A stretch of DNA of 64,000 nucleotides from contig JASJCQ010000015.1 in assembly GCA_030065915.1 (NCBI GenBank), forward strand, positions 124,001 through 188,000, read 5' to 3'. The DNA is from Woeseiaceae bacterium (GTDB lineage Bacteria > Pseudomonadota > Gammaproteobacteria > Steroidobacterales > Woeseiaceae). A program made the position numbers and the translations under genes. The notes under the pieces are model-generated. The model was not told the DNA's origin. It made no database searches and saw nothing but the letters and a program-made list of their open reading frames with translations. How positions within the stretch are numbered: position 1 is the first letter of the stretch; each line of letters opens with the position of its first letter. Below, piece by piece: positions 1 through 64,000 of this stretch.

Positions 1-773
1 AGCACGGCAACACGGCGAGGCGTCAGACTGATGTCTTCCGGGGCCTCGAAGCCATTGCTGTAATCGACGTGGGCGACGAGGCTCGTCGACGGGTCGCGCT
101 GTACGCGCATCGCATAGCGGTACAGGTGATGGAACGCGATCACGAGGAACACGGCCATGATGACCAGGCGGTAGCCCATTCCTGACGTCAGCGGTACGCC
201 CGCAATATTCTGCGCGATCAGCACGCCAAACGGGTTAGTCCCGGCGCAGGCCCAGCCGATGCCGTACGGCACCCAGACCATGCCCATAGCGACGATTGCG
301 TCCATGCGCATCGCCAGCGACATCGAGACGATGATCGGGACTAACGGCACGTACTCCTCGCCCATGCCGATCGTGAAGGCGCCGAAGCTGAAAATGAAGA
401 GGCAGCCGGAGATCAGGATCCACGGACTATGCCCCAGCTTCTCGACAGCACCGTGCAATGCCGCATCGATCGCTCCGGTCCTGCGAAGCACCGCGATGAC
501 GCCGCCGACGAGGAACACGAGGAAGATGATGTTCTGCGCCTCGGCGAAACCCTCGGATATCGCCAGCAAAAAATGCCACGGCATCATCGTGACTTCGGTC
601 TCTTCCGACGCCGCGGTGTAGGAACCGGCGACGACCATCTCGCGCGCTGGATTGTCGGGGTAAGGCTCGCGGTCGAAGCTGCCTTGCGGCAAAACGTAAC
701 TCAACAGTTGCGCGACGACGATGAACGAGAAAATCAGTACGAGGGAGTCGATCGACCAGCGGCTTTTTGTCAT
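1..773 (-). CDS. YfcC-family membrane permease, C-terminus beyond window
   Basis: I translated the minus strand from the ATG at 773 and found an open frame of 257 codons that runs off the left edge, so the C-terminal part is missing. The N-terminus has a membrane segment followed by the motif SYVLPQGSFDR. Further on come EGFAEAQNIIFLVFLVGG, then FTIGMGEEYVPL and GTNPFGVLIAQNIAGVPL. This order is typical of the YfcC family, the DcuC-related C4-dicarboxylate or amino-acid carriers of the inner membrane. Substrates of this family are poorly defined, and none can be assigned here. No strong ribosome binding site precedes the ATG. The closest gene on its 5' side, the repeat protein at 921-1436, is on the same strand but separated by a terminator, so this permease is probably transcribed on its own. 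Confidence 0.8.
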   Translation of the reverse strand, partial: MTKSRWSIDSLVLIFSFIVVAQLLSYVLPQGSFDREPYPDNPAREMVVAGSYTAASEETEVTMMPWHFLLAISEGFAEAQNIIFLVFLVGGVIAVLRRTGAIDAALHGAVEKLGHSPWILISGCLFIFSFGAFTIGMGEEYVPLVPIIVSMSLAMRMDAIVAMGMVWVPYGIGWACAGTNPFGVLIAQNIAGVPLTSGMGYRLVIMAVFLVIAFHHLYRYAMRVQRDPSTSLVAHVDYSNGFEAPEDISLTPRRVAV

Positions 774-850
774 CGGTCAGGCTTGTTCTTATTGTGACCG
801 GCCAAAGCCTATCACAGCGGACGGCTTATCCGAGGGCTTCGTTCCGGGCA

Positions 851-883
851 AAAAGAGAGGCCGGTGATTGCTTTCACCGGCCT
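851..883 (-). terminator. Rho-independent terminator of the repeat-protein gene
   Basis: A 10-bp perfect stem (858-867 with 874-883, arms AGGCCGGTGA and TCACCGGCCT, 6-nt loop) lies 38 bp past the stop codon of the minus-strand gene at 921-1436. Read on the minus strand, the stem is followed by CTCTTTTTG, a short U-tract. It separates the repeat protein from the permease gene. Confidence 0.75.
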
Positions 884-920
884 TGTTCTGCCTGTCGAGG
901 CTCGTGACGTACTGTGCGGA

Positions 921-1436
921 TCAGCGTCGCTTGTTGATACGCTCGCCCCGGCGGTCCAGCTGACGATTGCGTGATTCGCCGCGCCGGTCTAATCGATTGT
1001 TGGCGCGATCGCCCCGATTATCGAGCCGTGTGTCAATCCGATCACCCTTCCGGTCCAGTCGGCTGTCGACACGGTCGCCCTTGTTGTCGAGGCGCGTGTC
1101 GATACGATCGCCCTTGCGGTCCAGGCGCTCCGACAGGCCTTCCCGGCCATTCTCAGCGGCGACATCGGAACGACGGTCCAGGCGATCGTTAATCCGGTCG
1201 CCCTTATTGTCCAGCCGGTTGTCGACACGATCACCGCGATTGTCGAGTCGCGTATCGATTCGATCGCCCTTGTTGTCGAGGCGGTTATCGATGCGGTCGC
1301 CGCGGTTGTCGAGGCGTTCCTCGATTCGGTCGCCGCGTTGATCCAGGCGCTCTTCGGCTCTATCGCCCGGGTCTGCAAGTGCTGTGCTCACGAATCCTGT
1401 CAGAACGACGGCGCCTACCAGTGCTGTGTACTTCAT
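921..1436 (-). CDS. Secreted hendecad-repeat protein, unknown function
   Basis: This is a 171-residue protein. I start it at the ATG at 1436 (MKYTALVGAVVL...) because AAAGGGAGT lies at good distance upstream; an in-frame codon at 1475 would add 13 residues ahead of the signal peptide. The first ~22 residues are a Sec signal peptide ending ALA-DPG. The rest is about a dozen near-perfect 11-residue units of the form R/KGDRIDNRLDN, broken once by a degenerate stretch (RRSDVAAENGREGLSE). The repeats are very rich in Arg and Asp and lack Cys, aromatics and Trp. An 11-residue period fits a continuous right-handed coiled-coil or LEA-like amphipathic helix, so an extended periplasmic helix is likely. 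I recognise no enzymatic domain. Similar repeat proteins occur in other proteobacteria without known function. Confidence 0.8.
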   Translation of the reverse strand: MKYTALVGAVVLTGFVSTALADPGDRAEERLDQRGDRIEERLDNRGDRIDNRLDNKGDRIDTRLDNRGDRVDNRLDNKGDRINDRLDRRSDVAAENGREGLSERLDRKGDRIDTRLDNKGDRVDSRLDRKGDRIDTRLDNRGDRANNRLDRRGESRNRQLDRRGERINKRR

Positions 1437-1462
1437 GTGACTACTCCCTTTGACACGTTGCT

Positions 1463-1475
1463 TTGTACGGTACAA
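1463..1475. promoter_or_regulatory. 13-bp perfect palindrome upstream of the repeat-protein gene
   Basis: TTGTAC-G-GTACAA is a perfect odd palindrome 27 bp upstream of the start codon of the repeat-protein gene, in the 94-bp gap before the stress-protein stop codon. Its position in the promoter region suggests an operator. No known regulator consensus is recognised. A second inverted repeat, GACGTT-ACAT-AACGTC (1517-1532), overlaps the stop codon of the stress-protein gene. Confidence 0.3.
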
Positions 1476-1530
1476 CGGGGCGTCACAGGATCGGTTGACA
1501 GCCGAACCGGAATTTCGACGTTACATAACG

Positions 1531-2358
1531 TCAGGTGTGCATTGTCAGCAGCGGGATACGGGACTCGTAGATCAGGTGTTCGGACGTGCCACCGAACATC
1601 CGCTCGCGCCAGCGGCTCTTACTGTAGGCGCCGGCCAGCAACATATCGGCTTTCGCCTCCTGCGCCGTATCGAGGATTTCCTTCTCGATGTTTCGACCCC
1701 TGGTGTGCACGCATTCAGCCTTGATGCCATAGAACAGCAGGTAGTCCGCGAGCTGCTTTGCTTTCGGACCCGGTGCATCCTCGGAGCCGGCGCTGACGAT
1801 CGTCACGGTCTCGGCTTCGCGCAATATGCTGATCGTGGCATGCACGGTTCGAGACACCGACGGACTCTGGTTCCACGCAATACAGACGTTCTTTCCGATG
1901 TTGCGTCGGCCCGCAGCCGGCAGAATCAGCACGGGTCGTGCGGAGTCAAACAGGGCGGCTCGTAGAAACATGTTCGCCACCTTGCCATCGCGTGCCGGTC
2001 GCGACACGACAACGAGGTCGGACATCGGCGCGTCGATCGCCATGATCCTGTCCGGCGAGCCCACGCGTTCGTAGTAAATAGCGCCCGGCTTCTCGCGCGG
2101 TCGCTTGATGATGTCGTAGCCGCTCTCTTCGGCCATCCGTTTAAACAGGGCTTTCGCCGATGTCGGCGCGCTCTTGGTCTGCTTCTTGCGCCACGCCGCC
2201 TCGGCGAACTCGGGAGACAGGCTGACGCTGGACGATCGATGCGGGCGTATGTGGCAGCCCTTGACGGTGGCCCCGACACGATGTCCGAGATCGAACGCCG
2301 TCTTCAACGCTCTGGCGCTTTCCGGGCGGTCTGCGACCGGTGTCATGATTAAACGCAT
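1531..2358 (-). CDS. Universal stress protein, tandem UspA type
   Basis: A 275-residue cytoplasmic protein of the tandem-Usp length class (about 280). Residues 1-150 form a degenerate first UspA-like domain ending RPVLILPAAG. Residues 155-275 form the second, with a C-terminal nucleotide-loop region AGAYSKSRWRERMFGGTSEHL, the equivalent of the G-2x-G-9x-G(S/T) motif of ATP-binding Usp proteins. The loop is slightly altered (Ser where Gly is usual), so ATP binding is uncertain. The ATG at 2358 is preceded by GGAG at 6-7 bp; an in-frame ATG at 2346 is the alternative. It is monocistronic and divergent from the glycosyltransferase gene across a 188-bp gap. A role in stress survival is inferred from family membership only. 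Confidence 0.85.
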   Translation of the reverse strand: MRLIMTPVADRPESARALKTAFDLGHRVGATVKGCHIRPHRSSSVSLSPEFAEAAWRKKQTKSAPTSAKALFKRMAEESGYDIIKRPREKPGAIYYERVGSPDRIMAIDAPMSDLVVVSRPARDGKVANMFLRAALFDSARPVLILPAAGRRNIGKNVCIAWNQSPSVSRTVHATISILREAETVTIVSAGSEDAPGPKAKQLADYLLFYGIKAECVHTRGRNIEKEILDTAQEAKADMLLAGAYSKSRWRERMFGGTSEHLIYESRIPLLTMHT

Positions 2359-2546
2359 GGCAGTCTCCGTGTTTGACGCTTACTAACGATAGTCCTTTGG
2401 CGGCCGGAAGTCATATCGGCATTATCCGAGACTGACACGCGTCAATTGGCCGCGGGTCGACAGTATGCGATGCCGACGTTCACAGTCGCCTGCCGGCGAT
2501 TCGCGTGTGCTAGTGTTCGGCCTGTCAAAGGCACAAGCCCAGTCGC

Positions 2547-3638
2547 ATGACCATAAAATCACTGGCCGTCACCGAAGGCGCCGACCGTCCGACGGCTGAG
2601 ACCTTTATCGGCATGCGTGAGCGAGGCATCGATATCACCGTCGTATGCCCGCCCAGCAGTCAGCAATGGCAGCGCCTCGTCGACGCCGGAGTACCCGTCA
2701 TCGACATACCGCTGAAACGAAACTTCGACAAGCAGGGTCAGCGGCGACTGCGCGAAGAAATCGTCGGCGGCAATTACGACATCCTCCACACATTCAACAG
2801 CCGCGCCGTCACGAATGGCATCGCCGCGAGCAAAGACCTGCCAATCAAGATCGTTTGCTATCGCGGTATCGTCGGCAACCTGAGCTTCCTGGACCCGATG
2901 TCGTGGATGCGTTACCTGAACCCGCGCATCGATCGCATCATCTGCGTCTGTGACGCTATTCGGCGCTTCTTCCTCAACATGCGACCCAAACTCCTGCGCA
3001 TGCCGGAAGGCCGGCCCGTCACGATCTACAAGGGGCACAAGCTCGAGTGGTACCAGGACGAGCCCGCAGACCTGGCCCAGTTCGGCATTCCCGAAGGCGC
3101 TTTCGTCGTCGCCTGCACAGCCAGTTACCGGCCGCGCAAAGGCGTCGAGTACCTCGTCGCGGCGATGGGTCTGCTGCCGGCCGACATCCCGGCACATCTG
3201 CTGCTGGTCGGCAACATGGAGGCGAAGAAGCTCACTCGGCAGATCGAAGACAGTCCTGCGGCGGACCGGATTCATCTTGCGGGATTCCGCGATGACGCTC
3301 CGGCCGTCGGCGCCGCCTGCGACGCGTTCTGCCTGCCCTCGACAAAGCGCGAGGGGCTGCCTCGCTCGGTCATCGAGGCGATGGCTTACGGCGTGCCGCC
3401 AATCGTGACCGACAGCGGCGGCAGCCCTGAACTCGTCGAGCACGACGTCAGCGGTATCGTTGTGCAGGTCAAGGATCCGGTTGCTATTGCGCAGGCTATC
3501 GAGCGGCTTTACCGGAACCCGGAGCTGCGTCGCGCGATGGGCGACGCAGCGAGACGACGCATCGACACGGACTTCAGGAACGAAGACACGGTGACGAATA
3601 CCATCGCGCTCTACCAGGAGCTGGTGCCGGGTAAGTAG
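2547..3638 (+). CDS. Glycosyltransferase family 4 (GT-B)
   Basis: A 363-residue retaining glycosyltransferase of the GT-B fold. The N-terminal acceptor domain (about 1-170) is degenerate but contains the typical ILHTFNSRA segment. The C-terminal donor domain (about 180-360) has the phosphate-binding ASYRPRKGVEYLV motif, and EGLPRSVIEAMAYGVPPIV gives the E-x7-E signature that binds the nucleotide sugar. Donor and acceptor cannot be read from sequence. No signal peptide is visible, so it is cytoplasmic or peripheral at the membrane, as usual for cell-envelope glycan assembly. The start has no clear Shine-Dalgarno sequence. The next gene starts 44 bp downstream on the same strand and may be cotranscribed. 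Confidence 0.85.
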   Translation: MTIKSLAVTEGADRPTAETFIGMRERGIDITVVCPPSSQQWQRLVDAGVPVIDIPLKRNFDKQGQRRLREEIVGGNYDILHTFNSRAVTNGIAASKDLPIKIVCYRGIVGNLSFLDPMSWMRYLNPRIDRIICVCDAIRRFFLNMRPKLLRMPEGRPVTIYKGHKLEWYQDEPADLAQFGIPEGAFVVACTASYRPRKGVEYLVAAMGLLPADIPAHLLLVGNMEAKKLTRQIEDSPAADRIHLAGFRDDAPAVGAACDAFCLPSTKREGLPRSVIEAMAYGVPPIVTDSGGSPELVEHDVSGIVVQVKDPVAIAQAIERLYRNPELRRAMGDAARRRIDTDFRNEDTVTNTIALYQELVPGK

Positions 3639-3682
3639 AAGACCGTAGTGAACATCAGCGTCCTGAGGTAGACACTGGGGCG

Positions 3683-4498
3683 ATGGTTGCGCCGGTCGAC
3701 AAAGATGAGATGCCGTTTGTTGCCAACTGCAGGCCGCTCACGGTAACCGCCCCGTTCCGGTGGCTGAGCGCCGGCCTCAAGGACTTCAGGGACGCGCCCA
3801 AACAGAGCCTCGTCTACGGCGTCAGCGTCGCCATCATCACGGCGGTTGTCGTAGCGCTGGCCTGGAATCGCGGCAGCCAGTGGATTCTGTACGCGATGCT
3901 GGGCGGCTTCGTGTTCATGGCGCCGCTTTGCTGTGTCGGTCTTTATGCCATCAGCGCGCAGCTCGAGCGTGGCCAGGCACCGTCGATCACACGGAGCTTC
4001 CGCGCCGCATTTCGACGACACATCGGCAACGAGATGGTCTTCGCTCTGGTCCTGCTCGTGATCTTCCTGGTCTGGGCGCGCGCGGCAATCATGGTCACCG
4101 TCTTTTTTCCGACCGACGGCGATGCAAGCGCCGGCGAACTTGCCGCCTTCCTCGGCATCGGTACAACCGTTGGCGCGTTGTTCGCCGGCGTCACATTCTC
4201 AGCCAGCGCCTTCAGCCTGCCAATGCTCGTGCATCGCGATGTCGACAGCGTCACCGCGATCGTCTCATCGATCAACGCCGTGTTGCGGAACATACCGGCG
4301 ATGCTGGTGTGGCTGACACTGGTCGTCGGCGGCTTGCTGCTGGGCATAGCGACGGCCTGCGTGGGCCTGGTCGTGATCGTGCCGCTCATTGGCTACGGCG
4401 CGTGGCACGGTTACCTCGAAACAATCGAGGCGGACGAATTCCCGAGACATACGGTCGGCATCACGTCGACGCCCCGCGACACGCCCTCAGTCAGCTAA
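3683..4498 (+). CDS. DUF2189 integral membrane protein
   Basis: A 271-residue inner-membrane protein with about six hydrophobic segments, including SLVYGVSVAIITAVVVALAW, the LLVIFLVW stretch, and two near the C-terminus (LVWLTLVVGGLLLGIATACV and GLVVIVPLIGYGAWHGYLET). The architecture, with an N-terminal soluble stretch, the WLSAGLKDFRDAP motif and the late GYGAWHGY motif, is that of the DUF2189 family. These are conserved hypothetical membrane proteins of proteobacteria without an established function. It converges on glk and the two coding ends overlap by 12 bp (4487-4498), so no terminator separates them. Confidence 0.8.
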   Translation: MVAPVDKDEMPFVANCRPLTVTAPFRWLSAGLKDFRDAPKQSLVYGVSVAIITAVVVALAWNRGSQWILYAMLGGFVFMAPLCCVGLYAISAQLERGQAPSITRSFRAAFRRHIGNEMVFALVLLVIFLVWARAAIMVTVFFPTDGDASAGELAAFLGIGTTVGALFAGVTFSASAFSLPMLVHRDVDSVTAIVSSINAVLRNIPAMLVWLTLVVGGLLLGIATACVGLVVIVPLIGYGAWHGYLETIEADEFPRHTVGITSTPRDTPSVS

Positions 4499-5461
4499 CT
4501 GCAGCGCACAGTACGCAGAGCCGAGCAGGCCCGGCTGCTTGTACATGATGAGCTGCGTCGGGATGCGCTCCATCAGCGAACGGTGACGACCCTTGCGCTC
4601 GAAGCCGGAGCGGAACAGGCTGTTGGCCACGATCTCGGGATAACGTTGCGTGATGCCGCCACCGATGTAGATACCGTCGTAGGCACCGAGTGTCAGTGCA
4701 AGATCGCCGGCTACCTGGCCGAGCACCTCGAAGAAGAGTTGCACGGACTCGGATGCCAGCATGTCTGTGTTATCGATAGCCGCCTTGAAGATCTCAGCCG
4801 GCGACAGGTGGATGCGGTTCTCTTTGTGAATCTGTGTCAGCGCCCAGTAGATATTCTCGAGACCCGGCCCGCTGACCAGTCGCTCGCAGGACACACGGTC
4901 AAACCGGTCGCGTAACTTCTTCAGTACTTCGATCTGTACGGCCGTTTCAGCGGCGAATCCGCTGTGCGCCGCTTCGCCGGAAATCGGTATGAAGGTATCG
5001 CCGTACTTGCGCAGGCCAACCGCACCGAGGCCGGTACCGGGGCCAAGCACGCCCAGCATGTAGTGGTCTTTCTTTAACGGCTTCGGCAAAGGGAGGCCGA
5101 TCGGCAACAGGTCATCCTGATCGATGAACGGCATCGAGTAGGCGATCGACTCGAAGTCGTTCAGGATCAGCACCTTCGAAATGCTGAATTCCCGTTTCAG
5201 CGATTCACCGTCCAGCAGCCAGTGGTTGTTCGTGAACCGAACGCGCTGATCGACGACCGGTCCGGCAGCCGCCAGGCAGATAACGTCCGGCATGCCGGAC
5301 TCGACCTGCTCCAGGTAGTGCTTGATAGACGCATCGGCAGACTCGAAGTCATCGCACTGCAGCGTGATCTCGTTGGAGAATCCTGGCTTATCGGTGCTTG
5401 CGAGGGCAAACCGGGCATTCGTGCCGCCAATGTCGCCAACTAGTAGGCAGGGACTGCTCAT
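4487..5461 (-). CDS. glk: Glucokinase
   Basis: A 324-residue ATP-dependent glucokinase of the proteobacterial PF02685 family, close to the E. coli Glk length (321). It converts glucose to glucose 6-phosphate in the cytoplasm. The phosphate-binding DIGGTN motif is at residues 10-15, the catalytic Asp is in LNDFESIAY (Asp102), GPGTGLGAVG follows at about 140-149, and the sugar-binding SGEAAHSGFA segment is at 161-170. It is the last gene of the zwf-pgl-edd-glk block, 94 bp behind edd. It supplies the substrate of Zwf from the glucose that the maltodextrin enzymes in the neighbouring locus release. The start ATG is at 5461. Expression probably follows HexR control of the block, although a separate promoter in the 94-bp gap is possible. 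Confidence 0.95.
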   Translation of the reverse strand: MSSPCLLVGDIGGTNARFALASTDKPGFSNEITLQCDDFESADASIKHYLEQVESGMPDVICLAAAGPVVDQRVRFTNNHWLLDGESLKREFSISKVLILNDFESIAYSMPFIDQDDLLPIGLPLPKPLKKDHYMLGVLGPGTGLGAVGLRKYGDTFIPISGEAAHSGFAAETAVQIEVLKKLRDRFDRVSCERLVSGPGLENIYWALTQIHKENRIHLSPAEIFKAAIDNTDMLASESVQLFFEVLGQVAGDLALTLGAYDGIYIGGGITQRYPEIVANSLFRSGFERKGRHRSLMERIPTQLIMYKQPGLLGSAYCALQLAD

Positions 5462-5555
5462 TTGTCTAATCCGTGTTCAGCGATCGCAAAGCTTAACGGC
5501 TTCCCGCGGCGTATTGCCACTCGATGCGCGAACGTCGCCTGCAAGACGGTGCAAA

Positions 5556-7367
5556 TCAGTTGCCGCTAAAGATGCTGGCGCCCTCTTCGGCGCTGGTTGT
5601 CTGCGTCCTGAACGTCACGAACATATCCCGGCCCATGCCGTTGTGACTGTCTGTCAGGTCGGGCACATCCGGCTCACGCGAATCCAGCGGCTCGTCCGTA
5701 TCTGCATGCAGCACGCCGGCCTCGGCGTCAATGCTGATGACGTCGCCGTCGCGTATCAGTCCGAGGCTGCCGCCGGCCAGCGCTTCGGGCACGACCTGTA
5801 TCGCCGCGAGAACTTTGCCCGACGCGCCGGACATGCGGCCGTCGGTCAGAAGTGCGACGCGGAACCCGCGATTCTGCAGTACGCCGAGGTAGGGCGTGAG
5901 CTTGTGCAATTCCGGCATGCCGATCGCTTGCGGCCCCTGGAACGCGAGCACGGCGACGAAATCCTGCTCCAGCTCGCCCGCGTTGAATGCGTCGGCGAAC
6001 TCCTGTTGTGAGCGGAAGACGCGGGCCGGTGCCTTGATGGCCTGGTGTTCCTTCGCGACGGCCGACACCTTCACCATTGCACGGCCAACGTTGCCGTGCA
6101 CGAGCCGCAGTCCGCCTTCGGCATCAAACGGCTCTGACGACGGCCGGACGATGTCCAGGTCCAGTGACTCTCGCGGCGCCGGACGCCAGTCCAGGCCATC
6201 ATCTTCGATGAACGGCTCTTTGCAGAAGTTGGACAAACCGTGTCCCAGGATGGTCAGCACATCGTCGTGCAGCAGGCCAGCCTCGAGCAGCTCGGACATG
6301 ATGAAGCCCAGACCGCCTGCCGCGTGAAAGTGATTGACGTCGGCGATGCCATTCGGGTAGACGCGCGCCAACAGCGGTATACAGCGCGACAACTCGTCGA
6401 AGTCCTGCCAGTCAATGATGACGCCCGCGGCGCGTGCCATCGCGATCAGGTGGATCGTGTGATTGGTCGATCCGCCCGTCGCCAGCAGACCGATGATCGA
6501 GTTCACGACTGCCTTCTCATCGACGACCCGGCCAACCGGGATGTAGTTGTCGCCCAGATGCGTGTTCCGCAAAACACACCTGACGGCCTCCTCGGTCAGG
6601 CGCTCACGCAACACCGTTCCGGGATTGACGAACGAGCCGCTGGGCATCTGCAGGCCCATAAACTCCATCAACATCTGATTGCTGTTCGCAGTACCGTAGA
6701 ACGTACAGGTTCCGGCGCCGTGGTAGGCGGCCGACTCCGCCTCGAGCAGTTCGTCACGGCCGATCTTGCCAGCCGCGAATTCTTCGCGGATACGGGCTTT
6801 TTCCTTATTCGACAATCCGGACACCATCGGACCCGCCGGGACAAACACGGTCGGCAGGTGGCCAAAAGACAGTGCGCCGATCAGCAGGCCCGGTACGATC
6901 TTGTCGCAGATACCGAGACACAGCGTTGCGTCGAACATGTTGTGAGACAGAGCGATACCGGTCGACAACGCGATCACGTCGCGACTGAACAGCGACAGGT
7001 CCATGCCGTCCTGGCCCTGGGTTACACCATCGCACATCGCCGGCGTGCCGCCTGCGAACTGCGCGATCGCCCCCTCAGCGAGCGCGGTCTTCTTGATCGC
7101 CTCAGGATAGGTCTCGAAGGGCTGATGTGCGCTCAGCATGTCGTTGTAGGCAGAGACGATCGCGATGTTCGGCACCTGCCGACCGGACAGCAGTTTCTTT
7201 TCGTCCTTCGTGTTCGCCGCCATGCCGTGCGCAAGGTTGCTGCAGGACAGCGACTTGCGGCTCGGCCCCTCTTCCGCTGCCTTGTCGATCCGGTTCAGGT
7301 ACGCCGTGCGCGACGCCTGGCTTCGTTCGACTATCCGTTGGGTAACGCGCTCAATCGTCGAATGCAT
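5556..7367 (-). CDS. edd: Phosphogluconate dehydratase
   Basis: A 603-residue protein, the same length as E. coli Edd. It dehydrates 6-phosphogluconate to 2-keto-3-deoxy-6-phosphogluconate, the first committed step of the Entner-Doudoroff pathway. It belongs to the IlvD/Edd family of Fe-S dehydratases. The candidate cluster ligands are all present: Cys112 in [10 protein letters not shown], Cys154 in [12 protein letters not shown] and Cys221 in [15 protein letters not shown]. The C-terminal swivel domain has [12 protein letters not shown]. It lies 10 bp downstream of pgl and upstream of glk, so it is cotranscribed with zwf. The matching aldolase gene eda is absent from the window. Confidence 0.96.
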
Positions 7368-7377
7368 CTGATTTTCC

Positions 7378-8064
7378 TCAGGCCGCCCAGTAGACGTGAA
7401 CGGGCGCTTTCTTCTGGCGCAGCAGTCGTGTGACGGGGTAGCTGGCGTCGCCCGCCTTCGCCTTCTCGATGACAGTCTTCTTGGCCTCGCCGAAGATCAA
7501 CAGCACGACCGCGTCACTGCGGGATATCGCGGACATCGTCAGGCTCAGTCGCGGATGCGGGCTGGCCTGCGTGTTGACTGCCATGCACAACTCGGGATGG
7601 TCGGCAGACAGGCCGCTTTCCAGGTCGTTGGCATCGGGAAACAGTGACGCGAAATGACCGTCCTCGCCCATGCCCAGCAATGCGACCGAGAATGGAATCG
7701 GGAGCATCTTGAGTTCCGCGTTCAGTTCAGCAACGCGCGCCTCGATATCGGCCTCGGCGGAGTACATTGGATGCAGCGTCGCCGCTGCCGCGTTGCCTCT
7801 CGTCAGTGTCTCTCGTGCCTGGCGCTCGTTGCTGTCTTTGTGATCGGCCGGCACCCAGCGTTCGTCACTCAAGACGAGGTCAACGCGGTCCCAGTCGAGT
7901 TCTTTCTCCGACAGCGCCTCGTAGCAGCGTCCGGGCGAACTGCCGCCCGTGATAATCACCGAGGCGCGCCGCTGCAAGTCGAGTCGTCGTTCCATGCAGG
8001 TCGCCATGAAGTCCGCCGCTGCAACGGATGCCGCCTCGCGGGTTTCGAAAATAAAGTCTTCCAT
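7378..8064 (-). CDS. pgl: 6-phosphogluconolactonase
   Basis: A 228-residue protein of the SOL/DevB family, the usual length for bacterial Pgl. It hydrolyses 6-phosphogluconolactone made by Zwf. I place the start at the ATG at 8064 ([10 protein letters not shown]...), because GGAG lies 7 bp upstream and the longer frame to 8169 would overlap zwf with unrelated sequence. The phosphate-binding loop ITGGSSPG is at residues 38-45, LSDERWVP at 65-72, and [13 protein letters not shown] at 131-143 carries the catalytic His. The gene sits 13 bp after zwf and 10 bp before edd in one operon. Confidence 0.93.
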
Positions 8065-8077
8065 GAAAAAACTCCGC

Positions 8078-9550
8078 TTACTTGTCCGCGTACCAGGAAC
8101 GCCCGTCGCGATCGAGCAACAGCGAGGAGGCGCTCGGCCCCCAGGTACCGGAAACGTAGGACTCGACATTCTGTCGCGATGATTCCCAGCTTTCGATGAC
8201 CGTGTCGACCCAGTGCCATGCGGCCTCGACCTCGTCGCGTCGCATGAACAGCGCCGGGTTACCGCGCAGGACTTCCATCAGCAGCCGCTCGTAGGCGTCC
8301 GGATACTGGACGCCGAAGGTCTCTTCGAAACTCAGATCCAGCGATACCGAACGAAGGTCGAATCCGCCGGGGCCGGGTTGTTTCGCCATGACCGACAACT
8401 TGACGCCTTCGTCGGGCTGCAGCCTTATCGTCAACCGGTTCGGCTTAACGTTGTACTGCTGCTCCGGGAAGATCGAATGCGGCACGTCCTGGAACTGCAC
8501 GACGATCTCCGAGTGTTTCCTGGTCATGCGCTTGCCCGTACGCAGGTAGAAAGGCACGTTCGACCATCGCCAGTTCTCGATCTCGAGCTTCACGGCGACG
8601 AAAGTCTCGGTCTCACTTTCGGCGCCGCCCAATTCGTTCAGGTATCCGTCTACCGTCTCGCCGTTAATCGCGCCAGGTGAGTACTGACCGCGGACGGTGT
8701 TCTCGCGAACACGATCCGGCCCGATCGGCTTCAGTGCGCGAAGCACCTTGATCTTCTCGTCGCGGACCGCGTCATGATGCAGACTGCTGGGCGCTTCCAT
8801 CGCCACCATGCAGACGAGCTGCAGCAGGTGGTTCTGCACCATGTCCCGGAGCGTTCCGATCTTGTCGAAATACTCGACGCGGTTGCCGACGCCGAGGTCC
8901 TCGGCAACCGTGATCTGGACATGGTCGATCGCGCCGCGACGCCACAGCGGCTCGAACAACGAGTTGGCAAACCGCAGCGCCAGCAGATTTTGCACCGTCT
9001 CCTTTCCGAGGTAGTGGTCGATTCGATAGATCTGGTTCTCGTGGAAGCACTTGCCGATAGCGTCGTTGACCTCACACGCCGACTTGAGATCGTGGCCGAG
9101 CGGCTTCTCGAGGACGATTCGCATCTTCTTGGTGATCAGGCCGTTCTTCTTCAACCCTTTCGCTGTCGTACCGAAGACCGCCGGGGCCGTCGCGAGATAG
9201 GCAACCCGGATACGATCTTCCTTGCCGGACAGCAGCTTCTTCAGTGCCTCCCAGCTGTCGTGCGCGTAGGCATCGACATGGGTGAAATGAATACGCCGGC
9301 TGAACGTCTTCCACTGCTCGGCATCGAAGTCACCTTCGTCGAGGTTGGACTTCAGCGCGCTTTCGACCAGTTCGAGATACTGTTTGCGGCTGTGCTTGCT
9401 CCGGCTCGCCGCGATGATGCGGCTATCGCCGACGAACTGCCCGTCGCGATCCCTGTGATACAGGGCCGGCAGCAGCTTGCGCATCGCCAGGTCGCCGGTG
9501 CCACCAAAAATGATCAGGTCGAATTCGTCGACCGGAACGAAATTTCCCAT
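8078..9550 (-). CDS. zwf: Glucose-6-phosphate 1-dehydrogenase
   Basis: A 490-residue enzyme of the usual length for bacterial Zwf. It oxidises glucose 6-phosphate with NAD(P)+ to 6-phosphogluconolactone. The Rossmann motif IFGGTGDLAMRKLLPALY lies at residues 14-31, EKPLGHD at 148-154, and the active-site signature RIDHYLGKE at 176-184, with the catalytic His and the substrate-binding Lys. It is the first gene of zwf-pgl-edd-glk, divergent from hexR. Operator-like palindromes in the 95-bp gap, one 19 bp upstream of its ATG, point to HexR repression relieved by 2-keto-3-deoxy-6-phosphogluconate, as known in Pseudomonas and Shewanella. Confidence 0.97.
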   Translation of the reverse strand: MGNFVPVDEFDLIIFGGTGDLAMRKLLPALYHRDRDGQFVGDSRIIAASRSKHSRKQYLELVESALKSNLDEGDFDAEQWKTFSRRIHFTHVDAYAHDSWEALKKLLSGKEDRIRVAYLATAPAVFGTTAKGLKKNGLITKKMRIVLEKPLGHDLKSACEVNDAIGKCFHENQIYRIDHYLGKETVQNLLALRFANSLFEPLWRRGAIDHVQITVAEDLGVGNRVEYFDKIGTLRDMVQNHLLQLVCMVAMEAPSSLHHDAVRDEKIKVLRALKPIGPDRVRENTVRGQYSPGAINGETVDGYLNELGGAESETETFVAVKLEIENWRWSNVPFYLRTGKRMTRKHSEIVVQFQDVPHSIFPEQQYNVKPNRLTIRLQPDEGVKLSVMAKQPGPGGFDLRSVSLDLSFEETFGVQYPDAYERLLMEVLRGNPALFMRRDEVEAAWHWVDTVIESWESSRQNVESYVSGTWGPSASSLLLDRDGRSWYADK

Positions 9551-9568
9551 GATTAGCTCCCGTTAACC

Positions 9569-9583
9569 TGTAACTTTACTACG
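9569..9583. promoter_or_regulatory. Putative HexR operator, zwf-proximal
   Basis: TGTAACTTTACTACG matches the known gammaproteobacterial HexR consensus (TGTAAT-wwww-ATTACA type) in its two half-sites around an AT centre. It lies 19 bp upstream of the zwf start codon, in the zwf-hexR gap. The assignment rests on position next to hexR plus the motif. Confidence 0.7.
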
Positions 9584-9631
9584 TGACGCCCGAAATCACG
9601 ACTAATGAATTCGATTTCAATAGGGTTTTCT

Positions 9632-9646
9632 TGTAGTTTTGCTACA
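9632..9646. promoter_or_regulatory. Putative HexR operator overlapping the hexR start codon
   Basis: TGTAGTTTTGCTACA is a strong inverted repeat (TGTAG and CTACA arms) of the HexR type. Its last base is the A of the hexR ATG. This arrangement predicts tight autorepression and leaves no room for a Shine-Dalgarno sequence. Confidence 0.75.
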
Positions 9647-10479
9647 TGCTTCAACTGATCGAAAATCGCTTGGGCAATCTCAGCCCCGCCGAGTCTCTCG
9701 TTGCCCGGTGGATTCTCGCGCACCCGCGGGACGCGGCAAACTCGACGCTTGCAGCCGTCGCCGCCGCCTGCGAGGTCAGTGAGCCAACGGTCATCCGGTT
9801 TTGCCGGCATCTGGGCCTCGGGGGTTTTCGCGACCTGACGCTGAGGCTGACCGAATCGCTCAGTCAGCCTTCCTCGTTCGTGCACCGCGATGTGAGCCGG
9901 GACGACTCGATCCAGGACGCGGCAGCCAAGGTCATGGACTCGGCGATCCGGACGCTCGTCAGTCAGCGCTCGCTGATTCGTAATGTCGACATTGGCGGGG
10001 CCGCCCGGATCCTGGGGCAAGCGAGACAGATCATCTTTGCCGGCATCGGCGGATCCGGCCACGTATCTGACGACGCGCAGCACAAGTTCTTCCGGCTGGG
10101 TATCCCATGCTCTGCGCTGTCGGATCCGCCGAGTATTCAACAGTTTGGAGCGATCGCCGAGAACGGCGACGTACTCGTACTCACCTCTAACAGCGGGCAG
10201 TGGCCGGAGCTGATTGCCGCGGCCTCGATGTCGCGGCAGCGCGGCGCCGCGGTCATCGCGTTGACCGACCCCACGTCCGAGCTGGCCTCCGCGGCGGACA
10301 TTCTCATTCCCTGCGGCTCCCAGGATGAAACCAGCGTTTATACGCCGCGAAACTCGCGACTCGCCCAGCTGGCCATCCTGGACGTCCTCCAGGTTGCAAC
10401 CGCGCTGGAGCTCGGTGACGCGGCGGCGAACCGTCTGCGTCGCACCAAATTGGCGCTGAGCGGCGATTTAACTGCGTGA
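9646..10479 (+). CDS. hexR: HexR-type RpiR-family transcriptional regulator
   Basis: A 277-residue DNA-binding regulator. The N-terminal RpiR helix-turn-helix domain (about 1-75) contains VSEPTVIRFCRHLGLGGFRDLTLRL, the typical HexR recognition region. A sugar-phosphate isomerase (SIS) domain at about 110-245 has AGIGGSGHVSDDAQHKF and TSNSGQW and would bind the effector 2-keto-3-deoxy-6-phosphogluconate. Divergence from zwf and two operator-like palindromes support the HexR assignment over other RpiR members. The N-terminus MLQLIENRLGNLSPAES aligns with that of known HexR proteins, so the ATG at 9646 is probably correct even though no ribosome binding site precedes it. A short CCCCT/AGGGG hairpin (10481-10500) without a U-tract follows the stop codon. 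Confidence 0.92.
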   Translation: MLQLIENRLGNLSPAESLVARWILAHPRDAANSTLAAVAAACEVSEPTVIRFCRHLGLGGFRDLTLRLTESLSQPSSFVHRDVSRDDSIQDAAAKVMDSAIRTLVSQRSLIRNVDIGGAARILGQARQIIFAGIGGSGHVSDDAQHKFFRLGIPCSALSDPPSIQQFGAIAENGDVLVLTSNSGQWPELIAAASMSRQRGAAVIALTDPTSELASAADILIPCGSQDETSVYTPRNSRLAQLAILDVLQVATALELGDAAANRLRRTKLALSGDLTA

Positions 10480-10571
10480 ACCCCTGAGTTAGGATAGGGG
10501 CGAACCTGCCACAGCCACGGATGTTGGCGAGGCGCCGGGTATCGCCGGGCGGCGATGACGCCGGAAATGCA

Positions 10572-11672
10572 ATGACGCGCAGCCGGACACTGATGTCGGA
10601 AACCACGGAAAACTCTTCACCAGAACGCAAGCTTCGGGTCGAGAACCCGACCTCGCGTGATATTGCGGACATCGCCGGCGTGTCGCAGGCGACCGTGTCT
10701 CGCGCGCTCAGGGACAGCCCGCTGGTACGAAAAGAGACGCGCGAACGCATCCAGGCTATCGCCAGGGAGCTGAATTACTTCGTCAATCGCAATGCCGCCG
10801 GCCTTCGCACCCACCAGAGCAACACGATTGCTCTGCTGATGTTCGACGACGCCAGCGAGGGCGAAGATACGTCGCAGAACCTGTTCCTGTTATCGATGCT
10901 CGATGCGATCACGCGGGCCGCCGCGCGCTACGGCTACGACGTGCTGGTGTCGTTGCAGCAGCTGCACGATGACTGGCACATCGAGTACCAGGCGAGCCAC
11001 CGCGCCGATGGACTGATCCTGCTCGGTTATGGCGACTACGTGGAGTACCGCGAGAAGCTTGAGGCGCTATCGAGGGCGAACACCCGGTTCATGATCTGGG
11101 GACCGGTGGTCAAGGACCAGCCCGGTCATTCGTTCGGCTGCGACAATGATAACGGCGGCTACCAGGCAACCGGCCACCTGATTTCCCTGGGTCGCAAGAA
11201 CATCGCGCTTATCGGCAGCACTTCCCGACGCAGCCCCGAGCTGGCTGCCCGATACACGGGCTACGTGCGCGCGCTAGAGGACGCAGGCCTCGAAGAGAAT
11301 CCCAAGCTCGTGCTGACGGCGCAGAACTCTGAGCAACAGGGTTATGCTGCCGCGATCGATCTGCTGGAGTCCGGCGAACCCTTCGACGCCATCTTTGCCG
11401 TGACCGACCTTATCGCGATCGGCGCCATGCGCGCCTTGCAGGACAACGGGATTTCGGTACCGGAAGACGTCAGCATCGTCGGATTCGATGACATGCCGCT
11501 CGCCGCGCACGTCAGTCCTGCGCTGACCACGGTTCAGCAGAATGCCCGCTTCGGCGCCGAGGGGCTGGTTCGCGGAATCGTCGGCATGATCGAGGGCAAA
11601 CCGGTTTCCTCGACGTTGATGGCGCCAAAGCTGGTCGTCAGACAGTCCTGCGGCGCCATCAGGAACGACTAG
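10572..11672 (+). CDS. LacI-family regulator, probable maltodextrin-locus repressor
   Basis: About 366 residues from the ATG at 10572, which has GGA 7 bp upstream. The in-frame ATG at 10593 is equally possible, and the frame is open back to 10521. The helix-turn-helix RDIADIAGVSQATVSRALRD is classic LacI, followed by the hinge ELNYFVNRNAAGLRT. The remainder is a periplasmic-binding-protein-like effector domain ending VSIVGFDDMPLA...LTTVQQNARFGAEGL. It converges with the MFS sugar transporter gene (4-bp overlap) and is the only LacI protein in the maltodextrin region. It is therefore the likely reader of the TGAATACGTATTCA palindromes at 16.8 and 28.15 kb. The effector is presumably maltose or a related glucoside; this is inference from context. 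Confidence 0.88.
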   Translation: MTRSRTLMSETTENSSPERKLRVENPTSRDIADIAGVSQATVSRALRDSPLVRKETRERIQAIARELNYFVNRNAAGLRTHQSNTIALLMFDDASEGEDTSQNLFLLSMLDAITRAAARYGYDVLVSLQQLHDDWHIEYQASHRADGLILLGYGDYVEYREKLEALSRANTRFMIWGPVVKDQPGHSFGCDNDNGGYQATGHLISLGRKNIALIGSTSRRSPELAARYTGYVRALEDAGLEENPKLVLTAQNSEQQGYAAAIDLLESGEPFDAIFAVTDLIAIGAMRALQDNGISVPEDVSIVGFDDMPLAAHVSPALTTVQQNARFGAEGLVRGIVGMIEGKPVSSTLMAPKLVVRQSCGAIRND

Positions 11673-13171
11673 CTGGGCTCCGCCTCCTTATCGACAAGCA
11701 TCGCAGCGGCGCCGGCGATGACCATCAGAACGCCGCCGATCATATACGCGAAGATCGCAGATCCGTCGAACAGCCAGCCCACGACGAGACCCAGGATGCT
11801 CGCGGCAACGAGCTGCGGAATGACGATGAAGAAGTTGAAGATTCCCATGTAAACGCCCATCTTGTGAGACGGCAGGTTGCTCGACAGCAGCGCGTAAGGC
11901 AACGACAGAATCGAGGCCCACGCGATGCCCACGCCGACCATCGGGATCAACAGCATCTTCGGATCGCTGATGAAGTAAAAGCTGATCAGGCTCACTCCGC
12001 CGATGCACATGTTAACGAAGTGGCTGGCGCGACAGCCGAGCTTGGCCGCCATGATCGGAATGGCTATCGCCGCCAGGGCCGCGAAACCGTTGTATGCGCC
12101 GAACAGCACGCCGACCCAGTCGGCGCCGTTGTTATAGGCGGCCGACGCCGTGTCCGTTGTCCCGAAGTGATGCTTCGTGACCGCGGCAGTGCCATAGATC
12201 CACATCGCGAACAGCGCGAACCACTGGAAGAACTGGACGACGGCCAGTTGTTTCATGACGCGCGGCATATGAAAGAGATCGTGCATGATCTCAACCATGC
12301 CGTTCTGTGTGTGACCGGCATTTTGCAGCCAGCCGGTCGCGATCTGCAGCAGACCGAAGGCCGCGAAGCCACCCGCCATGACGTACAGCTCCTTCTCCAG
12401 TCCGAGCGTCGTGATGGCGATCCACCCGGCTACGCCGACAACGGCCCAGATAACGCCTCCACCCAAATACTTGCTCGACGGACGCTGCCGCGTGTCGTCT
12501 GCCACGTGCTCCGGCGGCCGCGCCGCGTCAAAAGCCGCCAGTTCCTCGGGCGAATATTCCTTGGTACGAAACACCGTCCACATGACGGCGACGAAGAACG
12601 CGATACCGCCAAGGTAGAAGGAGAGTTTTACGGACTCCGGGATCACCCCGGGCGGTGCCGTGTTACTCACGTCGAACCAGTTCGTCATCATCCAGGGCAG
12701 CGCCGAGGCGACGACGGCGCCGATACCGATGAAGAAGGACTGCATCGCGAAGCCCTTGGTGCGCTGACGCTCCGGCAACATGTCGCCGACGAACGCACGG
12801 AATGGCTCCATAGAAATATTGATGCTGGCGTCCATGACCCAGAGCATGCCGGCGGCGATCCACAAGGTGGGCGAGTTCGGCATCGCAAACAGTGCCAGCG
12901 AGGCCAGGATCGCGCCGACCGTGAAATACGGGCGACGTCGTCCGAAGCGCCCCCAGGTGCGGTCGCTCATGTAACCGATGATCGGCTGCACAATGAGCCC
13001 GGTCAGCGGAGCGGCGACCCACAGGATGGGCAGGTCTTCAACCTCGGCACCGAGCGTCTGGAAGATGCGGCTGACGTTGGCGTTCTGCAATGCAAAGCCG
13101 AACTGAATGCCAAGAAAGCCGAAGCACATGTTCCATATCTGCCAGAAAGAGAGAGCCGGTTTTTTCTGCAT
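11669..13171 (-). CDS. MFS sugar transporter, GPH-like maltose permease
   Basis: A 500-residue inner-membrane transporter with about 12 membrane segments. The loop DRTWGRFGRRRPYF between helices 2 and 3 carries the MFS/GPH signature. The sequence resembles the maltose permeases MalA/MalY described in Caulobacter and Xanthomonas maltodextrin loci, so uptake of maltose or short maltodextrins from the periplasm is likely. A long cytoplasmic loop (about 205-230) separates the two halves. It starts 3 bp after the GH97 stop codon and is the last gene of the halogenase-GH97-MFS operon. Its 3' end overlaps the LacI gene by 4 bp. Confidence 0.87.
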   Translation of the reverse strand: MQKKPALSFWQIWNMCFGFLGIQFGFALQNANVSRIFQTLGAEVEDLPILWVAAPLTGLIVQPIIGYMSDRTWGRFGRRRPYFTVGAILASLALFAMPNSPTLWIAAGMLWVMDASINISMEPFRAFVGDMLPERQRTKGFAMQSFFIGIGAVVASALPWMMTNWFDVSNTAPPGVIPESVKLSFYLGGIAFFVAVMWTVFRTKEYSPEELAAFDAARPPEHVADDTRQRPSSKYLGGGVIWAVVGVAGWIAITTLGLEKELYVMAGGFAAFGLLQIATGWLQNAGHTQNGMVEIMHDLFHMPRVMKQLAVVQFFQWFALFAMWIYGTAAVTKHHFGTTDTASAAYNNGADWVGVLFGAYNGFAALAAIAIPIMAAKLGCRASHFVNMCIGGVSLISFYFISDPKMLLIPMVGVGIAWASILSLPYALLSSNLPSHKMGVYMGIFNFFIVIPQLVAASILGLVVGWLFDGSAIFAYMIGGVLMVIAGAAAMLVDKEAEPS

Positions 13172-13174
13172 GGT

Positions 13175-15196
13175 TTATTCCTCAGGCTCGATGCGGATCG
13201 CTGCGCCGCCCCCGGGCGCCAGCGCTAATTCGAGCGTGTCTTCCTTTCCAACGGTGCTCTGCCGGATAACGTATTCATACGGGCTCGACTCCCAGTGCGC
13301 GTCCGGGCCATCGCCGTAGACGGTGGCCCGATAGCTTCGATCGCCGTCGAGGAAGCCTAGCGGCAGTGAGAGGCTGCGAGCTTGCTCATCGGTTATCGCA
13401 CCGATGTACCAGTCGTCGCCGCCGCGCTCCTTGCGCGCAAACGCGACGAAGTCACCGACCTCACCCGCCAGCGCGATGCTCTGCTCCCAGTCCGTCGGCA
13501 CGTCGACGATGAACTGGAAGGCGTCCCGATATCGCTCATAATTCTCACGCATATCGGGGACCATCTGGATCGGGCTGTAGATCGTTACGTACAACGCGAG
13601 TTGTTTCGCCAGCGTCGTCTGTACTCGCCTGGGCTTATTGTCGATCTCGAAATCGAGGTCGAAGACGCCGGGCGTGAAGTCCATCGGTCCGGCCAGTAGT
13701 CGCGTATAGGCGAGCATGACTTCATGTTCGGGCGGGTTGCCCGGGTTGCCCCAGACGTTGAATTCCTGTCCGCGCGAACCCTCACGTGACAGCCAGTTGG
13801 GATAAGTGCGGCGCAGGCCCGTGTCCTTGACTGGTTCGTGCGTGTTGACGCTGATACGACGCTGCGCCGCCTTCCGGATATTGGTCAGGTGATGACGAAC
13901 GGCGAACTGGCCATCCTTGTGCTCGAGGTGCGTCTGCCCTTCTTCGTCAACGCGTTTCAAAGAGCCGGTGCGGCCGACGTAGCCTGTCTTGACCTGCCGG
14001 ACGGCGTGTCGCTCGAGCAGGTCGAGCGCCTCATCCATCTGCTCCTCGTAGTGCGTGACATGCCCGCCGGTCTCATGGTGGCCGACCAGCCGCAGGCCTT
14101 TCTCACGCGCGTACCTCGCCACTGCTGCAAGGTCGAAGTCCGGCGCCGCCTTCGTCAGGTCCTGGGTCGGCTCGCCTACGTAGTCGCCGTCCCAACCCAC
14201 GTTCCAGCCCTCTACCAGGACACCGTCGATGCCGTACTCGGCGGCGAAGTCGATCTTCGCCTTCGCTGCGGCGGTGGTCGCCGCGTGGCGTGGACCGCTG
14301 CTCCAGGTGCCGAGCCCCCGATGGATCTCCCACCAGATGCCCGCGTACTTGCCGGGCTCCACCCACGACACGTCGCCAAGCACGTTGGGTTCATTGAGGT
14401 TCAGAATCAGGCTGGAATCGAGCAACCCCATTGCAGACCGCGCCAGCTGGATCGTACGCCACGGCGACTCAAACGGTAACGAGACCTTGGCCTTTGTGCC
14501 GTCCGACCACGGGCGCAGGTCAACATCGAACTGACCGTCGCCGGCGGCGATCAGGCGGTAGGCCGGATAGTCGACAAGAGCCGCCTCGTGCAGGGAAAGG
14601 TGCGCTCCATTGTCGAGGCGCAGCGTCATCGGCGTGTGCGCCGTCGTCACCTCGTCGATCGCGGTCGCCTGGTATAAGTGCTCATACCCCTCGTGGCCGT
14701 CCCCGGTCTGCCAGAACGCTGTCCCGGCACGGTTGATAACGAACTGAGTCAGCTCATCGATCGTCCGGATAGCGAGACCGTCCTGCTCGGGAATCTCATA
14801 GCGAAATGCGAGCCCGTCGTCGAAGACCCGTACGTGGACCGCCATCTCGAATTCGGCGAAGCGCAGCGAGTAGACTGCTTCGTTGTAATGATCGCGGACA
14901 AACCGTCGCTCGCCCCAGGGCTGCTCCCACGTCGCATCGTTGGACCTGCGCGCCACATCGATCCGGCTCAGTCCCCTGGAGAAGTTGTCGCTATCGTCCG
15001 TTGTTAAGCCCAATCTCGACTCGGCGATGATCTCCTCGTCGTCGAGCGTGACGGTGTAGACCGGATAGCGGCCGGACGGATCTTCCGATTGGGCGAAAGA
15101 AAGCTGGAATTGAATGCTGCCGTCCGGCGAACTGACGCCCTCCGCCCCTGCCGCCAGCGACAGCATTGCGAGCAGGACGCCGATACCGAGCCTCAC
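13175..15196 (-). CDS. GH97 alpha-glucosidase, SusB-like, secreted
   Basis: A 673-residue enzyme with a Sec signal peptide (cleavage near AAGAEG, about residue 18). It has the three-part GH97 layout: an N-terminal beta-sandwich (about 20-270), a TIM barrel (about 280-560) and a C-terminal beta domain. Glu375 (GHHETGG), Glu454 (NTHEP) and Glu478 (GQEFN) occupy positions expected for the two bases and the acid of inverting GH97 enzymes such as SusB. It is therefore likely to release glucose from the non-reducing end of maltodextrins in the periplasm. It follows the halogenase gene with a 4-bp overlap and precedes the MFS permease by 3 bp, which couples periplasmic hydrolysis to uptake. Confidence 0.9.
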
Positions 15197-16707
15197 GCAG
15201 GCTCCGCCCTGCAGTGATGATTGATGTAGTCACGATGATCGGGCATGACGCTCGCCGCTTCTCGCATGACGCGCCGGAGGCCTTCGAGACGCGCCGCTGC
15301 ATCGACATGACTCCTCTGGTCGGTCAGCGGATCGTAGCGCTCAGGCGTGACAAACTGGCCGATGAATACGGCCAGCCAACTCGGATTCTGGAACAGCTCG
15401 ATACCGGTAGAGACAAGGCGACCGTATGACCGGAAGTGGTCGATCTTGTATTGCAGGCTGTCCGGGATCGACATCGATGCGCAGTACTGCCAGAGCGGCG
15501 AATCATCTCGTTCCGTCGCGCAGTAGTGCAGGATCAGGAAATCGCGAACCGTTTCGTATTCGGCCTGCGTCAGGCGGTTGTACTCGTCGATGGCCAGCGG
15601 ATCGAGATTGCGGTCGGGGAACAGGGCCAGCAATCGGGTGATGCCCGTCTGGATCAGGTGCAGGCTGGTCGACTCCAGCGGCTCCATGAAGCCTGCCGAG
15701 AGGCCGATGGCCACGACATTCCTGTTCCAGAATTTCTTGCGTCGGCCGGTCTTGAAGTACAGGAAACGCGGGTCAGTGATCGGATCGCCGTCGAGATTGT
15801 CGAGCAGCGTCTGCGCCGCCTCGTCCTCGGAGATGAACCGACTGCAGTGCACATAGCCGTTGCCAATGCGGTGCTGAAGCGGGATGCGCCACTGCCACCC
15901 GGCCTTGTGCGCTGTCGAACGGGTATACGGCGTGAACTCTCCGCCGTGCGTGCATTGCACCGCCACTGCCCTGTCGCAGGGCAGCCAGTGCGTCCAGTCG
16001 ACGTAGCCTGTCTCAAGCGCATCCTCGATGAGCAACCCGCGAAAGCCGGTACAGTCGACGAAAAATTCCGCTGCGACGGAATCGCCATTGTCCAGCGTCA
16101 CCGAAAGCACGTTGCCCGTCTCCGGGTCCAGCTCGACGTTGTCGATCTTGCCCTCGATCCGGGTGACCCCGAGATTCTCGGAGAACTCACGCAGGAAGGC
16201 CGCGTACATACCGGCGTCGAAGTGGTAGGCGTAGTCGAAGGTCGACTGGACCATGCGTGGGTCGCGGGTCGGCCGGTCGAACTTGCAGTCGCGGGCCGCG
16301 ACCCATGCCATGCAGTGATCGTCCAACACGCTGGGGTCGCCGTTGGCTTTCGCCCGCAGCCAGTGATGGTGCAATGGCACCATATCGAATTCGGCACCGT
16401 ACGGCCCGAACGGGTGGAAGTAGGTGTGCCCTTCACGGGCCCAGTCGACGAACTGGATGCCGAGCTTGTAGGTACCCTGTGTCCGTCTCAGGAAGTCATA
16501 CTCATCGATGCCGAGGCGCTGGTTGAACAGCCGTATCGGCGGGATCGTCGCCTCACCGACGCCGACGGTACCGATCTGGTCGGATTCGACCAGTGTTATC
16601 TTGCAGTCCCCGCGGACCGCATTCGATAACGCGGCTGCCGTCATCCAGCCGGCAGAACCGCCGCCGATGACAGCAATGTGCCTTAGGCTGTCGCCCGAAT
16701 TTCCCAT
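15193..16707 (-). CDS. Flavin-dependent tryptophan-halogenase homologue 1
   Basis: A 504-residue protein of the tryptophan halogenase family (PF04820). The FAD-binding GGGSAGW is at residues 15-21. The catalytic Lys that carries the halogen in PrnA and RebH is present as Lys81 (GTYKLGI). The family-defining WxWxIP motif is WQWRIP at 271-276, and the active-site Glu is in MEPLEST (Glu345). All residues needed for halogenation are thus present. The substrate is unknown, and no tryptophan-derived biosynthetic genes lie nearby. It is the first gene of the operon with GH97 and the MFS permease, and it faces the GH13 gene across a gap with the LacI-type palindrome. A FADH2-supplying flavin reductase is not seen in the window. 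Confidence 0.9.
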
Positions 16708-16812
16708 CGATCCCCCCGCAGGCCGGTACGCAACGGCCTGTCATCAGCAGCCTGGCGAACCCCCTCGCCCAGCCGTTTTTCAGTTTAGCAACAAGGGCTT
16801 CCGTGTCACCGA

Positions 16813-16826
16813 TGAATACGTATTCA
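16813..16826. promoter_or_regulatory. Perfect 14-bp palindrome, probable LacI-type operator
   Basis: TGAATACGTATTCA is a perfect palindrome with the central CG step typical of LacI-family operators. It lies in the 235-bp gap between the divergent halogenase 1 and GH13 genes, 106 bp and 117 bp from their starts. Two near-copies occur upstream of the TonB receptor. The LacI-type gene at 10572 is the obvious candidate to bind it. Confidence 0.75.
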
Positions 16827-16942
16827 GTACCGGAGCCTTCAGCGACTGTCTAGAATACCGGTGGGGGTATAGACTGCAAGCGTCCGTTTGGCATGCTGTT
16901 TTGCCCGCCGTGAACCGGCCGGTCATTGCTAAAGGAGCTAAC

Positions 16943-18790
16943 ATGTTCAAGCGTCTTGCCTGCGCAGCAGTCACTGCGATCTTCATCACGAGCCCCCTGT
17001 TGGCCACCGAGATAGAGCGGGTAGAGCCCCCGTTCTGGTGGCAGGGATTCGAACACACGGAGTTGCAGCTCCTCATCTACGGAGAGGGCATCGGAGAGTT
17101 CGAACCCTCTGTCGACTACGATGGCGTCACGCTTGCTCGCGTCGAGAAGGTCAAAAGCCCGAACTACCTGTTCGTGTACCTGGCGATCGATGCGTCAGCG
17201 GAGGATGGATGGCTGGACCTGGTGTTCACCAACGGCTCGGAGACGATCGACTACCGCTACGAGCTGCGCGAAAAGAACCCGGACCCCGCGTACACGGAAG
17301 GCTTCTCGCAGAAGGACGCGATCTACCTGCTGATGCCGGATCGCTTCGCCAATGGCGACACCAGCAATGACGTCAGCGAGAAACTCGGTGATGTCCTCGA
17401 CCGAGACGATGACTACGCGCGGCACGGCGGTGACCTCGCAGGCATCGTCGAGAATCTCGATTACATCGCCGATATGGGATTTACGCAGATCTGGATCAAC
17501 CCGATCCTCGAAAACCGCGTTGCGCGAGCCTCGTATCACGGCTATTCGACGACCGACTACTATCTCGTGGATCCGCGCTTCGGAACGAACGAGCAGTACC
17601 GTGAACTGGTGAGCACGGCACGCGACAAGGGCGTGGGAATCATCATGGACCTGATCGTCAACCACATCGGCGACGGTCACTGGTGGATGGACGACCTGCC
17701 GACGGATGACTGGCTGAACTTCCAGGACGAGCGGACGATCACAAGTCATGCAAGGACGGTCAACCAGGACCCTTACGCATCCGATTACGATCGAATGATG
17801 CACGTCGAAGGCTGGTTCGACACATCGATGCCAGACCTGAACCAGCAGAACCCGCTGCTCGCAGACTACCTGATCCAGAATGCGATCTGGTGGATCGAAT
17901 ACGTTGGCCTGACCGGTATCCGGCAGGACACCTGGCCTTACCCGTATAAAGGCTTCATGTCAGAGTGGGCGCGCAGAATCATGGAAGAGTACCCCCACTT
18001 CAATATCGTCGGCGAGGAATGGAGCCTGAACCCGGCCATCGTCTCCTACTGGCAGCGCGGCAAAGAGAATCCCGATGGCTACGTCTCCTACCTGCCCAGC
18101 GTTTTCGATTTCGCATTGCAGGACGCATTGGTTGCGTCGCTGACCGAGGAGGTCCCGGACTGGGACAGCGTCTGGAAAAAGACCTACGAGTCGATCGCCA
18201 ACGATTTCATGTTCCCGGATCCGAGCAACATCGTGATCTTTCCGGACAACCACGACATGGATCGGATCTATACGCAGCTCGGTGAGGACTACGACCTGTA
18301 TCGCATGGCGATGGTGTTCTTCGCGACGATGCGGGGCATCCCGCAGTTCTTCTACGGCGACGAGATCCTGATGTCGCATACCGGCACCAGCAGCCACGGC
18401 GCACTTCGCATCGACATGCCGGGCGGATGGGAAGGCGATGATCGCGATGCCTTCAGCGGCGACAACCTGTCGGATGACGAATCGCGAGCACAAAACCTGG
18501 TTCGCAAGCTGCTGAACTGGCGTAAGTCCGCCGATGTCATTCACTCAGGCGCTTACATGCACTTCGCACCGATCAAGGACGTCTTCGCGTACTTCCGGTA
18601 TGACGACACCGATACCGTCATGGTGGTTTTCAACCGCAGCGACGAGACCGAGACGCTTGGGCTGTCCCGATTCGCCGAACGATTACAGGGCGCCACCTTC
18701 GGCACGGATGTGCTGAGCGGCAAGCGGTTCAGCATGAAGAAACAGCTGGTGCTCGAGCCCCGCTCGGTGCTGCTGCTCGAACTCGAATAA
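16943..18790 (+). CDS. Secreted GH13 alpha-amylase / cyclomaltodextrinase
   Basis: A 615-residue enzyme. I start it at the ATG at 16943 (MFKRLACAAVTAIF...), which has AAAGGAG 6 bp upstream; the frame is open far upstream, into sequence overlapping the divergent gene. Residues 1-21 are a Sec signal peptide. Residues 25-110 form an N-terminal beta domain of the cyclomaltodextrinase-N type (PPFWWQGFEHTELQLLIYG). The GH13 barrel follows with Asp329 as nucleophile (GIRQDTWPY), Glu358 as acid (VGEEW) and Asp438 in FPDNHD. A C-terminal beta domain ends at 615. It is expected to hydrolyse maltodextrins or cyclodextrins in the periplasm or outside. It is followed by the GH31 gene after 60 bp on the same strand. 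Confidence 0.92.
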   Translation: MFKRLACAAVTAIFITSPLLATEIERVEPPFWWQGFEHTELQLLIYGEGIGEFEPSVDYDGVTLARVEKVKSPNYLFVYLAIDASAEDGWLDLVFTNGSETIDYRYELREKNPDPAYTEGFSQKDAIYLLMPDRFANGDTSNDVSEKLGDVLDRDDDYARHGGDLAGIVENLDYIADMGFTQIWINPILENRVARASYHGYSTTDYYLVDPRFGTNEQYRELVSTARDKGVGIIMDLIVNHIGDGHWWMDDLPTDDWLNFQDERTITSHARTVNQDPYASDYDRMMHVEGWFDTSMPDLNQQNPLLADYLIQNAIWWIEYVGLTGIRQDTWPYPYKGFMSEWARRIMEEYPHFNIVGEEWSLNPAIVSYWQRGKENPDGYVSYLPSVFDFALQDALVASLTEEVPDWDSVWKKTYESIANDFMFPDPSNIVIFPDNHDMDRIYTQLGEDYDLYRMAMVFFATMRGIPQFFYGDEILMSHTGTSSHGALRIDMPGGWEGDDRDAFSGDNLSDDESRAQNLVRKLLNWRKSADVIHSGAYMHFAPIKDVFAYFRYDDTDTVMVVFNRSDETETLGLSRFAERLQGATFGTDVLSGKRFSMKKQLVLEPRSVLLLELE

Positions 18791-18850
18791 CAGCAGCGAT
18801 TATCCTGTGGAGCCTGTGATGACGAGCAGAACGACCGGTGTGACCAGCTG

Positions 18851-21268
18851 ATGGCGTTTCGACTGATTGCCGCAGCCCTGCTGCTGACGAGCGTCGCGGC
18901 AAGGGCGGACTTTGGTGACTACGAAGACCATGCCCTGCTGGGGCAGTCCCTGCTCGTCGAAACGACGATGGGCAGCATGAGAATCACCGCCGTCGATGAC
19001 TCGGCCTTCTACGTGCATTACGTCGAAGACGGCGTTGCGCAGTTGCCGTCCTTTGCGCTGGCCGGCATCCCCGACCCCCAGGCGACGGCGTTAACGGCAA
19101 ACGAAGACGCCATCGAACTGGTCATCGATGGGCTGACGGCGACGGTGACCCGGTCACCCGTCACGGTGAGCTTCAGCAGGAACGGTGAACCGCTGGTCGC
19201 CGAGGAACACGGCTACTTCAACACAGAGACGCTGCGCGGTTTTCGTTTTCACCTCGACGACGACGAGAAAATCATGGGCGGCGGCCAACGCGTGCTGGGA
19301 ATGGACCGGCGTGGCAATCGTCTGCCGCTCTACAACCGGGCGCACTATGGCTACGAGACACGGTCCGAGCAGATGTACTACGGCCTGCCGGCCGTCATGT
19401 CCGATGATCGCTACATCATCGTCTTCGACAACAGCGCGACCGGGCATATGGACATCGGCAAGACCGAGCCGGATGTCTTGCAGTTTGAGGCGGTCGGCGG
19501 ACGCACGGCTTACCTCGTCGTCGCGGGCGACAGCTACCCGGATTTGATCAACAACTACACGGACGTCACGGGTAAGCAACCGCTGCCGCCGCGATGGGCC
19601 TTCGGAAATTTCGCGTCGCGCTTTGGTTATCGCACCGAAGCCGAGACGCGCAATGTGGTCCGGCGCTACCGCCGCGCCAAGATTCCTCTCGATGCCGTCA
19701 TACTCGACCTGTACTGGTTTGGCCCGGAAATCCAGGGCTTTATGGGTAATCTCGACTGGGACAGGGATGCGTTCCCGACGGCAGAGGATATGATCGAGGA
19801 TTTCCAGCAGGACGGTATCCAGACAATCACGATTACGGAGCCGTTCGTACTCAAAGCGTCGACAAACTGGGAGTCTGCGGTTGAGAATGAGGCGTTGGCA
19901 TTGAGTGTGACCGGCGAACCCAGGCGCTTCGACTTCTACTTCGGCAATACCGGCCTCATTGATGTGTTCAACACGAAGGCGCGTGACTGGTTCTCAGACT
20001 TCTACACGCGTCTGTATCGCCAAGGCATCACGGCGAACTGGGGCGATCTTGGCGAACCCGAGGTGCACCCGTCCGACACGCTGCACTACGTTAGCGACGT
20101 GGACATGATTGCCACCGCCGATGAACTGCACAACGCGTACGGTCACCGGTGGGCGCAGATGGTTTTCGAGAATCAGCTTCTGCATGACCCGGACGCGCGA
20201 CCGGTAGTCATGATGCGGTCAGGATTCGCGGGCACCCAGCGTTACGGCATGATTCCCTGGACCGGCGACGTCAATCGTACCTGGGGCGGGCTGAAGCCCC
20301 AGGTCGAGCTGAGCCTGCAAATGGGGCTGCTCGGACTCGCCTACACGCATTCGGACCTCGGCGGCTTTGCGGGCGGCGAGACCTTCGACAAGGAAATGTA
20401 CATCCGCTGGCTGCAGTACGGCGTATTCCAGCCGGTGTACCGACCGCATGCGCAGGAACACATTCCCCCGGAGCCGGTCTTCCACGACCGCGAGACCCGC
20501 GAGATCGTTCGCGACTACATAGAACTGCGCTACCGGATGCTGCCTTACAATTACACGCTGGCCTACGAGAACAGCATCAGCGGTATGCCGCTGATGCGAC
20601 CCATCTTCTTTGAAGACGAGCGCCAGCCGGATCTGATTGACATCAAGGACACCTTCCTCTGGGGCGACGCGTTCCTCGTCAAGCCGGTGACCGACCCGGG
20701 ATTGAGTGTCGTACCCGTGGACCTGCCGGCCGGCGTCTGGTTCAACTACTGGAACGGTGCGAGGGCCGAAGGCAATCAATCCGTTGCGACGCCGGTGACG
20801 CTTGAAACGATACCTGTCTACGTCAGGGCGGGTTCCTTCGTCCCGATGGTCCCGCTCGTCCAGACGACGCGGGACTACTCGAGCGAGGTTCTCGAATTGC
20901 GCTACTACGCGGATTCAAGCGTAGAGCAAGCAGACGGCATGATGTTCGAAGATGACGGTGCCAACGGGCGAAACCTCGAGCTCGGGGACTTCGAGATCCT
21001 CCGCTTCGCGGCGACTCACTCGGACGAGCTTGCCATCGAACTGACGCGCAGCGGTGAGTACAACGGCATGCCGCTTAAGCGGCAAATAGAGCTCGTTATT
21101 CACAACTGGATCGACAAGCCTGTCGACATTCGAGTCAACGATGATCCGGTCGAACTGAAGCGCCGACTGCGGCGCAAGGGACAGAGCGCCTCCTACGATG
21201 CGGACGAACGCCTGCTGTCAGTCCGGTTCGACTGGGATCATTCGCCCCTGACCATCACCGCCCGTTAA
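18851..21268 (+). CDS. Secreted GH31 alpha-glucosidase
   Basis: An 805-residue enzyme with a Sec signal peptide (about 1-19, ending AARA-D). An N-terminal galactose-mutarotase-like domain (20-240) precedes the GH31 barrel. The nucleophile is Asp399 in ANWGDLGEPEVH, and the acid is Asp473 in IPWTGDVNRTW. C-terminal beta domains follow from about 620. It should release glucose from alpha-glucosides in the periplasm. The neighbours on both sides are GH13 enzymes on the same strand, so the three probably form one transcription unit under the operator at 16813. The usual GH31 WxDMNE motif is altered to WGDLGE, as in many bacterial family members. Confidence 0.92.
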   Translation: MAFRLIAAALLLTSVAARADFGDYEDHALLGQSLLVETTMGSMRITAVDDSAFYVHYVEDGVAQLPSFALAGIPDPQATALTANEDAIELVIDGLTATVTRSPVTVSFSRNGEPLVAEEHGYFNTETLRGFRFHLDDDEKIMGGGQRVLGMDRRGNRLPLYNRAHYGYETRSEQMYYGLPAVMSDDRYIIVFDNSATGHMDIGKTEPDVLQFEAVGGRTAYLVVAGDSYPDLINNYTDVTGKQPLPPRWAFGNFASRFGYRTEAETRNVVRRYRRAKIPLDAVILDLYWFGPEIQGFMGNLDWDRDAFPTAEDMIEDFQQDGIQTITITEPFVLKASTNWESAVENEALALSVTGEPRRFDFYFGNTGLIDVFNTKARDWFSDFYTRLYRQGITANWGDLGEPEVHPSDTLHYVSDVDMIATADELHNAYGHRWAQMVFENQLLHDPDARPVVMMRSGFAGTQRYGMIPWTGDVNRTWGGLKPQVELSLQMGLLGLAYTHSDLGGFAGGETFDKEMYIRWLQYGVFQPVYRPHAQEHIPPEPVFHDRETREIVRDYIELRYRMLPYNYTLAYENSISGMPLMRPIFFEDERQPDLIDIKDTFLWGDAFLVKPVTDPGLSVVPVDLPAGVWFNYWNGARAEGNQSVATPVTLETIPVYVRAGSFVPMVPLVQTTRDYSSEVLELRYYADSSVEQADGMMFEDDGANGRNLELGDFEILRFAATHSDELAIELTRSGEYNGMPLKRQIELVIHNWIDKPVDIRVNDDPVELKRRLRRKGQSASYDADERLLSVRFDWDHSPLTITAR

Positions 21269-21289
21269 CCACGATACGGAAGTGAACCC

Positions 21290-23155
21290 ATGCGAAAACT
21301 GTTACCCATGCTGTTGCTGATACTCACGGCCTGTAGCGCGGAGCAACCCACTGAGATGGCTCCGGAACCCGCTACGCCGGCTGCCAAACCGGTCGTCTAC
21401 CAGGTATTCACGAGGCTTTACGGAAACCAGGAGACGACGAACAAGCCCTGGGGGACAATCGAGGAAAACGGCGTCGGCAAGTTCGCCGATTTCACGGACC
21501 CTGCCCTGGCCAGCATCCGCGAGCTTGGCACCACGCATATCTGGTACACGGGCGTACCGCATCACGGCGTGATCCGGGACTACCTTGAGATCGGCATCAC
21601 CGACGATGATCCGGACGTCATCAAGGGCCGCGCCGGTTCGCCGTACGCGGTTAAGGATTACTACTCGGTTAATCCTGACCTGGCCGTTGACCCGGCTAAC
21701 CGTCTCGCCGAGTTCGAGGCGTTGATCGATCGCACGCACAAGCATGGAATGAAGGTCATCATCGACATCGTGCCGAATCACGTGGCGCGCAATTACGAGT
21801 CGATTACCAGGCCCGACGGGGTCGCCGATTTCGGCGCGAACGACGACACGAGCGTCGAGTACGCACGCGATAACAATTTCTACTATGTCGTCGGCGAGGA
21901 CTTCAAAGTGCCGGAATCGCCCGACGGCTACGCACCGCTTGGCGGCGACGCCCATCCGCTGTCTGATGGAGCATTCGACGAGTCCCCTGCAAAGTGGACG
22001 GGCAATGGCGCTCGCTCCCCGCAGCCGGACTTCAATGACTGGTTCGAGACGGTGAAGGTCAATTACGGCGTCAGGCCGGATGGCAGCTACGATTTCGATG
22101 AATTGCCCGAGGAAGCACGGGGCTGGGACCACAGCGAGCACGCGGCCTTCTGGAGTGACCGGGACGTGCCGGACAGCTGGACGAAATTTCTCGACATCGC
22201 GCTGTACTGGACGGACAAGGGCATCGACGGTTTCCGCTACGACATGGCGGAGATGGTGCCGGTTGAGTTCTGGAGTTACATGAACTCGGGCATCAAGATG
22301 GCGAACCCCGACGCGTTTCTTTTAGCCGAGGTATACAACCCCGATCTGTATCGCGATTACCTGCAGCTCGGCAAGATGGACTACCTGTATGACAAGGTGG
22401 GCCTCTACGACACGCTGAAACCGATTATGCAGGGCACCGGCAGTACGGACGCGATCGCGCCGATTCACGCCGAAGTGTCCGACATCGCCGATCACATGCT
22501 GCACTTCCTCGAAAACCACGACGAGCAACGCATCGCCAGCGACGGATTCGCGGGCGACGCCGAGAAGGGTCGACCGGCCATGGTTGTGTCGGCGCTGTTG
22601 AGCCGCTCACCCACGATGCTGTACTTCGCGCAGGACGTCGGCGAGCCCGGCGACGGCGATGCCGGTTTCGGTGATCCGACCCGGACGACGATATTCGACT
22701 ACTGGGGTGTGCCGACGCATCAGCGATTCATGAATGGCGGCCGTTTCGACGGCGGCGCCTCGACCGAGGCCGAGAAAAAGCTTCGGGATTTCTACGTCCG
22801 GCTGCTGAGCTTCAGCGCCAGCAATGTCGCGATGACCGGCGAGTACGCAGAAATCCACTCAGCGAACCGGGAGTATAGCGACAGCTATGACGAAGCCGTC
22901 TTTTCGTTCGTCCGGTGGCAGGACGAGGAGCGGCTGATCGTCGTCAGCAACTTCTCGGCGGACGATGCGAAAACGCTGTCAATGACGGTGCCATCGGACA
23001 TACTCGAGGCGTGGTCATTGCAGGACGGCAGTGTCGCGCTGACCGAGCAGCTCTATGGCGAGAACAACTCGGAACTGGTCGTAGCCGACGGAGCAGGCAG
23101 ATTCGAACTGACGCTTGAGCCACTGGGTTCGGCGGTACTCCGGGTCGGCGACTGA
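21290..23155 (+). CDS. GH13 alpha-amylase, lipoprotein
   Basis: A 621-residue lipoprotein: the signal peptide ends in the lipobox LTAC with acylated Cys15, so the enzyme is membrane-anchored, perhaps at the cell surface. The GH13 catalytic residues are Asp318 (GFRYDMAEM), Glu347 (LLAEVYNP) and Asp411 (ENHDEQR). A long insertion between the DIVPNHV motif and the nucleophile resembles that of SusG-like or GH13 subfamily enzymes with an extra domain. An endo-acting role, cutting starch-like polysaccharide before TonB-dependent uptake, is inferred. It starts 21 bp after the GH31 stop codon and is the last plus-strand gene of this block. Confidence 0.92.
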   Translation: MRKLLPMLLLILTACSAEQPTEMAPEPATPAAKPVVYQVFTRLYGNQETTNKPWGTIEENGVGKFADFTDPALASIRELGTTHIWYTGVPHHGVIRDYLEIGITDDDPDVIKGRAGSPYAVKDYYSVNPDLAVDPANRLAEFEALIDRTHKHGMKVIIDIVPNHVARNYESITRPDGVADFGANDDTSVEYARDNNFYYVVGEDFKVPESPDGYAPLGGDAHPLSDGAFDESPAKWTGNGARSPQPDFNDWFETVKVNYGVRPDGSYDFDELPEEARGWDHSEHAAFWSDRDVPDSWTKFLDIALYWTDKGIDGFRYDMAEMVPVEFWSYMNSGIKMANPDAFLLAEVYNPDLYRDYLQLGKMDYLYDKVGLYDTLKPIMQGTGSTDAIAPIHAEVSDIADHMLHFLENHDEQRIASDGFAGDAEKGRPAMVVSALLSRSPTMLYFAQDVGEPGDGDAGFGDPTRTTIFDYWGVPTHQRFMNGGRFDGGASTEAEKKLRDFYVRLLSFSASNVAMTGEYAEIHSANREYSDSYDEAVFSFVRWQDEERLIVVSNFSADDAKTLSMTVPSDILEAWSLQDGSVALTEQLYGENNSELVVADGAGRFELTLEPLGSAVLRVGD

Positions 23156-23191
23156 TTCAGCCGCCGCTGCAGGCTACAGAGGTGGCCGCAC

Positions 23192-23680
23192 TCAACTGCC
23201 GTCCTGGCCCGGTGCATCGACGATGGTGAATTCCTTGCGCTCGAGGACGGTGCCGTTCATGTCAGTAACGAAGAACAGGTTCTTCCACGGACGACGGTAG
23301 CTTTGCTGGCCGATTGTCGAATACATCGTGATGTACTGGCCCATCCGGACGGTACGGATCATTGGCTGCTTGAGCTTCGCAAGCTTCCGTTTATTCGTCA
23401 CGGACCCGGGCGTGACCGCCCATTGCAGCTTGATGTTGGTCACCGCTCCCTCGGGCTTACCGTTAACCTTGAGAATAAGCCCGTAGTTCGTTCCGGTCAC
23501 GAACGGTACCGTGTCCGTTGTTACCAATTCCTGGTCCGTCACCATCGCCTTGTCGGTCTCGAATGTCGTGAATATGCCGTGATCGACGATCTCGACTGAC
23601 AGTCCGTCGACCTTGTCGAGGCCGCTTGCGCAGGCCGTCAGGCCCAGTGCGGCAATCAGTACGAAAATGCTTCGGCTCAT
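23192..23680 (-). CDS. Lipoprotein, possibly DUF3859-type
   Basis: A 162-residue lipoprotein with lipobox LTAC (Cys17). The mature part is predicted all-beta. The motif VEIVDHGIF near its start and the late YRRPWKNLFFVTDMNG resemble DUF3859 proteins; I cannot confirm this without a profile search. Its ATG overlaps the stop codon of halogenase 2 (ATGA, 4 bp), so the two are cotranscribed. Nothing in the sequence suggests a catalytic role. Confidence 0.7.
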   Translation of the reverse strand: MSRSIFVLIAALGLTACASGLDKVDGLSVEIVDHGIFTTFETDKAMVTDQELVTTDTVPFVTGTNYGLILKVNGKPEGAVTNIKLQWAVTPGSVTNKRKLAKLKQPMIRTVRMGQYITMYSTIGQQSYRRPWKNLFFVTDMNGTVLERKEFTIVDAPGQDGS

Positions 23681-25185
23681 GTTCCCTCCACGGCGGCACA
23701 GTGCTTGTTCAGGTAGTCACGGTGATCGCTCAACGACGCAGCGCGGCTGGCAATCACCTGCCGCAGGCCGCCGAGAAACTCGGTGTTTTGCTGCTCACTG
23801 ATACGCTCTGACAGCGGGTGGAACTGTTCGGGATAGATGCCCTGCCCGAGCATGACCTGCACCCACGCCACCTCCTTGAACAGGTCGCCGTCATCGTGCA
23901 GGATTCGGCCGGTTCTCCGGAACAACTCGATTTTTCGCGTCAGCGGCTCGGGTACGGACATCTCCCGCCGGTCGATCCAGAACGGGCTATCGGTTCGTTC
24001 GTTCGCATGGTAGTGCAGGACGATGAAGTCGCGGACGCTCTCAAACTCATAGATCGACTCTCGATTGAACTCATCGATCGTCGCTGCATCAAATGCCTTG
24101 TCCGGGAAGTACTTGATCAACCGGTCGATACCGCTCTGCACGAGATGGATGCTCGTCGACTCCAGCGGTTCCAGGAAGCCGCTCGCGAGACCGAGGGCGA
24201 CGCAATTCCTGTTCCAGAATCTCTTGCGGCGCCCTGTCGTAAAACGAATCGGGCGCGGATCTGCCAGCGGCTTGCCGTCGAGGTTCTTCAACAACACAAC
24301 CCGGGCCTCGTCGTCCGACAGGTACTCGCTGCTGTACACATGGCCATTACCCGTTCTGTGTTGCAGCGGAATTCGCCATTGCCACCCGGCTTCCTGCGCC
24401 GTCGATTGTGTGTAGGGTGTCAACGGTTCGACAGACTCACAGGGCACCGCCAGCGCACGATTGCACGGCAACCAGTGTGTCCAGTCCTCGTAACCCGTCT
24501 CCAGGGCCTGTTCGATCAACAGCCCGCGGAATCCGGAGCAGTCGATGAACAGGTCGCCATCGACCGCTTTGCCGTTCTCGAGCGCGAGTGATTCGATGAA
24601 ACCGCTCTCGGGATGCAGCGAAACGTCAACGACTTTGCCCTCGGTTCGGACAACGCCATTCGCCTCACTGAGCCGTCTGAGGTATCGAGCAACCAGCGAC
24701 GCATCGAAGTGATAGGCCGGCACGATGCCCGTCAAACCGGTGTTGCCGAAGGTCTCCATCGGCTCGTATTTATTCTGGTCGGCGGCGACGGCGTTCAGGC
24801 AATAGTCCCAGACGCTGCTCTCATCGCCTGCTGCCCTCGCCCGAAGCCAGTACGGATAGAACGACAGCATGCCGAGCGGGCGACCCAGCTCGCCGAACGC
24901 GTGAATGTAGGAATCGCCGAGCTTGCCCCAGTTGTTGAACCGGATACCGAGCTTGATGGAACCCTGCGTATTGGCGAGGAAGTCGTTCTCGTCGATGCCC
25001 AGGACCCTGAGCAACAGCCGGATCTGCGGGATCGTGGCCTCGCCGACACCGACGGTGCCGATGTCGTCGGACTCGATCAGCTCTATCCTGATGAGCGGCC
25101 CCATTACGCGGGCAAGAACGGACGCCGTCATCCATCCCGCCGTGCCGCCGCCGACGATGACTACCTTTTCGATTGAATCAGACAA
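23677..25185 (-). CDS. Flavin-dependent tryptophan-halogenase homologue 2
   Basis: A 502-residue paralogue of the halogenase at 15193-16707, with the same key features: the FAD motif GGGTAGW at residues 12-18, catalytic Lys78 (GSIKLGI), WQWRIP at 268-273, and Glu342 in LEPLEST. Shared blocks such as [23 protein letters not shown] show the two arose by duplication within this family. It lies behind the TonB receptor gene on the same strand, with a strong terminator in between, so it is read either by read-through or from a promoter inside the 93-bp gap. The substrate is unknown. Confidence 0.9.
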   Translation of the reverse strand: MSDSIEKVVIVGGGTAGWMTASVLARVMGPLIRIELIESDDIGTVGVGEATIPQIRLLLRVLGIDENDFLANTQGSIKLGIRFNNWGKLGDSYIHAFGELGRPLGMLSFYPYWLRARAAGDESSVWDYCLNAVAADQNKYEPMETFGNTGLTGIVPAYHFDASLVARYLRRLSEANGVVRTEGKVVDVSLHPESGFIESLALENGKAVDGDLFIDCSGFRGLLIEQALETGYEDWTHWLPCNRALAVPCESVEPLTPYTQSTAQEAGWQWRIPLQHRTGNGHVYSSEYLSDDEARVVLLKNLDGKPLADPRPIRFTTGRRKRFWNRNCVALGLASGFLEPLESTSIHLVQSGIDRLIKYFPDKAFDAATIDEFNRESIYEFESVRDFIVLHYHANERTDSPFWIDRREMSVPEPLTRKIELFRRTGRILHDDGDLFKEVAWVQVMLGQGIYPEQFHPLSERISEQQNTEFLGGLRQVIASRAASLSDHRDYLNKHCAAVEGT

Positions 25186-25223
25186 GGGGCTTTCCCTGTT
25201 CTTGCAAGCTCCGAGCTTAAAGT

Positions 25224-25256
25224 AAAAAGCCCCTGCCGAGAAATCCCGGCAGGGGC
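25224..25256 (-). terminator. Rho-independent terminator of the TonB-receptor gene
   Basis: A 10-bp perfect GC-rich stem (25229-25238 with 25247-25256, 8-nt loop) is followed on the minus strand by TTTTT (25228-25224). It lies 22 bp past the receptor stop codon and 38 bp before the halogenase 2 start codon. Confidence 0.88.
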
Positions 25257-25278
25257 CATAAGGCTCGGGGGAGAGGCC

Positions 25279-28071
25279 TTATTCGAACGTGTATGACGCT
25301 CCGATCATGTAGGACGAACCGTAACGCTGGTAGTCCTTGATCAGTTGGTCGTCTCCGAAGTTCGTGATCAGCGGCTCATCCGTCAGGTTGTAGCCCTGCA
25401 GCAACAACGTCAGGCCTTCGAGCTGCCCGGAGAAGTTGTAGCTGATCTGTGCATCAACGAGATTTTCGCTGCTGATGTCAGAGAAGAAGCGACCGCCGCC
25501 AAAACCGCCGACCTCACCGAGGAAGTCGGAACGATAGCGACTGCTGATACGCGCCGAGAACGACTCATTTTCGTAGTAGAACGTAACGTTGGAGACTTCC
25601 TCTGACAGTCCCGGAATCGGGATCGTCGGACCGTCTGCGATCGGCCGGATCGAGCTGTCCGTCTGCGAGTAGTTGCCGACAAGACCGAAGTTCCTGATCG
25701 CGTCGTGAATCAGCTCGCCGCTTAAGGAGAAGGCAATCTCGACACCGGAGATGTCGCCGCCTTCGCCGTTCTGCGGAACGCTGCGGAAGCCCTGCGTCGT
25801 GCCGAGGATGGCCGGCTCGCCAGTGTCCGGGTCAATCGGCAGCGGATCCGGTACGGGGAACTCGCTGAAGTCGTACAGTCTCGGCAAGGTCACCACGAAC
25901 TGCTCGATGTCCTTGTAGAAGTATGCCAGTGATACGTAACCGGCACCGTCGGCAAAGTACTTCTCGTACGACAGATCGATGGCATTGGCGACCCACGGCT
26001 CCAGCTCGGGGTTACCGCCACCGCCGCCCCAGGGACCGTTGCCGGGGTCGGTTGCGGTGATCCTCTCAACCTCGTCGCTGAAGGACCAGTCGACACTGGC
26101 GCGCATCTCGTCCATGCGAGCTCTTGCCACGGTCCGGGCCAGCGCGAAGCGGAAGTAGTTGTCGTTGCCGACATCCAGCGTCAGGTTCACGCTCGGCAGG
26201 AACTCGGACCAGTTGGTTCCGCCCTCGTTCAAGATGTTGCCGTCACCGGTATTCTCAGCCGCGGCGAATGCCCTCGAGAACTGGTCGACATCCATGTACT
26301 GGAAACCGAAGTTACCCTGCAGCGGGAAGCCGCCGAGCTCGGTGTCTACGCCGAACTGCACGTAGGCAAGGTTGACGTCTTCCTCTACGAACCAGCTCTT
26401 GACGACAACATCGTCATCGACGTTCGGGTTGAACGTGTAGATGCCGCTGTTGAACGCCGCGATCGGGTCGTAGCTGATCATGCCACCGGTAATACCGAGG
26501 AAGCTCAGGTCTGTCGTGCCCAGCGGATCAGGAATCGGCGCTTCGAGCGCCCCGCCCTGCAGACCGAGGAAGAACTCATCGACGTCTTTGTCCTTCTCGC
26601 GGGTCGCAAAATTCGCACCGATCTCAACGTTATTGATCGCGCCATCAAGCTCACGCTCGATCGACAACGCGATCTGTTGCAGGTCGTCGTTGATGTTGAA
26701 GTTCTTGTTGTAGCCGACCTGACCGCCCGGCACCTGGTCGCCGCCCCAACCCTGCGGGCTGGTCAGAACGAGGTTCGTGTAGTCCGTGCTCGAGCTGAAA
26801 ACAGCGCCTTCACTGGTCATCTGGAAGCCGAGCTCGTCGAGATCGCAATCCGGCTCCACGCAACCGTTCTGGCCGGTGCCAGAGTAGGTTTCGATGTCGA
26901 TGTCGTAGCGATCGACTTCGGAGATGCTCAGGTCAACCGTACCGACCCAGTCTTCACCAATGTTGAAGTCAACGTTGAAGCCGGCCGACAGCAGCTCGCT
27001 GTCTCGATCCAGCGCGTCGTTGCGCACGACGCCTTTCACGCCGTCGAACGTTCCGGATGTGACCAGGCCGTTGCTGGCCTCCGTGTTAATCGCGGGCACG
27101 CCGCCCCAGACCAGCGGCAGCTCGATACCGCGCAGGAGCTGCTCCTCGTTGAACGTCGAGTAGTAGATATCCAACGCCGTGGAAACCGTGTCGGTCGGGA
27201 TGTATTCAATCACACCCATATAGCCCGTGCGCTCGAGTTCGGCGGACCGAACATAGGGCTTTGCGCCGCCGATGATGGCGTTACCGTCGTCATCGTTCGG
27301 GAAGCCCCAGGCGTTGTAGCGTTCTTCCTGGCCCGGGTTGCTCATGTGCGAGATACCCAGCGCAATACCCAGCGTGTCGTCCATGAACTGGTCGACGTAG
27401 GAGACCGTGGCGCGCTCGCCGTCGTCGGCGGAGCCGGCGTTCAGTGCGTCAAGCTCGGTCCATTCGTAACGAATGTTGGCCGACAGCGTGCGGCGGCCGT
27501 GTTCCAGCGGACGGATCGTGCGCATGTCCGCCGTTCCGGCAAGACCCGCACCGATCAGCGACGCATCCGGCGTCTTGTAGACGACGACGCTGGACAGCAG
27601 CTCAGACGGGTACTGGTCGAATTCGACGCCGCGGTTGTCACCGGTAGAAACCTGTTCGCGACCGTTCAGCAGTGCCGTCGTGAAGTCCGGGCCGAGACCG
27701 CGAACACTCAGGGACTGGCCACGACCGTTCAGGCGCTGAACTGTCAGACCCGGCAGACGTGCGAGCGCTTCTGCGATCGACGCATCCGGCAGTTTGCCGA
27801 TATCTTCAGCGGACACCGCCTCGATGATGGAGTCGGAACTCTGCTTCATCATCATCGAATTGCGGAGACTACCGCGGAAGCCCGTTGTAATGATTTCCTC
27901 GATGACCTCTTCTTCTTCAGCCTCCTGCGCAAGCGCGGCGCCCGGCAGCATCATCGCTCCAGGTAGCGCGGCGGCAATCGCCAGAGACAGGGCCGTGCGG
28001 CGCACGGTCTGAAGAGGCAGTAGTTTTTCGTCCACGGCGGACGGCGCGGTAGTGCGCGTTGGTTTGACCAT
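25279..28071 (-). CDS. TonB-dependent outer-membrane receptor, maltodextrin-type
   Basis: A 930-residue receptor. An N-terminal extension precedes a long signal peptide ending AALAQ (about residue 49). The TonB-box-like acidic EEEEVIEEIITTGFRGSL leads into the plug domain (DIGKLPDASIAEALARLPGLTVQRLNGRGQSLSVRGLG). The beta-barrel fills the rest and ends with a C-terminal Phe two residues from the end (SYTFE). This is the TIGR01782 type of receptor common in Caulobacter, Xanthomonas and marine gammaproteobacteria for carbohydrate uptake. The surrounding amylases and MalQ make maltodextrin the likely ligand. A GGGGGGAA ribosome site precedes the ATG at 28071, and two LacI-type operator copies lie about 80-110 bp upstream. 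Confidence 0.93.
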   Translation of the reverse strand: MVKPTRTTAPSAVDEKLLPLQTVRRTALSLAIAAALPGAMMLPGAALAQEAEEEEVIEEIITTGFRGSLRNSMMMKQSSDSIIEAVSAEDIGKLPDASIAEALARLPGLTVQRLNGRGQSLSVRGLGPDFTTALLNGREQVSTGDNRGVEFDQYPSELLSSVVVYKTPDASLIGAGLAGTADMRTIRPLEHGRRTLSANIRYEWTELDALNAGSADDGERATVSYVDQFMDDTLGIALGISHMSNPGQEERYNAWGFPNDDDGNAIIGGAKPYVRSAELERTGYMGVIEYIPTDTVSTALDIYYSTFNEEQLLRGIELPLVWGGVPAINTEASNGLVTSGTFDGVKGVVRNDALDRDSELLSAGFNVDFNIGEDWVGTVDLSISEVDRYDIDIETYSGTGQNGCVEPDCDLDELGFQMTSEGAVFSSSTDYTNLVLTSPQGWGGDQVPGGQVGYNKNFNINDDLQQIALSIERELDGAINNVEIGANFATREKDKDVDEFFLGLQGGALEAPIPDPLGTTDLSFLGITGGMISYDPIAAFNSGIYTFNPNVDDDVVVKSWFVEEDVNLAYVQFGVDTELGGFPLQGNFGFQYMDVDQFSRAFAAAENTGDGNILNEGGTNWSEFLPSVNLTLDVGNDNYFRFALARTVARARMDEMRASVDWSFSDEVERITATDPGNGPWGGGGGNPELEPWVANAIDLSYEKYFADGAGYVSLAYFYKDIEQFVVTLPRLYDFSEFPVPDPLPIDPDTGEPAILGTTQGFRSVPQNGEGGDISGVEIAFSLSGELIHDAIRNFGLVGNYSQTDSSIRPIADGPTIPIPGLSEEVSNVTFYYENESFSARISSRYRSDFLGEVGGFGGGRFFSDISSENLVDAQISYNFSGQLEGLTLLLQGYNLTDEPLITNFGDDQLIKDYQRYGSSYMIGASYTFE

Positions 28072-28148
28072 CTGGATTCCCCCCGGGTTGGTCTATGACA
28101 GATTGAAGTTTCCACATCCTAAGAAAGTCGACGAAGGCCGGCAACCAC

Positions 28149-28162
28149 TGCAAACGTATTCA
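28149..28162. promoter_or_regulatory. Degenerate LacI-type operator copy, distal
   Basis: TGCAAACGTATTCA matches the palindrome at 16813 in 12 of 14 positions. It lies 78 bp upstream of the TonB-receptor start codon, 19 bp (about two helical turns) from the neighbouring copy at 28168. Confidence 0.55.
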
Positions 28163-28167
28163 TGCTT

Positions 28168-28181
28168 TGAATACGTATGCA
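28168..28181. promoter_or_regulatory. Near-perfect LacI-type operator copy
   Basis: TGAATACGTATGCA matches the perfect palindrome at 16813 in 13 of 14 positions. It is in the 281-bp gap between the TonB receptor and malQ, so it could serve either divergent gene. Paired sites on one DNA face suggest cooperative binding. Confidence 0.65.
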
Positions 28182-28352
28182 TAACTCGTACTGACGGCGC
28201 ACTGGCTGCTAAGTTACGCTGGCACCGAAGCGAATGCCTGAATCGAGGCGAATCAGGCACTTGAGTGTGGTCGGAGCGATCTGCGCCGGGGGGCAGCAGC
28301 GAGCTCAAGAAGACGGTTTTCCGGTCGTCGCCCGGCGACCGCAGGCCGCAAG

Positions 28353-29918
28353 GTGCAAAGAAAGAGCACGAAGATCGGGGATAAGTCATTGAACATAAAT
28401 TCTTTTCCGGCCAACAAGCGCGCCGGCGTCAGCCTGCACATTACCTCGTTACCCGGACCGTTCGGGATTGGCGAGCTGGGCCAGAACGCCTTACGTTTTG
28501 TAGACAAGCTAGCCGGTATGGGCATCGGCGTCTGGCAATTCCTGCCCACCGGGCCGACCGCGTACGGTGATTCTCCCTACCAACCGCTGTCGACATTCGC
28601 CGGCAATGAAAACCTTATTGATGTCCAGGACCTGATCGAACTTGGGCTGATCGAGGCCAAGGATGCCGCCGCATTGCGCGAATTGCCGCATGAATGTGTC
28701 GACTATGGCGCCCTGATCCCGGCCAAACAGGCCATCGTTTCACTAGCGGCCAGCCGCTTTGCAGAGCGCGCACCGGCCGCGCTCAAAGCCGATTTTGACC
28801 GGTTCGTCGATGCACACGAAACAGACTGGCTCAATGACTATGCGATCTTTCGCATCCTGAAAGAGCAACATGACTTGCGCCCCTGGCCCGAGTGGGAGCG
28901 TCGGTACGTCTACCGCGAGGAAGCGGCGCTGAACGACGTTGCGGGGTCAAATGCGGCCAGGATCGAGACGATCAAGGTCATGCAGTTTTTGTTCTTCAAG
29001 CAGTGGGCAGCCATGAAGACCTATGCGAACGAGCATCGCATCCGGCTTTTTGGCGATATGCCGATTTACATTGCGCTCGACAGCTCGGATGCATGGGCGA
29101 ACCGCGAAATGCTGCGCCTGGATGAGGCCGGCAGGCCTGAGGCCGTCGCCGGCGTCCCGCCCGACTACTTCAGCGAGGACGGACAGCTGTGGGGCAACCC
29201 GCTGTACGACTGGCAAAAGCACGCAGACAACGGCTTCTCGTGGTGGATCGATCGCGTCACGGCGACGGCGGAGCTCGCCGACATCGTCCGCATCGACCAT
29301 TTCCGCGGTTTCGAATCCTATTGGGCCGTGCCTGCCGACGCTCCGACGGCGCGCGATGGCGCCTGGGAACCGGGGGTCGGTGACGAATTCCTGACCGCGC
29401 TGAAGGGGTCGCTCGGGTCACTGCCGATCGTCGCTGAGGATCTCGGGGTCATTACGCCGGAGGTCGAGGCCCTGCGTGACCGATACGAGATTCCGGGCAT
29501 GCGCGTCCTGCAGTTCGACGTTGCCGACCCGGACTTCAGAATGGAGGACATCTCGGAGAATTCGGTTTGCTACACGGGAACCCACGACAACGACACCACG
29601 CTCGGCTGGTTCCTCGGCAGCCCGGGAGACATTCGGTCACCTGAAGAGATTCAAAGGACGCAGCAAATGGCGCTGGCGATCACGGGCGGCGCGCCTGAGA
29701 CCATCGCCACGGACATGATTCGGTTGGCCTTTTCCGCGGCATCGCAGCTCGCCGTCGCCCCGATGCAGGATTATCTGGGGCTGGGCTCGGAGGCCCGAAT
29801 CAACGTGCCGGGAACGTCCAAGGACAACTGGCGCTGGCGCGTAACGGATTCCCAACTGAGCCCCGAAGTCTGCGACAATGTGGCCGAACTGGTCACTGCG
29901 TCCGGTCGGAGTCTCTAA
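28353..29918 (+). CDS. malQ: 4-alpha-glucanotransferase (amylomaltase)
   Basis: A 521-residue GH77 enzyme of the usual length of about 500. It transfers alpha-1,4-glucan segments between maltodextrins in the cytoplasm, releasing glucose. Diagnostic segments are GPFGIGELGQNALRFVDKLAGMG, then IWQFLP-type WQFLPTGPTAYGDSPYQPLSTFAGN, RIDHFRGFESYW (nucleophile Asp), PIVAEDLGVITPEV (acid Glu) and YTGTHDNDTTLGW. The start is uncertain: GTG at 28353 gives 521 residues, while TTG at 28389 has GGGGAT at a good distance and starts closer to the first conserved block. It is divergent from the TonB receptor and shares the operator-containing gap. The glycogen cluster begins 95 bp downstream on the same strand. 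Confidence 0.94.
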   Translation: MQRKSTKIGDKSLNINSFPANKRAGVSLHITSLPGPFGIGELGQNALRFVDKLAGMGIGVWQFLPTGPTAYGDSPYQPLSTFAGNENLIDVQDLIELGLIEAKDAAALRELPHECVDYGALIPAKQAIVSLAASRFAERAPAALKADFDRFVDAHETDWLNDYAIFRILKEQHDLRPWPEWERRYVYREEAALNDVAGSNAARIETIKVMQFLFFKQWAAMKTYANEHRIRLFGDMPIYIALDSSDAWANREMLRLDEAGRPEAVAGVPPDYFSEDGQLWGNPLYDWQKHADNGFSWWIDRVTATAELADIVRIDHFRGFESYWAVPADAPTARDGAWEPGVGDEFLTALKGSLGSLPIVAEDLGVITPEVEALRDRYEIPGMRVLQFDVADPDFRMEDISENSVCYTGTHDNDTTLGWFLGSPGDIRSPEEIQRTQQMALAITGGAPETIATDMIRLAFSAASQLAVAPMQDYLGLGSEARINVPGTSKDNWRWRVTDSQLSPEVCDNVAELVTASGRSL

Positions 29919-30013
29919 CTAAATCGAAGAACTAAACGGGAACCACGTCCCGGACTTCACCATCTTCGCATTGGCATAATCCAACCCGAAATCGATGCGG
30001 AGCCCGTAAGCTT

Positions 30014-31303
30014 ATGAATTCAAACAGCCAATCCGACGACGCGCGTTTTGTCAGCCGACTGACACGCCAGACCGTTGCGCTTATTCTCGCGGGCGGACAG
30101 GGTTCGCGTCTGCACGAGTTGACCGCGTGGCGAGCGAAGCCGGGGCTGCACTTTGGCGGCAAGTTCCGGATCATCGATTTTCCGCTGTCGAACTGCATGA
30201 ATTCGGGTATTCGCCGAATAGGCGTTCTGACACAGTACAAGGCGCATTCGTTGATCAGCCACCTCGTGAAGGGCTGGTCGTGGAACCAGTCCCCGGTCGG
30301 GTCTCGTGAATTCGTCGAAATCCTGCCGGCCTCGCAGCGCGTCGGAGGCGAGTGGTATCGCGGCACCGCTGACGCCGTGTACCAGAACCTGGACATCATT
30401 CGTACGCACAGCCCGGAGTTTGTCCTCGTGCTGGCGGGCGACCACATTTACAAGATGGACTATGGCCACATGCTGGCCGCGCATGTCGATCAGGGCGCCG
30501 ACATGACCGTGTCCTGCCTCGAGGTCCCGCTCGAAGAGGCTGCGGGCGAATTCGGCGTCATGACCGTCGACGAGACGGGGCGTGTCATCAAGTTCAAGGA
30601 GAAGCCCGAGAATCCCGACCCGATCCCGGGCAAGCCCGGTTACTGCCTTGCGTCGATGGGTAACTACCTGTTCAACACGGACTTTCTATACGAGCAGGTC
30701 ATCAAGGATGCCGACACGCCCGATACGCAGCACGACTTCGGCCGCAACGTGATCCCGTCGATCATCAACGACTACCACGTCTATGCCTACGCATTCCGCG
30801 ACCCGGAGACCGGCAAGCAAGCGTACTGGCGTGACGTAGGAACGCTGAACGCTTTCTGGGAAGCCAACATGGAACTCGTGTCCGTGACACCGCAGCTCAA
30901 CATGTACGACACAGAGTGGCCGATCTTCACACACCAGGAGCAGGCGGCGCCGGCCAAGTTTGTCTTCGATGAACATGACCGCAAGGGTTTTGCCATCCAG
31001 TCGATGGTGTCCGGCGGCTGTGTCATTTCGGGCGCGCGAATCAATCGCTCGCTGCTGTTTTCGAACGTCCGCGTGAGCTCGTATAGCGAGGTGACGGACT
31101 CGGTGATCCTGCCTGAGGTCACGATCGGTGAGAGCTGCCGGATTCACAAGGCGATCATCGACCGCGGCGCGACGATCCCGGCCAACACCGTCATCGGCGA
31201 GGACGCAGAGGACGACCGCAAGCGTGGCTTCCGTGTCACTGACAAAGGCGTCACGCTCGTGACGCCTGACATGCTCGGGCAGCAGCTTCACTTCACACGG
31301 TAA
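30014..31303 (+). CDS. glgC: Glucose-1-phosphate adenylyltransferase
   Basis: A 429-residue ADP-glucose pyrophosphorylase of the usual bacterial length. It makes ADP-glucose, the donor for glycogen synthesis. The nucleotide loop [25 protein letters not shown] is at about residues 26-50, [10 protein letters not shown] carries the catalytic Asp, and EKPENPD is at about 201. A C-terminal left-handed beta-helix ([28 protein letters not shown]) carries allosteric control in this family. It leads the glgC-glgA-glgB-glgP-glgX cluster. GGAG lies 11 bp upstream of the ATG. Confidence 0.97.
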
Positions 31304-31320
31304 CACTCAGGTACACCGGC

Positions 31321-32877
31321 ATCGCCAGCAAGCACGTCATATTCATTGCCGCGGAGAATGGAAGCCTGCCCGGAGGAAAGGTGGGCGGCGTCGGCGATGT
31401 CATTCGCGATCTGCCGCCGGCAATCGTTGCTGAGGGCTGGCGCGCGACGATAATGACGCCATCGTTCGGGCAGTTCCACCAGGAGCCGGGCGCCGAGCCG
31501 ATCGGTCGCTACAAGGTGCTGTTCGGCGGCGAGGAACATGACGTCGAGTATTTCGAGCTGGACGCGGAGATCCGAACCATCCTCGTGCACCACCCCATCC
31601 TCGCCCCGACCGATCCGGGACGCGTCTACCATGACGACGGCGCCTCCCGCCCGTTCGCGACGGACGCCAGCAAGTTCGCGTTCTTCTGTGCTGCGTCTGC
31701 GGTCTGGATTGCCGAACAAGCGTCGCCGCCCGACGTCGTTCACCTGCACGACTGGCATGCAGCCTACTACCTTGTGATGAAGAACTTCACGGCGTTGAAA
31801 TCGAAGCTTCAGGACATTCGCACGGTCTTCACGATTCACAACCTGGCCTACCAGGGTCAGCGGCCATTCGAAGGCGACGCGTCCTCGCTGGTCGCCTGGT
31901 TCCCGGGCATGGACTACGAGCCTGCAGAGCTCGCTGACCCGCACTCGCCGTCCGCGATCAATCCTATGGCGTTTGCGATTCGGATGGCCGACCAGGTCAA
32001 CACCGTGTCGCCGACCTACGCGCACGAGATCTGCATGTCCTCCGATCACGGCCGTGGCTTCTTCGGCGGCGAAGGTCTCGAGGCCGAAATCTCTCACGCT
32101 GCGTCCGAGGGACGCTTGCACGGCATCCTGAATGGCTGCGACTACGACGTGCAGCATGAGCGTCGGCCCGGCTGGCTGGAATTCCTCGAAGCGAGCGAGC
32201 AGACCCTGCAGGGATTTCTCGCGAAGGAGCCGGACGACCCCGTGCACCACAGGGCGCTCGAGAACCTGCGCGCATTACCGAAACGGCGCCCCATGCACGT
32301 GCTGTCCAGTATCGGACGCGTGGTCGATCAGAAGATGCAGCTCTTCTTTACAACGTTAAACGACGGCCGTAGCGCACTCGAGCACATCCTGGACCGCCTC
32401 GGTGACAAGGGCGCGTTCTTTCTGCTCGGAAGCGGCGACAAAGGCCACGAGGCCACCCTCGCCGACATCGCCGGAAAACACGCCAATTTCATCTATTTTC
32501 GAGGCTACTCGGAAGCCTTCGGTAGCATGCTTTACCGTTGCGGCGACCTGTTCCTGATGCCGTCGAGCTTCGAGCCTTGCGGTATCAGCCAGATGCATGC
32601 GATGCGCGACGGCCAGCCGTGTGTTGTGCACGGCGTCGGGGGACTCCGTGATACCGTCGATGACAGCAACACCGGATTCGTATTCGAAGGGATGAACCCG
32701 CCGCAGCAGGCCGCGAATTTCGTGGCCAGCGTCGGCCGGGCCATGGACATGAGGCGTGACCATCCGAGCAGCTGGGCCGATCTGAAGACGCGAGCGGCCG
32801 CCTGCCGGTTTGACTGGGCCAGCTCGGCCCGCCAGTACATAGAGACGCTATATGAGCACAATAGCAGCAGACACTAA
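31321..32877 (+). CDS. glgA: Glycogen synthase, start codon unclear
   Basis: A GT5 glycogen synthase of about 518 residues that transfers glucose from ADP-glucose to the growing glucan. The first canonical start in the frame is GTG at 31381, but it begins inside the conserved ADP-glucose-binding [13 protein letters not shown] motif and drops the essential Lys. In-frame codons upstream encode [16 protein letters not shown], the expected N-terminus. The frame between the stop at 31267 and 31381 has no ATG, GTG or TTG. I place the start at the ATC at 31321, with AGG 8 bp upstream, as the best match to homologues beginning SKHV. A rare AUC start or a base error are both possible. The C-terminus has the GT5 signature [29 protein letters not shown]. 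The 3' end overlaps glgB by 26 bp. Confidence 0.85.
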
Positions 32878-35044
32878 GCGGCATAAGGACGCCTTCCAGG
32901 CGTTGGTGGAAGGTAATCATGCCGACCCGTTTTCCCTGCTCGGCGTTCACCGCTCGGGTAACCGCCGGGTCGTTCGAACACTGCAGCCGCACGCGAGCCG
33001 GGTAGAGATTGTCGACGCCGAGGGTAGCGTACTTTCCGAGATGGAGAGGGCGCACGCCGGGGGCCTCTTTATCGGTGTCCTCCCCCCGAGGAAACGCCAT
33101 TACCTGCTGAGGATTACGAATGCGGGCGGCGACAGTTACACGATCGAGGACCATTATCGCTTTGCACAAACCCTGGGCGACATGGACCTGTACTACCTCG
33201 GCGAAGGATCGGACAAGCAGATCTACGAGAAGCTGGGTTCGCAGGTGCGGACCATCGACGGCGTCAAGGGAACGCGCTTCGCGGTCTGGGCGCCCAACGC
33301 CAAACGCGTCAGCGTCATCGGCAGTTTCAATGACTGGGATGGACGTCGTCACGTCATGCGGCTGCACCCGGCCAACGGCATCTGGGAGATATTCATTCCG
33401 GGCGTGCAGTCGGGCGACCAGTACAAGTATGAGTTGTTGGACAGCGACGGCCACCTGCTCCCTCTGAAGACAGATCCGTATGCGTACTATCACGAGGCGC
33501 CGCCGGGCAACGCATCCATCGTGTTCGAGAGCACCTACGAGTGGCAGGACCAGGACTGGATGAACCGCCGCAGCAGTACCCCGGAGATGGACGGACCGAT
33601 CAGCATTTACGAGGTCCACCTGGGCTCCTGGCGACGCAAGGCGGACGACCACAATCGTTACCTGTCGTATCACGAGCTCGCTGACGAACTGGTTGGCTAC
33701 GTCAAAGAGATGGGATTCACGCACGTCGAGCTGCTGCCGGTCTCCGAGCATCCGTTCGACGGCTCCTGGGGCTACCAGCCGATCGGTATGTTTGCGCCGA
33801 CGTATCGCTTCGGCGATCCCGACGACTTCCGCTACCTGGTGGACCAGTTCCATGCGGCCGGCATCTCCGTCATCATCGATTGGGTCCCGGCGCACTTCCC
33901 GCGCGACGAACACGGGCTGCGTCGCTTCGACGGCACGGCGCTCTATGAGCACGAGGACCCGCGCAAGGGCGAGCACGCCGACTGGGGCACGCTGATCTTC
34001 AATTTCGGTCGGCGCGAGGTCGTCAACTACCTGCTGGGCAGCGCGCTTTACTGGATTCGAGAGTTCCATATCGACGGCATCCGCGTCGATGCCGTCGCGT
34101 CAATGCTCTATCTCGACTATTCCCGCGAAGACGGACAGTGGGTTCCGAACGAGTTTGGCGGCAACGAAAACCTCGAGGCCGTCGAATTTCTGCGCACGCT
34201 GAACCGGGAAGTGCACGGCTACGGCGCGACCTCGTTCGCCGAAGAGTCCACGGCGTGGCCGGGCGTCTCGCGACCGATCGAAACCGGCGGCTTGGGATTC
34301 ACGTTCAAATGGAACATGGGCTGGATGAACGACACCTTGTCCTACATGAGCGAGGACCCGGTCCACCGCAAGTACCACCATGACAAGATGACCTTCGGGC
34401 TCGTCTACGCATTCAATGAGAATTTTGTGCTGCCGCTGTCGCACGACGAAGTCGTGCACGGCAAGCGGTCCCTGCTCGGCCGCATGCCGGGCGATGAATG
34501 GCAGCAGTTCGCGAACCTTCGGGCCTACTTCAGCAGTATGTACGCACACCCTGGCAAGAAACTCCTGTTCATGGGCAGCGAGATTGCGCAGTCACGCGAG
34601 TGGGCGCATGACCAGTCGCTGGACTGGCACCTGCTGCAGTATGGCTTCCACAGCGGCGTGCAGAAGCTCGTTCGTGACCTGAACCACCTGTATCGGTCTA
34701 CGCCGGCGTTGCACCAGATCGATTTCAGCGGCGACGGTTTCGAGTGGATAGACTGGAGTGACAGAGACAACAGCATCCTGAGCTGGATACGCCGCGATTC
34801 TCAAGGCCGTCACATCGCCTGCGTGACCAACTTCACGCCCGTCGTTCGCGAAGGATTCAGGCTCGGCGTTCCGGAGCACACGCAGTATCGCGAAGTGCTG
34901 AATTCCGATAGTCATCATTACGGCGGCAGCAATGTCGGCAACGAGCCGCAACACGCAGAAGAACAGGGCGCCCACGGTCGCCCCTACTCTCTCGTGTTGA
35001 CGCTGCCACCGCTCGCTACCCTATACCTGACACCGGAGAGCTGA
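32852..35044 (+). CDS. glgB: 1,4-alpha-glucan branching enzyme
   Basis: A 730-residue GH13 branching enzyme, the E. coli GlgB length. It adds alpha-1,6 branches to glycogen. It has the N1 domain typical of long GlgB (about 1-110), then the CBM48 domain ([20 protein letters not shown]). The barrel follows with Asp413 as nucleophile ([22 protein letters not shown]), Glu464 as acid ([13 protein letters not shown]) and [10 protein letters not shown]. The ATG at 32852 lies inside the end of glgA (26-bp overlap), which implies translational coupling. glgP follows after 19 bp. Confidence 0.97.
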
Positions 35045-35063
35045 GGCTCTCCAGGAGATCACT

Positions 35064-37570
<2,507 letters not shown>

Positions 37571-37571
<1 letters not shown>

Positions 37572-39610
37572 TGCGGGCGGGTAATCCTGGGCAACAGGGC
37601 GCAACGCCGGTCGATGACGGCGTCAACTTTGCGCTGTATTCCTCGGTCGCCCGGCGCGTCGAGTTATGCCTGTTCGACGCGTCGGGTAACGAGACCCGAT
37701 TCGATCTGCCCGAATGCACCGACGATACCTGGCACGGCTTTCTGCCCGGTTGCGAGCCCGGACAACGCTACGGTTTCCGCGTGCATGGCGACTACGATCC
37801 GAAAATCGGTGCCCGTTGTAACCCACACAAATTGCTGATCGATCCCTATGCGAAGGCCCTGGCCGGAGAATTCAGCTGGAACCCGGCGGTCTTCGACCAC
37901 GACAAGGAAACCTATGAGGCGAGCATTGTCGACAGTGCGGCGTTCATCCCGAAGTCTGTCGTAACCGCACCCGACGATAATCCAATCGCGCCCTCGCCCC
38001 GCATTTCCTGGGCGGACACGATTTTCTACGAAGCGAACGTGCGCGGCTTCACGATGCGACACCCCGACGTCGGCGCGCAAGCCCGCGGACGCTTCGACGG
38101 GATGCGGTCAGGCGCTGTACTGGCGCACCTGAAGAGCCTTGGCATTACTTCGCTGGAGCTCATGCCCGTGCAGGCCTTCATCGACGAGCACCACCTCGCG
38201 AGGAAGGGATTGAGAAACCTGTGGGGGTACAACACGATCGGCTTCTTCGCGCCCATGCCGCGTTATGGATTTGAAGACCCGGTGCAGGAGTTTCGTGACA
38301 TGGTCAACGCGATTCACGATGCCGGCATAGAAGTCATACTTGACGTCGCCTACAACCACACGGGTGAAAGCGACGGCTTCGGGCCGACGCTGAGTTTTCG
38401 AGGCATCGACAACCTGGCGTACTATCGCACCCTGCCTGACGATCCTTCGGCCTACATCAATGACACGGGCACCGGCAACACGATCAATGCGGACCATCCG
38501 CAGGTACAGCGCATCATCGTCGACAGCTTGCGCTACTGGGTGACAGAGATGGGTGTCGACGGTTTCCGCTTCGACCTTGCACCTGTGCTCGGGCGCCACG
38601 CCGACGGTTTCTCCTCGACGCATCCGTTACTGCAGGCCATCACTCACGACACTGTGTTGCAACGGGTCAAACTGATCGCCGAACCCTGGGACCCGGGCCC
38701 GGGCGGCTACCAGCTCGGACAGTTCCCGCCCGAGTGGGCAGAGTGGAACGACCAGTTCCGCGACACGACGCGACGATTCTGGCGCGGTGATCACGGCGTC
38801 TCCGGTGAGCTCGCAAGACGCATTCATGGCTCGGCCGACATCTTCGACAGTAACGGCAGGGTGCCGGCATCGAGCGTCAACCTGGTGACCGCTCACGACG
38901 GCTTCACGCTTGCGGATGTCGTCAGCTACGAGCATCGGCACAACAAGGCCAACGGCGAGGACAACCGTGACGGTCATGCCCATAACTTCAGCTGTAATCA
39001 TGGCGTCGAGGGCCCGACGACAGACCCGGGTATCGTGGAGGCGCGCCGGGCGCATCGCCTTAACATGCTGGCGACGTTGATGTTTTCGCAGGGTACACCG
39101 TTGCTGCTGGCCGGCGACGAGATAGGCCATACGCAGCACGGCAATAACAATGCCTACGCCCAGGACAACGAGCTGGCCTGGATCGACTGGTCAGACGCCG
39201 AAAAGGACCGGGATTTCGTGGATCAGGTGCGGGAAATGACGAGACTGCGTCGCGAGCTGCCTCTGCTGCGGCAATCGAGATATCTGCACGGACAAGTAGA
39301 AACGGATACGAGCGTTATCGATATTGACTGGCTCGATATCAACGGAAACCCCATGGATGACCACGCGTGGACTGACGCGTCGATATTCACCGTCGCCTAC
39401 TCGTATGAACGTGTCGGTGAAGAGCAGGTGTTTGCGATGCTGTTGATCAATCGGGGCCGACGTCCGGCACGCTTGTCACTGCCCGAGTGGGTGATTGGCA
39501 GCGACTGGCACATCGCGTTCGTGACTCAGGGTGAGGCGCTGGCGATCGATGGTCGAACTGTCGGTTTGCCGCCCCACTCGGTAGCGTTGGTCAGGGACGG
39601 CCAGCGTTAG
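37571..39610 (+). CDS. glgX: Glycogen debranching enzyme
   Basis: A 679-residue GH13 isoamylase-type enzyme that hydrolyses alpha-1,6 branches of phosphorylase-trimmed glycogen. I use the ATG at 37571, which overlaps the glgP stop codon (TGATG), rather than the TTG three bases earlier. The N-terminal CBM48-like domain begins GATPVDDGVNFALYSS. The barrel has the motifs WGYNTIGFFAP, DVAYNHT, Asp335 as nucleophile (GFRFDLAPVLGR), Glu371 as acid (LIAEPWDPGPGGYQLG) and TAHDGFTLADVVSY. It is the last gene of the glycogen cluster. Glucose 1-phosphate and maltodextrins made here can return to MalQ and the Entner-Doudoroff operon. Confidence 0.95.
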
Positions 39611-39622
39611 TCAAGAGGCGCG

Positions 39623-39892
39623 CTATCTGCCTGCGAAGACGTCCCGCATACCCTGGCGAGTGACGCAACCGCATTTGTCCTGCCCGGCGAAACTCTGACA
39701 GTAACTGATGTAGCCGACGGGACACTTATGCTTGATGCCCTGCCGCTCTGCTTTTCTCGCAATCAGCCTTTCGCGCTTCTCGACCTCTGACCAGTCGCCG
39801 GTCAGCATCGCATCGTTCTCAAGCTGTTCGAGGCTCTTCGTCTGCGCACAACCGACGAGAAACAGCAGTATCAGAAATCCAAATCCTTTCAT
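39623..39892 (-). CDS. Small Cys-rich lipoprotein
   Basis: An 89-residue lipoprotein: MKGFGFLILLFLVGC gives a clear lipobox LVGC with Cys15. The mature part has a charged helical stretch (WSEVEKRERLIARKAERQ) and a C-terminal cluster of four cysteines (KCPVGYISYCQSFAGQDKCGCV) that could form disulfides in the periplasm. I do not recognise a named family. It converges with glgX, 12 bp away. Its upstream region is a 275-bp AT-rich gap with inverted repeats. Confidence 0.75.
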   Translation of the reverse strand: MKGFGFLILLFLVGCAQTKSLEQLENDAMLTGDWSEVEKRERLIARKAERQGIKHKCPVGYISYCQSFAGQDKCGCVTRQGMRDVFAGR

Positions 39893-40023
39893 GTCACGTT
39901 CTCCGCTCAGGTATTAATCGCTACAACCTGCGGATAGGAAGTACCAACCGTGTACGCCTCGGTCGGTGACCCACGCCTCATAATCATGTTACGAAATAGT
40001 TCGAGAATCCGTCTTGCATTTCA

Positions 40024-40084
40024 CCAACATTCGACCTTGTTGGATAAGGCCCTGCACCAGACACTTGTTGCACAAAAGCAACAA
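40024..40084. repeat. Two small inverted repeats in the lipoprotein-lrp gap
   Basis: CCAACA/TGTTGG (40024-40029 with 40038-40043) and TTGTTGC/GCAACAA (40065-40071 with 40078-40084) lie in the 275-bp gene-free stretch between the small lipoprotein and lrp. Neither carries a U-tract, so they look more like protein-binding sites than terminators. The rest of the gap shows nothing coding on either strand. Confidence 0.4.
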
Positions 40085-40139
40085 AATCATCACCTTTCGA
40101 AAGTGTGATGCCCTTCACTGATTGGACAGTATAGCGGTG

Positions 40140-40168
40140 AAAAAACTCCCGCCTGCGCGCAGTTTTTT
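40140..40168 (-). terminator. Possible terminator of lrp
   Basis: Arms AAAAAACT (40140-40147) and AGTTTTTT (40161-40168) enclose a GC-rich loop that itself contains the palindrome CTGCGCGCAG. Read on the minus strand, the structure begins inside the lrp stop codon and ends in TTTTTT. The outer stem is mostly A-T, so strength is doubtful. Confidence 0.45.
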
Positions 40169-40641
40169 TAAGCCTGGCGCCCCTGCATCGGCAGCTGCGT
40201 CGTGTACTTCACACGCTTCAGAACGAACGTGGAACTCGCGGAGTGAACGGCGCGGTGCTTAAGGATTTCCTGGTTCAGGAACTCGGTGTAGGTCTCGATA
40301 TCGGGGACGACGACGTGCAGCACGTAGTCCCGCTCGCCGGCAACGGTGAAGCACTCGGTTACTTCATCCAGCCGATTGACGTGATTCTCGAACGCCAGCC
40401 GATTCTCGTCCGTGTGCTCGGTCATCGATACGGCCAGCAGCACCTGGATGTGGAAACCCGCCAGCTGCGGATCCAATAGCGCAACCTGTCGTTCAATCAG
40501 GCCGCTGTCCTCGAAGTCGCGAATCCGCCGCCAGCATGACGTCCTGGACATGCCGGCGATCTCGGCCAGGTCTGCCTGGTTTCGCGTGTTGTCCCGCTGG
40601 AGCTCATCCAGAAGGATCCGGTCCGAACGACTGAGCTTCAT
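40168..40641 (-). CDS. Lrp/AsnC-family transcriptional regulator
   Basis: A 157-residue regulator of normal Lrp length. The N-terminal winged helix-turn-helix (about 5-55) has LQRDNTRNQADLAEIAGMSRTSCWRRIRDFEDSGLI. The RAM ligand-binding domain (about 70-150) includes VTECFTVAGERDYVLHVVVPDIETY. It is divergent from hpd across a 141-bp AT-rich gap, so it most likely regulates the tyrosine-catabolism operon in response to an amino acid, plus itself. Phenylalanine or tyrosine as ligand is inference from context. Confidence 0.9.
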   Translation of the reverse strand: MKLSRSDRILLDELQRDNTRNQADLAEIAGMSRTSCWRRIRDFEDSGLIERQVALLDPQLAGFHIQVLLAVSMTEHTDENRLAFENHVNRLDEVTECFTVAGERDYVLHVVVPDIETYTEFLNQEILKHRAVHSASSTFVLKRVKYTTQLPMQGRQA

Positions 40642-40674
40642 ATGGACTTTTGTCTCGTAAACTGTAAATAAATG

Positions 40675-40692
40675 AAACTATTGTTTTAGTTT
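40675..40692. promoter_or_regulatory. AT-rich inverted repeat in the lrp-hpd intergenic region
   Basis: AAACTA-TTGTTT-TAGTTT is a perfect 6-bp inverted repeat with a 6-bp spacer, 34 bp upstream of lrp and 91 bp upstream of hpd. Its AT-rich dyad form fits an Lrp-type binding site. No consensus match is claimed. Confidence 0.45.
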
Positions 40693-40782
40693 ATATCATT
40701 ACGTGACTATAAATGGGCAGTTATTCGGACGAAATCGCGCATAATGACCGAATAGGTAACGAATTTTTGCAGGTGATTTCCG

Positions 40783-41868
40783 ATGACTGACTTGTTTGAA
40801 AACCCCATGGGCCTCGATGGCTTCGAGTTCGTCGAGTTTGCCGCGCCGGATCCATCGTCGATCAAGGCCGCATTCGACCTGCTCGGATTCACAGCGGTCG
40901 CGAAGCATCGCTCGAAGAACGTCACGCTCTATCGGCAAGGCGGTATCAACTTCATCCTGAATGAAGAGCCCCGCAGTCTCGCCGATTACTTCTCCCAGGA
41001 ACACGGGCCGTCGGCCTGCGGCATGGCGTTTCGTGTTCGCGACGCGCACGCCGCCTATGGGCGCGCGCTGGAGCTGGGCGCCCAGCCGATCGAAATTCCG
41101 ACCGGCCCGATGGAGCTGCGTCTTCCGGCCATCAAGGGTATCGGGGGCGCGCCGCTGTACCTGATCGACCGCTACGACGAGGGCTCAACGATTTATGACA
41201 TCGACTTCGAGTTTTTCGACGACGTGGATCGCCATCCTAAAGGCTGCGGCTTCACGGAGATCGATCACCTGACGCACAACGTCTACCGCGGCCGTATGGC
41301 TTACTGGGCGGATTTCTACGAGCGACTGTTCAACTTCCGCGAAATTCGTTACTTCGATATCAAGGGCGAGTACACGGGCCTGTTCTCCAAGGCGATGACC
41401 GCGCCGGACGGCAAGATTCGCATCCCTTTGAACGAGGAGGCGTCGCGGGGCACCGGCCAGATCGAGGAGTACCTGATGGCCTTCAACGGTGAGGGCATAC
41501 AGCACATCGCGCTGTCCTGCGACAACCTGATCGAATGCTGGGATCGCCTGCACAAGCGGGGCCTCGAGTTTATGACGCCGCCGCCGGACGCCTACTACGA
41601 GATGCTCGACGAGCGCCTGCCGGGACACGGTGAGCCGGTTGAAGAACTGAAGCCACGCGGTATCCTCGTCGACGGGACAACCGAGGGCGGGCCGCGCCTC
41701 TTGCTGCAGATCTTCTCGAACAACATGGTGGGTCCGACCTTCTTCGAGTTCATCCAGCGCAAGAAGGATGAGGGCTTCGGTGAAGGCAACTTCAAGGCGC
41801 TGTTCGAATCCATCGAGCGCGACCAGATCGCGCGAGGCGTCGTCGACACCGAGGAATCGGCCGCATGA
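40783..41868 (+). CDS. hpd: 4-hydroxyphenylpyruvate dioxygenase
   Basis: A 361-residue Fe(II) dioxygenase of the usual bacterial length. It converts 4-hydroxyphenylpyruvate to homogentisate in tyrosine degradation. It has two VOC domains; the C-terminal one carries the metal ligands His162 ([13 protein letters not shown]), His241 ([11 protein letters not shown]) and Glu322 (TFFEFIQRK). AGGTGAT stands 5 bp upstream of the ATG. It is the first gene of hpd-VOC-fah-maiA, with a 4-bp overlap to the next gene. Confidence 0.95.
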
Positions 41869-42410
41869 AACTGAAACGCATTCATCACGTCGCGTATCGC
41901 TGCATCGATGCGAAGGAAACCGTCGACTTCTACCAGCGAATCCTGAATATGGAGTTCACGATGGCCTTCGCCGAGGACCGCGTTCCGTCGACGAAGGAGC
42001 CAGATCCGTATATGCACGTGTTCCTGGACGCCGGCATGGGTAACGTTCTGGCGTTTTTCGAGCTGCCGACGAAAGAGTCGATGGGTCGTGACGAGAACAC
42101 GCCGGCCTGGGTCCAGCACATCGCGTTCGAACTCGGCAGTTACCAGGAGTTGCTCGATGCGAAGTCGCGCGTCGAGGCCGAGGGTATCGAGGTCGTCGGC
42201 CCAACCAACCACGGCGTGTTCCAGTCGATCTATTTCTTCGATCCGAACGGGCACCGGCTCGAGCTCGTCTGGAACAACGGCACCGAGGAGCAGCTCGAAG
42301 AGTTGAAACGCGTCGCTCCCGCCATGCTCGAGGAGTGGAGCCGGACCAAGAAGGCGCCACGGCATGCCGCCTGGCTGCATGAGCTGGAATTCAAGGGGGA
42401 CGTCACGTGA
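41865..42410 (+). CDS. VOC-superfamily protein with an intact 2-His-1-Glu metal set
   Basis: A 181-residue single VOC-fold protein with candidate metal ligands His8 (RIHHVAYR), Glu66 (LAFFELP), His85 (WVQHIAFEL) and Glu133 (NGHRLELVW). It could be a dioxygenase, isomerase or lyase. It is translationally coupled to hpd and to the hydrolase gene on both sides (ATGA and GTGA overlaps). In many proteobacteria hmgA, homogentisate 1,2-dioxygenase, occupies this position. No HmgA-like protein is found in the window. A role in homogentisate turnover is therefore plausible but unproven. Confidence 0.8.
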
Positions 42411-43414
42411 GGCTTGCGTCGATGAAGCAGGGTCGCGACGGCCGGCTGGTCGTCGTGTCCGACGACCTCGAGCGTTGTTTCGACGCCGGCGACATTGTGC
42501 CGACGCTGCAGGCGGCGCTGGATCGATGGGACGATGTTGAGGGGCGGCTGCAGGAACTGTCCGAGGAGCTTCGCTTCGCACGGGGTAACGCGTTCGTACA
42601 GGAAGAATGCGCCTCGCCGCTGCCGCGCGCCTACCAGTGGGCGGACGGGTCTGCTTACGTCAACCACGTGGAGCTGGTCAGGAAAGCCCGCGGCGCGGAG
42701 ATGCCGGAGAGCTTCTGGACCGACCCACTGATGTACCAGGGCGGTTCAGACACCTTCCTGGGTCCACGCGACGCCATCGTCATGGCTGACGAATCCTGGG
42801 GCATCGACTTCGAAGCAGAAGTCGCCGTCATCACGGGCGATGTGCCGATGGGCGTGAGCGCCGAAAACGCCCTCGACTGCATCAAGCTCATCATGCTCGT
42901 CAACGACGTGTCGCTCAGGAACCTGATCCCGGGTGAGCTCGCAAAGGGCTTTGGCTTCTTCCAGTCGAAGCCGTCCAGCGCTTTCTCCCCGGTCGCTGTT
43001 ACACCCGACGAACTTGGCGACGCCTGGTCTGACGGCAAACTTCACTTGCCCATGCTGTCATTTCTCAACGACGAGGCCTTCGGCGAGCCGAACGCCGGCG
43101 CCGACATGACGTTCGACTTCGGTCAGCTGATCGCCCACGCGGCCAAGACGCGCCCGTTGAGCGCTGGCACGATCATCGGCTCAGGCACCGTTTCCAACAA
43201 ACTGGACGGCGGTCCGGGCAAGCCGGTTTCGGAAGGTGGAGCCGGCTACTCCTGCATCGCCGAGATACGCATGATCGAGACCATCGAGGATGGCAAGCCC
43301 AAGACCGGATTCATGAAGTTCGGCGACCGGGTTCGAATCGAGATGCTGGATGAGGCGGGCAAGAACGTCTTCGGCAGCATCGACCAGGTCGTGGAACGAT
43401 ACACGGGACCTTAA
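42407..43414 (+). CDS. Fumarylacetoacetate hydrolase family protein
   Basis: A 335-residue protein of the FAH family. In this operon it most likely cleaves fumarylacetoacetate to fumarate and acetoacetate. The N-terminal part ([21 protein letters not shown]) and the catalytic core (MYQGGSDTFLGPRD, ESWGIDFEAEVAVITGD, NDVSLRNLIPGELAKGFGFFQSKPSSAFSP) match the single-chain bacterial type. Acidic residues in the EAEV segment should bind the divalent metal. It starts with GTG at 42407, inside the stop codon of the VOC gene, and is followed 3 bp later by maiA. Confidence 0.92.
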   Translation: MRLASMKQGRDGRLVVVSDDLERCFDAGDIVPTLQAALDRWDDVEGRLQELSEELRFARGNAFVQEECASPLPRAYQWADGSAYVNHVELVRKARGAEMPESFWTDPLMYQGGSDTFLGPRDAIVMADESWGIDFEAEVAVITGDVPMGVSAENALDCIKLIMLVNDVSLRNLIPGELAKGFGFFQSKPSSAFSPVAVTPDELGDAWSDGKLHLPMLSFLNDEAFGEPNAGADMTFDFGQLIAHAAKTRPLSAGTIIGSGTVSNKLDGGPGKPVSEGGAGYSCIAEIRMIETIEDGKPKTGFMKFGDRVRIEMLDEAGKNVFGSIDQVVERYTGP

Positions 43415-43417
43415 GGA

Positions 43418-44062
43418 ATGGCGACACTCTACTCATACTGGCGCTCGACCGCGGCTTACCGTGTTCGGATCGCGTTGAATCTCAAAGGCATCAAGCACGA
43501 TATCGTGTCGGTCGATCTGAAGCCCGGCGTTGAGGACCACCGGGCGGAGGACTACGCGCTAAGAAACCCCCAGAAGCTGGTGCCGTTCTTCGAGGACGAC
43601 CGGGTCACGATAGGCCAGTCGATGGCGATCCTCGAATACCTCGAGGAACGCTACCCGGAGCCGGCCTTGCTGCCGCTCGATCCACAGCTGCGTGGCGAAG
43701 TCCGGTCCGTTTGCCAGCACATCGCCTGCGACGTGCACCCGCTGAACAACATCGCCGTGCTGATCTACCTGAGCGAGGAGCTCGGGGCCAGCGATGCGCA
43801 GCGCGACGCATGGTATACGCACTGGGTGCACCGGGTTTTCGATTCGATCGAGCCGATCACTGAGCGACACGCGGGGCCGTATGTCTTTGGCGAACAACTG
43901 ACGCTGGCCGACGTCCTGCTGGTACCGCAGGTCTTCAACGCAAGACGCTTTAGCGTGCCGCTGGACAACTACCCGGGCATCGTCTGGGTGACCGATTATT
44001 GCAATCGACACGCGGCCTTTGACAAGGCGAGACCGGAAAACCAGCCCGACGCCGAAGAATAA
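43418..44062 (+). CDS. maiA: Maleylacetoacetate isomerase
   Basis: A 214-residue zeta-class glutathione transferase-fold enzyme that isomerises maleylacetoacetate to fumarylacetoacetate using glutathione. The zeta signature appears as YSYWRSTAAYRVRIALNLKG at residues 4-23, with Ser and Arg in the active-site positions. QKLVPFFEDD and QSMAILEYLEE form the glutathione-binding part. The C-terminal helical domain is complete. It starts 3 bp after the hydrolase and is the last gene of the operon. Confidence 0.95.
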   Translation: MATLYSYWRSTAAYRVRIALNLKGIKHDIVSVDLKPGVEDHRAEDYALRNPQKLVPFFEDDRVTIGQSMAILEYLEERYPEPALLPLDPQLRGEVRSVCQHIACDVHPLNNIAVLIYLSEELGASDAQRDAWYTHWVHRVFDSIEPITERHAGPYVFGEQLTLADVLLVPQVFNARRFSVPLDNYPGIVWVTDYCNRHAAFDKARPENQPDAEE

Positions 44063-44070
44063 GGTCGAGC

Positions 44071-45027
44071 CTAGTACTCGGCGGCGAGCGCCTCGTCGAG
44101 CATCTCGATCAGCTGTTGCCGCGAGAACTCGTAGGGCTGGTCGCGGTTCAGCTGCGCGACTTTGCCCAACGCGGCGCTAATGGTCAGCGTCGCCTGCTCC
44201 AGATTAGGCGTCACCATGTAGCGCCGCTTCGGTTTTTCCGCCGTCATTACGTGCAGCGCCGCCTCGGCCACCTCGTCGGGTTCTTTCAGCCCTTCGTTCG
44301 AGGCTACCATTGCGTCGAACTGCTGCTTCTGCTCGTCCGTCGGTTCAAGCCCTGCATCCTTCATCTGGTCCAACGTGTGCTGCACGACCTTCTCGCGGAT
44401 CCGGGACTTGTACCCGCCCGGCTCGATAATGCTGACGTGAACCGAATGGTCGGCCATCTCGACGGCATAGGCATCGGTGTAGGCTTCCGTCGCGAACTTG
44501 CTCATCGAATAGGTGCCGCTGTACCGACCCGACAGGTAGCCTGAGATCGATCCGATCAATGTCGTACGACCACCGCTCTCGATGAGCATGGGCGCGAATG
44601 CCTTGTTGACCCGGTAGGGACCGTAGACATTGACGTCGAAAACCCAATCGATGTCCTCTTCCGGCACGTCGTTCATCGGCAGGTAGGCCGCAACGCCGGC
44701 ATTGTTGACGACGCCGTAGAGGCCCCTGCCCTGCGACTTGACGAACTCGACGGCGGCGTCGATCTCTTCATGACGTGTGACGTCCAGCCTGACCGAGCTG
44801 ATGTTGCCTATTGCGTCGAGCATCTCGAGGTCAGCCGGTTTCCGGGCGCCGGCGTAAACATAGAAACCGTTGGCGGCGAGCTTTTTTGCGATCGCCAACC
44901 CGATGCCACTGCTGGCACCGGTGACCAGAACGGCCTTCTGCTCGTCGTGATCGGCCGCCGACGCCGGCGTCGGCATGCTCATGGCGATCACGAGCGTGAT
45001 GGACACGATTTGTAGCAGTCTCTTCAT
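44071..45027 (-). CDS. Secreted short-chain dehydrogenase/reductase
   Basis: A 318-residue classical SDR with an apparent Sec signal peptide (MKRLLQIVSITLVIAMSMPTPASA, cleavage before ADHDE). The cofactor motif TGASSGIG lies at about residues 36-43, NNAG at about 109, and the catalytic Ser, Tyr and Lys are in IGSISGYLSGRYSGTYSMSK. The fold is complete, so the enzyme looks active, but the export signal is unusual for an NAD(P)-dependent protein. The substrate is unknown. It converges with maiA, only 8 bp away. Confidence 0.88.
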   Translation of the reverse strand: MKRLLQIVSITLVIAMSMPTPASAADHDEQKAVLVTGASSGIGLAIAKKLAANGFYVYAGARKPADLEMLDAIGNISSVRLDVTRHEEIDAAVEFVKSQGRGLYGVVNNAGVAAYLPMNDVPEEDIDWVFDVNVYGPYRVNKAFAPMLIESGGRTTLIGSISGYLSGRYSGTYSMSKFATEAYTDAYAVEMADHSVHVSIIEPGGYKSRIREKVVQHTLDQMKDAGLEPTDEQKQQFDAMVASNEGLKEPDEVAEAALHVMTAEKPKRRYMVTPNLEQATLTISAALGKVAQLNRDQPYEFSRQQLIEMLDEALAAEY

Positions 45028-45153
45028 GGTTTCGACCCCCTGTTCCAGTCAGGGCACCATTTGAACATGGCTGGTCAGGCGGCGCATCTGCAAGCCCCCC
45101 TGCACGCAGAATGTTGCGGCGCCGCGATATACCCAGGGAAGCAGTTCAGGCCG

Positions 45154-45183
45154 CGAAACAATTCGAAACAACTCGAAACGATT
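45154..45183. repeat. Three 10-bp direct repeats upstream of the DUF4397 gene
   Basis: CGAAACAATT, CGAAACAACT and CGAAACGATT follow each other without spacers, so AAA runs repeat every 10 bp, one helical turn. They end 67 bp upstream of the lipoprotein start. They could bend DNA or bind a regulator in array. Confidence 0.6.
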
Positions 45184-45250
45184 GGGTCACCCTCAACAAC
45201 GCCGGTTAGAGAAGAATGTCGGCCGTTCTCAACATCATCTTGGGGTTCCC

Positions 45251-46627
45251 ATGAAATTCAATAAATTGTTTGCCACGGTGGCAAGCCTCTTCGTTCTGGC
45301 CGCTTGCTCGTCGAGCGATCCGGAGCCGCTTCCGGACGCAGGCGACGACGCCGCTGTAACGGCGCCGGCCTTCATCCAGGTTCTGCACGCTTCTGCCGAT
45401 GCTCCGCCTGTCGATGTCCTTGTTAACGGCGCGGTCGCTATTCCTGACTTCGACTACAAGCAGGGTTCAGGCCTTATCGAGCTCGAGCCGGCAACCGAAT
45501 ACCAGATCGCTGTCAGCGCTCAGCTGCCCGGCGATGACGCCGTTGTCATCGGCGGTGAAGGCGAAGAGGTCTTCCTGACCTTCGACGCAGGCACCATCAC
45601 GACGATTTCTGCTATCGGCAACGCCGCTGAGATCGGCGCCAACGTCTTCACGCAGCTGAACAACAACCCGACGTCGGGCAATGCTGAAATCTCTGTGCTG
45701 CACGCGGTACCGGGCGCAGGCGAAGTCGTCGTCTACGCCACGGCTTTTGATGCGGACCTCGCAGCAAGCGCTCCTGTCGGCACGTTCGACTTTGGCGGCA
45801 CGCTCGGCCCGGTCGAAGTACCCGCTGGCGAGTACCAGATCCGCGCAGCGCTGGCTTCTGCTCCGACCACCGCGATCTTCGACTCTGGCGCCATCGACGT
45901 TCCTGCCGGACGCTTCCTGATCGCTGCTGTGCCGAGCACCACCGGCGGCGACTCGCCGCTTAGCCTGACCGTCCTGACGCAGACCGGCTCCTTCGAGATC
46001 TTCGACGTGAGCACGCAGGCTGTCGTTCGCGCTGTACACAACGCAACGGACGTACCGGCTGTCGACATCGCGGCTGGCGGCGCCGTCGCTATCCCGAACC
46101 TGACGTTCCCGAACGTCAGCGACACGATCGAAGTCCCGGGTGGCACGTACACGATTGAAGTCGCTCTCGAGGGTCAGTACCCGGCTGGTGTTGCCATCGG
46201 TCCCGTCGACCTCGACTTCGACACGGGCACCGTCAACACCGTCGTTGCTCGCGGCACGATTCTGAACGACGACCTGGATGCGTCGCAGCTGGCCGAAGAC
46301 ACGCGCTCCGTCGCGCTGTACTCGAAGGTTCGCGTATTCCACGGCGCCTCGACGGCTCCGGCTGTTGACGTCTACCTGGTTGCTCCGGGTTCGACCGACC
46401 TGTCTGGCGGTCCGGCAATTGCCGGGCTGGACTACGCAGCAAGCTCCGGCTTTGCTGCAGTCCCGGCCGGTACGTACGACGCGATCGTCACGCTGGCAGG
46501 CACCGAAACGATCGCAATTGGTCCGGCTGCTCTGCCCGAGCTGACCAACGGCGATGTCGTAACGGTCATCGCTCGCGACCCGATGATGGGCTCCGAGGAG
46601 TTCGGACTGACTCTGTTTACTGACTAG
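45251..46627 (+). CDS. DUF4397 multi-domain lipoprotein
   Basis: A 458-residue lipoprotein. I start at the ATG at 45251, where MKFNKLFATVASLFVLAAC gives a proper signal with lipobox LAAC; an upstream in-frame start at 45182 would bury the signal. The mature part consists of about four repeats of roughly 110 residues, beginning FIQVLHASADAPPVDVLVNG, ISVLHAVPGAGEVVVYAT, VRAVHNATDVPAVDIAAGG and VRVFHGASTAPAVDVYLV. This is the DUF4397 pattern, a beta-rich surface or periplasmic module without known function. Codon choice is markedly uniform (GCT and GTC rich), which suggests high expression. A strong terminator follows. Confidence 0.88.
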   Translation: MKFNKLFATVASLFVLAACSSSDPEPLPDAGDDAAVTAPAFIQVLHASADAPPVDVLVNGAVAIPDFDYKQGSGLIELEPATEYQIAVSAQLPGDDAVVIGGEGEEVFLTFDAGTITTISAIGNAAEIGANVFTQLNNNPTSGNAEISVLHAVPGAGEVVVYATAFDADLAASAPVGTFDFGGTLGPVEVPAGEYQIRAALASAPTTAIFDSGAIDVPAGRFLIAAVPSTTGGDSPLSLTVLTQTGSFEIFDVSTQAVVRAVHNATDVPAVDIAAGGAVAIPNLTFPNVSDTIEVPGGTYTIEVALEGQYPAGVAIGPVDLDFDTGTVNTVVARGTILNDDLDASQLAEDTRSVALYSKVRVFHGASTAPAVDVYLVAPGSTDLSGGPAIAGLDYAASSGFAAVPAGTYDAIVTLAGTETIAIGPAALPELTNGDVVTVIARDPMMGSEEFGLTLFTD

Positions 46628-46700
46628 GCAGAGCGTCGACAAAATAGAATACGGACAGACGCTGTTTGATAACCAAACAACGATTGACCCAATTCAAAAA

Positions 46701-46728
46701 CACCCCGCCTCGGCGGGGTGTTTTTTTT
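46701..46728 (+). terminator. Strong Rho-independent terminator after the DUF4397 gene
   Basis: CACCCCGC (46701-46708) pairs with GCGGGGTG (46713-46720) around a CTCG tetraloop, followed by eight T. A 5' run of A residues makes it usable on the minus strand as well, where the DUF6445 gene ends 20 bp away. Confidence 0.93.
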
Positions 46729-46739
46729 GCGCGACGCAT

Positions 46740-47420
46740 TCAGCGGTCGGCAGGCCGAACCAGGAATGTATTGACGGTAAGGCGCCCGGTCGCCGGGTCG
46801 GACGATAGCGCGACATCGTTGTGAATATCGGCCGAGTGCAGGTTCATGCCACGGTAGATGACCAGTCGATTAAACCGGGCCTCGCAGTGATCGATCTTCT
46901 CAAAGAATTCGGTGCTTTCGCCGATGTAACGGGGTTGCGGAACGCCACTGTCCCTGATCTCCGCTTCCAGTGTGTCCTTGAACGTCGCGAAGCGATCCGT
47001 CGTCACGGTCTCGAAACCGGTCGAACGATGCCGGTAGAACGACGTGCCGCCCATGTCTGGTCCGCACAGGTAGTGCAGAACCGCGAGCTTGTCAGGGTCC
47101 ACACCGTCGTAGTGCGGGAACAGCTGAATCGGCATCAGCTCTTCGGGAGGGGTTGTCGCGATCGAATACATGCCCTCTTCGTAAGCAGGCGCGGACGGAT
47201 AAGCAAAGACTTTCGTAAAGACGGCTGCCAGGCTCTGCAGCACGAAGCCCGCGTACCAGTCCGGTACCGTTGCACGTATGCCCGGGTAGTAAGGCCCGAT
47301 CTGAGAATACTCGCGCGCCGCGGCATCCTTCAGCAACCTGTCCGGTTCCGGGAAGAAGTCATCGATGATGACAATCGGCTGCTGCTCTTCGCCTTTTAAC
47401 CTGACACTGACTTTTGGCAT
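46740..47420 (-). CDS. DUF6445 family protein, 2-oxoglutarate-oxygenase-like
   Basis: A 226-residue cytoplasmic protein, taken from the ATG at 47420; a GTG at 47441 would add 7 residues. I recognise the DUF6445 pattern (IVIIDDFFPEPDRLL, then PIQLFPHYDGVDPDKLAVLHYLC). The residues His103 and Asp105 (FPHYD), His195 (GMNLHSADIH) and Arg213 (TGRLTVNTFLV) are spaced as in the HxD...H...R metal and 2-oxoglutarate site of Fe(II) dioxygenases of the prolyl-hydroxylase type. DUF6445 genes often accompany tryptophan-halogenase genes in TonB-receptor loci, as they do at a distance here. The substrate is unknown. Confidence 0.75.
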   Translation of the reverse strand: MPKVSVRLKGEEQQPIVIIDDFFPEPDRLLKDAAAREYSQIGPYYPGIRATVPDWYAGFVLQSLAAVFTKVFAYPSAPAYEEGMYSIATTPPEELMPIQLFPHYDGVDPDKLAVLHYLCGPDMGGTSFYRHRSTGFETVTTDRFATFKDTLEAEIRDSGVPQPRYIGESTEFFEKIDHCEARFNRLVIYRGMNLHSADIHNDVALSSDPATGRLTVNTFLVRPADR

Positions 47421-47563
47421 TCGATAATGGCCGCGATTCACGTGGTTTCAGCATCGCATAAAGTCTGAGCGGGCGAAAAGCCTGCTTGCATTGCTTTGGA
47501 TATCGAAGCACCGGGCAGACCGTTCACTCTGCGACGCAGGCAGCTGGGCAGCACGCGCTTTTC

Positions 47564-47572
47564 TGATACTAT
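47564..47572 (+). promoter_or_regulatory. Candidate extended -10 promoter of the yidC-like operon
   Basis: TGATACTAT matches an extended sigma-70 -10 element (TGnTAnnaT). It lies 126 bp upstream of the chosen start of the YidC-like gene, in the 277-bp gap after the DUF6445 gene. No good -35 box is seen at 17 bp. Confidence 0.3.
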
Positions 47573-47697
47573 CCGGCGGCATTCAGGGAGCGCGTGACGA
47601 TGCCAGGCCTCACTCAGGAGTTACAAGCAGAACGCGATTCCCGTTCAGCGGCAGCGGTTCCTCCAGCACGCCGCGCGTCTCCGGCGGCGGTACGCTG

Positions 47698-48945
47698 ATG
47701 CCTTCAATCCGGCTTGGCTGCATAGCCGCACTCCTGCTGCCGATCCTGCTCTGGACACAGCCAGTATTGGCCGAGGACGAGAGCCCGTCCGCGTGCGATC
47801 TGTTCAGCAGTGCATCGCCGTTTGACCTCGAGTCACTTGGCGAGCGTCTTGCCGCCAGCGCAGTTGGATGTGACCAGAACCGCCTGGTGCTCGACTTCGG
47901 TATCGCCGAAGCTGACTCCATGCTCCCGCTTGCCGAGGCGGAGCGATACGTAAAGGACGAGTTCGATTTTTACGGTTTAGCCGGCTTTTACTCGATCACA
48001 CGACTCTCCATCGTCAATGCTGATGGAATAAGCCGTGTTGAGGAACACGTCGAGCTTTCCGGACGGGACTGGCTGTCGGTGATGGGCCGGTTCACGACGA
48101 TCGGATTGAACGCGCCTGGCGCGACGGTCGAGATCGATGAGTCCGGCGCCCGCCTTCGCTGGCAGCGAGGCAGCCCGGTCCGGCTGACGGCGGTTGTCGG
48201 TAGCAAGACGAACCTTGCAGATATCGATCCCGTCTTTGCAAAGACGCGCTACTCACATTTATGGGACTGGCTGGGCGCGCTGTCGCTCGCGGTAGAAGCC
48301 TCGCTTGAGTTTCTGCATTCGTCCCTGGGCATGAGCTGGGGCTGGGTGATCGTGATCTTCTCCGTGCTGGTCAAGATTCTGCTGCTGCCCGTGTCGTTCA
48401 TGACCGTCCGTTTTCAGCGATCTGTTAGCCAGCACCAAACGCAGCTCGAGCCGATCCTCAGGGAGATCAAGGAGAACTACGACGGCGAAGAGGCGCACAA
48501 CCGGATTATGGCGGCGCACAAGGACCTCGGGATATCGCCCTTCTTCACGTTGAAGCCGTTGCTGGGCTCGTTCATCCAGGTACCGATCCTGGTCGCTATC
48601 TTCAATGCACTGGGCGAGATGCCCCAGCTTGCCGGTGATTCCTTCCTCTGGATCGGGGATCTGGCCTATCCGGATACGATCGGCCAGCTGCCCTTCGCTA
48701 TTCCGCTGCTCGGTAACACGGTAAGCCTGCTGCCGTTCGTTATGACCGTCGTCACGGTCGCATCGACGTTGCACTACAGAAACCGTCACGCCCCCGCAAG
48801 CGCCGTTCAAGCCCAGAAAAAGCAGCTCTACCTGATGGCCGCCGCGTTCTTTGTCCTGTTCTATCCGTTTCCCGCGGGGATGTTGTTGTACTGGACCATG
48901 GCCAATATCCTGCAGTGGGCGCAGCAGCAACTCATCAAGGTCTGA
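47698..48945 (+). CDS. YidC/Oxa1-family insertase, short paralogue
   Basis: A 415-residue membrane protein. I start at the ATG at 47698 (MPSIRLGCIAALLLPILL...), which gives a clean signal peptide ending VLAEDE; the longer frame adds 69 low-quality residues. Residues 27-200 form a periplasmic domain much smaller than, and unlike, the P1 domain of gammaproteobacterial YidC (about 540 residues). The conserved insertase core follows: VIFSVLVKILLLPVSFMTVRFQRS, with a Lys where YidC has its groove Arg, then LGISPFFTLKPLLGSFIQVPILVAIFNAL, and C-terminal segments ending YPFPAGMLLYWTMANILQWAQQQ. It is probably a specialised second copy. It is followed 9 bp later by the formyltransferase-like gene and so is the first gene of the operon. 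Confidence 0.85.
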   Translation: MPSIRLGCIAALLLPILLWTQPVLAEDESPSACDLFSSASPFDLESLGERLAASAVGCDQNRLVLDFGIAEADSMLPLAEAERYVKDEFDFYGLAGFYSITRLSIVNADGISRVEEHVELSGRDWLSVMGRFTTIGLNAPGATVEIDESGARLRWQRGSPVRLTAVVGSKTNLADIDPVFAKTRYSHLWDWLGALSLAVEASLEFLHSSLGMSWGWVIVIFSVLVKILLLPVSFMTVRFQRSVSQHQTQLEPILREIKENYDGEEAHNRIMAAHKDLGISPFFTLKPLLGSFIQVPILVAIFNALGEMPQLAGDSFLWIGDLAYPDTIGQLPFAIPLLGNTVSLLPFVMTVVTVASTLHYRNRHAPASAVQAQKKQLYLMAAAFFVLFYPFPAGMLLYWTMANILQWAQQQLIKV

Positions 48946-48954
48946 CACCCAACC

Positions 48955-50319
48955 ATGAGCAATCTTGTTGAACAAGCTATCCTGGAGCAGCGGCAGCAAA
49001 TTTCCCCTGTCGAGAAGCAGTATTCGGATATCGACGTGGTGTTCGAATTGCATCGGCTGCTGCACGCGGAGTCGCTGTCCGAAGAGGACGACGATTTTCT
49101 CGACCAGGCCATGCGGCGAATCGATATCGCGAATCGGCTGTTTCCGCATTACACCAACGACTGGCAGAAGCAGCCCGGTGACCCGATCGGCGATCCATGG
49201 CTGTGCGTGCTTGCCCTTCTCGCCTACCGACGCGTTTGCACACAGAGAGACGCCGGCGCGAATGACGCCAGCCTGCTGAAGCCGCTGAACTTCCTGCTCA
49301 AGTGCATGGACCTGACCGATAGCGAGCACTTTGCCGAGTCGAGCCCGCTTCGGCAGGAAATCCATTCGCATCTGGATACAGCACCTGCGGCAGGCGCGCT
49401 CGAAATTTTCCGGCCTCGAGCGGGCGACCGGGCGGGCGCTGCGAAGCCGCGGGAAATCGACCTGGCCGTCCTGTTTTACGAGGGCCCGATCGCGCGAGCG
49501 TACCTTGAAACGCTGAAGTCCATGGGACTGAAGCCGACACGCATCATCAACCTCATCGCGTCCCGGGACATCGCGACGAAGAAACCGGTTGGACGCTGGA
49601 TGCCGGGTGCCATGCGCCGACCCTATGCTGCGAGTATTCAGCAACGAAAGATCCACTATTGGCCCGATCAAATTCGCCGCAGCAGCCCCGGGCTTTTCTC
49701 TGCGATCAGTGACTGGGTCAGTTCGAATCTCGGGTTTGAGCGGTCGACACTCGAAGGCGCGTTGCAGATGACTCCGTTGACGACCTACAGCGATCGCGTC
49801 GACGAGCGACTGGTCACCGGCCTGAATGATCCCGAACTGTCCGAGTCCCTGGCCGCCATGCCGGACACGGCAATGCTGTTTACGGGCGGCGGCATCGTCC
49901 CGAAGTCCATTCTGGACATTCCGTCGATTCGCCTGTTGCATGTGCACCCGGGCTTCCTGCCGGACATTCGAGGCGCCGACTGTATGCTGTGGTCCGTGCT
50001 TTTGACGGGAGCGGCTTCCGCCAGCAGCTTCTACCTCGCGCCCGGGATCGATACCGGCGACATCGTCATGGCCAAGTGGTTGCCGGCGCCCCGGTTTGCT
50101 GCCGATTGGGCAAACAGTCCCACCAAAACGCTGTATCGTGCCGTCTGCTCCTGGTATGACCCCTGGTTGCGAGCCTCAGTGCTGCGCGAAACGCTCGCTG
50201 CCCACGACCACTACTTTTCGATGCCATCCATCGAGCAAAATGAGACCTCAGGCACACAGTTCCATTTCATGCACGATAAAATGCGGCAATCAGCGCTTAA
50301 ATCACTGTTTCGGCAGTAA
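48955..50319 (+). CDS. Formyltransferase-fold protein with an extra N-terminal domain
   Basis: A 454-residue protein. Residues 1-160 are a helical N-terminal region without recognised homology. Residues 165-420 resemble the formyltransferase fold (PF00551): a central LLHVHPGFLPDIRGADCMLW motif, then SSFYLAPGIDTGDIVMAKWLPAP. The catalytic His331 and Asp366 are in place, but the Asn two residues before the His in formyltransferases (iNxHPSLLP) is His329 here. Activity with formyl-tetrahydrofolate is therefore open. It could modify a sugar amine or another amine during glycan assembly. It sits 9 bp after the YidC-like gene, and the small membrane-protein gene follows after 37 bp. Confidence 0.72.
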   Translation: MSNLVEQAILEQRQQISPVEKQYSDIDVVFELHRLLHAESLSEEDDDFLDQAMRRIDIANRLFPHYTNDWQKQPGDPIGDPWLCVLALLAYRRVCTQRDAGANDASLLKPLNFLLKCMDLTDSEHFAESSPLRQEIHSHLDTAPAAGALEIFRPRAGDRAGAAKPREIDLAVLFYEGPIARAYLETLKSMGLKPTRIINLIASRDIATKKPVGRWMPGAMRRPYAASIQQRKIHYWPDQIRRSSPGLFSAISDWVSSNLGFERSTLEGALQMTPLTTYSDRVDERLVTGLNDPELSESLAAMPDTAMLFTGGGIVPKSILDIPSIRLLHVHPGFLPDIRGADCMLWSVLLTGAASASSFYLAPGIDTGDIVMAKWLPAPRFAADWANSPTKTLYRAVCSWYDPWLRASVLRETLAAHDHYFSMPSIEQNETSGTQFHFMHDKMRQSALKSLFRQ

Positions 50320-50356
50320 GTAGCGAGCGTGAGAGAATCTGGACGAAGGAGCCGCA

Positions 50357-50590
50357 ATGAACAAGTTCATAGCAACGCTGGGTATCACCCTGTTGACGCT
50401 GTCGCCGCCAGCGATGGCGTATATCGATCCGGGCTCGGGCAGTGCCATCATGTCAGCGATTGTTGGATTCTTCGTGGCCATCGCAATGGTCATCAAGACC
50501 TATTGGTACAAGTTCAAGTCACTGTTTTCATCGTCATCGAAAGCGGACATCGAAGAACAAGCCGAGGACGGGCACGGCGAACAGTCCTGA
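50357..50590 (+). CDS. Small AYIDPGSGS-type membrane protein
   Basis: A 77-residue protein with AAGGAG upstream of the ATG. A signal sequence (MNKFIATLGITLLTLSPPAMA) is followed directly by AYIDPGSGSAIMSAIVGFFV, one membrane segment and a basic then acidic cytoplasmic-looking tail. The YIDPGSGS start of the mature part recurs in small proteins next to envelope-polysaccharide genes of many bacteria; I know of no function. Its place between the YidC-like insertase gene and the kinase gene makes it a natural candidate client of that insertase. Confidence 0.75.
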   Translation: MNKFIATLGITLLTLSPPAMAYIDPGSGSAIMSAIVGFFVAIAMVIKTYWYKFKSLFSSSSKADIEEQAEDGHGEQS

Positions 50591-50624
50591 TATGTAGCGC
50601 GGCGCCTGACTGACGGAGAGCGAC

Positions 50625-53600
50625 TTGAAGCAGCCCGCCAATGACGTCTTCTTCTTAGGCGCCGGCAAACCTGCACGGGGCCGAACGCCCGCTGCCCTGA
50701 AACGGGTCGCCCTCGATACACGGGCGCTCGACTGGCAGATCCAGAGTATCGACGCGACGGAAGGTACACGGCTCACCTTTATCGGCGGCTACCAGGTCGA
50801 TGAGGTCATTCGCAACTACCCGCAGCTGAACTACGCGGTGGTTGCGGACTGGCAGGGACATTCGGCCCTGCATTCACTGTTCAAGGCGCCACTTCGAAAA
50901 GTCCCGACAACCATCCTGTATGCCGACACGATTTTCAGAAAGAATGTCATCCAAAGTGTCGTCGAGGGCGATGCGGACGTCGTTTACGGTGTCGATTATC
51001 ACTGGCGGACACGTTATCGATCACGCAGCAGTCGCGACATCGACATCGCTGAGGTCCTGAAGCTCGACAACGAAGACGGCGGCCAGACCATGGTCGAGTT
51101 CACCGGGCTGATGCACTTCCAACCGCATGTCGTCGAGTACCTGATCTCGCTCGACAATGCGACGATCGGCAAGTCGTTGCCCGACTTGCTGCAACATCTC
51201 GAGGCCTCCGGCTTCAACACCCAATCCGTTGATGTCAAAGACGGCTGGGCCGAATTCAATTCACCGGACGACATCGCGCACTTTGTCCTCGGCAGCAAGG
51301 CCGAGACGCTGGAGCGCCTGGCGCCAGTCGTCACCCGGAGTCACATCGGCGACCAGGTGACCTTCACCGAATCCGATTGGCGGTCGTCTCGCGACGGACT
51401 CCTTCAGCGAATTCAAAAACGCTTTGCGGGTAAACGACTCATCGTCCGAAGCAGCGCAAAAGCAGAAGACAACTGGGACTCCGCCAACGCGGGCGGCTTC
51501 GATTCGCTGCTCGGCGTCGACAGCTCGCGTCACGAGGATGTGGTCCGGGCCGTGGATGCCGTCATCGAGTCCTATGGCGAAGATCGCGAACCGGAGCACG
51601 ACCAGGTGCTCGTGCAGGAGTGTATCGAGAACGTGTCGTGCTCGGGCGTCGTGTTTACCTGCGGCCTCGAGACAGGATCGCCCTACTATCGCGTCAATTT
51701 CGACGACTCGAGCCAGTCGACGGAATCGGTGACGTCGGGCGACGGCGGAGACCTTCGCACGATCCTGGTCTTCAGGGATGCGCCGCAGGACATCGAACTG
51801 GCAGACCCGGTGATCGCACCGGTGCTCGACGCGATACGCGAACTGGAACAGATCCTGGGCTACGGGAAACTCGACATCGAGTTCGCGATTGACAGTGAGT
51901 CCACGGTGCACATCTTCCAGGTGCGGCCGATATCGGTGGACCATAGCGACTACGATTATTCGAGAACGCAGATCGCAGAGCGCCTGGAGAGTGCGAAGGC
52001 CAGGTTCCTGGCGCTGCAGAAGCCATCGCCGTTCGTGCTTGGAAAAAAGGCCATCTTCGGCAATATGCCGGACTGGAACCCGGCCGAGATTATTGGAACA
52101 CGACCGCGCCCACTGGCATTGAGTCTGTACCGCGAGTTGATTACCGATGAAGTCTGGGCGCGGCAACGCGCCGGGTACGGATATCGCGATGTGCGGCCAC
52201 AACCGCTCATTACCGCTTTTTGCGGACAGCCCTACGTCGACATCAGGGCCAGCATCAACTCCTTCATACCTGCGGCCCTTCCGGACAAGTTGGCCGCTCG
52301 ACTGGTGGATGCCTATCTCGGCATCCTGCTAAACAATCCTGCAAGGCACGACAAGCTGGAGTTCGAGGTCGCGTTTACGAGCTGGACGCCGGACTTCGCA
52401 CAGCTCGCCACCGAACGCCTCGGTCCGGCCGGAATAGTCGCAGCGGAAGTCGCCGAGTTGGAGGAGGCCCTCAAGTCGATCACTTGCGACGCCCTGATCA
52501 GGTTGTCGAGCGACATCGGCTCAGTTGAGGTATTGGCGACCCGCCGTGAGTCGATACTGGCCGCAAAACTCGATCCGGTCGACCGGGCCCTGACCTTGAT
52601 CGAGGATTGCAGGGAGTACGGCACGCTGGCGTTCGCTCACGCGGCGCGAGCCGGCTTTGTTGCGACGAGTTTCCTGAAGAGCTTCAGCCGTCTCGGGATC
52701 CTGACCGACGAACAGGTGAACGACTTCATGCGGAGCATTGGCACGGTGACTCGCGATTTCTCCGAGCTCAAGGCGTCATTGCAACGTGGCGAAACTTCAA
52801 TCGATGAGTTGCAGAAACGCTTTGGGCATCTTCGGCCCGGCACCTACGACGCGACGGCGAAGGCGTATTGGGAAGAGCCGGAGGTCTACCTGACCGACGC
52901 TAGTCATGACGAGTCCGATCACGGCACGACACCATTTACCTGGCCGGAGTCGGCGCTCGAGGCGATCGACGGGATATTGGAGAATCTGGGCTCAGCGCTG
53001 GACGGTAGCCAGTTTATTGCATGGCTCGCGGACGCCATCAAGGCGCGAGAGTCGGTCAAGTTTGCGTTCACGCGAAACCTGAGCCTCGCTCTCGATGCGC
53101 TGATTGACTGGGGCGAGCACGCGGGAGTCGCTCGCGAGCAGCTCGTCTACCTCGAGTACGGCGACTTCAAGAACCATCGCATCGACGCCCTCACGGTCGA
53201 CGACATGAAGAACCTGCTGACGCCCCGTGAGGCGCGCATCGCGACCGGCGAACTCATCGAATTGCCGCAGCTCATTACATCCGAGCAGCAGTTCTACTGT
53301 TTCGAACGATTTGCGTCCCAGCCTAACTTCGTTACGCTTGGCCGCGTCGAGGCCGAGGCGCACGCGTGGCGATCCAACGATGCGGAGGAACTGGATGGCA
53401 AGATCGTGTTGATCCCGCAGGCAGACCCCGGGTACGACTGGCTGTTTGGCCGCGGCATCGTCGGGTTGATCACCTGTTACGGCGGCGCCAACTCGCACAT
53501 GGCGATCCGGGCGGCTGAACTCGGCATGCCGGCGGCGATCGGCGTCGGCGAGCAGCTGTACGAGAAACTGTCGTCTCTGAGGCGGCTCCGTCTCGACTGC

Positions 53601-53627
53601 AAGAATCACCAGGTTGGACCGCCATGA
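50625..53627 (+). CDS. Glutamine-kinase-like PEP-synthase-family enzyme with N-terminal nucleotidyltransferase-like domain
   Basis: A 1000-residue cytoplasmic protein with a TTG start (GGAGAG 5 bp upstream). Residues 1-240 resemble a nucleotidyltransferase: FFLGAGKPARGR is a relic of the LAAGxGxR loop, and ILYADTIF stands at the metal-binding position. Residues 250-440 are an ATP-grasp domain of the PEP-synthase type (Arg275 in IVRSSAKAEDNWDSANAGGF, then IFQVRP with Arg434). A long helical middle region follows. The C-terminus is a phosphohistidine swivel domain with His958 in TCYGGANSHMAIRAAELGMPAAIG. This kinase plus swivel layout is that of Cj1418, the L-glutamine kinase of Campylobacter jejuni phosphoramidate synthesis. 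The next two genes match its partners. Glutamine as substrate is inferred. Confidence 0.82.
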   Translation: MKQPANDVFFLGAGKPARGRTPAALKRVALDTRALDWQIQSIDATEGTRLTFIGGYQVDEVIRNYPQLNYAVVADWQGHSALHSLFKAPLRKVPTTILYADTIFRKNVIQSVVEGDADVVYGVDYHWRTRYRSRSSRDIDIAEVLKLDNEDGGQTMVEFTGLMHFQPHVVEYLISLDNATIGKSLPDLLQHLEASGFNTQSVDVKDGWAEFNSPDDIAHFVLGSKAETLERLAPVVTRSHIGDQVTFTESDWRSSRDGLLQRIQKRFAGKRLIVRSSAKAEDNWDSANAGGFDSLLGVDSSRHEDVVRAVDAVIESYGEDREPEHDQVLVQECIENVSCSGVVFTCGLETGSPYYRVNFDDSSQSTESVTSGDGGDLRTILVFRDAPQDIELADPVIAPVLDAIRELEQILGYGKLDIEFAIDSESTVHIFQVRPISVDHSDYDYSRTQIAERLESAKARFLALQKPSPFVLGKKAIFGNMPDWNPAEIIGTRPRPLALSLYRELITDEVWARQRAGYGYRDVRPQPLITAFCGQPYVDIRASINSFIPAALPDKLAARLVDAYLGILLNNPARHDKLEFEVAFTSWTPDFAQLATERLGPAGIVAAEVAELEEALKSITCDALIRLSSDIGSVEVLATRRESILAAKLDPVDRALTLIEDCREYGTLAFAHAARAGFVATSFLKSFSRLGILTDEQVNDFMRSIGTVTRDFSELKASLQRGETSIDELQKRFGHLRPGTYDATAKAYWEEPEVYLTDASHDESDHGTTPFTWPESALEAIDGILENLGSALDGSQFIAWLADAIKARESVKFAFTRNLSLALDALIDWGEHAGVAREQLVYLEYGDFKNHRIDALTVDDMKNLLTPREARIATGELIELPQLITSEQQFYCFERFASQPNFVTLGRVEAEAHAWRSNDAEELDGKIVLIPQADPGYDWLFGRGIVGLITCYGGANSHMAIRAAELGMPAAIGVGEQLYEKLSSLRRLRLDCKNHQVGPP

Positions 53628-54259
53628 GCGGTCGCCTCGGAATTACACAGCGAGTCGACGTGGTGGACGCCTACGGCGAACGACGCGACTGTCTTGACCA
53701 GCGCTGGGCCGAGCTGGCGGCGTCGATCGGTATGACAATCGCTCCACTATCGAATATCCCGCCAGAACGGGCGGCCGAGTTGCTCGATGGACTGGACTTG
53801 GCGGCGCTGATTCTCAGCGGCGGCAATTCGTTGAGCGCGGCGGACCCGGACGCCCCGGACTGTGCACCGGAAAGAGACGCCTTTGAAGCAGCGGCCATAC
53901 AGTGGGCCCTGCAGCATGACGTCCCCGTGCTGGGCGTCTGTCGCGGCATGCAGATGCTGAACGTATGGTTTGGCGGGTCGCTTGAGAAGATCGACGGCCA
54001 CGCCGGCACTCACCACGCGGTCTCAGCGACCGGGGCGTCGCCGCTTCCGACGAGCCGAACCGTCAACAGCTACCACAATTGGGGAATATCGATCGAAACA
54101 CTGGCAGAAAACCTGGATGTGCTCGCACAACATGAAGACGGCAGCATAGAGGCCTTTCGGCACCGCACTCACCGTGTAGACGGCATCATGTGGCACCCCG
54201 AGCGCGAGACACCGTTCAACGATGAGGATCTTGAGTTTCTGAGGTCGTTTGTCGCATGA
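53624..54259 (+). CDS. Class I glutamine-amidotransferase-type hydrolase, Cj1417-like
   Basis: A 211-residue protein of the peptidase C26 / GATase1 fold. The catalytic triad is complete: Cys106 in VLGVCRGMQMLN, then His191 and Glu193 in IMWHPERE. The start GITQRVDVVDAYGERRDCLDQRW, a motif I associate with the Cj1417 group, distinguishes it from PuuD-type gamma-Glu-GABA hydrolases. Cj1417 removes glutamate from gamma-glutamyl-CDP-amidate to give cytidine diphosphoramidate. It overlaps the kinase gene and the nucleotidyltransferase gene by 4 bp each, so the three are translationally coupled. Confidence 0.83.
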   Translation: MSGRLGITQRVDVVDAYGERRDCLDQRWAELAASIGMTIAPLSNIPPERAAELLDGLDLAALILSGGNSLSAADPDAPDCAPERDAFEAAAIQWALQHDVPVLGVCRGMQMLNVWFGGSLEKIDGHAGTHHAVSATGASPLPTSRTVNSYHNWGISIETLAENLDVLAQHEDGSIEAFRHRTHRVDGIMWHPERETPFNDEDLEFLRSFVA

Positions 54260-55035
54260 CTCGTGCACTCATCCTCGCGGCCGGCGAAGGCCAGAGACTG
54301 CGTCCGCTGACCAACGAGCGACCGAAATGCCTCGTTCCCCTGTTGGGCAAGCCCATGTTGCTGAGGCAATTGGACGTCATGAAACGTTGCGGCGTTTCCG
54401 AGATCGAGGTGATTACCGGGTTCTGCGCCGGGAAGATCGAGGAGCTGGGCCTGTCCTGCAGCCATAATGCGGACTATGCGCAGACCAACATGGTGACGAC
54501 GCTGTTCTCGGCACGCCAGTTCATCGACCGAGAGGGTGACCTGCTCATCGCCTATGGCGACATCGTGTATGAGCAGGAGGTCCTGCAAGCGATACTGGAT
54601 TGCGACGACGATGTCTGCGTCGTTGTCGACCAGAAATGGCGCAAAGCCTGGGAATTGCGTTTCGACGATCCGTTGTCCGATGCAGAGACGATGCTGATTG
54701 ACGCCGACGGGTACATCACGGAGCTGGGCAAGAAACCCGAGAGCTACGCGCAGATCCAGGGGCAATACATTGGCCTCATCAAGATCAGCGGCGACAGGAT
54801 TCGCGCTCTGATCGACTTCTACGACTCGATGGACCGTTCGGCCCTTTTCGACGGCAAGGACTTCGCAAACATGTACATGACCAGCTTCCTCCAGGCGCTC
54901 ATCGATGCCGAATGGAAGGTCCGCGCGGTGCCGATTGATGGCGGATGGCTTGAAGTCGATTCCGTGGACGACCTGCAGATGTACGAACGACTGCATGCCA
55001 GCGGCCAGTTAGCGGACGTCTGCACACTCGACTGA
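54256..55035 (+). CDS. Nucleotidyltransferase, Cj1416-like (CTP:phosphoglutamine type)
   Basis: A 259-residue sugar-nucleotidyltransferase-fold protein. The NTP loop is LAAGEGQRLRPLTNERPKCLVPLLGKP (residues 7-33) with Lys24, and the metal-binding Asp is in LLIAYGDIVYE. The family alone would allow several CTP- or NTP-using activities. Its coupling to the kinase and the Cj1417-like hydrolase points to Cj1416, which condenses phosphoglutamine with CTP to gamma-glutamyl-CDP-amidate. The following gene begins one base after its stop codon. Confidence 0.83.
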   Translation: MTRALILAAGEGQRLRPLTNERPKCLVPLLGKPMLLRQLDVMKRCGVSEIEVITGFCAGKIEELGLSCSHNADYAQTNMVTTLFSARQFIDREGDLLIAYGDIVYEQEVLQAILDCDDDVCVVVDQKWRKAWELRFDDPLSDAETMLIDADGYITELGKKPESYAQIQGQYIGLIKISGDRIRALIDFYDSMDRSALFDGKDFANMYMTSFLQALIDAEWKVRAVPIDGGWLEVDSVDDLQMYERLHASGQLADVCTLD

Positions 55036-55036
55036 G

Positions 55037-56167
55037 ATGAGGCGGACGATTCGCTCAATCCTGGATGCTGCAACCTTCTTCGGCTTGCCGCGTGAACAGC
55101 GGCAGATCGTGTTCTATTCAGAAGGAACGTCTTACTGGGCGCACCTCGAAAAGCTACTTGGCGCCGTGCTCGAGTCCGGCACCGTCAACGTTTGCTACAT
55201 CAGCTCACAGCACGATGACCCCGGCCTGCAGCTGCGCCACGATCGTCTGCGCACGTTTCAGACGGATACCGGCTGGGTCCGCAACTGGTTATTCGAGAAT
55301 ATGCAGTGCGACGTGATGGTCATGACCATGCCGGACCTCGACCAGTTCCAGGTCAAGCGTTCCAGGCACCAGGTTCACTATGTTTACGTACAGCACTCGC
55401 TGGTCAGCCTGCACATGGCCTACCGCGATCACGCGTTCGACGGTTTCGATACGCTGTTTTGCGCCGGGCCACACCACATTAAAGAAGCACGTGCCCTGGA
55501 GGCGCTGGACAAGCTGCCACCGAAAAACCTGGTCGAACACGGCTATGAGCGCCTCGATCGGATTCTGGATGGTGAAGAAGTCACTGCGGCGAAGGACAAA
55601 AACCAGCCGATACACGTCTTGCTTGCGCCATCGTGGGGACCGCAGGGCGTCATCGAGATCGCAGGCAAGCAGCTCGCCGGTATTCTGCTCGACCGAGGTT
55701 TTGGCGTTACGGTCAGACCACACCCGCAAACCTCCCGGCTGTCGGGCGATCGCGTCGACGCGATCTGCAGCGCGTATGGCAGCCACCCGCTGTTCGCACT
55801 GGACACGGATGTTGCCGGTGAGACATCGCTGCGACAGGCCGACCTGATGATCAGCGACTGGTCGGGTGCCGCGCTGGATTTCGCGTTCGGGCTCGAAAAA
55901 CCGGTCCTGTTCATCGACGGCCCGAGGAAGGTCAACAATCCGCGCTACGAAGAGATCGACATTGAACCGTTCGAAGTGTTCGTTCGCGACCAAGTCGGCA
56001 AGCTATTGCCTCGTGACGAACTCGAGCGTGCGCCCGACGCGATTGAGGCACTGGTTCGAGAACACAGCGGATCACATATCGCTGACGTCCGCGACGCGAG
56101 TGTCTTCAATGTTGGCAGCAGCGCTTCTGCAGGCGCCAAAGCTCTCGCGCAATTGCTCAGCAACTAG
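55037..56167 (+). CDS. CDP-glycerol glycerophosphotransferase-like protein
   Basis: A 376-residue protein resembling the PF04464 family, which moves phosphoglycerol or phosphoribitol from CDP-alcohols to teichoic-acid-like chains. The C-terminal half has the typical VRPHPQTS, then RQADLMISDWSGAALDFAFGLEKPVLFIDGP motif. The N-terminal half (IVFYSEGTSYWAHLEKLLGAVL, YVQHSLVSLHMAYRDHAFDGFDTLFCAGPHH) is also of the expected type. No membrane segment is visible. The only CDP-activated compound its operon is predicted to make is cytidine diphosphoramidate, so it may be the phosphoramidate transferase. This is inference. Its 3' end overlaps the convergent sulfatase-like gene by 4 bp. Confidence 0.8.
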   Translation: MRRTIRSILDAATFFGLPREQRQIVFYSEGTSYWAHLEKLLGAVLESGTVNVCYISSQHDDPGLQLRHDRLRTFQTDTGWVRNWLFENMQCDVMVMTMPDLDQFQVKRSRHQVHYVYVQHSLVSLHMAYRDHAFDGFDTLFCAGPHHIKEARALEALDKLPPKNLVEHGYERLDRILDGEEVTAAKDKNQPIHVLLAPSWGPQGVIEIAGKQLAGILLDRGFGVTVRPHPQTSRLSGDRVDAICSAYGSHPLFALDTDVAGETSLRQADLMISDWSGAALDFAFGLEKPVLFIDGPRKVNNPRYEEIDIEPFEVFVRDQVGKLLPRDELERAPDAIEALVREHSGSHIADVRDASVFNVGSSASAGAKALAQLLSN

Positions 56168-58194
56168 TCTACGAGCAGCACAATCTGGTCCAGGTAGACC
56201 TGCTCACGGTATTCGATCGACAACAGGTGTTCACCCTCAGGCAGCGACCACGTCTTGTTGAAGGTCTTCCAGTCCCATTGGCGCGATATCGGCATATCCC
56301 AGATGTCGGAATCGCCGCCGTTCAATCGTATGAAGCTCGAGTTATTGTTGCCGTTCGGCGCAATGATGCGGGCCCTCAACCGAACCGTCGCATCCCTGTC
56401 GAGTTCGAAACGGAATGACTTGTTGCCGTTACTGACGTAAGAACCCTTAACGCCCGGCAGATCAGCGGCGACATCGGCAGACCTGCTCAGTGCGCCCGCC
56501 TCCGCCTCGAAGACCTCGTTGAGGGGAACAAGCGGGGCGACGGCCAACAACTCCGAAATATCCGGGCTCGCATCCGGCAGCGGAATCTCTTCTACGAAAA
56601 TGAGATCCCGTCCTTCCACTTTGTGCTGCCGGAAGTGAGTCTCGTCGATAACGACATTGTAACTTCGCTCGCGACTGGCGAACGCCTGGGCGTCCGGTTT
56701 GCTGAGCGAGAACCCCTCGTGTAACGCCGATTCACGGCCAATGACCTCGTAAATCGTAGGCGCGATATCGATCAGGGAAGCTTCGATTGATGATGTAACC
56801 AGTCCCTCAGTTGACTCTGCTGTCGGGAGCTTCAGCAGCAACAGGCTTCGATTCGAGCGGTACTTGATGGGTGTCAGGTTCGTTCCGTCCACCTTGTAGC
56901 GTTCGCCATGATCGCCGTGTATCAGGATCAGGGAATCGTCATAGCGGCCCAGAGACTTCAGCCGATCGATGAATTCGCCAATCAGTCGAACCGCACACTG
57001 CGCCTGCACAAGCACGTTGCTCTTGCTCGTTTCCTCGCAGCCGGCACCCAGCACGAACGGATCGTGCGGCATGATCAGGTGAATAAACGTGTACCGACCG
57101 CGGGCAGGCAACAGCGCCTCCTGCTCGAGGTATTTCTGAAACCCGAGACTGGATTCAATCGGCGCCGAACTTGCCAGGAAGGTGCGGGCTCCGAGGTTCT
57201 GCAAGTCGTTGGCGCTGATCAGCCACCCGCGCCGGGCAAGCGCCCGGCCGATGACGGCCGGCAGCGTTCGGTACACCCAGAGGGCCATGAATGCGTCGTC
57301 ATTCTGAGGTGGCGTAACGTCGATGTTGTTCGCGTGCTGGACCATCTCGTCAAACATCGTGTAGTCGAACTCATAGAGTTTCCGGCTGAACGCGATGGTC
57401 GAGTAGCCGGCATCCTTCAATTCGTTCAGCAAAGACGCGGAGGCGTTGAACCCGGCCGCCTGGAAGTCGCGCTGGGACATCGAGAAATCGTATTCTGCAC
57501 CGAGGAACACGGACGGTAGCGACCATATCGTGTGCTCGTAGGTCGCTGACGCTTCTTCGTACCACGTAACGCCGTCCATCTTCATCCTGTCGCTGTCTGT
57601 CGCGACCAGGCCGAAGATGTCGCTCTGAAACCCATCCAGGACGATGTGGTAGATGTTTGGCAGGGTCTCATTAGCCGCGAGCAAGCTCAGCTCGGAGTCG
57701 TCGACTGCCTCGACGGGCGCTGCTGACTCGGCGCCGGTGTAGAGTCGCAGACCCTCGGAGGCCGCAAACGCCACGCTCAGTATCGCAAAGAAGCTGACGA
57801 CTTTTTCATGACGGATACGTCGCGCCAAGGCTACCGAAGCCGCAACGTAGATCGCAATCGCCAACAGCACTCCGCCGAACTCGTCGAGAAAGTACAGGGG
57901 TGCCTCGCGCAGCAACGTAAAAACGAGAAAGAACGGCCCCGCCAGGTAGTACAGCCACATTCTCGACGGACCACTGCCGCGCTCAGCTGCTGCACCGCTC
58001 TGCGGCATCAGCAGGAGCCCGATGCCGAGTGCGAACACGAGTCCCGCTGCAAGCGCAAACGGCATCAGCAGGCTGAGCTGGTGGTTGAGTTCCTGCTGGC
58101 TGGACAGGTAGACCGTGATCGCCGGTGACAGGATCAACAGTACCGGTGTACCCACCAGTGAAAGGACGGCAATTGCATTCGAGCGAAGGTTCAT
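56164..58194 (-). CDS. Membrane-bound alkaline-phosphatase-superfamily (sulfatase-like) protein
   Basis: A 676-residue protein with about four N-terminal membrane segments (residues 1-145), then a periplasmic catalytic domain and a C-terminal beta-sandwich (about 560-676) that could bind glycan. Metal-binding motifs are IVLDGFQSD (Asp187), IHLIMPHDPF and LIHGDHGE. The nucleophile position reads YEHTIWSLPS, with Thr222 and without the CxPxR of sulfatases, so it is more like LTA synthase or phosphoethanolamine transferase than a true sulfatase. It may transfer or cleave a phosphoester on an envelope glycan. It converges with the last gene of the phosphoramidate-like operon. Confidence 0.82.
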   Translation of the reverse strand: MNLRSNAIAVLSLVGTPVLLILSPAITVYLSSQQELNHQLSLLMPFALAAGLVFALGIGLLLMPQSGAAAERGSGPSRMWLYYLAGPFFLVFTLLREAPLYFLDEFGGVLLAIAIYVAASVALARRIRHEKVVSFFAILSVAFAASEGLRLYTGAESAAPVEAVDDSELSLLAANETLPNIYHIVLDGFQSDIFGLVATDSDRMKMDGVTWYEEASATYEHTIWSLPSVFLGAEYDFSMSQRDFQAAGFNASASLLNELKDAGYSTIAFSRKLYEFDYTMFDEMVQHANNIDVTPPQNDDAFMALWVYRTLPAVIGRALARRGWLISANDLQNLGARTFLASSAPIESSLGFQKYLEQEALLPARGRYTFIHLIMPHDPFVLGAGCEETSKSNVLVQAQCAVRLIGEFIDRLKSLGRYDDSLILIHGDHGERYKVDGTNLTPIKYRSNRSLLLLKLPTAESTEGLVTSSIEASLIDIAPTIYEVIGRESALHEGFSLSKPDAQAFASRERSYNVVIDETHFRQHKVEGRDLIFVEEIPLPDASPDISELLAVAPLVPLNEVFEAEAGALSRSADVAADLPGVKGSYVSNGNKSFRFELDRDATVRLRARIIAPNGNNNSSFIRLNGGDSDIWDMPISRQWDWKTFNKTWSLPEGEHLLSIEYREQVYLDQIVLLVD

Positions 58195-58443
58195 GACATC
58201 AGCTTATAACGGTTTCGATTGCGACAACTCACCGATACACCGCCTGAGTATCCGGCGCGGCTCTCGATGTCGCAATGGGCAAAATACCGGTTGAGCGGCG
58301 CTATAACTGTGACGGATTCCGGTTCTTCAGAGGATTCCTGAAGCGCAGCAGCCGCGATTTGAGCGGCAATCGGACAATATGAATTCCGTCCCGCGGTGCG
58401 TCAGGCTATGCTGCCGCCTGGTTATCTCGAAGGAGGATCGCCT

Positions 58444-59130
58444 GTGAAAGCTTTTGTAACGTGCGTCTTGCTGCTGATTGCTTCCGGCTCTGTCGCATTT
58501 GCTGACACCATTGCCGTCATCGGCACCGGTCAGGTTGGAAGCGCACTGGGCCCCGAGTTTGCCGCGCAGGGTCACGACATCGTCTATGGTTCGCGGAATC
58601 CGGACAGCCAGAAGGTCAAAGACCTCGTCGCAAAGACACCCGGAAATGCCTCGGCCACGCTGCCCCAAGACGCCATTCGCGAAGCCGATATCGTGGTGCT
58701 CGCCGTCCCGGGCATGATGGTCGAGGATATCGTACGCGGCCTCGGCGATCTTTCAGGGAAGATCGTCATAGATCCGACAAACCCGTTGACGGGGGACTGG
58801 AGCAAGGAGATTCGCATCGGCGTATCGACGTCTAACGGTCGCATCATCCAGGACGCGGCTCCGGATGCGTTTGTCGTCAAAGCGTTCAGCACGCTCAACT
58901 GGCGGCAGATGGTCGAGCCCGGCGGCGACATCTCCATTCCACTGGTCGGCGACAGCGATGAAGCGAAGGCGAAGGTCGCGGAAATCGTCAGCGGCATGGA
59001 CCTTCAGCCGATCGACCTCGGCGATATCGACAACGCTCGCTGGGTTGAGGGTATGACGATATTGCTACTGAACAATCGAATCGCGGGGCGACCACCTTTC
59101 GAGTATCACCTGCGGGTGGTCAACGAATGA
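58444..59130 (+). CDS. Secreted F420-reductase-like NADP-binding protein
   Basis: A 228-residue protein. I start at the GTG at 58444, which has AAGGAGG at the right distance (VKAFVTCVLLLIASGSVAFA, a signal peptide); the earlier in-frame GTG at 58396 would place a non-signal stretch first. The mature part starts with a Rossmann motif, DTIAVIGTGQVGSALGPEFAAQGHDIVYGSRNP, as in NADPH-dependent F420 reductases and related oxidoreductases. VLAVPGMMVEDIV and DPTNPL follow. Export of a pyridine-nucleotide-binding protein is unusual. The substrate is unknown. The quinone-reductase-like gene begins 44 bp downstream. Confidence 0.8.
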   Translation: MKAFVTCVLLLIASGSVAFADTIAVIGTGQVGSALGPEFAAQGHDIVYGSRNPDSQKVKDLVAKTPGNASATLPQDAIREADIVVLAVPGMMVEDIVRGLGDLSGKIVIDPTNPLTGDWSKEIRIGVSTSNGRIIQDAAPDAFVVKAFSTLNWRQMVEPGGDISIPLVGDSDEAKAKVAEIVSGMDLQPIDLGDIDNARWVEGMTILLLNNRIAGRPPFEYHLRVVNE

Positions 59131-59173
59131 CAATTGGCAGGACCTTCGTCGTCCGCGAGCCGGGAAACAATCT

Positions 59174-60166
59174 GTGAAGGCGGCCTGGTACGAGAGGCAG
59201 GGAGCACCTTCGGAGGTCCTGAAGGTAGGCGAGCGTCCAACGCCGGAGCCTGGGCCAGGCGAAGTCCGAATCGCCGTGCGTGCCTCGGGCGTCAATCCGG
59301 GAGACGTCAAGAAGCGCACCGACCAGTTCGGCACCGGCATGCCCTTCCCGCTGGTCATTCCGCACAGCGATGGCGCTGGCGTTATCGACCGGGTTGGTGC
59401 AGGTGTTGAAGAAGCTCGCATCGGGGAACGCGCCTGGTGTTTCGGAGCGCAGAGCTATCGCCCGTTCGGCACCGCAGCAGAGTATGTCGTGGTCCCGGCG
59501 TACCAGGCGGTGCGTCTGCCCGACGGTGTTTCATTCGAGCAAGGCAGCTGCCTCGGTATTCCTGGAATCACAGCGCATCGCGCCGTCCATGTCGGCGGAC
59601 CCGTAGAGGGTCGCGTGGTCCTCATCCAGGGCGGGGCCGGTGCTGTCGGGCAATGTGCGATTGGCCTTGCGAGACTTGCAGGCGCGACCGTCGTGTCGAC
59701 CGTCCGCGCGCCCGCCGATTCGGACGCTGCGACAGCGGCCGGCGCACATCATGTCATCGTGACAAAGGACCTGGCACCGGATCAAGTCATTCAGGACATA
59801 GAGGCCCACGCGCCAGACGGGGTGGATCACATCGTCGAGGTGGCCTTCCACGCGAACATCGAGATTGACGAGCACCTGCTAAAGCAGGGAGGCTCGATAG
59901 CCGCGTACGCTACGGGTTCTCCGGCGCCAACGATTCCCTTTTGGCCATTGGTGTTCAAGAACGTGAATCTCCACTTCCTCGGCAGTGACGATTTCCCGGT
60001 CGAAGCGAAGATCTCAGCAGCGCAAGCGTTGAATAGCCTGCTGGAGAATGCCTGGCCCGGATATGACATCGGCGCGTCAGTCCCTTTGGACGATATTGCC
60101 AACGCGCACGAAATGGTTGAGCAACGAACGGTCGCCGGGCGAGTGACAGTTACCGTGGGTCGCTAG
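59174..60166 (+). CDS. NADPH:quinone oxidoreductase-like (MDR superfamily)
   Basis: A 330-residue zinc-free medium-chain dehydrogenase/reductase with a GTG start. The N-terminal GroES-like domain has VRASGVNPGDVKKRTDQFGTG and PHSDGAGVIDRVGAGV. The NADPH-binding motif is VLIQGGAGAVGQCAIGLARL at about residues 153-172. Its role is probably quinone or enone reduction in the cytoplasm. No structural zinc Cys cluster is seen. It may be cotranscribed with the preceding Rossmann protein. Confidence 0.9.
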   Translation: MKAAWYERQGAPSEVLKVGERPTPEPGPGEVRIAVRASGVNPGDVKKRTDQFGTGMPFPLVIPHSDGAGVIDRVGAGVEEARIGERAWCFGAQSYRPFGTAAEYVVVPAYQAVRLPDGVSFEQGSCLGIPGITAHRAVHVGGPVEGRVVLIQGGAGAVGQCAIGLARLAGATVVSTVRAPADSDAATAAGAHHVIVTKDLAPDQVIQDIEAHAPDGVDHIVEVAFHANIEIDEHLLKQGGSIAAYATGSPAPTIPFWPLVFKNVNLHFLGSDDFPVEAKISAAQALNSLLENAWPGYDIGASVPLDDIANAHEMVEQRTVAGRVTVTVGR

Positions 60167-60315
60167 CCGCAGAGTACTGATTTGGCGCAAAAAAATAGCC
60201 GCCCGCGTCTGTTAGACAGGAATCAATGCACGGGGACGAACACAACCGTCACTCCCCGAGTGCGCGACGCGACCGACCTCTCGCGCGCCGTCAGCCGACC
60301 CGGCCGTGCAGCCGC

Positions 60316-63300
60316 CTAGCGCTGCACGCCTCGACCCGGCGTCCAGGGTACGCCCGCAGCGTCCATGGCCCGTTTCAGCGCCGCATACTCCTCGTCGATA
60401 AGCGTTGAAAGGCCCGCGACAACCTCGGTATAGCGCTCTCGCGCGATCCGGTACGACTTGCGTTGCTCAGGCGTCGGCCCGTATGCCTGCGCCGTCGCGG
60501 AGTACCGCGCATGGAACAGGCGAGCGGTTACCGTCATCTCACCAATGTCGTTGTAGATCGCACGCTGTGGGTTGTTACTCAGGCGATCGCGCGACTCTTT
60601 CAGGCGCTGCTGAATAGCGTTCGCGGTCGCGTACAGCGAGCCATCGTCCACCGAACGCTCCAGCGTGTCCTTGACGGCATCGAGCTCGATAACGATCTCA
60701 TCGATCGAGGCAACCGTGCCACGGGTGGCCCGGACCAGTTCGTCCAGTTCGCTTTCGAAGATGACGCGCTGCTCCTGCGACGTGCCTGGCAGCACCGGCT
60801 CTTCGCGAACAGACACGACCTCGAACTCCTGCGATTGGCCCGTGTCCGACAGGACGCCGTCGACGCGCCTGGACATCGTTACGCTATACGTTCCGGGGGC
60901 AACGAGTACACCGTCGTCATCGGTATACGACGTCGATTCTTCGGCGCTCCACGGCTGCAATGGCGGGTATCGGAGATTCCACGCGACGCGATTGAATCCC
61001 GCTTCTGCCGATGCCTCGATCTGGCGAACGACGTTACCGGCGGAGTTCCGCACGATGAAGACAATTGCAGGCTCGTCTTCACGCTCTTCGTCCAGTATGA
61101 CGTCCCAATCCGGGAAGCGGACGTTCTCGTTATTATTGATAGCGTCCTTTTCCGCCTCCTGCCGTGCGTCTTTCTGGCTCTGGAGGCCATCGGCGACGTA
61201 GTAGGTGAACATGGCGCCGAACGGAGGATTCGGAGCAACGTAGTAGCTGTCGCCCTGGCTTGCCTTGCACGTTGGCTTGCTGCATCCGAGCAGGCGCTTC
61301 TCCACGTACCACGGTGCATCTCGCACCGGGAACAGCGTCTCGCCTTCTGCAAGCGCGGATTCGGTGACGTTCCGCAATGGCGTGTAGTCATCGAGCACGT
61401 AAAAGCTTCGACCGAACGTCGCACCGACCAGGTCGTTCTCGCGCGTCTGTATGACCAGGTCCCTGAACGGAATGTTCGGCACGCCGCCTTTCAGCTTGGT
61501 CCACGCACTGCCGCCATCGACCGTGAAGAACACGCCAAACTCCGTACCCACAAACATCAGGTCGGGATTCACGTGGTCTTGCACGACGCGCCAGAGGATA
61601 TGCCGCTCGGGCAGGTTGCTCGCAATGCTCTTCCAGCTGCGGCCGCGGTTCTCGCTCTTCAGAATGTAGGGAGCAAAATCACCGTTCTTGTGGTCGTCGA
61701 CGACGACATAGACCGTATCCGGATCGTGCAGGTCCGCTTTGATGTCATTGACGAAGAAGCGCTCAGGCACCCCGGGCAACCGGTCCACGCGACGCCAGTT
61801 CTGACCGCCGTCTTCGGTAATCTGGATCAAACCGTCGTCGGTGCCCGCGTAGATCAGCCCCGGGACGATTGGCGACTCCGACACGTTGACGATCGTATTG
61901 AACATCGACATCGCATAGAGGTCCCAGGGCGAGTCGTAGCTCCACGTCCGGCCCATGATGGGCAGACGCGTACGATTCTCGTTGCGTGTCAGGTCGCCAG
62001 AGATCGCAGTCCAGGTATCGCCGTAGTCATCACTTCGCCAAACCCGCTGCGTTGCCGCATAGATGGTCTTCGAATCGTGCGGACTGATCAAAATGGGTGC
62101 ATCCCAGTTGTAGCGCTCGGGTGGGTCGCCCTCCGCGGCCTGCGGACGGATGTAGACATTCTCGCCGGTACGGCGATCGAATCGCGTCAGGTTACCTTGC
62201 TGCCACTGTGCGTAGATGATGTCGGGATCGTTCGGATCGACGGCCGACTGATGGCCGTCACCGCCCAGGGTCACGAACCAGTCGCTGTTCCTTATGCCCG
62301 CAATATCCATCGTGCGTGATGGGCCGCCCTGGCTGTTGTTGTCCTGTGTGCCGCCGTAGACGTTGTAGAACGGCGTGTCATAGTCCACAGCCACCTTGTA
62401 GAACTGGGTGATCGGCATGTTGTGGACGTAGCGCCAGGTTTCGCCGAGGTCGAAACTCTCATAGATACCACCGTCGTTCCCGACCAGCAGGTAATTCTCG
62501 TCGTCCGGGTCGAAGGCCATGGCATGATGGTCTACGTGCTTGGTCTCGTGCCTGAGCCTCTCGAAATCCTCTCCGCCGTTGTTGGTGACGTGCAGGTGCA
62601 CGTCCATTTGGTAGACGCGATCGAACTGGTGCGGCGACGCGAACAGTTCCTGGTAGTAATGCGGGCCCGTGCCGCTCGAGAGATACTCGTTCATCTTCTC
62701 CCAGGTCTCGCCGCCGTCGGCTGAACGCCAGAAACCGCCTTTCCGGTTGTTCTCCTCGATGGTCGCGTAGATGACATCCGGGTCTTGCGGGCTGATGGCG
62801 AGGCCGGTCTTGCCTTTGTTCCCCTCCGGCAGCCCTTCGGTGAGTTCGCGCCAGGTCTCCCCTCCATCTTCGGACTTGTGGATGCCCGTTCCGGGCCCGC
62901 CGTCCAGTAGCACGGCGACACTGCGTAAGCGTTGCCAGGACACCGCATACACGACGTCGGGGTCACGAGGATCCATGTGCACTTCCGACACGCCCGTGTA
63001 CTGATCGTCATCATCTGTGTTGCCCAGCCCGTCGCCGAGTACCTTGCGCCAGTTTTCTCCGCCGTCGGTCGATTTGAACAGGCCGCGATCTCCGCCGCCC
63101 GACCAGAGGGGACCCTGCGCTGCGACGAACATCGTATTCGAATCACGCGGGTCTATAGCGATCATGCCGATGCGCTCCGAGTCTTCGAGACCCATCTTCT
63201 CCCAGTTCTGGCCGCCGTCACGGCTGCGGTACAGACCATCGCCATAGCCGGCGTGGCGGCCGCTGATATTCTCGCCGGTACCTACCCAGATCGTGTCCGG

Positions 63301-63621
63301 ATCGTTAGGGTCAATTGCCAGGCTGCCGATAGAATAGGAGCCTTCATCGTCGAAGATCGTCGACCAGGACGTACCGCGATTCTCCGTCTTCCAGACACCG
63401 CCGCTACCGACAGCGACATACCAGACGCTACGATTCTCGGGGTGAATGGCAATGTCCGAGATTCGCCCGGACATGAACGCCGGACCGATACTCCGGAATT
63501 CGAGGCCCTTGAACGTCGATTCATTGAATCCCGGCTCGACATCGGCATCGTCTTCGTCCTCGGCGAATGCCAGTGGCGCGACGAGTGTGAGCGTGAACAG
63601 AGAAATAAGGTATCGGCGCAT
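60316..63621 (-). CDS. Large secreted BNR/Asp-box beta-propeller protein
   Basis: A 1101-residue protein with a signal peptide (MRRYLISLFTLTLVAPLAFA) and a strong AAGGGGGA site before the ATG. The bulk (about 30-800) is WD40/YVTN/BNR-like repeats with at least seven Asp-boxes (for example SRDGGQNW, STDGGENW, SEDGGETW, SADGGETW, TEDGGQNW, SDDYGDTW and TVDGGSAW), giving one or two sortilin/Vps10-like propellers. The last ~250 residues include a beta domain (LRYPPLQPWSAEESTSYTDDDGVLVAPGTYSVTM) and a helical tail. Binding or hydrolysis at the cell surface is possible. I see no catalytic sialidase residues, so the function is unknown. Confidence 0.88.
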   Translation of the reverse strand: MRRYLISLFTLTLVAPLAFAEDEDDADVEPGFNESTFKGLEFRSIGPAFMSGRISDIAIHPENRSVWYVAVGSGGVWKTENRGTSWSTIFDDEGSYSIGSLAIDPNDPDTIWVGTGENISGRHAGYGDGLYRSRDGGQNWEKMGLEDSERIGMIAIDPRDSNTMFVAAQGPLWSGGGDRGLFKSTDGGENWRKVLGDGLGNTDDDDQYTGVSEVHMDPRDPDVVYAVSWQRLRSVAVLLDGGPGTGIHKSEDGGETWRELTEGLPEGNKGKTGLAISPQDPDVIYATIEENNRKGGFWRSADGGETWEKMNEYLSSGTGPHYYQELFASPHQFDRVYQMDVHLHVTNNGGEDFERLRHETKHVDHHAMAFDPDDENYLLVGNDGGIYESFDLGETWRYVHNMPITQFYKVAVDYDTPFYNVYGGTQDNNSQGGPSRTMDIAGIRNSDWFVTLGGDGHQSAVDPNDPDIIYAQWQQGNLTRFDRRTGENVYIRPQAAEGDPPERYNWDAPILISPHDSKTIYAATQRVWRSDDYGDTWTAISGDLTRNENRTRLPIMGRTWSYDSPWDLYAMSMFNTIVNVSESPIVPGLIYAGTDDGLIQITEDGGQNWRRVDRLPGVPERFFVNDIKADLHDPDTVYVVVDDHKNGDFAPYILKSENRGRSWKSIASNLPERHILWRVVQDHVNPDLMFVGTEFGVFFTVDGGSAWTKLKGGVPNIPFRDLVIQTRENDLVGATFGRSFYVLDDYTPLRNVTESALAEGETLFPVRDAPWYVEKRLLGCSKPTCKASQGDSYYVAPNPPFGAMFTYYVADGLQSQKDARQEAEKDAINNNENVRFPDWDVILDEEREDEPAIVFIVRNSAGNVVRQIEASAEAGFNRVAWNLRYPPLQPWSAEESTSYTDDDGVLVAPGTYSVTMSRRVDGVLSDTGQSQEFEVVSVREEPVLPGTSQEQRVIFESELDELVRATRGTVASIDEIVIELDAVKDTLERSVDDGSLYATANAIQQRLKESRDRLSNNPQRAIYNDIGEMTVTARLFHARYSATAQAYGPTPEQRKSYRIARERYTEVVAGLSTLIDEEYAALKRAMDAAGVPWTPGRGVQR

Positions 63622-63825
63622 GACGTCCCCCTTTGTTTTCGATTATTGAGCGTCACGAGTGCAGCGACGCACAACTCTAGCAGGCGCGATAAACGCCGTC
63701 GACAGACGAACAGCATCGTTGAATGAGCGCCGCTTACAGGCAGCCTTGGTGCCGGAATCGCACGAGGTAGCGCCACCGACGAATAGAAAAGATAATGCCA
63801 ATAGGCAAATCTGCGGGGAAAAGCG

Positions 63826-64000
<175 letters not shown>

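Follow-up and report, generated by a model that had tools for sequence, protein, structure and literature searches.

Introduction

The closest described system is the O-methyl phosphoramidate capsule pathway of Campylobacter jejuni (Cj1415–Cj1422), in which an L-glutamine kinase (Cj1418), a C26 hydrolase (Cj1417) and a cytidylyltransferase (Cj1416) stand beside a 3'-kinase (Cj1415), a methyltransferase, which we take to be Cj1419/1420, and a DUF2972 transferase, presumably Cj1421/1422. A link of DUF2972 to sulfotransferases is at best tentative (hhalign probability 38, E 3e-4), and in PMC11800397 Cj1419/1420 have no assigned function. According to the accessible text of PMC9561416 and PMC3907429 phages recognise the Campylobacter phosphoramidate and host-cell invasion changes when it is lost, and the same part of the former, a 2022 review, uses the label ‘C. 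jejuni-specific glutamine kinase’. Unmethylated phosphoramidate has been described in the lipopolysaccharide (LPS) of Xanthomonas campestris 8004 and Shewanella sp. MR-4, where it is known as a structure and the accessible portions of the sources name no genes (PMC3907429, PMC8042644, PMC3210612). Here we compare these systems with a locus from a Woeseiaceae bacterium (GCA_030065915.1, contig JASJCQ010000015.1, positions 124,001–188,000, forward strand); this whole stretch of 64,000 nt is called the window, and all coordinates below refer to it.

Results and Discussion

Three ORFs on the forward strand encode a kinase (50625–53627, 1000 aa), a gamma-glutamyl-CDP-amidate hydrolase-like class I amidotransferase of the Cj1417 family (53624–54259, 211 aa) and a cytidylyltransferase of the Cj1416 family (54256–55035, 259 aa), thus the order and families known from C. 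jejuni. Their Pfam domains are PPDK_N and PEP-utilizers, Peptidase_C26/GATase and NTP_transf_3, respectively, and both junctions are ATGA stop/start overlaps. The coordinates and the coupling given in an earlier note on this DNA are confirmed. The catalytic residues named there were also found, His958 of the kinase inside GGANSHMAIRA and Cys106, His191 and Glu193 of the hydrolase, the latter three being invariant in 108/108 aligned neighbouring hydrolases. That note had overlooked the pseudo-domain fused to the kinase, the likely transferase ORF4 and the gene block, which extends to both sides of the trio with YidC-like, formyltransferase-like and 77-aa membrane ORFs on one side and TagF-like and AP-superfamily enzymes on the other.

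The L-glutamine kinase domain with His958 (51267–53627, +) brings the kinase to 935.5 bits on NF004508 (L-glutamine kinase; curated cut-off 501), and its identity to the Campylobacteria kinases is 33.5–38.3%. In the tree it is placed outside the clade of the latter. The hydrolase shows 29–39% identity to its Campylobacteria counterparts, keeps the Cys/His/Glu triad and its place between kinase and cytidylyltransferase, and has NF045546 (gamma-glutamyl-CDP-amidate hydrolase) as best family with 138.4 bits, 80 bits ahead of the next model (57.9). This lies below the curated cut-off of 250, which 12 of the 53 matching Campylobacteria genomes miss as well. A PEP synthase or rifampin phosphotransferase with a PuuD-type hydrolase, outside the CDP-amidate pathway, would have the superfamily domains in common with these proteins and nothing more; the probability of this reading is negligible and it is already contradicted by the family scores, which rule out all three identities. 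The kinase reaches at most 53 bits on PEP synthase and at most 30 bits on rifampin phosphotransferase models (cut-offs at least 598), the hydrolase 47.8 bits on PuuD (NF008471, cut-off 266), and a PDB sequence search with the kinase gave nothing closer than PEP synthase-type entries, the best solved relative scoring 24 bits. The refuting sequence result named in the earlier note did not appear, and the assignment of the trio to the Cj1418/Cj1417/Cj1416 set is supported.

The cytidylyltransferase matches 20/20 Campylobacteria loci with 184–238 bits; the best PDB chain reaches 51 bits. Residues G10, G12, R14, P23, K24, D102 and D235 of this enzyme are invariant in 105/105 sequences. Sequence comparison thus identifies the trio as orthologous to the Campylobacter CDP-amidate genes. 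As the kinase exceeds its cut-off, the hydrolase has the CDP-amidate hydrolase as best family, the cytidylyltransferase signature is intact and the gene order is that of Campylobacteria, synthesis of CDP-amidate by the window trio is likely. With good confidence, based on orthology to the assayed Campylobacter enzymes, we propose that the kinase would convert glutamine and ATP into N-phospho-L-glutamine via phospho-His958, that the cytidylyltransferase would form CDP-glutamine from it and CTP, and that the C26 hydrolase would strip off glutamate to leave CDP-amidate; the substrates are those predicted from the orthologues. Instead of glutamine, the trio might use another amide or amine in N-phosphorylated form and lead to another CDP-linked product. 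The hydrolase identity of only 29–39% and its score below the curated cut-off point in this direction, as does a paper title in the reference list of PMC12409886, according to which manganese makes the C. jejuni cytidylyltransferase promiscuous in its substrates. However, the hydrolase catalytic residues and the entire cytidylyltransferase signature are kept, and the three genes stay in unchanged order in loci with fused and unfused kinases, which makes a different substrate rather unlikely.

The cytidylyltransferase recurs in degenerate form as residues 1–214 of the kinase (50625–51266, +; hhalign against the nucleotidyltransferase family: probability 100, E 5.7e-42). The signature Lys is kept in 1/49 of these pseudo-domains (L133), so that its loss in every copy, as we had assumed, is wrong, and the second Asp is kept in 5/49; the window has neither. 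The domain, non-catalytic in this reading, probably docks the cytidylyltransferase, which would allow the labile phosphoglutamine to be handed over. The fused kinases could not be supported as a single clade, as the tree requires seven changes.

For the comparison 117 kinase loci were examined and 115 counted (52 fused-type, 44 unfused and 19 Campylobacteria), a copy of L057 (L137) and a locus with a broken kinase frame (L195) being dropped; L072 and L107 have a kinase truncated by the contig end and were classed as fused from their position in the tree, in which L069 is a long-branch row. The 80 loci from genome_contigs are those that match the window kinase best, and fused types are therefore over-represented. 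All neighbour counts given below rest on mechanical gene calls (longest ORFs), by which some genes in high-GC loci are lost to shadow ORFs, and on family HMMs built from the same loci that were later counted. The phosphohistidine motif reads GGxNSH in 110/117 kinases and GGxASH in 5 more, the remaining two being cut or broken. At an E-value of 0.001 a hydrolase homologue accompanies 110/117 kinases and a cytidylyltransferase homologue 113/117, some of the latter being weak, generic nucleotidyltransferase matches. The linkage of the three genes exceeds chance, and their order is the same in the window, the Campylobacteria loci and the fused and unfused loci. In a scan with one genome per species, kinase relatives were confirmed in at least 541 stretches, of which the best 80 come from many phyla and include two archaea; a Shewanellaceae MAG (L072) carries the trio. 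The kinase was also found in 14/72,556 plasmid records, and of the 13 stretches in viral_contigs that matched the pattern none was confirmed as a kinase carrier.

Within 8 kb of the window trio no Cj1415-like 3'-kinase, methyltransferase or DUF2972 transferase was found, and the locus is therefore no copy of the O-methyl system. The 3'-kinase is present near 3/52 fused-type kinases vs 45/63 of the others and the methyltransferase near 0/52 (window included) vs 43/63, with 19/19 in the Campylobacteria loci; the DUF2972 transferase occurs at 0/52 fused-type and 13/19 Campylobacteria loci. Contingency p-values for these co-occurrences ignore the relatedness of the loci, and among the results listed the tree-aware tests, with few independent pairs, were not significant. 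An ordinary Campylobacter-like O-methyl pathway with its 3'-kinase, methyltransferase and transferase elsewhere in the genome would agree with the three fused-type loci that have the 3'-kinase and with an APS kinase (238 bits) on another contig of the same genome. APS kinases are general enzymes though, above the cut-off in 11/14 control genomes, and the methyltransferase and transferase families of the Campylobacteria loci are missing from all 52 fused-type neighbourhoods searched, and we regard such a pathway as distinctly unlikely.

One base past the end of the cytidylyltransferase gene starts ORF4 (55037–56167, +, 376 aa), the proposed phosphoramidate transferase. It resembles TagF/TarL (PF04464) in its GT-B fold, the catalytic-region His and the C-terminal RPH and SDxS motifs. 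It differs from the TagF/TarL teichoic acid polymerases in its size of 376 aa, in that no hydrophobic segment was found, in its place beside a CDP-amidate trio and in a score below the Pfam gathering score (16.1 vs 22.1 bits on Glyphos_transf), while 20/23 aligned relatives match PF04464 at E ≤0.01 (best 2.3e-13). Solved TagF/TarL members have a CDP-linked phosphoryl donor, and the use of CDP-glycerol or CDP-ribitol by relatives of this fold and family would be in line with ORF4 being an independent phosphotransferase for a teichoic-like polymer. Against this, ORF4 homologues occur solely alongside the trio in a 398-genome sample, ORF4 directly follows the cytidylyltransferase gene, and the scan, which covered part of the window, showed no separate gene for CDP-glycerol synthesis; we consider this function unlikely. 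From fold, family and synteny the chances are slightly better than even that ORF4 is a CDP-amidate transferase, which would take CDP-amidate directly, as TagF takes CDP-glycerol, and place the unmethylated phosphoramidate on a hydroxyl group, either of a surface glycan or of an acceptor linked to the membrane, with release of CMP.

Upstream of the trio lie three further genes. A YidC-like second membrane insertase (47491–48945, +; 60KD_IMP 102 bits) has its likely start at ATG 47698 with a signal-peptide-like leader; elsewhere in the same genome a gene matches YidC with a higher score (214 bits), and homologues of the window protein occur within 9 kb of 11/52 fused-type, 0/44 unfused and 0/19 Campylobacteria kinases. 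The formyltransferase-like protein (48955–50319, +) consists of a helical N-terminal domain and a Formyl_trans fold (PF00551 27.9 bits, cut-off 26.1). The catalytic triad of formyltransferases is Asn-His-Asp, and whereas members of this fold (Fmt, ArnA, sugar N-formyltransferases) have NxH, the window-type proteins show His-x-His in 25/25 aligned relatives and the triad is not found. The gene never occurs together with the methyltransferase in the 115 loci counted. The 77-aa membrane protein (50357–50590, +; AYIDPGSGSA motif, AAGGAG upstream of its ATG), also overlooked before, has relatives at 17/52 fused-type loci; in 8 of these 17 loci the gene precedes the kinase ORF by no more than 100 bases. 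It probably anchors ORF4, as L146 encodes an ORF4-like protein whose N-terminal part is a 77-aa-type sequence. A phosphoramidate-specific role was rejected, as the protein, found in 21/398 genomes including that of the window, also occurs without ORF4: among 10 of the 20 other matches an AP-superfamily enzyme is nearby in 8/10 and YidC-like, ORF4 and formyltransferase-like genes in 0/10.

Convergent with ORF4 is a membrane AP-superfamily (Sulfatase/LtaS-like) enzyme (56164–58194, −; PF00884 33.2 bits, cut-off 25) with D187, T222, D428 and H429 conserved in 11/11 sequences. Strong homologues (>300 bits) are located near 11/52 fused-type loci, plus two weak ones, compared to one weak homologue in 44 unfused and 0/19 Campylobacteria loci. 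Thr at the nucleophile position has a role in LtaS/EptA, and a formylglycine sulfatase is not favoured because Thr222 is conserved at the expected nucleophile position. Two cultured environmental strains differ in how much of the block they have: Marinobacter daepoensis DSM 16072 carries the trio, with no ORF4 in the stretch covered, and Glycocaulis profundi ZYF765 carries the full set with ORF4, formyltransferase-like and 77-aa genes. Only tentatively can roles be proposed for these genes: the second YidC may insert the 77-aa protein, the probable anchor of ORF4, and the formyltransferase-like and AP-superfamily enzymes may modify the product or have activity on the acceptor.

Conclusion

In summary, we find it fairly probable that the locus represents a branch of the phosphoramidate pathway that is built differently and in which ORF4 places unmethylated phosphoramidate. 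A more speculative idea is that evolution arrived at two chemistries that place phosphoramidate, both built around a single CDP-amidate trio. In a sulfate-like route of the Campylobacter type, an APS-kinase homologue would make a 3'-phosphonucleotide, followed by methylation and sulfotransferase- or DUF2972-type transferases. In a teichoic-acid-like route, as in the window, a TagF-like transferase would use CDP-amidate directly on a membrane platform of 77-aa protein, second YidC and membrane phosphotransferase, and the formyltransferase-like enzyme might mask the phosphoramidate, a step that would take the place of methylation in the other route; spread over several phyla, this route could explain unmethylated phosphoramidate on bacterial surfaces. 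With kinase relatives in so many stretches and the best matches from many phyla, P–N chemistry may be common on microbial surfaces, and a differently built trio with its own likely attachment enzyme suggests that phosphoramidate chemistry is commoner than thought.

The locus differs from C. jejuni in the pseudo-nucleotidyltransferase on the kinase and in the TagF-like transferase with its membrane module. The interpretation in the earlier note holds in part, and its ‘undescribed phosphoramidate-type glycan modification’ needs correction: phosphoramidate as such is already described from Xanthomonas campestris and Shewanella LPS (PMC3907429, PMC8042644, PMC3210612), and, judged by the accessible portions of these sources, it is the genetic system that appears to be undescribed. 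The locus supplies a transferase candidate and might account for these orphan phosphoramide structures, and the LPS of strains 8004 and MR-4, with unmethylated phosphoramidate on a gammaproteobacterial glycan in the accessible text, matches what we predict for the window.

Results and Discussion

The earlier note had proposed a three-gene phosphoramidate operon, and its reading frames were recovered exactly: a kinase (50625-53627), a hydrolase (53624-54259) and a cytidylyltransferase (54256-55035) with an ATGA overlap at each of the two junctions, the residues it had named being present. In a family-model search the kinase reached 935.5 bits with NF004508 over residues 215-997, compared with at most 53 bits for PEP synthase and at most 30 for rifampin phosphotransferase, and thus is not closer to either of these alternative families. 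PuuD, the alternative for the hydrolase, fell away as well with 48 bits against 138 for the top model, gamma-glutamyl-CDP-amidate hydrolase (runner-up 58), a score that lies below the curated cut-off of 250 for this model. Other matches to it in the same genome stay at or below 32 bits. As a yardstick we searched 249 Campylobacteria genomes with the hydrolase model, of which 53 match at E 1e-25 and 41 of these exceed the cut-off, and took 20 stretches for comparison. Their gene order kinase, hydrolase, cytidylyltransferase is that of the window, some having additional genes in between. Against these loci the kinase scores 316-504 bits (best solved structure 24), the hydrolase 81-120 (54) and the cytidylyltransferase 184-238 (51). 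C106, H191 and E193 of the hydrolase are invariant in 108/108 sequences; for the cytidylyltransferase the same holds of seven signature positions in 105/105. CDP-amidate synthesis by the locus is predicted and likely. Three Campylobacteria loci (L189, L191, L194) carry a small gene of 157-169 aa and a distant relative of ORF4, the TagF/TarL-like gene described below, between hydrolase and cytidylyltransferase; the small gene of L189 has no Pfam match.

The genome with the window (on contig C14; assembly size 3.96 Mb, completeness 99.98%) was compared within a set of 60 including itself, where a full-length kinase match occurs in one of 36 same-genus genomes (G028, 51% identity) and in none of 23 others of the order. 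Since also only 15 of 398 genomes of a phylum sample, our own counted, exceed the family cut-off, the locus is patchy. The kinase was also found on 14 plasmid records, including Vibrio alfacsensis, Azospirillum, Cupriavidus and Agrobacterium vitis; the V. alfacsensis locus (L219, NZ_AP024168.1) adjoins an exosortase A locus and cysDN.

Residues 1-214 of the kinase are homologous to the cytidylyltransferase of the same trio (hhalign probability 100, E 5.7e-42). Such a pseudo-nucleotidyltransferase domain is found on 50 of 117 kinases, a collection enriched in this fused type, two further kinases being cut by contig ends. Among 49 aligned domains the signature lysine is kept once (Ser 23, Ala 14, Thr 4), the second acidic position holds Asn 37 times and Asp 5 times, and 48 domains retain the first Asp. 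At these three positions the domain of the window reads Ala, Asn and Asp. We infer that the domain is non-catalytic and serves in docking or channelling. The one domain with the lysine (LPKCL), from a Helicobacteraceae MAG (L133), may be active or have decayed less. In an unrooted 115-row kinase tree the window falls within a supported 11-row set, while an unfused clade of 54 rows (support 100), separate from it, contains all 19 Campylobacteria rows. A single clade of fused kinases is not supported, with 7 changes on this tree and a few unfused rows among the fused ones.

Upstream of the kinase the earlier note had overlooked a 77-aa protein (50357-50590) with a hydrophobic leader and AYIDPGSGSA; the proteins of this type that were scanned gave no Pfam or NCBIfam model above cut-off. 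Relatives lie near 17/52 fused-type kinases (8 of the 17 upstream of its ORF by no more than 100 bases), near one unfused kinase, weakly, and near no Campylobacteria kinase. The protein is present at 15/15 loci with a close ORF4 (55037-56167, +), at 11/11 with a strong match to the AP-superfamily enzyme (56164-58194, -) and at 10/11 with the YidC-like gene (47491-48945), the exception L072 being cut at the kinase. A YidC match stronger than this gene lies elsewhere in the window genome. All five accessory genes, including the formyltransferase-like one (48955-50319), occur together at six loci: the window, G028, two gammaproteobacterial MAGs, Pseudomonas marginalis ICMP 3553 and Glycocaulis profundi. 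Away from the trio, a small AYIDPGSGSA-type membrane protein accompanies an AP-superfamily (sulfatase/LtaS-like) enzyme in 8/10 stretches (L233-L242), and the pair is therefore a wider module. At L146:4534-5913 an ORF4-like protein has an N-terminal part that is a relative of the 77-aa protein and holds an AYLDPGSGSA membrane segment, and a YidC-like gene adjoins. Elsewhere in the window lie a tyrosine-degradation-like block (40783-44062; HPPD, glyoxalase-family gene, fumarylacetoacetase, GST-family gene) and a 1101-aa Sortilin-Vps10/BNR repeat protein (60316-63621, -).

Comparison with known systems

Homologues within 8 kb of the kinase were counted at 52 fused-type, 44 unfused non-Campylobacteria and 19 Campylobacteria loci. 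In this order, the APS-kinase-like 3'-kinase occurs at 3, 30 and 15 loci, the methyltransferase at 0, 24 and 19, the sulfotransferase-like family at 1, 12 and 1, DUF2972 at 0, 0 and 13, ORF4 at 24, 3 and 4, and the formyltransferase-like family at 23, 6 and 0. The latter is found at 0/43 methyltransferase loci; its six unfused loci have the 3'-kinase in 6/6 and the methyltransferase in 0/6. All these are counts on related sequences, for which the tree gives too few independent pairs for significance. The Sulfotransferase_3-like genes of the 12 unfused loci (L055, L059, L060, L063, L065, L066, L112, L122, L123, L134, L144, L149) suggest that a 3'-phospho donor is used there by a transferase resembling sulfotransferases.

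Outside Campylobacter, full-text searches of open-access papers yielded no recognised description of the gene set, which is weak evidence for its novelty; the one exception mentions proteins of phosphoramidate type in the Borg elements of archaea (PMC12660748). In C. jejuni, Cj1415-1418 make CDP-phosphoramidate 3'-phosphate and methyl phosphoramidate is gone on loss of Cj1421 or Cj1422 (PMC11800397). From these roles and the neighbour counts, fused-type loci mostly lack the later half of the Campylobacter pathway. The final product would most simply be an unmethylated phosphoramidate placed by ORF4, a predicted chemistry. Phosphoramide groups are reported on the LOS of Xanthomonas campestris 8004 (PMC8042644) and a minor LPS variant of Shewanella sp. 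MR-4 (PMC3210612), and both genera are named as bearers of phosphoramidate without the O-methyl group (PMC3907429).
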